DNA from: a virus
IMG/VR virus record: IMGVR_UViG_3300009159_000236
Coordinates: 1-28,440 of that record
Direction: 5' to 3' (one strand)
DNA: 28,440 bases
Shown: one piece after another, positions 1 to 28,440 of the stretch
How positions within the stretch are numbered: position 1 is the first letter of the stretch
How the letters are laid out: every line of letters starts with the position of its first letter
Made by a program: the position numbers and the translations under genes
Notes under the pieces: model-generated
What the model was told of the DNA's origin: nothing
Database searches by the model: none
The model's input: only the letters and a program-made list of their open reading frames with translations

Positions 1-151
1 TACCTTCATCATACCTTTCGGTTTAGATGTTCCCCGTCTAGTCTCTACACCTTCATCTTACGATGCTTGGCTCGGTATTGCCATTTTACAGGTTTCACCG
101 AATTTGAGGAATTACACTCATAAAGTTTCCTAAATGAGGCTCAATTTTCAT
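1..151 (-). ncRNA. Group I intron in tRNA-Leu, partial (3' end outside window)
   Basis: The intron begins right after the second U of the anticodon-loop sequence CUU, the site used in cyanobacterial tRNA-Leu(UAA) introns. Visible landmarks on the minus strand, in order: AATTGAGCC near the 5' end (146-138); a P2-like hairpin with a GAAA loop (139-117); a P-like element AATTCGGTGAAACC (104-91); a Q-like element GGCAATACCGAGCCAAGC (82-65), where UCGGU can pair with ACCGA as P4; an R-like element GTGTAGAGACTAGACGGGG (49-32); a P8-like hairpin ACC-GAAA-GGT (22-13); and AAGGTA at the edge, where the S element should begin. This matches the self-splicing subgroup IC3 layout from memory of the Anabaena intron. 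No homing endonuclease ORF is visible in this part. Confidence 0.88.
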
Positions 152-186
152 AAGTCTGGTGTGTCTACCGATTCCACCATACTCGC
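152..186 (-). tRNA. tRNA-Leu 5' exon (probably UAA), interrupted by a group I intron
   Basis: The 35-nt exon contains a 7-nt acceptor strand GCGAGTA, TG at positions 8-9, a Leu-type D arm with GTG/CAC stem and a GG-containing loop, the anticodon 5' strand CCAGA and then CUU. It stops at U34, exactly where cyanobacterial tRNA-Leu(UAA) genes are split, so the anticodon is inferred to be UAA. The 3' exon (AA, long variable arm, T arm and acceptor 3' strand) lies left of position 1 and cannot be checked. It is the last tRNA seen in a three-tRNA minus-strand cluster. Confidence 0.85.
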
Positions 187-192
187 TTGTGA

Positions 193-223
193 GACTATTA
201 TAACTCAAAGAATCATAATAGTC
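193..223. repeat. Perfect 9-bp inverted repeat between tRNA-Leu and tRNA-CAU
   Basis: GACTATTAT (193-201) and ATAATAGTC (215-223) are exact inverted copies separated by 13 nt. In the minus-strand transcript this forms an AU-rich stem-loop just after the 3' end of the upstream tRNA and just before the 5' end of tRNA-Leu. No U-tract follows, so it is not a classic terminator. A role in precursor processing or spacing is an inference. Confidence 0.6.
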
Positions 224-226
224 AAG

Positions 227-300
227 TGCTCCTTGTCGGGATCGAACCGACCTTAGCCGAATTATGAGTTCGGTGCTTTCAACCAGAGAGCTAAAGGAGC
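227..300 (-). tRNA. tRNA with CAU anticodon (elongator Met or Ile2)
   Basis: A complete cloverleaf can be drawn. The acceptor GCTCCTT pairs with AAGGAGC, followed by discriminator A. TA fills positions 8-9. The D arm has at least three pairs (GCT/AGC) and a GG-containing loop. The anticodon arm is CCGAA-CTCATAA-TTCGG, giving anticodon CAU. The T arm is GTCGG-TTCGATC-CCGAC. The CCA tail is not encoded. The CAU anticodon cannot by itself separate elongator tRNA-Met from tRNA-Ile2, whose C34 is lysidinylated to read AUA. The lack of three G-C pairs at the base of the anticodon stem argues against an initiator. Confidence 0.93.
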
Positions 301-305
301 ATTCT

Positions 306-326
306 CTATTCGCAAATAACGAATAG
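306..326. repeat. Perfect 7-bp inverted repeat between two tRNAs
   Basis: CTATTCG (306-312) and CGAATAG (320-326) are exact inverted copies with a 7-nt loop. It sits between the 3' end of the class-II tRNA and the 5' end of the CAU tRNA on the minus-strand transcript, the same relative place as the hairpin at 193-223. No U-run follows. Confidence 0.55.
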
Positions 327-330
327 CAAA

Positions 331-418
331 TAGTCGCCCAGGGTATCGAACCCTGCCAAAGGCCCTAATCTGGGGCAAAGGACTTATAAGATCCCTCTGA
401 ACACCTGTTCTGACGACC
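331..418 (-). tRNA. Class-II (long variable arm) tRNA, apparent anticodon UAU
   Basis: An 88-nt tRNA-like sequence. The acceptor GGTCGTC pairs with GGCGACT (two G-U pairs), with discriminator A. The T arm CAGGG-TTCGATA-CCCTG is canonical. A long variable arm contains the hairpin GCCC-CAGATTA-GGGC, as in Leu, Ser and Tyr tRNAs. The anticodon arm GGGAT-CTTATAA-GTCCT places UAU at 34-36, which would read the Ile codon AUA. The D arm is short (16 nt between acceptor and anticodon stems instead of about 19) and position 8 is A instead of the near-universal U. It could be a Leu-type tRNA with a changed anticodon, a decaying gene, or an unusual functional tRNA. The structure is clear but the identity is uncertain. 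Confidence 0.6.
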
Positions 419-435
419 ATAAAAAACTCAGAATA

Positions 436-609
436 CTACTGAGCTTCGTTATTCTCCTCGGTGTGTATTCGTATAAGGTCGTCATCTGCGGGCATCATCA
501 CTGCTGCCTGCCCGTTTTCGTTGACGATACCTAAATGTTCTCCATTTTCAACTCTTTCCACAAGTTCGTCGAATCTTTCTTGAAACTCTTCCACTGTAAA
601 AACTTCCAT
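436..609 (-). CDS. Phd/YefM-like antitoxin-type small protein, 57 aa
   Basis: The ORF runs from ATG at 609 to TAG at 438-436. It begins MEVFTVEEFQERFDELVERV, followed by a short turn (ENGEHLGIVNENG) and a small hydrophobic strand (AAVMMP), then an acidic tail. This is the layout of the N-terminal dimerisation/DNA-binding half of Phd/YefM antitoxins: strand, helix, 'ENGE' turn, 'I.NENG.AVM..' strand. The protein is shorter than typical YefM (about 80-90 aa) and ends where the toxin-binding tail would begin. It starts 3 nt after the 61-aa gene ends and shares its promoter. No toxin gene is adjacent, so it may be an orphan that neutralises a host toxin or acts as a repressor. Family placement is by pattern only. 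Confidence 0.7.
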   Translation of the reverse strand: MEVFTVEEFQERFDELVERVENGEHLGIVNENGQAAVMMPADDDLIRIHTEENNEAQ

Positions 610-612
610 TTC

Positions 613-798
613 TTAAAAGGGATTACTGTATGCAAGGCAATCTTCACTTACCCGAGTGCGAACTACTTCCAGTACGCTCATAAACTGGTCAACAGTCTCA
701 CATTCTACAACTTGTTCTTTACCTTCACTCGAATAAAGATAGAACTTTCGTGCAAGAGTATCGACAACGCAACGACTCAAGAACTCTTCGGTTTGCAT
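613..798 (-). CDS. Hypothetical small early protein, 61 aa
   Basis: A short soluble protein beginning MQTEEFLSRCVVDTLARKFY, with a 'FYLYSSEG..QVVECETVDQFM' stretch that alternates strand and helix and a C-terminal helix ending in SNPF. I see no known catalytic motif, signal peptide or membrane segment. It is the first gene after a consensus sigma70-type promoter with an estimated leader of about 19 nt. It is followed at 3-nt spacing by the Phd-like gene, so the two are probably co-transcribed with the downstream tRNAs. Small host-takeover proteins of this size are typical of cyanophage early regions. Function unknown. Confidence 0.75.
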   Translation of the reverse strand: MQTEEFLSRCVVDTLARKFYLYSSEGKEQVVECETVDQFMSVLEVVRTRVSEDCLAYSNPF

Positions 799-823
799 TC
801 GGTCTTTGATTGATTACCTGAAT

Positions 824-852
824 ATTATATGACGCTTAGGGGAATCTGTCAA
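824..852 (-). promoter_or_regulatory. Consensus sigma70-type promoter (early)
   Basis: On the minus strand the -35 box TTGACA (852-847) is followed by a 17-nt spacer and the -10 box TATAAT (829-824), matching the bacterial housekeeping consensus at all 12 positions with ideal spacing. Transcription would start near 817 and read into the 61-aa gene, the Phd-like gene and the tRNA cluster. A TTGATCAA palindrome lies just upstream at 866-873. Confidence 0.88.
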
Positions 853-882
853 GGGGGATGTGCCAGTTGATCAAGTGTAACA

Positions 883-1446
883 TTAAATACTAAAGTAAAA
901 ATAAGCATTAGCGCCATATGTGCTCGCAAAAAGTCCATTTCCACCATTTATAGAACCATCTGTTGTGTATTGCACTTGTCCAGAATTAGAAAGTGATGCT
1001 GGATTAAATGGAGATGTTGTATAATATTGATTACTTACATTACCCGAAACTCTAAAAATTCGATTACCATTAAATGACATGCTATAAAAATCAAAAAATA
1101 ACTCAGATGCGCCATAAATTCCACTAACTCCAAGAAATCCAGTTCTGAAGATATAAAAAATATCATTCAGTATATTATAATTTGTTGTTGATAGTGGAGT
1201 AATATTGGTTGTTTGAATCACCCCATCGCCTGAAAAAGTTGTACCAGGATAAGTCACTGGAAATCTGATAGATTTTGTTCCGTTGGGGTCATTTAATACT
1301 TCAATACTATATGTGGTAGAAGATGCGCCGAGGAAAGTATAAGTATTTCCAGAAGTTGTACCTAATGAAAAATCCACAGAACTTTGAACTATTCCATCAA
1401 CTAATGAATAACCACTAAAAAAAAACATCTGTTGAATAGTTGTCAT
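883..1446 (-). CDS. Putative tail fibre-associated structural protein, 187 aa
   Basis: The protein is rich in Ser, Thr, Gly, Asn and aromatic residues with almost no Lys or Glu, a composition typical of beta-structured phage tail or adhesin domains. It starts MTTIQQMFFFSGYSLVDGIV and continues with short beta-like stretches (NTYTFLGAS, YSIEVLNDPNG, IFYIFRTGF). The ATG overlaps the stop codon of the collagen-like fibre gene by 4 nt (ATGA), indicating translational coupling, so it could be a fibre tip, chaperone or accessory protein. It is the last gene of the long minus-strand structural block. No named family recognised. Confidence 0.6.
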   Translation of the reverse strand: MTTIQQMFFFSGYSLVDGIVQSSVDFSLGTTSGNTYTFLGASSTTYSIEVLNDPNGTKSIRFPVTYPGTTFSGDGVIQTTNITPLSTTNYNILNDIFYIFRTGFLGVSGIYGASELFFDFYSMSFNGNRIFRVSGNVSNQYYTTSPFNPASLSNSGQVQYTTDGSINGGNGLFASTYGANAYFYFSI

Positions 1447-4400
1447 GATAATCCTGCTCCAGAAATTACAAATGTATTAGGTGTAACGACACAAAGAACA
1501 GTACATACACCTCTTTGTGCCAATATTCTATCTGCATTTATTGAAGTTCCGGCAAGATACATTGTTACTCCTGATCGAGAAATTGTTTGTGATGATGCAG
1601 AATTATTATAGATTGTAATTGCATCACCTGCACTGAACACACCAGATGGAACAGTAACTCCACCTGTGGTGGTATTAATCAATTCTCCAACATCTTCTAT
1701 TACAAGAGTATAACTAGCAGATTTCGCATTATTTGGAAGTTTTCTAATATTTCCACCTACATCTGCAACTATTGTTGATGTTAATGTTCCAGTTGATGGA
1801 TTGTATGTGAGTTTACTTGATGATGTTCTAAAATCAGCACTAGATGAAGATGTTGAAATTGTTGGATAATAAGTTGAATTTGTACTGGTATCATCAGATA
1901 ATAATGCAGTAGATTTTCCAACAGCAGAAGTAACCGCCCAGGTACGGTAATTGGAACCAGCAGAATAAGTTTGAGTACTATATCTTAAATAAACTCCATT
2001 ATAATATTTTGCCGCTGCTGGAACTGTTGCGGATACCAATGTCCAAACATTAGAAGTATAACTTCCAACAGTAACAGTACCTAAAATATTCCAGATTGAA
2101 TTGTCATAAGAATATTCCAAATATAGATCATCATAAGCAGTATCTCCCCATCCACCACCACCTCGGTTTACATAAAATTGAATAATATCGACTGCTGCAA
2201 GACAAATCTTAGATCTGTTGGTTATTCTTCTGGGAGATCCATACCATCCAGGATAAAGATCCGCTTCACCAAATACTACAATTGAAGTTGTGGATGGAAC
2301 TTGAGTAGCTGAATTCATTCCAGATACTGATCCAACAGTAGTTAATCTTCCCCCAGATGTAGGAGTTGGAAGATCCACCGTATCTTGATTTAATAAATCA
2401 ATTACACTAAAACTACTTGGACTATATGATTGATCAAATTCATTAATTGTTGTTACTATTGAAGTAACAGCCCAAGTACGATAAACATTTGCAGTACCAT
2501 AAGAACCATTATTAAATCTTAAAAATACACCATTATAATACTTTGCCGCTGCAGGAATTACAACTTCTCTTAGTGCCCATACGTTACTGAATACCTCTGT
2601 ATATCCATCATAACTAGCAACGCCTACAGTATAAAGTGTAGTCCAACCACTAGTCCCATTAATAGAATATTCCAAGTATAACGGATCGTATGCTATATCT
2701 CCCCATCCACCACCACCTCTATTTACATAGAAATATAAAGTTTTTAGTCCTGCAAGAAAAACCTTATTTTTAATAGTGACTGTTCTTGTAGAACTAATAT
2801 ATCCATTACCATCAAAAACTATAATTGGAGTTGTGGATGGAACTTGAGTAGCTACTGCCATTCCAGTTACTGATCCAACAGTCGTTAATCTGGTTCCTGG
2901 TTGAGGTGTTGGTAGATCAAAATTATTTGAAGATGATAAATCTAATAGTGCAAGAGAAGTAGATCCTCCAGATGAACCAGTAGATCCTGCTGCACCATCT
3001 AAATCAAATGTTATGGAAGTAACAGCCCAAGTACGATAAACACTTGCAGTACCATAATAACCATTATTAAATCTTAAAAAGACGCCATTATAATACTTTG
3101 CCGCAGCTGGAACTGTAATACTCAATAATGTCCATACATTACTATCTTGAATATCTCCATCATCAATCGTCCATAAAGTAGTCCAACTAGAACCGTCAAT
3201 AGAATATTGTAAATATAAAGGATCGTATGCTATATCTCCCCATCCACCACCACCTTTATTCACATAGAAATAAACTTTACTTACTGATGTTAGAAAAACC
3301 TTATTCTTAGTAGTGACTGTTCTTGTTGAATTATTGTAACCATTACCATCAAAAACTATAATTGGAGTCGTGGATGGAACTTCAGTTCTTGAATTCATTC
3401 CAGATACTGATCCAACAGTCGTTAATCTGGTTCCTGGTTGAGGTGTTGGTAAATCAAAATTATTTGAAGATGATAAATCTAATAGTGCAAGAGAAGTAGA
3501 TCCTCCGGATGATGCTCCTCCAGATGATCCTGGAATAGAAAAAGATGCTACTATGGAAGTAACAGCCCAAGTACGATAAACAGTTGCAGTACCATAAGAA
3601 CCATTATTAAATCTTAAAAATACACCATTATAATACTTTGCCGCAGCTGGAACTGTAATACTCAATAATGTCCATACATTACTATCTTGAATATCTCCAT
3701 CATCAATCGTCCATAAAGTAGTCCAACCACTAGTCCCATTAATAGAATATTCCAAGTATAAAGGATCGTATGCTATATCTCCCCATCCACCACCACCTTT
3801 ATTCACATAGAAATAAATTTTATCTACAGTAACAAAATATACTTTATTTGGGGTGGTAACTGTTCTTGTACTACTATATATACCATTACCATCAAAAACT
3901 GCAATTGGAGTTGTGCCTGGAACTTCAGTTCTTGTATTCATTCCAGTTACTGATCCAACAGTCGTTAATCTGGTTCCAGAATTATTGGGATATGTTGGCA
4001 ATATTGCTGTATTTGATGTTGATAAATCAAAAACTGCAAATGAGTTTGATCCACTACTTGATGAAGATCCGCCAGAAGCACCCAATTGATAAATTAGTGA
4101 TGTAACTGCCCAAGTATCATTTCCAGAACTTGGAGATGTGGATTGGGCAAATCTTAAAAAGACGCCATTATAATATTGAGAACCTGTAAAATTACTAAGT
4201 ATAATTTCTCGTTGTGTCCATACATTACTAGATAATACCGAATAATCTACAGAATCTATAGTAGTCCAACTAGAACCATTAATCGAATATTGTAAATTTA
4301 TTGCATCAAAAGGAGTATCTCCCCATCCACCACCGCCTCGGTTTATATAATAAAATAACTTAGTTACTGATGTTAAATAAACTTTATTAATATTTGTTAA

Positions 4401-6155
4401 AGTTCTAGCACCAGTGCCGTCAAAAACTGCAATTGAAGTCGTGCCTGGAACTTGAGTATCTACATTTATTCCAGTTACTGATCCAACAGTTGTGAGTCTC
4501 GCACCTGCCCCTACAGTTAATGTTCCAGATACAGAAGTATCCATTAAAGCAAGACTTCCACCACTTCCACTAGTGGCGACTGAAGCAGAAGCACCTTGAA
4601 GTCCTTGGGTATTCTGAGTACCTTGAGCACCTGCTCCACCTTGAGCACCAGAACCGCCAGTAAATCCTTGAGCACCTTGACGACCTTGAGCACCTTGTGA
4701 TCCTACACTACCTTGAGCGCCTGTAGAACCAGTTTGTCCAGATACTCCTTGAAGACCTTGGTTACCTTGAGCACCTTGACGACCTTGAGTACCTTGATCA
4801 CCTACAGCACCTTGAGCACCCGAGAATCCACTAAGACCTTGAATACCTTGGCGACCTTGAGTACCTTGGAAACCTTGTGGCCCTTGAATACCTTGAGCGC
4901 CTTGATTTCCTGCAGTTCCTTGAATACCTTGAGCACCTTGATCTCCTTTAATACCCGCCTGTCCAGTCAATCCTTGAGTACCTTGATAACCTTGCGATCC
5001 TATAGATCCTTGAGTACCTTGATTTGCTCTTCCTTGAATACCTTGAGCTCCTTGGAACCCAGCAGATCCTTGAGCACCTTGTGAACCAACACCTTGCAAT
5101 CCTTGAATACCTTGAATTCCTTGATTACCTTGATTACCTTGAGTACCTTGGAAATTACTCAAAAATCCTTGAAGACCTTGAATACCTTGATTACCTTGCG
5201 TACTTTGAATTCCTTGAGCACCTTGACCAACAAATTCACCAGAAAGTCCTTGAGCACCTTGAGTTCCTTGAGCACCTTGAGTTCCTTGAGCACCTTGTCC
5301 AACAAATAAACCAGAAACGCCTTGAATACCTTGACGACCTTGAGTACCTTGAGTACCTTGATCACCCACAGTTCCTTGACTCCCCACAGAACCAACTGAT
5401 CCACTAATACCCTGAAATCCTTGTGATCCTATGGATCCTTGAATACCTTGATTTGATAATCCTTGAGTACCCTGATTTCCTTGAATACCCTGAAATCCTT
5501 GAGATCCTATAGATCCCTGAGTACCTTGATTTGATAATCCCTGAGTACCTTGAGTACCTTGATTTCCTTGAGTACCCTGAGATCCTTGAGATCCTTGAGT
5601 ACTCTGATTTCCTTGAACACCTTGATTTCCTTGACGACCTTGAGTACCTTGAGCACCTTGACCAACAAATTCTCCACTTATACCCTGATTACCCTGATTA
5701 CCCTGATTACCTTGATTACCCTGAGTCCCTTGAGTACCTTGGGCACCTTGAGAACCTTGACGACCTTGAGTACCCTGAGTACCCTGAGTACCTTGAGTAC
5801 CCTGAGTACCTTGAGTACCTTGGAAATTACTTAAAAATCCTTGAACACCTTGAGCACCCTGAGTACCTTGAGCACCCTGAGTACCTTGAGCACCCTGAGT
5901 ACCAGAAGGTCCAGTAGAACCAATTCCAGAAAGACTACTTGTTTTTATCCAATATCTTTTTCCAATTTCTCCCGCTACTGCACCTAAAAGGTATTGATCT
6001 CCTACTGGAAAAGGATTTGCAACAACAGATGATACACCAACTATTGGATCTCCTAAATCTGGTTCTGCTTGCTCTAATCCCAGATATTGGTAACGATCCG
6101 ATGTAATACCAGTTTGTCCAAATCTTTTTACTCTTCCAGAATTATATTTTGTCAT
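1443..6155 (-). CDS. Collagen-like tail fibre with five C-terminal tandem modules, 1570 aa
   Basis: Residues 1-75 form a non-repetitive head that probably attaches to the virion. Residues about 77-520 are a Gly-X-Gln collagen-like rod (GTQ, GAQ, GNQ, GIQ, GRQ and others), broken by recurrent interruptions FLSNFQ (two), GLSNQG and GEFVGQG/GLFVGQG. Residues about 530-1415 hold five copies of a module of about 175 aa containing RLTTVGSV, a VPSTT/VPGTT stretch, GGGGWGD, a YNGVFLRF-like segment and TWAVTS. The C-terminal part has a TYNPSTGTLTST motif common in marine phage fibres. Collagen-like phage fibres form trimers, so a receptor-binding or side fibre role is likely. Neighbours are the 119-aa protein (8-nt gap) and the 187-aa protein (4-nt overlap). 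Which fibre it equals in T4 cannot be said. Confidence 0.8.
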   Translation of the reverse strand: MTKYNSGRVKRFGQTGITSDRYQYLGLEQAEPDLGDPIVGVSSVVANPFPVGDQYLLGAVAGEIGKRYWIKTSSLSGIGSTGPSGTQGAQGTQGAQGTQGAQGVQGFLSNFQGTQGTQGTQGTQGTQGTQGRQGSQGAQGTQGTQGNQGNQGNQGNQGISGEFVGQGAQGTQGRQGNQGVQGNQSTQGSQGSQGTQGNQGTQGTQGLSNQGTQGSIGSQGFQGIQGNQGTQGLSNQGIQGSIGSQGFQGISGSVGSVGSQGTVGDQGTQGTQGRQGIQGVSGLFVGQGAQGTQGAQGTQGAQGLSGEFVGQGAQGIQSTQGNQGIQGLQGFLSNFQGTQGNQGNQGIQGIQGLQGVGSQGAQGSAGFQGAQGIQGRANQGTQGSIGSQGYQGTQGLTGQAGIKGDQGAQGIQGTAGNQGAQGIQGPQGFQGTQGRQGIQGLSGFSGAQGAVGDQGTQGRQGAQGNQGLQGVSGQTGSTGAQGSVGSQGAQGRQGAQGFTGGSGAQGGAGAQGTQNTQGLQGASASVATSGSGGSLALMDTSVSGTLTVGAGARLTTVGSVTGINVDTQVPGTTSIAVFDGTGARTLTNINKVYLTSVTKLFYYINRGGGGWGDTPFDAINLQYSINGSSWTTIDSVDYSVLSSNVWTQREIILSNFTGSQYYNGVFLRFAQSTSPSSGNDTWAVTSLIYQLGASGGSSSSSGSNSFAVFDLSTSNTAILPTYPNNSGTRLTTVGSVTGMNTRTEVPGTTPIAVFDGNGIYSSTRTVTTPNKVYFVTVDKIYFYVNKGGGGWGDIAYDPLYLEYSINGTSGWTTLWTIDDGDIQDSNVWTLLSITVPAAAKYYNGVFLRFNNGSYGTATVYRTWAVTSIVASFSIPGSSGGASSGGSTSLALLDLSSSNNFDLPTPQPGTRLTTVGSVSGMNSRTEVPSTTPIIVFDGNGYNNSTRTVTTKNKVFLTSVSKVYFYVNKGGGGWGDIAYDPLYLQYSIDGSSWTTLWTIDDGDIQDSNVWTLLSITVPAAAKYYNGVFLRFNNGYYGTASVYRTWAVTSITFDLDGAAGSTGSSGGSTSLALLDLSSSNNFDLPTPQPGTRLTTVGSVTGMAVATQVPSTTPIIVFDGNGYISSTRTVTIKNKVFLAGLKTLYFYVNRGGGGWGDIAYDPLYLEYSINGTSGWTTLYTVGVASYDGYTEVFSNVWALREVVIPAAAKYYNGVFLRFNNGSYGTANVYRTWAVTSIVTTINEFDQSYSPSSFSVIDLLNQDTVDLPTPTSGGRLTTVGSVSGMNSATQVPSTTSIVVFGEADLYPGWYGSPRRITNRSKICLAAVDIIQFYVNRGGGGWGDTAYDDLYLEYSYDNSIWNILGTVTVGSYTSNVWTLVSATVPAAAKYYNGVYLRYSTQTYSAGSNYRTWAVTSAVGKSTALLSDDTSTNSTYYPTISTSSSSADFRTSSSKLTYNPSTGTLTSTIVADVGGNIRKLPNNAKSASYTLVIEDVGELINTTTGGVTVPSGVFSAGDAITIYNNSASSQTISRSGVTMYLAGTSINADRILAQRGVCTVLCVVTPNTFVISGAGLS
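1915..4560 (-). repeat. Five tandem ~535-bp repeats encoding GGGGWGD modules
   Basis: The RLTTVGSV coding segment recurs near 4487, 3957, 3411, 2877 and 2331, giving spacings of about 530-546 bp. The middle copies share long identical DNA stretches, for example around 3660-3735 and 3120-3195, showing recent duplication or gene conversion. The outer copies (nearest 4500 and 2000) are more diverged. Confidence 0.85.
4595..5915 (-). repeat. Collagen-coding degenerate 9-bp repeat tract (1570-aa fibre)
   Basis: The DNA is a run of 9-bp units of the type CAAGGTACT (Gln-Gly-X), read on the minus strand. Third-position and X-codon variation makes neighbouring units differ. The tract is interrupted by non-triplet segments such as those near 5153-5170 and 5820-5840. 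It creates long spurious ORFs on the other frames and strand. Confidence 0.85.
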
Positions 6156-6163
6156 TTATTTTA

Positions 6164-6523
6164 TTACTGCTTAGCAGTTTCAAGAACACTTAAAATAAGA
6201 TTCAATACTCCATTTGCATTTGCTTGAATTTTAATAGCATCATTAGTTTCTAATGCCAGTCTCCCATCAGAAACCAAATTATAAGCATCATTTGGAGGAA
6301 TTGAAACTGCATTTGCAAAAACATAATCCGTAGGACTATCCGTACCCCTATAATGTGATGCTGTCACTGAATATGTACTTGCAGATGCTCCTACGGAAAT
6401 ATTAGCAACTTTGGAAAGAATAACAATTGAAGATACTCCAATTGGGCAAGTATAAATTCCAACATTATTTGTTGTAATTCCGACTCGTATTGTTCTAAAT
6501 TTATTAAGTGCAATTGCTGCCAT
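6164..6523 (-). CDS. Putative virion structural protein, 119 aa
   Basis: The protein starts MAAIALNKFRTIRVGITTNN and alternates short beta-like stretches (VGIYTCPIGVSSIVILSKVANIS) with Ser/Thr/Gly turns. A segment near the C-terminus (NDAIKIQANANGVLNLILSV) looks like a jelly-roll or small beta-domain strand pattern. No signal peptide or catalytic motif is seen. It lies between the two collagen-like fibre genes, 4 nt after the stop of the 2139-aa gene and 8 nt before the start of the 1570-aa gene, suggesting a connector or accessory to the fibres. Small proteins of this kind are usually annotated only as structural in cyanophages. Function is inferred from context. Confidence 0.6.
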   Translation of the reverse strand: MAAIALNKFRTIRVGITTNNVGIYTCPIGVSSIVILSKVANISVGASASTYSVTASHYRGTDSPTDYVFANAVSIPPNDAYNLVSDGRLALETNDAIKIQANANGVLNLILSVLETAKQ

Positions 6524-6527
6524 TTTT

Positions 6528-9500
6528 TTAACTCAATGCAATGATTAGGGGTGTTACTGTATTTAACAGACTTTGACTGAACGCCCTTCCAGAAATAGTA
6601 CCAGTTAATTGATTAATTACAACGCCATCACCAATTTGGAAGTTACCGCCTTGATTTGTACTGGTATAAACAACTTGTCCACCATTACGTTTATCAGTTT
6701 CATTTTCCTGAATAGTAACTCCACCCAATGCGGGTTTTGCAGTATTAATATCTGTACCAGATCCTACCCATTCAAGTGAAATTGATGTTGCAATCTGAAG
6801 GCTGATTCTTGAGAAATAAACTGTCGTACCAGGATCAACACTATTATTTAGATTCTGTGTCAGAATAACAGTTGAGATGCCAGAAACAGGAAGTGTTGCA
6901 GTTTGAATCGTATAATATAAAGGATATAATACTGCTGTTGCATCACCACCAACTCCAGATCCTCCAGGAGCATTGGAAATTGTTACATTAGGAACTGTTG
7001 AATATTGACTTCCAGTACTAATAACATCAATGGAAGTTATAATACCATTTTCATCCACATTTGCGGATGCTTCTGCACGAATTCCACTAGGACCTTCTGG
7101 AAAATCAATTGTCACATTTGGTGGATTAAGTTGACTATATCCACTTCCACCATTAGTAACTTGAAGAGAATTTATTTGATAATATAATTCTCCAAAATAA
7201 ATTGCCTGACCATCATATGGACGTTGCCCGCCCAATCCAGAAATTGTCACAGTATCAGTTTCAATTTCAGCACTATTAACTACTTCACCAGTATAACGGT
7301 AAATTGATTTTGTCTCATAATCTCCAACACCATCAGATACTAGTCCATAGTTTCCGAATGAACAGTTGGAGTTTGTAATGTCGCATTGTCCACCAGACTT
7401 AGTAAAGATGCCAATATCATCGCAAATTGTAAAGATCGAAACTAACTGAGAATATGCACCATTTGTAATTGAGCATCCAATTCCACCTTGATTGTATTGT
7501 GTATAAGAGTCAACACTCATGGTCCCAGTTACACCAATATCTTCTGCCTCTCCAGGTTCTGCGTTAAATCCATCAACTCTCATTCCAATACTATCTGGAA
7601 TAAAGTTTGTACAGTTTCTAATATAAGGACCTTGAGTAATAGGACCAACACCCTTAGAATATGGAGGAAGAACTACGCCACCAGTAACATACTTATGTGC
7701 CATTGGTGCTGTACCAACGTTAACAGTAAATGTACTTCCAGTGCCAACAACACTTAATACTCTAAAATCATATCCATTATTTCCTGTTGGATAGATTGTA
7801 GTTGTTCCAGAACCACTTAAACAAGAAAACTCCAAATCACGAATGGTTACAAAATCTCCAACTCTCACATTCAAATTTGGAGCAGTGATTGTGGTAATTC
7901 CAGTTAAATTATTATATGATGCAGTGGTAACACCTACTGAACGATTTATAATATATCCTCCAGAAACATATGTATGTGGAATAGTACTAATTCCAGTATA
8001 GATGTCAAATGTCCCATTTGGATAGACTTTTTCAATATAAAACTCATATCCATATCTTCCAGATGGGAATAATTGAGTCGATGTTGGTCCACCAGATGAA
8101 CAAGAGAAAAGTAAATCACGGACTTCGATAATATCACCCTTTTTCAAAGAGAATCCTTGTGATGTAATTGTTGTTTTACCACTCTTTTCATCATAAATTG
8201 CATTTTGAATTTTTCTAATCGAATCAAATCCAGATCCCCTATTTCCGGGATATGTGGTATTAAATCCAACATATGCAAATGCTGTAGATCCAAATCCTAC
8301 AATTGAAGTTACAATGCCAACACAAGATTTTAATGCTGATGCAACATCGGCACACGAAGCAATAACATCATTAAATCCGGTTTTAGGATCAACTTGCATT
8401 GCAAGATCTTTGATTTGTGTGTATTGATTTTGGAAGTTTGTGTATTTTTGAATTGTTCCACCCGAAACATAAGTATGTGGTAAGGTTGATTGTCCAACTA
8501 CAACTTCAAATGTGTTCACTCCAACTATAGATTTAACTGGGAAAATATACCCAAGATTTCCACTTGGATATAATAATGTTCCAGGTCCAGAAGGGCAAGT
8601 GAATCCAAGACCAGCAATCTTTACTGGATCATTTTTAGTCAATCCGTGGTTTATTGCGGTTATAGTTGTAATACCTGTATTTGCATCATACACAGCATTT
8701 ACCACAGTGGTTCCCAATCCAACAGGATAACCTCCCCAGGAGCAGTTATTAATTACGGCTCGGGCAATATTGAATGAATAATTAAATGTTGAGATTGTTT
8801 GTTGAACTTCTCCAGGATTATGAAGAATTTGTGGAATTAGATTCCAATTAGAATCATAATAAGCTTTACCTGCCGCAACCGATCTAGAGTTTCCACCTCT
8901 TGTAATATCATGAATTATACACTTCCATACCGATCTAACATCATCTGAACAATCTCCACTTTCAAGTACAACACCATAACGAACTGATGGTGCAGTTAAT
9001 GTACTTGCTGCCCCAATCATATTGGTCACAATACCGACAAGTTGGCGAATAGTTGTTCCGACACCAACACATCCACCATTTACAATAATTACCGATGCAT
9101 CTTTGATTTGGGAAACACTACCAATTCCAGATTGATATGAAATTGGAGGAGTATAATTATTAATCACATGAGTTGCAATTCCTGCAGCATAATTTAGTGC
9201 AGCAATTGTTGCTCTTTGAGTTGCAATACCAGTAATATGAATTAGACCACCAGAACTATTGAAATATGAATATCCCGCACCAATTGATTTGCGATTACTG
9301 TTTGCCTTAAGATCATAAGAAACAGCATTCATAATGCTGACAACATCTTCCCTACAGTTTGTATAATCTCCGCTTGATAATGTAAATCCATATCCAACAG
9401 GTGATGTTAAGAATCCAACTGCTTCTGCAGAAATATAATTTAAGTTCTTATCAATTAGTCTTGCAGCATCTTGCTCTCTGTGACTGCCTGCAAATCCACT

Positions 9501-12500
9501 AAATCCACTTGTTAAGAATCCAACAGATTCTTTTGCAATATAATCTAAATTCAAACGAATCATTCTTGCTGCATCAAAGAATCTATCTGTCGCCACACCA
9601 GATAGTGGTTGTAAAGAAACGACAGCAGATCCACTGGTCATATTTGGTCCAATGAAACTTATATTAGTAATGTGGCATCCATTGTTTACATAGAATAGAT
9701 CCTGATCTGGATATTGTGGTGTTACTACACAGTTACGAAGTTCTGTTCCCTGTACTGATACTGTTTTTGCCAGAACAATTGGATTATTTTCAACATATAC
9801 TCCCGGAAATACTTTAATTGTGTCTCCAAACAAAGCAACAGAGGCAGCTGATTTGATAGTTCTTTTTGGATAATTTTCTGCTAATCCAGTATTATCATCA
9901 TTACCAGTTTGAGAAACATAAATTGTTTTTCCAATTGGACGATATGCATCAACAGTTACCCTACCTTTTCCTGGATTTTGTGTTGAGGTAATATCAATAC
10001 CAATACCAGGTACTAATTGCGTTACAATTCCAACTAGATTTACACCACTACCAAAATATTCCGTGGAAGTTGTTGTTCCTACAACTGTTAAAGTATTTGT
10101 TACAATACTTGTTCCAATACCAACACTACCGGATGATGGATTATAAACTAATTTTTTAGAAGAAACATATTCATTATTTGTTGTTCCACTTGTTTGTTTT
10201 ACGAATGTTAGATAATCAACTTCATTGGTAGTATTATTGTCTTCTAATACTATGACTCCAGAACCAGGAATTCCTTGAAGACCTTGGTTTCCTTGAGTAC
10301 CTTGGCGTCCTTGAGTACCTTGAGTACCTTGAGTACCTTGAGGACCTTGAAAAGATGCTGCACCCTGAAGTCCTTGATTAGCCTGAAGACCTTGGCGACC
10401 TTGAGTACCTTGAACACCTTGATTACCCTGAGTACCTTGAACACCTTGATTACCCTGAGTACCTTGAGTACCCTGAGTCCCTTGAAAAGATGCTGCACCC
10501 TGAAGTCCTTGATTACCTTGTGTACCTTGTGTACCTTGATTACCTTGAGTTCCTTGGAAATTACTTAAAAATCCTTGAACACCTTGGTTTCCTTGAGTGC
10601 CTTGAGTGCCTTGAGCACTTTGTTGTCCTTGAGTGCCTTGAAATCCCTGATTACCTTGTGTACCTTGTGTACCTTGATTACCTTGAGTACCTTGATTACC
10701 TTGAGTACCTTGGAAATTACTTAAAAATCCTTGAACACCTTGGTTTCCTTGAGTACCCTGGTCACCTTGAGTACCTTGGAATCCTTGAGTACCTTGAGCA
10801 CCTTGAGTACCTTGGAAATTACTTAATGGTCCTTGAAGTCCTTGGCGACCTTGATTACCTTGCGTACCTTGATTACCTTGCGTACCTTGATTACCTTGAG
10901 TTCCTTGACGACCCTGATTTCCTTGAGTACCTTGAGCACCAAGGCCTTGATTACCTTGAAGTCCCTGAGTACCTTGGAAATCACTTAATGGTCCTTGAAG
11001 TCCTTGAGTTCCTTGGAAATTACTTAATGTACCTTGATTTCCTTGAGTACCCTGGCGCCCTTGAGCACCCTGAGTACCTTGAGTACCTTGGGCACCTTGA
11101 GTTCCTTGGAAATTACTTAAAAATCCTTGAACACCTTGACGACCTTGGGGACCTTGAATACCTTGAGCACTTTGTTGACCTTGAGTACCTTGAGTACCTT
11201 GGAAATTACTTAATGTACCTTGGTTTCCTTGAGCACCTTGGTTTCCTTGAGCACCTTGAGTACCCTGGGACCCTTGAAAAGATGCTGCACCCTGAAGTCC
11301 TTGATTACCTAATCCTTGAGTACCTTGAGTACCTTGATCACCTTGAGTACCTTGATTTCCTTGAGTACCTTGGAATCCTTGATTTCCTTGTAGACCCTGG
11401 CGACCTTGATTTCCTTGTAGACCCTGGCGACCTTGGTTTCCTTGAGTACCTTGATTTCCTTGATTTCCTTGAAGACCTTGATTTCCTTGATTTCCTTGAT
11501 TTCCTTGAAGACCTTGGTTTCCTTGATTACCTTGAGTACCCTGGTCACCTTGAGTACCTTGGTTTCCTTGATTTCCTTGAGTACCTTGGCGCCCCTGGCG
11601 TCCCTGAGTACCTTGAGTACCCTGGTCACCTTGAGTACCTTGGTTTCCTTGATTACCTTGGGTGCCCTGGTCACCTTGAGTACCTTGGTTTCCTTGATTA
11701 CCCTGGCGACCTTGAGTACCTTGAGCACTTTGTTGACCTTGAAGACCTTGATTTCCTTGAATACCTTGATTGGAAAGTCCTTGAGTACCTTGGGCGCCCA
11801 CGCGCCCTTGAGCAGCTTGAGTACCCTGGCGACCCTGATTACCTTGGTTTCCCTGATTACCTTGGACACCTTGATCACCTTGAGTACCTTGGCGACCTTG
11901 AGTACCTTGGAAATTACTTAATGGTCCCTGAAGTCCTTGGCGACCTTGAGTACCTTGAAATCCTTGGCGACCTTGAGTACCTTGAGCACCCTGAGTACCC
12001 TGAAAATTACTCAAAAATCCCTGAACACCTTGATTTCCTTGAAGTCCTTGAGTACTTTGGTTTCCTTGAGTACCTTGGAAATCACTTAATGGTCCTTGAA
12101 GTCCTTGAAGTCCTTGAGTGCCTTGACGACCTTGAAGACCTTGAAGACCTTGAAGACCTTGATTACCTTGAGTACCTTGGAAATCACTTAATGGTCCTTG
12201 AAGACCTTGAAGACCTTGAAGACCTTGAAGACCTTGATTGCCTTGGTTTCCTTGAGTTCCTTGGTTTCCTTGAGTGCCTTGACGACCTTGAAGTCCTTGA
12301 TTACCTTGAAGACCTTGAAGACCTTGATTACCTTGAGTACCTTGGAAATCACTTAATGGTCCTTGAACACCTTGAACACCTTGAGTGCCCTGAGCACCTT
12401 GACGACCTTGAGTACCTTGGTCACCTTGAGTGCCTTGATTACCTTGAGAACCAAAACCACCAGTAAATCCTTGAGCACCTTGACGACCTTGAGTACCTTG

Positions 12501-12947
12501 GACACCTTGATCACCTTGAGTACCCTGAGTACCCTGATTGCCTTGGTTTCCTTGAGTACCTTGAGTACCTTGAGTACCTTGAAATCCTTGAGTACCTTGA
12601 GTACCCTGGAATCCTTGATTGCCCGGAGTACCTTGAAGTCCCTGTAGACCTTGGCGACCTTGAAGACCTTGAGTACCTTGTCCAGAAAATTGCCCACTTG
12701 TACCCTGAATAGCTTCGACGGATGCGTATCCTAGATTATTCCAAGGAGTAACTCCATCACCAAACTTAAAGCGATTAGTATCAGATTCAATACCTAAAGT
12801 ACCAGCTGATAAAATTTCATTTTCAGATTCCCATTCTGAAGCTAATTGATATTTACCATCTTGAAGATTTGGTGCAATAATATTTTTAAAAAAAGTTACC
12901 TTTTCATTAAAATAAGATTCATTTCCAAATACGGTAATATCTGCCAT
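6528..12947 (-). CDS. Giant collagen-like tail fibre with beta-helix domains, 2139 aa
   Basis: Residues about 1-75 carry a tail-fibre head motif (LGIESDTNRFKFGDG) resembling the N-terminal domain of phage tropism determinants. Residues about 81-895 are a Gly-X-Gln collagen-like rod with twelve xLSxFQ interruptions plus GLSNQG, GAASFQ and GQQSAQ variants. After a linker (YNPSSGSVGIGTS) comes a likely right-handed beta-helix starting at YVSQTGNDDNTG (about 1010). Next are two DAARxI/GFLTS repeats, two repeats around VSYDLKANSNRKS and IIHDITRGGNSRS, three Ig-sized repeats containing LPHTYVSGG-type motifs, and a second beta-helix-like stretch (about 1780-1900). It is one of the longest genes in the phage and probably the long receptor-binding fibre. 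Its ATG is 1 nt after the 184-aa spike gene ends. Confidence 0.82.
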   Translation of the reverse strand: MADITVFGNESYFNEKVTFFKNIIAPNLQDGKYQLASEWESENEILSAGTLGIESDTNRFKFGDGVTPWNNLGYASVEAIQGTSGQFSGQGTQGLQGRQGLQGLQGTPGNQGFQGTQGTQGFQGTQGTQGTQGNQGNQGTQGTQGDQGVQGTQGRQGAQGFTGGFGSQGNQGTQGDQGTQGRQGAQGTQGVQGVQGPLSDFQGTQGNQGLQGLQGNQGLQGRQGTQGNQGTQGNQGNQGLQGLQGLQGLQGPLSDFQGTQGNQGLQGLQGLQGRQGTQGLQGLQGPLSDFQGTQGNQSTQGLQGNQGVQGFLSNFQGTQGAQGTQGRQGFQGTQGRQGLQGPLSNFQGTQGRQGTQGDQGVQGNQGNQGNQGRQGTQAAQGRVGAQGTQGLSNQGIQGNQGLQGQQSAQGTQGRQGNQGNQGTQGDQGTQGNQGNQGTQGDQGTQGTQGRQGRQGTQGNQGNQGTQGDQGTQGNQGNQGLQGNQGNQGNQGLQGNQGNQGTQGNQGRQGLQGNQGRQGLQGNQGFQGTQGNQGTQGDQGTQGTQGLGNQGLQGAASFQGSQGTQGAQGNQGAQGNQGTLSNFQGTQGTQGQQSAQGIQGPQGRQGVQGFLSNFQGTQGAQGTQGTQGAQGRQGTQGNQGTLSNFQGTQGLQGPLSDFQGTQGLQGNQGLGAQGTQGNQGRQGTQGNQGTQGNQGTQGNQGRQGLQGPLSNFQGTQGAQGTQGFQGTQGDQGTQGNQGVQGFLSNFQGTQGNQGTQGNQGTQGTQGNQGFQGTQGQQSAQGTQGTQGNQGVQGFLSNFQGTQGNQGTQGTQGNQGLQGAASFQGTQGTQGTQGNQGVQGTQGNQGVQGTQGRQGLQANQGLQGAASFQGPQGTQGTQGTQGRQGTQGNQGLQGIPGSGVIVLEDNNTTNEVDYLTFVKQTSGTTNNEYVSSKKLVYNPSSGSVGIGTSIVTNTLTVVGTTTSTEYFGSGVNLVGIVTQLVPGIGIDITSTQNPGKGRVTVDAYRPIGKTIYVSQTGNDDNTGLAENYPKRTIKSAASVALFGDTIKVFPGVYVENNPIVLAKTVSVQGTELRNCVVTPQYPDQDLFYVNNGCHITNISFIGPNMTSGSAVVSLQPLSGVATDRFFDAARMIRLNLDYIAKESVGFLTSGFSGFAGSHREQDAARLIDKNLNYISAEAVGFLTSPVGYGFTLSSGDYTNCREDVVSIMNAVSYDLKANSNRKSIGAGYSYFNSSGGLIHITGIATQRATIAALNYAAGIATHVINNYTPPISYQSGIGSVSQIKDASVIIVNGGCVGVGTTIRQLVGIVTNMIGAASTLTAPSVRYGVVLESGDCSDDVRSVWKCIIHDITRGGNSRSVAAGKAYYDSNWNLIPQILHNPGEVQQTISTFNYSFNIARAVINNCSWGGYPVGLGTTVVNAVYDANTGITTITAINHGLTKNDPVKIAGLGFTCPSGPGTLLYPSGNLGYIFPVKSIVGVNTFEVVVGQSTLPHTYVSGGTIQKYTNFQNQYTQIKDLAMQVDPKTGFNDVIASCADVASALKSCVGIVTSIVGFGSTAFAYVGFNTTYPGNRGSGFDSIRKIQNAIYDEKSGKTTITSQGFSLKKGDIIEVRDLLFSCSSGGPTSTQLFPSGRYGYEFYIEKVYPNGTFDIYTGISTIPHTYVSGGYIINRSVGVTTASYNNLTGITTITAPNLNVRVGDFVTIRDLEFSCLSGSGTTTIYPTGNNGYDFRVLSVVGTGSTFTVNVGTAPMAHKYVTGGVVLPPYSKGVGPITQGPYIRNCTNFIPDSIGMRVDGFNAEPGEAEDIGVTGTMSVDSYTQYNQGGIGCSITNGAYSQLVSIFTICDDIGIFTKSGGQCDITNSNCSFGNYGLVSDGVGDYETKSIYRYTGEVVNSAEIETDTVTISGLGGQRPYDGQAIYFGELYYQINSLQVTNGGSGYSQLNPPNVTIDFPEGPSGIRAEASANVDENGIITSIDVISTGSQYSTVPNVTISNAPGGSGVGGDATAVLYPLYYTIQTATLPVSGISTVILTQNLNNSVDPGTTVYFSRISLQIATSISLEWVGSGTDINTAKPALGGVTIQENETDKRNGGQVVYTSTNQGGNFQIGDGVVINQLTGTISGRAFSQSLLNTVTPLIIALS
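7675..8700 (-). repeat. Three Ig-sized protein repeats inside the 2139-aa fibre
   Basis: Three modules of roughly 85-95 aa each contain: a start 'YDANTGITTIT' or 'YDEKSGKTTIT' or 'YNNLTGITTIT'; a centre of the type 'KIAGLGFTCPSG', 'EVRDLLFSCSSG' or 'TIRDLEFSCLSG'; then 'LYPSGN.GY'; and a closing 'PHTYVSGG' or 'AHKYVTGG'. Each keeps a single Cys at the same place. They span about 8455-8700, 7960-8225 and 7675-7935. DNA divergence is high, so the duplication is old. Confidence 0.7.
10262..12705 (-). repeat. Collagen-coding degenerate 9-bp repeat tract (2139-aa fibre)
   Basis: About 2.4 kb of CAAGGTACT-type units encoding Gln-Gly-X. Recurrent interruption cassettes encode xLSxFQ at about 12355, 12185, 12085, 12008, 11910, 11205, 11110, 11028, 10983, 10815, 10715 and 10558. 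The same cassette DNA appears in the 1570-aa fibre gene, showing exchange between the two tracts. Confidence 0.85.
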
Positions 12948-12948
12948 T

Positions 12949-13503
12949 TTATGAACCTATCACTGTAGTTTTTGCTATATCAAACGCTTTACCAACAATA
13001 TCTCCACCAACAAAACTTCCAGAAAATATTTGACTACCAAAAGATTGTTTAATCGCATTTCCAGTTAAAGCATCAATATCAGCTTTATTACCCTTCATTA
13101 AAATTCTACCAGATCCAGAATTTAATGTAATATTTCTTCCCGCTTTAATATCTACGTCTTCATCTGCATCTATCATTATATTTTTCCCCTTAATTCTAAC
13201 TGAACCATTTCTCATTGCTGTAATAGTAACATCTCCACTCATTCCCGCAATTACAATGTCTACCCCGTCACTACTTTCCTTATTTCCTGCAATAATTTCA
13301 ATATGCCTATCATTATAAATTCTATATGATACAGATTCAGTTAAACCGACAAGATTGACATCATTGTTGTCAGTTACTCCATAAAGAGCATAAACATTTG
13401 TTCCGTTGGATCCCATTTGGGGATTAGTAACGTCAATTCTAAACTTTGGACCTAAACTCCAAATATCTCTTGCTTCCCAATTTTGATTCGGTCTTTCTGC
13501 CAT
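12949..13503 (-). CDS. Baseplate central spike-type beta-helix protein, 184 aa
   Basis: The N-terminal part (MAERPNQNWEARDIWSLGPK) precedes a region of about residues 60-140 with regularly spaced short strands: YRIYNDRHIEIIAG, VDIVIAGMSGDVTITA, GSVRIKGKNIMIDAD, VDIKAGRNITLNSGSG. This V-x-I-x-A/G periodicity resembles the trimeric beta-helix of T4 gp5 C-terminal and P2-type spikes. It follows the gp5-like gene by 1 nt, so in this phage the spike helix appears to be a separate polypeptide instead of a gp5 C-terminal domain. The ATG at 13503 sits in the same AAAATGGCAG context as the next gene. Assignment to spike is inference from periodicity and position. Confidence 0.6.
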   Translation of the reverse strand: MAERPNQNWEARDIWSLGPKFRIDVTNPQMGSNGTNVYALYGVTDNNDVNLVGLTESVSYRIYNDRHIEIIAGNKESSDGVDIVIAGMSGDVTITAMRNGSVRIKGKNIMIDADEDVDIKAGRNITLNSGSGRILMKGNKADIDALTGNAIKQSFGSQIFSGSFVGGDIVGKAFDIAKTTVIGS

Positions 13504-13504
13504 T

Positions 13505-16006
13505 TTATGTTATACAGTCAACTACTATTTTTAATTCTCCCTGAGGAGTTGTTGAAAGTTCTCCAACAATTGGTTTTAATATTGCTCCAACACCAGTTTT
13601 CGATTTAATTTTAATAACTGGTAAATCTGATATTGTCATACTATTTATTGGTCGTCTCTGAGTAAGTTTTTTATTAGTATTGGTATTGGTACTAGAAACT
13701 GTTAGTCCAGGATTTTCTTGAATGATATTTGATATGATTTCTGGGGTCAGGGTGTCTTGTAAGGTTATGGAAACTGACGTAACAGTTCCAACATCATCAA
13801 CAATTAGATTGTAGGTATTATTATAATTATCAGTTCCGACATCTCCAGCATTGTATCCTATTCCACCATTAATAACTGCAACTCTAACAACACCATATGG
13901 TTTGTATTGTGGATTTGTTTCAGCAGTAGATACTGATGATTGGAAATTAACATCTCCTAAAGGATAATTTTCACCTTCTGATACCATATAAATCTCAACT
14001 ATTTCACCAGCATCATTAATTATTGATCTAGCAACAGCCCCATATCCTTGATTACAATTATCGACAAATTCTACAAATGGTGGATAACGATATCCCGATC
14101 CAGCATTATCTAATCTAACTCCAATTATACTTGCGGTTCTTTGTTCGGTAATATTATTATTGTTTAATACATTGTTAGCAAAATTTCCCAAAATTGCTGT
14201 TGCTGTTCCCCCAGATCCACCACCACCAAAAATACGAACTTTGGGAGGCCCACACGATGTTGGTTTCCCAGTATAACATCCCCCTAAAGGACTATTAGTT
14301 GCAGGGGTTTTTGTTCCTGCTCCAAAAATATCCCATTGACCATATTCTTGATTAAATGTGAAAGTTGGAGATGCTTCCGATAAAGTAGTATCTGTAATTG
14401 GAGAAATTAATGAAAAACTTGATCCAACATCATAATTTGTAGAAATTCCAGAATATGCCCTTTCAACAGAAATTTGATTGATTTTTGGATTTATTGAAGT
14501 AATTTTCATAATTTCAGAATTACTTGTAAGTAATCCATCAACTTCAAAACCATTCAAATTATCAAATAAAAGAGTATTATCGGTTTTAGTAACTATACTA
14601 GTTACTTTTCTTAATCCTACGTAATTATCTTTTACAATAGAATCATTTTCTTGAACATCTTTCACATATGGTGATAGTCCAACAGCTGCAGCAACATTCA
14701 TATTATCCAATATACTTTTAAAGGTGCTCTCTTCATTTTCGCTTGATTTTGCACCACTTCCAATAGTCCATTCTTTAACAAGTCCAGAACATTTTCCCTT
14801 TGATTGGTTGCAATCAAACAATCCACCAATAGATTTAATTGAATCAATGCCACTACGAAGAAAATTAGCAACATTAAACCCCCCAATTAAAGATAGGAGT
14901 TTTTGCACCCCATTTAAAGGTCCTGCAAGACCTTGAACAATCTTATTAATAATTCCATTCATAAATGCACCAGAAAATTGATTTCCAGCACATGTAACAA
15001 AGTTGTCAACATTATCTAAGACAGATTTTAAAAGATTTTTTACAATACTGCCAAGTCCACTTACAATTTTTCCAGCAACACATGGAATTGCTTCTTCCAA
15101 CTTTTTAACTGGATTAATCATAGCAGTTTGTGCTGCTACTCCTGCTAAATGTGCAATTCCAGGATTTAGTGTTGCTGCCAATACTTTTGCAAAAACTGTT
15201 TTAAATAATAATTGAAGACCTTTTTTAAGAAGTGGAATAAGTTTATTGAAAAGAGAGTTGAACATTTGTCCAACTATGTTATTTGCAATCGAAACTATTT
15301 TTTCAACCGAACGACTAATTTCTCCGGCAATATTTGAAACTTTTGAAACTCCATCAGATACCTTATCCAACAAATTAGTTACTTCAGTTATTATTCCCTT
15401 TACTGCAGTATCATCACAAGTATTTGCGAATACAATTTTTTTACCTACACCACTGTAATATGCAATTTCATCTTTAGTTTCTTTATTTGAATTTAATTTA
15501 TTAATAACCTTTGGCGGAACATCTCTTGGAGATTTCTGAGATGTTGAATTTGATTCACTTGTTTGACTATTATATACTTTACCATTTGGATCTGCAACAT
15601 TATCAGTATACCCAGTAAATGGAACGAATGGAGAAACATAGTCATTGGATGGAACTTGACTTGTTCTACCAAAAAGTCCCATAATTACAGGATTTTGTCC
15701 ATTATCTCCGTCCAAGAAAAATCCAAAAACAACATCACCAGGTCGAAGTTTGGGATTTGTTGAGTAATTTGCTGCGCCAGATCCAGAAGTTGTTGGAAGA
15801 AGAACTTGCGCCCAGGGCAAATCTTCATTCTTAAGTTCTACATTATTATATGGGTGATAACCCATAATACGAACTTTACAACGATTTCCCCATCCACCAC
15901 CATTAGTCTGCTTTCCTTGAGACTCAATTGGTGGAATTTGCCCAATCCACCAACGAAATCCATCTCTTCCTATAAAATTACTTTGAAGTAGTGATTGATC
16001 AATCAT
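13505..16006 (-). CDS. 5: gp5-like baseplate hub protein with OB-fold, lacking lysozyme domain, 833 aa
   Basis: Residues about 10-120 look like the gp5 N-terminal OB-fold: FRWWIGQIPP, WGNRCKVRIMGYHP, PWAQVLLPTTSG, LRPGDVVFGFFLDGDNGQNP and VIMGLFGR. This is the barrel that sits on gp27 in T4. Unlike T4 gp5 (575 aa), no lysozyme domain follows. Instead residues about 200-400 are long amphipathic or hydrophobic helices (VEKIVSIANNIVGQMFNSLF and similar) with scattered Cys, and residues 430-830 are Ser/Asn/Gly-rich beta-type sequence with repeated NAGSGYRYPP/NGGIGYNAGD-like stretches. The start overlaps the gp27-like stop by 4 nt (ATGA). Neighbours supply the missing parts: a lysozyme-bearing protein upstream and a beta-helix spike downstream. 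Confidence 0.78.
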   Translation of the reverse strand: MIDQSLLQSNFIGRDGFRWWIGQIPPIESQGKQTNGGGWGNRCKVRIMGYHPYNNVELKNEDLPWAQVLLPTTSGSGAANYSTNPKLRPGDVVFGFFLDGDNGQNPVIMGLFGRTSQVPSNDYVSPFVPFTGYTDNVADPNGKVYNSQTSESNSTSQKSPRDVPPKVINKLNSNKETKDEIAYYSGVGKKIVFANTCDDTAVKGIITEVTNLLDKVSDGVSKVSNIAGEISRSVEKIVSIANNIVGQMFNSLFNKLIPLLKKGLQLLFKTVFAKVLAATLNPGIAHLAGVAAQTAMINPVKKLEEAIPCVAGKIVSGLGSIVKNLLKSVLDNVDNFVTCAGNQFSGAFMNGIINKIVQGLAGPLNGVQKLLSLIGGFNVANFLRSGIDSIKSIGGLFDCNQSKGKCSGLVKEWTIGSGAKSSENEESTFKSILDNMNVAAAVGLSPYVKDVQENDSIVKDNYVGLRKVTSIVTKTDNTLLFDNLNGFEVDGLLTSNSEIMKITSINPKINQISVERAYSGISTNYDVGSSFSLISPITDTTLSEASPTFTFNQEYGQWDIFGAGTKTPATNSPLGGCYTGKPTSCGPPKVRIFGGGGSGGTATAILGNFANNVLNNNNITEQRTASIIGVRLDNAGSGYRYPPFVEFVDNCNQGYGAVARSIINDAGEIVEIYMVSEGENYPLGDVNFQSSVSTAETNPQYKPYGVVRVAVINGGIGYNAGDVGTDNYNNTYNLIVDDVGTVTSVSITLQDTLTPEIISNIIQENPGLTVSSTNTNTNKKLTQRRPINSMTISDLPVIKIKSKTGVGAILKPIVGELSTTPQGELKIVVDCIT

Positions 16007-17325
16007 TTCTTTTTGGGTCCGAATGTATCTCTAATTAACTTCATAGAAGTATATGATCTTTCAACATCAAAATGATGGCATAATTCTTTTATCATATATA
16101 GACCACTTGTTTCTGAATCATATTCTTTTGCATCAGATTCGGAAATTTTGGGAAATTGACATTCGATAATATCACCTGCTCTCAAATTTGTATTTGAGGG
16201 AACCATAATACTCATAGTTTGTGTGAAAAGAGTGTTATATCTCATCAATGATTGTGATTGGTGTAATGATGGATCCGAATTTTGCGATGTAGATACGCCT
16301 GGATCCATTGTTCCAACATCCAAAATTTGACTCATAATTCTTGTTGGTACTTCATCGAGACCTAGATTGGAACTATTTGAAATTTTTGGAAGTTCTAATT
16401 TTTTACCTAGATTCTTTGTTTTTTTAGAATAATTATTATATGTAAATACAGTGTTTGAAAAATTAAAATCCAATGGATTGAAGAATAATCTTTGACTAGA
16501 ATACGCCCCTAATCTAAGTTTTTCTATTAGATTTTGATTTTTATCAGTAATATAATTTAAAATTTTCAAATCATTATCATCTTTCTTATCTTCAGAATCA
16601 TAAGAAGTTGTTGCTTCACTATATGTGTATGTTGCTTTTGGAGATTGTTCAATCAAATTATCAATAGATCTAAATTGGAATCCATCAATTGTTTGATAAA
16701 ATAAAAATCCTGCTGTACCAGATCCAGAAGATTCGGGAACAGATTTTGATGCTAACCAAGTTAAAATTGTAAATGGTTTTCTCATATTTCCAACAAAACC
16801 ATATTTGTTTGAGGTCTTATCAATTTTTCCAATTTTTTTCGCTATCAAATAGTCATTAAGAATTGCTCTAACAGAATTATCAATTGTTGATGATGGGTTA
16901 AATTTTTTTGGAACTCTAGAAGTTTCATTTGTAATTGATTCTCTTGAAGTTAAATGAAGAGTAAAACTTTCTCTTTGAGTCTCAGAAATTACATCAGTAA
17001 TACTTGAAACATAAAGATAACCATTAGAATTTTTTGAAAAATCTAATCCTGGATTTTTTTCACTGTTTCCTGAAATTCTTATTGATAATCTCTCTCCACC
17101 TCTTAAAGGAAGTCCATTATAAATTGATTGCTTATCTCCATCTGGATTTTCTTTGGGAGCAATTACATTTCCAGTGTCCATTACTTTAATTTTGGCAGTA
17201 ATGGTAGGTGAAAAAATATCTTCAAAATATTCAACTGCAATAGTACCACTACTAATATCAACAGTTCTACTTTGATCGTTTGATTCTATAATTAATTCTT
17301 CAAATATAGATTTTTTTATTGACAT
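16003..17325 (-). CDS. 27: gp27-like baseplate hub protein, 440 aa
   Basis: The protein starts MSIKKSIFEELIIESNDQSR and has a tube-like domain pattern early on (TIAVEYFEDIFSPTITAKIK, RLSIRISGN). The C-terminus is typical of hub proteins: NLRAGDIIECQFP followed by SGLYMIKELCHHFDVERSYT and an LIRD-type end. T4 gp27 is 391 aa and forms the trimeric hub holding gp5. The order lysozyme protein, gp27-like, gp5-like, with overlaps of 1-4 nt, fits a co-translated hub module. The start is fixed by the TAATG overlap with the preceding gene. Family placement rests on these motifs and context, and sequence identity to T4 is low. Confidence 0.72.
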   Translation of the reverse strand: MSIKKSIFEELIIESNDQSRTVDISSGTIAVEYFEDIFSPTITAKIKVMDTGNVIAPKENPDGDKQSIYNGLPLRGGERLSIRISGNSEKNPGLDFSKNSNGYLYVSSITDVISETQRESFTLHLTSRESITNETSRVPKKFNPSSTIDNSVRAILNDYLIAKKIGKIDKTSNKYGFVGNMRKPFTILTWLASKSVPESSGSGTAGFLFYQTIDGFQFRSIDNLIEQSPKATYTYSEATTSYDSEDKKDDNDLKILNYITDKNQNLIEKLRLGAYSSQRLFFNPLDFNFSNTVFTYNNYSKKTKNLGKKLELPKISNSSNLGLDEVPTRIMSQILDVGTMDPGVSTSQNSDPSLHQSQSLMRYNTLFTQTMSIMVPSNTNLRAGDIIECQFPKISESDAKEYDSETSGLYMIKELCHHFDVERSYTSMKLIRDTFGPKKK

Positions 17326-19295
17326 TATAGATACGCTAGCTCTAGAAGAAGTTTTTGCTTAATAAATCTATTTAACAAGTAAGTATTATCTACTTGACCA
17401 GTAGGTTTTTTTCCTTCTGTTGGATAAGATGCTACTGTGGTTTGTGGAGGTGGTGATGATTCGGGAACATCGACAACAATTGTTTGACCTTTTCTTTCTG
17501 GAGTAATTACTTGTTCAACATTTGATTTTGCTGTAGGATATAAATTTGCCTTCGCTGGTTTTCCAGAAAGATCCGATCCAGAAGATCCAGAAGCACCGTG
17601 AGAAACGGTAATTCCCTGACTTCCAACAATTTCTGCCTCTCTTCCATATCCTCCCCTATAATAGACCGAACCTACGGCAAAGGGAAATTTAGTTGCCGAT
17701 CCTGGTTGAGATGGAAAAGTTCTTTGCACTGAAGGATTAGTTTCCTGTATATCAACTGCCATGCTGCTTCTTGCACCATGTGCTTGCTGTTCTGCAGCAA
17801 TTTGAGATTTTAGAGTTGCATCATCTTTACTTGCAAAAATTCCAGCATTTCCAAAATAAACACTAGATCCTCTTGCAAACATTGCCTTTACAGCATAAAA
17901 GGCAACATCTCTAATTCTTGCAAGTATTGATGGATCATTTGTTTTGGAAGAATAATCCAAATGAAAATGTGTTGCATATAATTTATCTTTACCATTTCCA
18001 GATCCACCCTGAATAAATCCACCAGACCCACTTTGGGGTATAAGTGATAATCCAGTGGAAGTATTTGTAGGTTTTGTTGAGATTGTTGTTGGAGTTGGTT
18101 TTGCTGATTGTGTTGGTTGTGCCTTTGATACTGGAGTTCTTCTCGCCTGCTCAACAATTGCCCTTTCTTTAGTAGAGTATTTGGATCCTCCAGAAGTCCA
18201 AGGTGCTATTCCCCTTTCTTGCATTAATGCAAGTGCCATTCTATCTTGATTTTCGGGACTAAATTGATCGCTTGGTTTTAAACCTGCAGAATTCATTGCT
18301 CCTGGAAGAGTATTACCAATCATTTGATATTTTCCAGCAGCATGAACTCCCAAATCAGGTTTTGCGTTTCTTGGATATTTTCTTTCATTTTGACGATCAA
18401 TGACTTCACCAATGGTCATATCAGTTAAATTTTTACCAATAATATCTTTTGAAGTTTTGCCTCCCATAGTTGATCCAACTATGTTTCCATTTTTATCAGT
18501 TCCTTGATTCATAGCATTATAATTGCCACCACTTTCTGGACCAGCAATAATATCCAATGCTTGTTTATGAATTCCTCCTACAGGGCTAGAAGGTGTTGAT
18601 GGTTGAGGATAAAGTGTATTTGGCGCTTCTTCTCCTAATGGTGGTGCTTCTTCTTCAGTATCAGAAGATTGTGTAAGTGGTGTGGTTAATAATTTATAAG
18701 CTTGAAACAATTCATCATTTACAGATTGCATGGAAGAATTTAAATCTAAAAATGAATTTTTTACTCTGCCTGATTGATCAGTAAAATCAAAAGTTGCTAT
18801 GTTAGTAACAACACTTGTTAAAAGAGTTCCAAAATTACTTATTATATTTAAAGTATCTCCTATAAAATCCGATATTAAACTTCCAACTTTAAATACTCTA
18901 GAAATAAATTCCTTTCCTATAAAAATTATTGTTGGCAAATTCTCAACTAACCATCCAGCAGTTAAAAATCCAAGAAATCCCAATAATCTCTGAAATGGTC
19001 CAGCAGAACTTGAACTAATCATTCTAAATCCACTTGTTGGATTTGTAGTTACTTTTGATGCTTCAATCCTATCTTCAATTTCCTTTCTTCTAGATGCTTC
19101 TCTTCTTCTTGCATCAAGAATACTTGATTTAAATGCCAATCTTTCCTTTTCTTTCGTATTAGATGATATTACTCTAGAAATTTTATTAATAGAAATATTA
19201 GATTTTAAGATTTGGTTTTTTGTAGTATTAATAGATCTATTAGCATCTTCGGATGCAAGTAAAGATAATCTAAAAGAACTGGATATAGATGCCAT
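17325..19295 (-). CDS. Tail-associated lysozyme-domain protein of the hub, 656 aa
   Basis: Residues 1-80 are basic and coiled-coil-like (RRREASRRKEIEDRIEASK). Residues about 100-165 contain hydrophobic helices including FLTAGWLVENLPTIIF. Residues about 242-365 form a lysozyme-like muramidase domain: IIAGPESGGNYNAMNQGT with candidate catalytic Glu253, then AGKYQMIGNTL and FSPENQDRMALALM. A Pro/Thr-rich linker (about 388-415) leads to a C-terminal domain with ATHFHLDY (about 445) and HGARSSMAVDIQE (about 508), possibly metal-binding but unassigned. The protein would cut peptidoglycan during tail penetration, the job done by the gp5 lysozyme in T4. It lies 1 nt after the tape-measure-like gene and overlaps gp27-like by 1 nt. 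Confidence 0.72.
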   Translation of the reverse strand: MASISSSFRLSLLASEDANRSINTTKNQILKSNISINKISRVISSNTKEKERLAFKSSILDARRREASRRKEIEDRIEASKVTTNPTSGFRMISSSSAGPFQRLLGFLGFLTAGWLVENLPTIIFIGKEFISRVFKVGSLISDFIGDTLNIISNFGTLLTSVVTNIATFDFTDQSGRVKNSFLDLNSSMQSVNDELFQAYKLLTTPLTQSSDTEEEAPPLGEEAPNTLYPQPSTPSSPVGGIHKQALDIIAGPESGGNYNAMNQGTDKNGNIVGSTMGGKTSKDIIGKNLTDMTIGEVIDRQNERKYPRNAKPDLGVHAAGKYQMIGNTLPGAMNSAGLKPSDQFSPENQDRMALALMQERGIAPWTSGGSKYSTKERAIVEQARRTPVSKAQPTQSAKPTPTTISTKPTNTSTGLSLIPQSGSGGFIQGGSGNGKDKLYATHFHLDYSSKTNDPSILARIRDVAFYAVKAMFARGSSVYFGNAGIFASKDDATLKSQIAAEQQAHGARSSMAVDIQETNPSVQRTFPSQPGSATKFPFAVGSVYYRGGYGREAEIVGSQGITVSHGASGSSGSDLSGKPAKANLYPTAKSNVEQVITPERKGQTIVVDVPESSPPPQTTVASYPTEGKKPTGQVDNTYLLNRFIKQKLLLELAYL

Positions 19296-19296
19296 C

Positions 19297-21039
19297 TTAC
19301 ATTACCACATTATAATTTAACTGAGAATACAAGATATAAAAATTATCAGGGTTTGCTGAATTTATCAATGGAACATCAGTCATACTTTCACCAGTACTTG
19401 GAAAAACTTTCTGTGATTTTTGTGGAGATTGTCCAGATGATGTGACGATAACATTTGGTTTTGCTTCGGGCAAATTACCTACATTTGGAACTGGTTTTGG
19501 TATATTTTGAACTTGAGCTGGTTGTATATTTAATTTTTTCTCATTTGATTGAGTGGGTGAAGTTACTTCTGGAATATTTTGTTCATTTGTTTTAGACTCT
19601 ACCTCTAATTTTTGTTCAGATTGTTTACTATCAAATGAATTTTCGATACGCTTAAATTCTGGATTTGATGTGTCAATATTGAAAGTATAATTACCAACTC
19701 CAGCAGTCATTGGTGTTTGTGGAGTAGATTTAATTTCAGGTTGTGTTGGTGCTGGTGAAGGTGTTGCTGAATTAATCTTTGGTTGTGTTGCTGTTACTGA
19801 TGGTGCAGCTGCTGGTGAAGGTGTTGCTGAATTAATCTTTGGTTGTGTTGCTGTTACTGATGGTGCAGCTGCTGGTGAAGGTGTTGATTTTTGTGAATTA
19901 ATTTTTGGTTTTGCTGTTTCTGATGATTTTTCTGCTGGTTTTGGTGCATTTGCTCCTGTAAGAAGGTCAGTACCTTTTCCTGCAAGTATAAATCCTGCAG
20001 CTCCACCAGCAATCATTCCTGGAAGTTTTAATGGTCCTGGCAATTTTGCCCCCATCTGAGCGCCTTTTTCTGCCCCATAAAGACTAGCAGCAGTTCCTGC
20101 TCCCGCCTGAACATTTGTTTGTCCCTCATTCTTTCTTTCTATAAATTCGGTAGCACCCAGAACAACATTAACGGCACCTTTAGCAACACCCTTAAGTACA
20201 TTACCAGTATTTTTTAATAATCCACTAGTGGCACCCTCTGTTGCACCTTTAGTGGCGGCCGTTGTTGCGCCTTTAGCAGCACCACCACTAAAAATACTTT
20301 TTGCCGTAGATGTAACTGCTTTAATTGGAGCGGTAATAATTTTTCCAATCAATCCTGTAATTTTTGCAACAACACTTCCAAGTGTTTTAATAATTAAATT
20401 AAATCCACCTTTAATTGTAAAAAGAATTCCAGCGGCAATACCAAGATGTTTAATAATATTATTTTTAATCTCAGTAAGTTTACTCCTATCTCCTTGCTGC
20501 TTAGCATCAAAAAATTTAACTAACTCATTTGTTAGCCACCCAGCAAAAAGAAATGTGAGTGCCTTTTGAACATTACCAAAAATATCTTGAACTTTTGGTG
20601 TAAGTTTTTGAACTGGTATAAGAACTGCAGATTGTATTTTCTGCTCTATCTCATTTTCTTTACCAATTCTTATTTCCTGTTCTGCATATCTTCTTTGTCT
20701 TTCTGCTTCTGATATTAATCTAGATTGGTCGGAAGCACCATCTTGCTGAATTAATACTGCAATTTTTTCTAATCCAGAATTTAAAGTTACAACTTGCTGA
20801 TTGAGATTTTTAACCTGAGTATCAAGTGCAATTAAAGATTGTTGATTTGTTTGTGCAAGTTGTAAATTTTGATTATTATTCTCTACATATTGGGATATAA
20901 AAGTAGTATCTCCCCTAAAGGATGAACTTGATATTTTTGTACTATTTAAAATTGCCTGCCTTACTTCTTTGGACAGCGGAGATCCTGTAATTGGATCTAC
21001 TCCATTACTAGCAACTGATTTTAAATCAACTTCCGCCAT
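19297..21039 (-). CDS. Tape-measure/hub-like structural protein (gp29 candidate), 580 aa
   Basis: Residues about 45-150 are a Gln-rich coiled coil (NNNQNLQLAQTNQQSLIALD, then VKNLNQQVVTLNSGLEKIAV). Residues about 160-185 hold a hydrophobic module, FLFAGWLTNELVKFFD, and 195-370 are Ala/Gly-rich hydrophobic helices (GIAAGILFTIKGGFNLIIKT). The C-terminal 200 aa are Pro/Ser/Gln-rich and low complexity, with a 20-aa repeat (SPAAAPSVTATQPKINSATP). Length, coiled coil and hydrophobic helices fit a tape measure/hub protein, and T4 gp29 is 590 aa. Position next to gp51- and gp26-like genes matches T4 order 26-51-27-28-29. The start lies inside the end of the gp51-like gene (14-nt overlap). Assignment to gp29 is inference. 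Confidence 0.6.
   Translation of the reverse strand: MAEVDLKSVASNGVDPITGSPLSKEVRQAILNSTKISSSSFRGDTTFISQYVENNNQNLQLAQTNQQSLIALDTQVKNLNQQVVTLNSGLEKIAVLIQQDGASDQSRLISEAERQRRYAEQEIRIGKENEIEQKIQSAVLIPVQKLTPKVQDIFGNVQKALTFLFAGWLTNELVKFFDAKQQGDRSKLTEIKNNIIKHLGIAAGILFTIKGGFNLIIKTLGSVVAKITGLIGKIITAPIKAVTSTAKSIFSGGAAKGATTAATKGATEGATSGLLKNTGNVLKGVAKGAVNVVLGATEFIERKNEGQTNVQAGAGTAASLYGAEKGAQMGAKLPGPLKLPGMIAGGAAGFILAGKGTDLLTGANAPKPAEKSSETAKPKINSQKSTPSPAAAPSVTATQPKINSATPSPAAAPSVTATQPKINSATPSPAPTQPEIKSTPQTPMTAGVGNYTFNIDTSNPEFKRIENSFDSKQSEQKLEVESKTNEQNIPEVTSPTQSNEKKLNIQPAQVQNIPKPVPNVGNLPEAKPNVIVTSSGQSPQKSQKVFPSTGESMTDVPLINSANPDNFYILYSQLNYNVVM
19751..19886 (-). repeat. Exact 60-bp tandem repeat, two full units plus a partial
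   Basis: Positions 19751-19810 and 19811-19870 are identical 60-mers, followed by 16 bp of a third copy. In the protein they give a 20-aa Pro/Ala/Ser/Thr unit in the disordered C-terminal part of the tape-measure-like protein. The unit length is a multiple of 3, so copy number can change without breaking the frame. Confidence 0.95.
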
Positions 21040-21205
21040 TTGATTGATTCTTCAGATTTTCTTCTTCGATGTATTGTTGGAGAAGAGATACATAAATTTC
21101 TCTTTCCCAAGGTATCATATTTTCTAACTCCGTCAAAGAGTATTTATGATGTTGAATCAAAGCAAAGTTCGTTTTATAGTATGACGCAAGATCTTCATGC
21201 GACAT
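21026..21205 (-). CDS. 51: gp51-like baseplate hub assembly protein, 59 aa
   Basis: A short ORF from ATG at 21205 to TGA at 21028-21026. It begins MSHEDLASYYKTNFALIQHH, has a TELENMIPWEREIYVSLL core and ends in a charged tail (QYIEEENLKNQSNGGS). The 'xELExMIPWEREIYV.LL..Y.EEE' pattern is the signature of small tail/baseplate assembly proteins encoded directly after gp26 in T4-like phages. In T4, gp51 catalyses hub assembly and is not in the virion. It begins 2 nt after the gp26-like stop and overlaps the next start by 14 nt, so translation of all three is probably coupled. It is shorter than T4 gp51. Confidence 0.72.
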   Translation of the reverse strand: MSHEDLASYYKTNFALIQHHKYSLTELENMIPWEREIYVSLLQQYIEEENLKNQSNGGS

Positions 21206-21207
21206 AC

Positions 21208-21927
21208 CTAAGCGAAAAAACTTGACAATCCCTCTAAAACAACTGTGCTTTCAACATTAGTATTTGGATTTTTGAGACTAACAGTATGAGAAAGTTTTGG
21301 CATAGTCTCAAAGAATTTTTCAATTTCTTTAAATTGATTAGAAGTTAATTGCTCCAAAAATTGAATTAGATCTTTGTTGGAAAAATCACTTGCATTCCAA
21401 GACTCTTCTTCGCTATAAACTTGCTCAATGCATGAACAGATCAGGTCAAAAGTATCATCAACACTAACATCATTAGTATTGGAAAAATTACTTTTAATAA
21501 ATTCCTGTATAGATGGATACTTCATTCTCATTGTCAAAGCATCGTCCAATTTAATATCCCGAGAATGTTGATCACTAACTTCAACTTTAATTTCGTCAAG
21601 ATTGATACTTACTGGTACTTTTGTTACACCATCATCTGGGCAAGTAATCAAAACATTTACAGTTTCTCCTACAGATTTTCCACGAATATTTAAAAATAGA
21701 TATTCAATATCAAATGTGGATAGTTTTTCAATTTTGATTCCTCTTGTAATCAAACAGTTTGAAATTACATTTTTAACAGCATCTGCAATTTGCTTGGAAT
21801 CTTCACTTTCCATTGCAATGATAAGAATTTTTTCTTCCTTTACAAGAAATGGTCTATATTTAATTGTTTTTTTAATTGAAGGAATTTCCAACTCATATGT
21901 TGGTGTAGAGATTGTTGGTAAAGGCAT
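21208..21927 (-). CDS. 26: gp26-like baseplate hub assembly protein, 239 aa
   Basis: The protein starts MPLPTISTPTYELEIPSIKK and continues IKYRPFLVKEEKILIIAMES, the N-terminal signature of the T4 gp26 baseplate family. The middle has FDIEYLFLNIRGKSVGETV and CPDDGVTKVPVSINLDEI, a small beta-domain. The C-terminal half is helical and acidic (DTFDLICSCIEQVYSEEESW). T4 gp26 is 208 aa and is needed for hub assembly. A CTAAATAA late-type promoter motif lies 25 nt upstream of the start and AGG is placed as a ribosome-binding site, so this gene may open a late transcription unit running to the fibres. The gp51-like gene follows at 2-nt spacing. Confidence 0.85.
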   Translation of the reverse strand: MPLPTISTPTYELEIPSIKKTIKYRPFLVKEEKILIIAMESEDSKQIADAVKNVISNCLITRGIKIEKLSTFDIEYLFLNIRGKSVGETVNVLITCPDDGVTKVPVSINLDEIKVEVSDQHSRDIKLDDALTMRMKYPSIQEFIKSNFSNTNDVSVDDTFDLICSCIEQVYSEEESWNASDFSNKDLIQFLEQLTSNQFKEIEKFFETMPKLSHTVSLKNPNTNVESTVVLEGLSSFFA

Positions 21928-21951
21928 AATGACCTATAGAATTCAGTAAAT

Positions 21952-21959
21952 TTATTTAG
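21952..21959 (-). promoter_or_regulatory. Putative T4-type late promoter upstream of gp26-like gene
   Basis: CTAAATAA reads on the minus strand at 21959-21952, next to the gp54-like stop codon (21964-21962) and 24 nt before the gp26-like ATG. T4-like late promoters use a -10-only TATAAATA element; CTAAATA-type variants are reported for cyanophages. The same core occurs twice in the divergent region at 22776-22809. Confidence 0.55.
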
Positions 21960-21961
21960 GG

Positions 21962-22774
21962 TCAAATTGTTTGAATAGGATTGTATGGTCCACCAACTCC
22001 TCTTGGTCTTGGATCATCCAATCTTCCCGTACCTTGATTTAGATTTCTCCAAAGCATTTCCTGCTTACCAGTAGCAAGTTTATTTGGCAATACACTATTG
22101 TCAATTGTAGCAGATGCTGGTATTAAATTATTGTTAATATTTTGATAAATTGATAAACTAGTAGTTCTTCCTGCAATATAACGATCAAATTGGAATGAAA
22201 CGTTGATGAGCATTATATTTGAAGAACTATATGAAACTGGAATTGAGGATATGCTTAACGGGAAAAGTCCAATAAAGTTATACTCAATTTCTGCATTATA
22301 ATCTCGATCAAATTTAATTATTTTTGTGGATTCCGATTTATAGTATTTTGGATACTGCATCCTAACAAAATATGCCTGAGATTCTTGCCGAATAGGATTA
22401 GAAACTCCTGCAATTGGATTATAAGAACCACTCGTAGTGAATTCCATCCAATATTCTAAAAATTTTAATATATTATAATTACTATCAACATAAAATTCCA
22501 TCGAAATTTGAGAATAAACTTTCGAATGGGCAAATTTTTCTTGAACTCCTATATGATTATAAATCTCCCCAGATCCCAATTGAAATGTTGGAAGAGATGT
22601 GGAAGAACACAGAAGTCCAGCATCATTGGTAATAAATCTTTGAGTTATTCCTCTCCTATCCAAATAGGACAGCAATTGACCACTAAATCCACCAAATTGA
22701 ACTTCATAGTGTGAAGTTTGGGCAAGATTTGAAAATAGTGGTTTAATGTCCGATATTCTACGCGGTGAAGCCAC
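21962..22774 (-). CDS. gp54-like tail-tube-fold baseplate protein (tube initiator), GTG start, 270 aa
   Basis: The protein has features of the tail tube fold shared by T4 gp19, gp54 and gp48: an N-terminal HYEVQFGGFSGQLLSYLDRR segment, EFYVDSNYNILKFLEYWMEF, YFVRMQYPKYYKSESTKIIK, EIEYNFIGLFPLSISSIPVSYS, then INVSFQFDRYIAG. 'FP.SISSIPVSY' is the clearest tube-family signature. A lone tube subunit (gp19, about 163-200 aa) is less likely because of the baseplate context and the longer tail. Start is GTG at 22774-22772: no in-frame ATG lies upstream before a stop, and AGG is at suitable spacing. It is transcribed divergently from gp4 through a 35-bp shared region. Confidence 0.62.
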   Translation of the reverse strand: MASPRRISDIKPLFSNLAQTSHYEVQFGGFSGQLLSYLDRRGITQRFITNDAGLLCSSTSLPTFQLGSGEIYNHIGVQEKFAHSKVYSQISMEFYVDSNYNILKFLEYWMEFTTSGSYNPIAGVSNPIRQESQAYFVRMQYPKYYKSESTKIIKFDRDYNAEIEYNFIGLFPLSISSIPVSYSSSNIMLINVSFQFDRYIAGRTTSLSIYQNINNNLIPASATIDNSVLPNKLATGKQEMLWRNLNQGTGRLDDPRPRGVGGPYNPIQTI

Positions 22775-22775
22775 T

Positions 22776-22783
22776 CTAAATAC
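22776..22783 (+). promoter_or_regulatory. Putative late promoter for gp4 (divergent pair)
   Basis: CTAAATAC lies at 22776-22783, just upstream of the GTG of the oppositely oriented gp54-like gene. If it works like a T4 late -10 element, transcription would begin near 22789, leaving a leader of about 20 nt before the gp4 ATG at 22810. It forms an exact inverted repeat with the minus-strand motif at 22802-22809. Confidence 0.55.
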
Positions 22784-22801
22784 CTATTATATGTCGTATT
22801 A

Positions 22802-22809
22802 GTATTTAG
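22802..22809 (-). promoter_or_regulatory. Putative late promoter for gp54-like gene (divergent pair)
   Basis: CTAAATAC reads on the minus strand at 22809-22802, immediately next to the gp4 ATG at 22810. The expected start site is near 22796, with about 21 nt of leader before the GTG at 22774. It is the mirror copy of 22776-22783. Confidence 0.55.
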
Positions 22810-23247
22810 ATGTCATATAAGGGAAAATATCAACCAGCATTCCCCAAAAAGTATAAGGGCGATCCATCAAATATCACATATAGGTCTTTGTGGGAACGTA
22901 AATTTATGGTGTATTGTGATACTAATGAAAATATTTTAGAATGGGGAAGTGAAGAATTGGCGCTTCCTTATAGATCTCCAATAGATAATCGCATTCATAG
23001 ATACTTTCCAGACTTTTATATTAAGGTCAAAGAAAGTAACGGTTCAATTAAGAAATATCTAATTGAAATCAAACCAAAAAAACAAACAGTAGAACCAATA
23101 CCACAAAAAAGAAAAACAAAAGGATATATCTATGAAGTTTATGAATATGCTAAAAATCAGGCAAAATGGAAAGTGGCGCGGGAATTCTGTGAAGATCGCC
23201 AATGGGAATTTAAAGTTTTAACCGAAGATGATTTGGGGATTAAATAA
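22810..23247 (+). CDS. 4: Head completion protein gp4-like (PD-(D/E)XK fold), 145 aa
   Basis: The protein begins MSYKGKYQPAFPKKYKGDPS and follows the T4 gp4 head-completion pattern: ITYRSLWERKFMVYCD, EWGSEELALPYRSPIDNRIH, RYFPDFYIKV, YLIEIKPKKQT. Candidate TnsA/PD-(D/E)XK-like catalytic positions are Glu29 (WER), Asp68 (FPDF) and Glu86-x-Lys88 (IEIK). T4 gp4 is 150 aa and is needed to join heads to tails; whether it cuts DNA is not settled. It is the first gene of the plus-strand block and its stop (TAATG) overlaps the next ATG by 1 nt. The ATG directly abuts the putative minus-strand late promoter. Confidence 0.9.
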   Translation: MSYKGKYQPAFPKKYKGDPSNITYRSLWERKFMVYCDTNENILEWGSEELALPYRSPIDNRIHRYFPDFYIKVKESNGSIKKYLIEIKPKKQTVEPIPQKRKTKGYIYEVYEYAKNQAKWKVAREFCEDRQWEFKVLTEDDLGIK

Positions 23248-23813
23248 TGGCATCTAAATTAACTGGATACGAGAAACAATTAGACAGTTATACTAAAAAT
23301 GAATTGGTCGAAATTGCACAGAAATATACAATTTATTATATTGGAGAATCTGGTCAAGGAAAAACATCTGGTTATAGCAAATTAACAAAAGAAAAGTTAA
23401 TTTCAATTATTCGTAATGATAATGACTATAAGGATGCAAATCCAAATATTAATAATAGACCAGTTAATAGAATTCAAAGACTGGTTAACAGTTTATATGG
23501 AACTGAGGAACCTGAGGAACTGATGGATTATATTTTGGAAGCACTGTCTGATGGAGGAAGTTCAAGTACATCCAAAGGAAAATACTACACCTTTTTATAT
23601 TATGCAAAAACTCCAAGAATAACTTACGATCAACATCCACTTATTCTTGCTGGCGATTCTACTGCAAATGGATTTTATGGATTCAATTATCACTGGGGAA
23701 AAGTACGCCGATATACTTATCCAGAAGCTGCTAGTCCATTTTTTGAAGTTTCAGTTCGAGAATTTTATTCCTTGAAGCAACTTCCTTATGCAAAATATAT
23801 TACAAAGACCTGA
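23247..23813 (+). CDS. Putative virion protein with SAP/Rho-N-like N-terminus, 188 aa
   Basis: Residues about 1-60 (LTGYEKQLDSYTKNELVEIA, then YSKLTKEKLISIIRND) look like a helix-extended-helix SAP or Rho-N type nucleic-acid-binding unit. A linker (75-110) leads to a beta-rich C-terminal domain with KYYTFLYYAKTPRITYDQHP, GFYGFNYHWGKVRRYTY and FYSLKQLPYAKYI. The 'YDxxPL...GFxGxNxHW' layout occurs in small proteins near head/tail completion genes of marine T4-like phages. It lies between gp4-like and gp48-like genes, where T4 has genes 3, 2 and 4, so a DNA-end or head-tail joining role is conceivable but not shown. No gene symbol is assigned. Confidence 0.65.
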   Translation: MASKLTGYEKQLDSYTKNELVEIAQKYTIYYIGESGQGKTSGYSKLTKEKLISIIRNDNDYKDANPNINNRPVNRIQRLVNSLYGTEEPEELMDYILEALSDGGSSSTSKGKYYTFLYYAKTPRITYDQHPLILAGDSTANGFYGFNYHWGKVRRYTYPEAASPFFEVSVREFYSLKQLPYAKYITKT

Positions 23814-23819
23814 TAAATA
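23812..23819 (+). promoter_or_regulatory. Possible late promoter upstream of gp48-like gene
   Basis: GATAAATA at 23812-23819 differs from the T4 late consensus TATAAATA at one base and lies 14 nt before the gp48-like ATG, overlapping the previous stop codon. The leader would be very short, so this is a weaker candidate than the others. Confidence 0.35.
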
Positions 23820-23833
23820 GTTAGAAAACAATA

Positions 23834-24730
23834 ATGGCAGGATCTTTAAGATATCCGATTAAAAACATAGGAATAAATGATGATTATCTCAGAATAGAGA
23901 TTGTTGAATATGTTCCACCTGGACTTGGGCAGCAAGGGCAAGGATTTGCATTGGGAACTACGGATCAAGCAATAAAAAATAATAAAAAACTATTACAGAC
24001 GATTATATTACCAATACCACAAAATATTTCAGATTCAAATTCTGCTAGTTGGGGAGAAAATTCATTAGATTCTGTTGCGGGTGGACTTATGAGTGGAACT
24101 GCAGATGTAATGTCCTCATCAACTCCATTTAATACTGGATTAAAAGCAGTAAAAGGTGTAATTGATAAAGTTACGGGAGGAGTTACTGATGCTACAGGAC
24201 AAAAAGCAGCAACGACAGCATTTACAGGATTAGCAGTACAAACATTATTAAGTGGAGAAGCAAATATTAATCAACTAGTTTCCAGATCAACTGGAGCAGT
24301 TATTAATCAGAATGTTGAGTTGTTATTTGGAGGAGTTACGATTAGAACACCATTTCAATTTTCATACGACTTGATACCCAGATCTGAAGAAGAATCGTTA
24401 GTGGTTAAAAATATTATTAGATTATTCAAACAAAATATGACAGCAAGTAAAGGTAGTGCAGAGTCTAATGGTGGAGGATTTTTTGTAAAATCTCCAAATG
24501 TATTCTTACTATCTTACATGAGTGGTGGAAAAATACACCCATTTTTAAACAAATTTAAACCTTGTGCTCTATTAAATATGGGAGTAAACTATACTGCTTC
24601 TGGACAGTATGCAACTTATTCAGATGCTACTCCAGTTCATCTACAACTAAGTCTTTCATTTCAAGAATTATCTGTTGTATATGCTGAAGATTATAATGAA
24701 GGAGACGGTACAATAGGAGTAGGTTACTAA
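23834..24730 (+). CDS. 48: Baseplate tail tube cap protein gp48-like, 298 aa
   Basis: The N-terminal MAGSLRYPIKNIGINDDYLR is followed by QTIILPIPQNISDSNSASWG, a Gly/Ala/Thr-rich insert (about 85-150), then the family core: NQNVELLFGGVTIRTPFQFS, YDLIPRSEEESLVVKNIIRL and FKQNM. The C-terminal part is strongly typical: KSPNVFLLSYMSGGKIHPFL, NKFKPCALLNMGVNY, GQYATYSDATPVHLQLSLSF and QEL. In T4, gp48 (364 aa) caps the baseplate and with gp54 starts tail tube growth. It is followed by the gp53-like gene with a 1-nt gap. The N- and C-terminal patterns make this family call strong. Confidence 0.85.
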   Translation: MAGSLRYPIKNIGINDDYLRIEIVEYVPPGLGQQGQGFALGTTDQAIKNNKKLLQTIILPIPQNISDSNSASWGENSLDSVAGGLMSGTADVMSSSTPFNTGLKAVKGVIDKVTGGVTDATGQKAATTAFTGLAVQTLLSGEANINQLVSRSTGAVINQNVELLFGGVTIRTPFQFSYDLIPRSEEESLVVKNIIRLFKQNMTASKGSAESNGGGFFVKSPNVFLLSYMSGGKIHPFLNKFKPCALLNMGVNYTASGQYATYSDATPVHLQLSLSFQELSVVYAEDYNEGDGTIGVGY

Positions 24731-24731
24731 A

Positions 24732-25379
24732 ATGTCATACTTTAGAGAATTACCAAATCTAGAATATCAATCAATACTTTCTGATAGAGTATCTTCTGAC
24801 GAATATTTAATTGTAAAAAATTTATTTCGTAGAGCAAAACTTAGAGAAGATCTTCAAAATGTTTTTACGATCTTTAATAAGTATCAAATACCAGATGGAT
24901 CTAGACCAGAATTAGTTGCTAAAGAGATCTATAATAGCGCACAATATGATTGGATTGTTTTAATTGGTGCAGGAATCACTAATGTTAGGGATCAATGGCC
25001 ATTATCCGATAGAGATCTTTATACTTATGCCGAAGAAATATATGGTGAAAATTTAAATGATATTCATCATTATGAGACTACGGAAGTCAAAGATTTAAAA
25101 GGAAGATTAATTCTTCCTGCAGGAAAAGTTGTTGATGCATCCTTCACTATACCAAACCAAAATTTGTTGACTCAAACTATAAATCCTGTAACTGGAATTA
25201 CTAATTATGAATATGAAGTAAGAAAAAATAATAAAAAAAGATTAATATATGTTATCAAACCATCTTACTTAAAACAAATTATTAAAGATATGAGAAACAG
25301 TTTACTTTATGATGAATCTTCACAATATATTAATGAAAAATTGATTAAAACTGAAAATACTAGAAATACCTTACCATAA
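24732..25379 (+). CDS. 53: Baseplate wedge protein gp53-like, 215 aa
   Basis: The protein starts MSYFRELPNLEYQSILSDRV and has the family core LIVKNLFRRAKLREDLQNVF, FNKYQIPDGSRPELVAKEIY and AQYDWIVLIGAGITNVRDQW, then PLSDRDLYTYAEEIYG and a histidine-containing turn (IHHYETTEV). T4 gp53 (196 aa) is a wedge component. The C-terminal part (about 105-215) is lysine-rich and more variable. It is the last plus-strand gene and ends tail-to-tail with the Mom-like gene, their coding regions overlapping by 9 bp at 25371-25379. No terminator hairpin is visible between the converging units. Confidence 0.88.
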   Translation: MSYFRELPNLEYQSILSDRVSSDEYLIVKNLFRRAKLREDLQNVFTIFNKYQIPDGSRPELVAKEIYNSAQYDWIVLIGAGITNVRDQWPLSDRDLYTYAEEIYGENLNDIHHYETTEVKDLKGRLILPAGKVVDASFTIPNQNLLTQTINPVTGITNYEYEVRKNNKKRLIYVIKPSYLKQIIKDMRNSLLYDESSQYINEKLIKTENTRNTLP

Positions 25380-25958
25380 GAGTTCTAGATTCTTATCAAA
25401 TATCATTACATATCGATGTTTGCGGGAGCGGTCTTTCCAGTCTCCTTCAGCACCTTTAATTTTGCCTCTAGAGTGTTTAGTTCCGTCTGCATAATAGAAA
25501 TCTTTTTTTGCGTCTGTGAGTCCGCAATATTTAAAATTACAAGCGCGATAGATTGTACCATTATGGAAATCACTATCAGCGTAAGAGATGATTGCTTTAA
25601 CTTCAGTATCCTTCCGTAACTGTCTAATCGCTCTTGAAACAAACCAAGAAGTGATATTATGCTCAGTTCGTTGAGTTTCGGGATGGATGCAGAGTCTTGA
25701 TAACTCAAAAAGTCCTTGTTGTTCATTTCGTTCAAGTCCAAATGCACCTGTTGCAATTTCGGGAACAGGCAGTCCAGTAAAAATACAAACTCCTTGAAGA
25801 CCACCAATATTTAATGGGCAAAAATCATTATTTTTATAAAGACCATAGTTATACCCAGATTTAAAATCTTTAGATATATCTTTAAGATAATGAAACTTCA
25901 GAAGTAACTCTGAAGATTCGGATTTACTTATGCGATCTATATAAAAATCTGACTTCAT
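25371..25958 (-). CDS. Mom-like GNAT-fold protein, putative DNA adenine modification, 195 aa
   Basis: The sequence has the marks of the phage Mu Mom family: a KFHYLK motif (His23-Tyr24), a GGLQGVCIFTGLPVP strand-turn (52-66), ELSRLCIHPETQRTEHN (85-101), a middle signature ISYADSDFHNGTIYRACNF (124-142) followed by KYCGLT, and a basic C-terminal SRKHRYVMIFD (178-188). In Mu, Mom converts adenine to N6-carbamoylmethyladenine and protects phage DNA from restriction; His-Tyr and a Tyr/Asp near the YAD motif matter there. The start overlaps the HNH-like stop by 4 nt (ATGA), so the two are translationally coupled. A generic acetyltransferase remains possible. The substrate cannot be deduced from sequence. 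Confidence 0.65.
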   Translation of the reverse strand: MKSDFYIDRISKSESSELLLKFHYLKDISKDFKSGYNYGLYKNNDFCPLNIGGLQGVCIFTGLPVPEIATGAFGLERNEQQGLFELSRLCIHPETQRTEHNITSWFVSRAIRQLRKDTEVKAIISYADSDFHNGTIYRACNFKYCGLTDAKKDFYYADGTKHSRGKIKGAEGDWKDRSRKHRYVMIFDKNLELLW

Positions 25959-26353
25959 AAGAGTTTTTCTAAAGGATTTCTAATATCACTACCACTAAAA
26001 TGATTTTTTAACAAATTTACTTGTTCTTTAAATTTTTCTTCTGGACAGCGTTGTCTGCCCAAATTAAATAATCTAAGTGCAATAACAACATTGCCAGGAA
26101 TATAACCATCAAATTCGTCCAATCTTTCTAAACTTGGCGCAAGTGGATTATGAGATTCAAAAACTCCTTGTGGGTTAATTGGAAATCCTGTCCAATAACA
26201 TTTGCCATTTTGGTTAAAAAATTGCTCAACTAAATACGTTTCATCAATAGTAACATCTAATGGTTCTGTTCTTTTGATTCCGTTTTTCTTTTCTTGTCCA
26301 GGTCGCGCAGCAGTTTTTGCTTTATGAATAAGTGCTTTCCAAGGATTTTTCAT
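25955..26353 (-). CDS. HNH-type nuclease-like protein, 132 aa
   Basis: I start this at ATG 26353 (MKNPWKALIH). A longer reading to 26395 would begin inside the gp32 terminator hairpin. The basic N-terminus (KAKTAARPGQEKKNGIKR) precedes NGKCYWTGFPINPQG (50-63) and SHNPLAPSLERLDEFDGYIP (68-86) then GNVVIALRLFNLGR. 'CxxTGxP...NPLAPSLxRxD...GYxxGNV...N' is the layout of a subgroup of phage HNH endonucleases, although the canonical zinc CxxC pairs are missing. It overlaps the Mom-like gene by 4 nt. No Shine-Dalgarno sequence is visible in the U-rich stretch upstream, so expression probably depends on read-through from gp32. It could be a free-standing homing-type or restriction-type enzyme. Confidence 0.62.
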   Translation of the reverse strand: MKNPWKALIHKAKTAARPGQEKKNGIKRTEPLDVTIDETYLVEQFFNQNGKCYWTGFPINPQGVFESHNPLAPSLERLDEFDGYIPGNVVIALRLFNLGRQRCPEEKFKEQVNLLKNHFSGSDIRNPLEKLL

Positions 26354-26357
26354 AATT

Positions 26358-26392
26358 AAAAAAATAGGGGAGAGGACTCTCAACTTCTCCCC
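26358..26392 (-). terminator. Rho-independent terminator after gp32
   Basis: On the minus strand GGGGAGA (26392-26386) pairs perfectly with TCTCCCC (26373-26367) across a 12-nt loop, and is followed by TATTTTTTT (26366-26358). It lies 19 nt beyond the gp32 stop codon and ends 5 nt before the HNH-like ATG. Confidence 0.88.
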
Positions 26393-26410
26393 CATTATAG
26401 CACAAATATC

Positions 26411-27328
26411 TTATTCTGCCAACTTTGCGAAGTAGGACAGAGTATCATCCTCATCTTCATCATATGAAGAAGACTTAGAAGAAGAACTCAGATTACTCAA
26501 TTCGGTGCGAAGATCTTCATCAAGGTCACGAACTGGACCGCGAGAAGTCTCTTCCTCATCAGCAACCTCAGGGTCTTGACGACGAGCAGTCTTGTTGCCG
26601 AGAACATAATCAAGACGCTTCTTCAGTTCATCATAAGACTTGAACTGGTCAGCAGCAACGAGTTCTGCAAGAGAATACTGCTTCTTCCAGATTGCTTCCA
26701 TTGCATCATCATCGTCCAGAAGAGCACCTTGTGCGGCAAACTCTGAAGAATCATAATTACGATAACCAGCAACATTCTTTGCCTTCAGTTTGAAGTTAGC
26801 ACCCTGCCAGAAGTCAAACGGATCGATAGGAGTCTCATCTTCAAACTCTGGTTGCATTGCAGCAGTCAGTTTATCGAAGATTTTCTTACCAAACTTATAA
26901 AGGAACACTTTACCTTCGTTAGCAGGATTAGCAGGATCCTTGACAACATAGATGTTGCTCACATAAGTCAGTTTGCGCTTCTGCTTACGTGCTACTTCTT
27001 TACCAGCATCAGTACCATTGTTCCACAATTCGGAGTTGAGTTCCGATACGGGATCCTTCTGGTTCATGGTAGTAAGAGAATTCTCAATATACCAACCGCC
27101 AGGGCCTTGAAATGCGTGGGAGTACAGTTTTACAAACGGAAGATCTTCACCGTTAGGAGCAGGGAGGAAACGAATGACGGCATAACCATTGCCGCTCTTA
27201 TCACATTCGAGTTTCCAAAGACGATCATCGCCAGATGATGTGTTATTATTCATTTTTTCTACTTCCTTGACCAGTTTTGCGGTCAGGGAACCAAGTTTAG
27301 ATTGTTTCTTAAGATCAGAAAAAGACAT
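26411..27328 (-). CDS. 32: Single-stranded DNA-binding protein gp32-like, 305 aa
   Basis: The protein matches T4 gp32 (301 aa) in layout. The N-terminal basic segment (SDLKKQSKLGSL) is the cooperativity domain. The OB-fold core has NGYAVIRFLPAPNGEDLPFV, HAFQGPGGWYIENSLTT, QKRKLTYVSNIYVVKDPANP and EGKVFLYKFGKKIFDKL. A long acidic, Ser-rich C-terminal tail (DLDEDLRTELSNLSSSSKSS to DEDEDDTLSYF) recruits partners. The zinc ligands of T4 gp32 are absent: the matching segment reads DPVSELNSELWN and the only Cys is Cys42. It has its own consensus promoter, a 36-nt A-rich leader and a strong terminator. gp33 and gp59 lie directly upstream. Confidence 0.93.
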   Translation of the reverse strand: MSFSDLKKQSKLGSLTAKLVKEVEKMNNNTSSGDDRLWKLECDKSGNGYAVIRFLPAPNGEDLPFVKLYSHAFQGPGGWYIENSLTTMNQKDPVSELNSELWNNGTDAGKEVARKQKRKLTYVSNIYVVKDPANPANEGKVFLYKFGKKIFDKLTAAMQPEFEDETPIDPFDFWQGANFKLKAKNVAGYRNYDSSEFAAQGALLDDDDAMEAIWKKQYSLAELVAADQFKSYDELKKRLDYVLGNKTARRQDPEVADEEETSRGPVRDLDEDLRTELSNLSSSSKSSSYDEDEDDTLSYFAKLAE

Positions 27329-27361
27329 TTGGATTCGTTGTGTAAATTGGATGTTTTGGAT
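27329..27361 (-). promoter_or_regulatory. gp32 leader with three ATCCAA repeats (possible autoregulatory site)
   Basis: The predicted leader carries ATCCAA at 27361-27356, 27352-27347 and 27334-27329, the last touching the ATG. The leader is A-rich, unstructured and lacks a Shine-Dalgarno sequence. In T4, gp32 represses its own translation by cooperative binding to an unstructured leader. A similar role here is inference. Confidence 0.45.
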
Positions 27362-27371
27362 TTACTTAGAT

Positions 27372-27400
27372 ATTATAACAAAAATAATATCACTTGTCAA
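27372..27400 (-). promoter_or_regulatory. Consensus sigma70-type promoter for gp32
   Basis: TTGACA (27400-27395), a 17-nt spacer, and TATAAT (27377-27372) match the housekeeping consensus exactly. The -35 box lies inside the last codons of gp33 (ATT GAC AAG TGA). Transcription would start near 27365, 36 nt before the gp32 ATG. Confidence 0.9.
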
Positions 27401-27722
27401 TAAATTCCTTGAGAGACTCAATTGTTTTGTTCATACTATTGAAAAGTATATTCATATCTGTGTCAGGAGGAAATCCCATAATTGCCACAGATTTGCGAAG
27501 ATTCTCTTTCATCTCAACCGCTTGTGGATCATCAGAAAGAGAAAGTCTTGTGTACATAATACGTTGCTTTTCTAGCAACTGAGTCAATTTATCAATGTGT
27601 TCCAGTTTATCTTCACGGGTCATCGAACCAAAAGTAAGAATACTTCCATAAATGAACTTTTGAAGTTCATTAATTTCTTCAAGTTCTTCCTGAATCAATT
27701 CAGAATCAAAGAATTTACTCAT
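27390..27722 (-). CDS. 33: Late transcription accessory protein gp33-like, 110 aa
   Basis: A small, mostly helical acidic protein starting MSKFFDSELIQEELEEINEL and with the core FGSMTREDKLEHIDKLTQLL, EKQRIMYTRLSLSDD, VEMKENLRKSVAIMGFPPDT and NILFNSMNKTIESLKEFI. T4 gp33 is 112 aa and acts as a co-activator bridging RNA polymerase, gp55 and the gp45 sliding clamp at late promoters. It overlaps the end of gp59 by 8 nt. The gp59-gp33-gp32 cluster matches other T4-like cyanophages. It is the factor expected to act on the TATAAATA/CTAAATA-type motifs elsewhere in this window. Confidence 0.82.
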   Translation of the reverse strand: MSKFFDSELIQEELEEINELQKFIYGSILTFGSMTREDKLEHIDKLTQLLEKQRIMYTRLSLSDDPQAVEMKENLRKSVAIMGFPPDTDMNILFNSMNKTIESLKEFIDK

Positions 27723-28305
27723 TTACAATTTCCCGTAAAAGTTTTTTGTACTGGAATACATCGATATTTAGAAACGGTTTGTATTTTTTAATTTTTAAAC
27801 TTACGGTTTCCCACACTGGGTCCAAAAGTTTTTTATCAAACACATTCCCGAACTGGAATATTATATCATAAATCACCAGGGTTTCAATACCAATCTTCCC
27901 GCCCAGGAACTTTTTTAGAACTGGTGGATGTCCTTTCGAACAATTGAAAGCATCTTCTAATTTTGTTTCCGAGAGTAATTCTTCCGATTGTTCTTTGAAC
28001 AAGTAGGTCAAACTCTGCTGTCGTTTCATCCACTCGACGTATGTTCTTTCTCCAGAATTTATAATTTCTCCAATCCATATGTTTTGTGGGTTATCGGCGG
28101 CAAGAAAATTGGCAAGAAAATAATCTACTATTTCTTTATCAGAATATTTACGACTGGATTTCTCAAACCAATATTTATCTTTGCGTTTGTTAAAAGAAGT
28201 TAGAGTTGCCCTTGACTTCCCACCATATTTAAAGAAATCGTATTTTGGATTTGTAAAATGACTTTTGAGTGAAAGATAATGTTGATAGGTCTCAAAAGGA
28301 CTCAT
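27715..28305 (-). CDS. 59: Helicase loader gp59-like, 196 aa
   Basis: The protein starts MSPFETYQHYLSLKSHFTNP, followed by KYDFFKYGGKSRATLTSFNK and KDKYWFEKSSRKYSDKEIVD, the N-terminal signature of T4 gp59 (217 aa). The middle has NPQNIWIGEIINSGERTYVE and WMKRQQSLTYLFKE, and the C-terminal half has GHPPVLKKFLGGKIGIETLV and FGNVFDKKLLDPVWETVSLK. gp59 loads the gp41 helicase onto gp32-coated forked DNA. Its ATG overlaps the stop of the upstream gene by 4 nt, and its end overlaps gp33, so this is a tightly coupled replication/late-transcription unit. It is highly basic, as expected. Confidence 0.88.
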   Translation of the reverse strand: MSPFETYQHYLSLKSHFTNPKYDFFKYGGKSRATLTSFNKRKDKYWFEKSSRKYSDKEIVDYFLANFLAADNPQNIWIGEIINSGERTYVEWMKRQQSLTYLFKEQSEELLSETKLEDAFNCSKGHPPVLKKFLGGKIGIETLVIYDIIFQFGNVFDKKLLDPVWETVSLKIKKYKPFLNIDVFQYKKLLREIVNE

Positions 28306-28440
28306 AGGGGCAATTTTGCTCTCGAAGTTTTTTTCATAAAGTTTAGGTTGATAGCATCATACTTCAATCTTTCTTTAAGTGGTTTTGATACGAGTTTCGT
28401 AATTGAATCTACTTCAATACCATTCACTTCACAATAGTGA
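28302..28440 (-). CDS. C-terminal end of unrecognised protein (partial, 45 aa visible)
   Basis: Only the last 45 codons are inside the window, ending at TGA 28304-28302, which overlaps the gp59 ATG (ATGA). The visible sequence begins HYCEVNGIEVDSITKLVSKP and ends KKTSRAKLPL; it is basic and probably helical. Coupling to gp59 suggests an early or replication-linked gene, but no family is recognised. Confidence 0.6.
   Translation of the reverse strand, partial: HYCEVNGIEVDSITKLVSKPLKERLKYDAINLNFMKKTSRAKLPL

Follow-up and report, generated by a model that had tools for sequence, protein, structure and literature searches.

At the left edge of the window, by which we mean the whole stretch of DNA analysed here (28,440 bases, the entire virus record IMGVR_UViG_3300009159_000236), the minus strand carries a tRNA-Leu(UAA) gene split by a group I intron. 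The 5' exon, GCGAGTATGGTGGAATCGGTAGACACACCAGACTT (GCGAG...GACTT), occupies positions 186-152 and ends with U34, and it is followed by the first 151 nt of the intron (positions 151-1), which is 200 nt long in twin contigs. The assignment comes from the alignment with relatives and from Rfam Intron_gpI, which, when the whole window was searched, matched the element at 52.4 bits (gathering score 50; E = 8.4e-11), truncated on the 3' side by the record end. Read in the direction of the tRNA, the intron shows the U34.G pair of P1 at the 5' splice site (152 with 142), a P2 hairpin with a GAAA loop (117..138; double changes in 6/7 pairs, 87.8% of cells paired), and a block placed by covariation (72..111) that includes the 5' strand of P3 (111-106), P4 (101-97 with 76-72, the P and Q elements), and P5. 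The P6a hairpin, placed by alignment (54..65), reads CATCGTAAGATG in the window and CAAGAGAAATCTTG in otherwise identical contigs. The 5' strand of P7 with the R element GACTA (39..43) is located by the covariation of P7, whose partner strand S starts just past the record end, the last base of the record falling one base short of it. Alignment and covariation together define the P8 hairpin (7..29; CAUC/GAUG in the window, CACC/GGUG in relatives).

Directly upstream of the split gene, on the same strand, lies a putative sigma-70-like promoter (TTGACT-17-TATAAT, 197..225), called from its consensus match at 11/12 positions, and further upstream a tRNA-Met(CAU) gene (226..300, minus strand; ARAGORN, and 53.4 bits with Rfam). 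ARAGORN called one tRNA gene in the window and missed the split tRNA-Leu. A tRNA-like element with a CTTATAA loop and the T-arm GGTTCGATACC (331-418, minus strand) is a doubtful call made at a lowered threshold and was reported neither by ARAGORN with default settings nor by Rfam; it is identical in four twin contigs and similar in other phages.

The window belongs to a T4-like cyanophage (Kyanoviridae), in agreement with an earlier reading of the sequence as T4-like. It encodes T4-type families (baseplate hub/lysozyme, gp32, gp53, head closure, and helicase loader), its virion and replication genes are most cyanomyovirus-like, and its closest named relatives infect Synechococcus; S-SRM01 matches at 74.0% over 65% of a 7.9-kb query. 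From these relatives alone, the host is probably cyanobacterial. Two tail-region proteins of 1570 and 2139 aa (1443-6155 and 6528-12947, minus strand) contain collagen-like Gly-X-Gln repeats, with 4 and 13 Pfam Collagen stretches, respectively, and the 1570-aa protein also matches Reelin subrepeat B. A Mom-like DNA modification protein (25371-25958, minus strand; Pfam Mom 1.5e-25, phrog_1384) is encoded beside an endonuclease gene (25955-26395; phrog_3322), next to gp32.

The part of the split gene beyond the record end is found in related contigs. An exact 29-base stretch of the core occurs in 30 viral contigs, all of which (30/30) continue to S, P9, and the boundary G|AAAATC with more of the tRNA. 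Four contigs (L064, L378, L379, and L049) match the window at 100% identity along 5,301 bp (22000-27300) and contain the complete 200-nt intron with S, P9, the terminal G, and the 3' exon. In the first three of these twins, a 154-aa free-standing HNH gene lies right behind the tRNA, and L049 ends inside this gene. The first-pass annotation had proposed a group I intron splitting tRNA-Leu(UAA) after U34, with P, Q, and R elements, a GAAA-capped P2, and a P8 at the positions given above, to be checked against a group I model and by locating S, P9, and the 3' exon; all of this holds.

The window intron equals that of the four twins up to P6a and differs from it at nine alignment positions in the last ~64 nt (P6a to P8), while over the whole 186 nt of exon and intron it has one difference from contig L116 and two from contig L021. 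Either the phages have exchanged intron alleles, or the end of the contig is an assembly chimera. For a chimera, in which the 3' part of the intron (about positions 1-65) would stem from a co-occurring phage sharing the 5' part, we see an even chance: the record stops right there, and a window that equals the four twins over the 5,301 bp and the tRNA-side flank nevertheless departs from them here and approaches L116 and L021 instead, but a mobile intron would itself yield real allele exchange between phages. This question concerns the end of this record and does not compete with the main reading developed below.

The fold was evaluated with a hand-drawn group I structure of 53 pairs on an alignment of 55 of the 67 distinct introns; eight introns with longer inserts were omitted, as were L049, L086, L090, and L104 for no special reason. 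In this alignment, 95.3% of 2,903 cells are paired and 29 pairs show double changes. Doubly changed cells number 324, against 82.1 after shuffling and 11-38 after shifting the structure by 1-3 columns, and chance is excluded as the source of the fold. All pairs of P3 (6/6) show double changes and P3 is 100% paired, with 99.3% for P4 and 75.8% for P5 (55 introns); the weak pairs, given as unpaired introns out of 55, are one in P5 (40), two in P2 (20 and 19), one in P6a (17, gapped), and one in P8 (12). Invariant pairs in P1, in outer P9, and with the S strand (the 3' side of P7) are no evidence because they were imposed by the collecting patterns, and the same applies to the U.G pair counted in 55/55 introns. 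Next to the bulge of P7, the pair 125-164, whose R side was left free by the core search, is A-U in 107, C-G in 26, U-A in 20, G-C in 12, and of another kind in 3 of 168 core rows. The group I fold P3-P8 with P, Q, R, S, and P7 is present, with S seen in relatives including the four twins.

The complete relative L021 folds better than 200/200 shuffles (z = -3.70), and the Rfam gathering score was reached by 6 of 14 relatives. A laxer Rfam run on the other eight returned three at E values of 1.9e-10 to 1.2e-9 (with L348 exceeding the gathering score and L087 and L109 narrowly missing it) and no listed match for L016, L043, L066, L333, and L334; the L016 intron is one base off the L021 intron, which did pass gathering. 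The intron alleles of L390 and L128 contain ~60 nt more, located around P6a, the region that holds an HNH gene in the huge phage L334.

The phage tRNA-Leu gene occurs with and without the intron. The exact joined exon (46 bases) is found intron-free in 78 viral contigs, and in 43 contigs the intron comes after an identical 5' exon of 35 nt. The empty site independently places the insertion point between U34 and A35. All 41 upstream flanks compared, from 40 intron-bearing loci and the window, find a match among the intron-free flanks with E values of 1e-10 or better. For example, L390 (with intron) is 98.6% identical to L255 (without) over the 367 nt up to the junction and matches it in 33/33 nt beyond, where L390 ends, and L037 (with) is colinear with L305 (without) for kilobases on both sides at 81-90% identity. 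Many intron-bearing and many intron-free loci also have a downstream neighbour family in common. When the 5' exon and intron of L021 were compared by blastn with 50,697 phage records (E 1e-5), 17 records matched, and only three of these, all metagenomic huge-phage records, did so with at least 80% query coverage. The named cyanophages S-SSM7, S-SSM6a, and DSL-LC02 match the first 33 bases only, which are exon, and the tRNA-Leu of S-SSM7 is annotated with a length of 84 nt.

Intron-bearing loci are linked to HNH genes of one family (phrog_10822 at 2.1e-45; Pfam HNH). When adjacency is judged from match positions among loci that share this 5' exon and extend for at least 600 nt downstream, the HNH gene lies directly downstream of the tRNA in 8/37 intron-bearing and 0/65 intron-free loci (Fisher p = 1.8e-4, which is only indicative because the loci are related and not independent). 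Within 2 kb on either side, the counts are 9/37 and 1/65, to which L263 adds an intron-free locus excluded from the 65 for its short downstream sequence. In the remaining 29 of the 37 intron-bearing loci, the tRNA is not directly followed by an HNH gene, with a partial match farther off in L026; at the intron-free L308 and L263, partial HNH matches precede the tRNA by a few hundred nt. Homologous HNH genes also lie inside the tRNA-Leu introns of L334 (the 595-kb phage LR756511), L035, L047, L084, and L057. In L068, such a gene is located upstream of S and the tRNA 3' exon, and a 5' exon, looked for at this locus, was not found. The intron-encoded HNH proteins and that of L068 are 42-67% identical to the L021 HNH.

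Relatives including three of the twins have a free-standing endonuclease gene adjoining an ORF-less intron, in the region that lies outside the window itself. This is the anatomy of collaborative homing, in which, according to the accessible parts of the descriptions from a cyanophage, a free-standing endonuclease and an ORF-less group I intron act at one site, and homologous HNH genes are also found inside introns (PMC3984707, PMC10448857). The target differs, being a protein gene in the collaborative homing that these parts describe and a tRNA gene in the present, putative case.

The introns are found in several kinds of phage tRNA. With a looser 3' pattern, at least 120 stretches were retrieved from viral contigs. 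Among the matches listed, ARAGORN with introns allowed placed 115/135 in a tRNA, 83/135 in Leu(UAA), and 20/135 in none; its labels of the remaining pattern matches are partly shifted by a base. Joining the exons in silico for 131 introns (again among the matches listed) gave 53 cases of Leu(UAA) and 5 of Arg(UCU) joined after U34, 14 of CAU and 2 more of Arg(UCU) joined after U33, 4 of Asn(GUU) joined after U35, and one each of Thr(UGU) and Ile(UAU), with 47/131 left without assignment by this strict test, many of them Leu by ARAGORN. At least three joins were rejected as spurious, namely L008 (Stop), L126 (Leu after U33), and L130 (Phe), with implied introns of 615-845 nt. In L133, three intron signatures (two from Rfam, the third a pattern match) fall within ~1.5 kb (~3551-5010), in split tRNA genes including one for Arg and possibly one for Lys.

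An indication of movement comes from two UAA tRNAs. Some of the interrupted Leu(UAA) genes encode tRNAs with a short variable arm; L016 is one of them and L021 a class II tRNA-Leu, and their introns are identical in 197/198 positions (99.5%). A nearly identical intron in two tRNA genes of different ancestry implies that the intron has moved without its tRNA. Intron-free copies of the short-arm tRNA(UAA) are present in 106 contigs; a role as stop suppressor was considered and rejected, given these copies and an anticodon, UAA, that reads UUA. The short-arm UAA phage tRNAs (L391 onward) have the acceptor pair G1.U72 in their 12 commonest forms, and both the short arm and G1.U72 are unusual for a leucine tRNA.

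Presence and absence by themselves do not distinguish gain from loss, and the 78 intron-free contigs could descend from an ancestral phage tRNA-Leu that had the intron and from which it was repeatedly and precisely lost, e.g. by recombination with an intron-free allele. We nevertheless consider such vertical inheritance with loss improbable: the 99.5% identical introns in two non-homologous tRNA genes require transfer in any case, and HNH genes are found at intron-bearing sites.

The cellular origin of the family was addressed with three trees. The first (231 of 261 rows after duplicate removal) was replaced because of its long branches; the second comprised 169 distinct of 210 full-length core rows (110 columns) and the third 80 hand-picked rows (197 columns), with poorly supported deep forks and an unsure placement of L334 and other long-branched rows. 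In the 169-row tree, the window falls into a starred set of nine (seven phage contigs, one unassigned bacterial record, and the window), and a branch of 0.57 leads to a set (99/100) of the cyanobacterial tRNA-Leu rows plus a single long-branched row from an alphaproteobacterium. The 80-row tree recovers the cyanobacterial tRNA-Leu set with 100/100 on a branch of 0.70, with the window outside, in a group of its own with 14 phage rows (87/96); one phage row, L024, is placed next to the cyanobacterial set with little support (59/68). Forcing the cyanophage and cyanobacterial introns together was not rejected in either of two AU tests (p = 0.173, and 0.457 with the 80-row tree). Because of these values, we do not claim to reject a deep common root, and an ancient common ancestry of the phage and common cyanobacterial introns is possible.

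The common cyanobacterial tRNA-Leu(UAA) intron, which we take to be subgroup IC3, resides in the same tRNA and at the same position after U34 as the phage intron, but the two differ in their R elements (GCAGAGACTCGACGGGAG and GAGAGTCCAATTC against GTAGAGACTAGACGG and TAGTCCAGACCAC) and form separate sets in both trees. Of 388 genomes sampled from the cyanobacterial class, 81 contain the core of this common intron, searched as exact AAGGTGCAGAGACTCGACGGGAG, and all examples fetched (20/20) are in tRNA-Leu. The phage-like core was found in 8 of the 388, for which the ARAGORN calls were Arg(CCU) in six and Leu(UAA) in one (L348), leaving one uncalled whose 3' exon is Arg-like. The window has its GTGTAGAGACTAGACGG core in common with tRNA introns of alphaproteobacteria, with other phages, and with tRNA-Arg introns of cyanobacteria, and L348 is a cyanobacterial genome with a non-standard tRNA-Leu intron that has this core. 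Cyanobacterial tRNA-Leu introns comprise more than one lineage. Over 86 columns, the identity of the window core is at most 0.767 with the common cyanobacterial introns and reaches 0.86 with alphaproteobacterial, 0.849 with cyanobacterial tRNA-Arg, and 0.901 with an acidobacterial intron (L148, partly masked), while L348 has 0.686. By core identity, the family is nearer to proteobacterial tRNA introns than to the common cyanobacterial tRNA-Leu intron.

A search of bacterial genomes for the motif GAAGGTGNAGAGACTNGACGG gave at least 118 loci (at least 119 matches), and among the matches listed ARAGORN called 52 Leu(UAA), 18 Arg(CCU), 10 CAU, and 16 none. In our sample, which was drawn with a motif characteristic of such elements, these bacterial tRNA group I introns (Leu UAA, Arg CCU, and CAU) are the cellular introns closest to the phage family, with which they share the fold, the anticodon-loop insertion, the U.G splice-site pair, and the core motifs. 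The phage family differs from them by its residence in phage genomes, its many anticodon types, its common intron-free alleles, and the HNH genes beside or inside some of its members.

The first-pass annotation had called the intron cyanobacterial-type and had seen in it the capture of a host gene together with its intron. Neither view is supported: the common cyanobacterial rows are a set apart (99/100 and 100/100) and the window sits in the GTGTAGAGACTAGACGG group, and recent capture was dropped after the trees, the signatures, and the empty sites, i.e. the intron-free alleles at matching loci, together with the 197/198 intron in a non-homologous tRNA. Acquisition of a cyanobacterial tRNA-Leu gene along with its intron would account for the same tRNA, the same site U34|A35, and the probably cyanobacterial host group, and it could invoke the non-rejected common root and the GTGTAGAGACTAGACGG core in the tRNA-Leu intron of L348. 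We rate it as very unlikely, since the common cyanobacterial introns are set apart by a stem of 0.57-0.70 changes per column, the window core is closer to alphaproteobacterial, tRNA-Arg, and L148 introns than to them and L348 is more distant still, 78 contigs carry the phage exon without an intron, and non-homologous tRNAs hold near-identical introns. A dead intron in a tRNA-Leu pseudogene, as the extra P6a inserts of some relatives (L128 and L390) might suggest, is the least probable reading of all, given that compensatory change maintains P3, P2, P6a, P8, and inner P9, that P4 is nearly invariant, that both exons are kept in the twins, and that a promoter-like site is found at the tRNA.

We therefore favour, with good confidence, the interpretation that the intron belongs to a family of tRNA group I introns that resides in phages and probably spreads by HNH-assisted (collaborative) homing. 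The intron would have entered a tRNA gene already present in the phage, or would have been repeatedly gained and lost there. The HNH protein, encoded behind the tRNA in the phage population of the window and inside the intron in other phages, may cut the intron-free tRNA gene of a co-infecting phage, and repair could then copy the intron, with or without the HNH gene, into the cut gene. After transcription, the RNA is predicted to excise itself with exogenous guanosine, using the U34.G pair of P1, the G-site in P7, and the terminal G, and the joining of U34 to A35 would give a usable tRNA; as had been pointed out from the sequence at the outset, the split tRNA must splice to be useful.

A 2014 review states, in its accessible part, that the phage group I introns then known were all in protein genes, despite the many tRNA genes of phages (PMC3984707). 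Introns in phage tRNA genes were described for the Lak megaphages as enigmatic and, to the knowledge of their authors, unreported before (PMC6784885). The Lak introns are likewise located in phage tRNA genes but, in the accessible part of that paper, are not described as group I, unlike the present family, a comparison made by description only (PMC6784885). The intron-carrying huge-phage records seem to stem from a study whose main text, as far as accessible, does not contain the word 'intron' (PMC7162821). Group I-like introns of the Pelagibacter phage HTVC120P and of the uncultured KT997847 have cores (~74 nt) that are 84.0% and 90.5% identical to that of the window, but they are located at protein-coding capsid genes and not in a tRNA gene. 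Group I-like matches were also seen in Atu_ph07 and in crAss-like phages. In the literature searched, which left most subscription papers and bioRxiv outside, we found no report of phage tRNA genes with group I introns, and the novelty of the family is provisional.

The family itself is real and complete in the twin contigs, and it is probably mobile. Group I introns in phage tRNA genes occur in about a hundred or more public metagenome contigs (among the matches listed), together with exact intron-free counterparts and HNH genes. As a caution for annotation, split phage tRNAs can be missed by a standard tRNA search such as ARAGORN as run on the window. We tentatively suggest, as a joint picture that is possible but for now doubtful, that phages may be the main reservoir and vehicle of a group I family specific to the anticodon loop, whose P1 guides would have been adjusted to fit tRNAs for Leu, Arg, Asn, Thr, and Ile and those with CAU, and whose single HNH lineage would alternate between free-standing and intron-encoded forms, and that the patchy tRNA introns of bacteria (alphaproteobacterial Leu, cyanobacterial Arg, and L348-type Leu) may partly derive from phages. 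The intron-free counterparts and the HNH genes make the movement of tRNA introns between genomes, a long-standing question, testable, and they make this family a natural candidate for collaborative homing at a tRNA anticodon.
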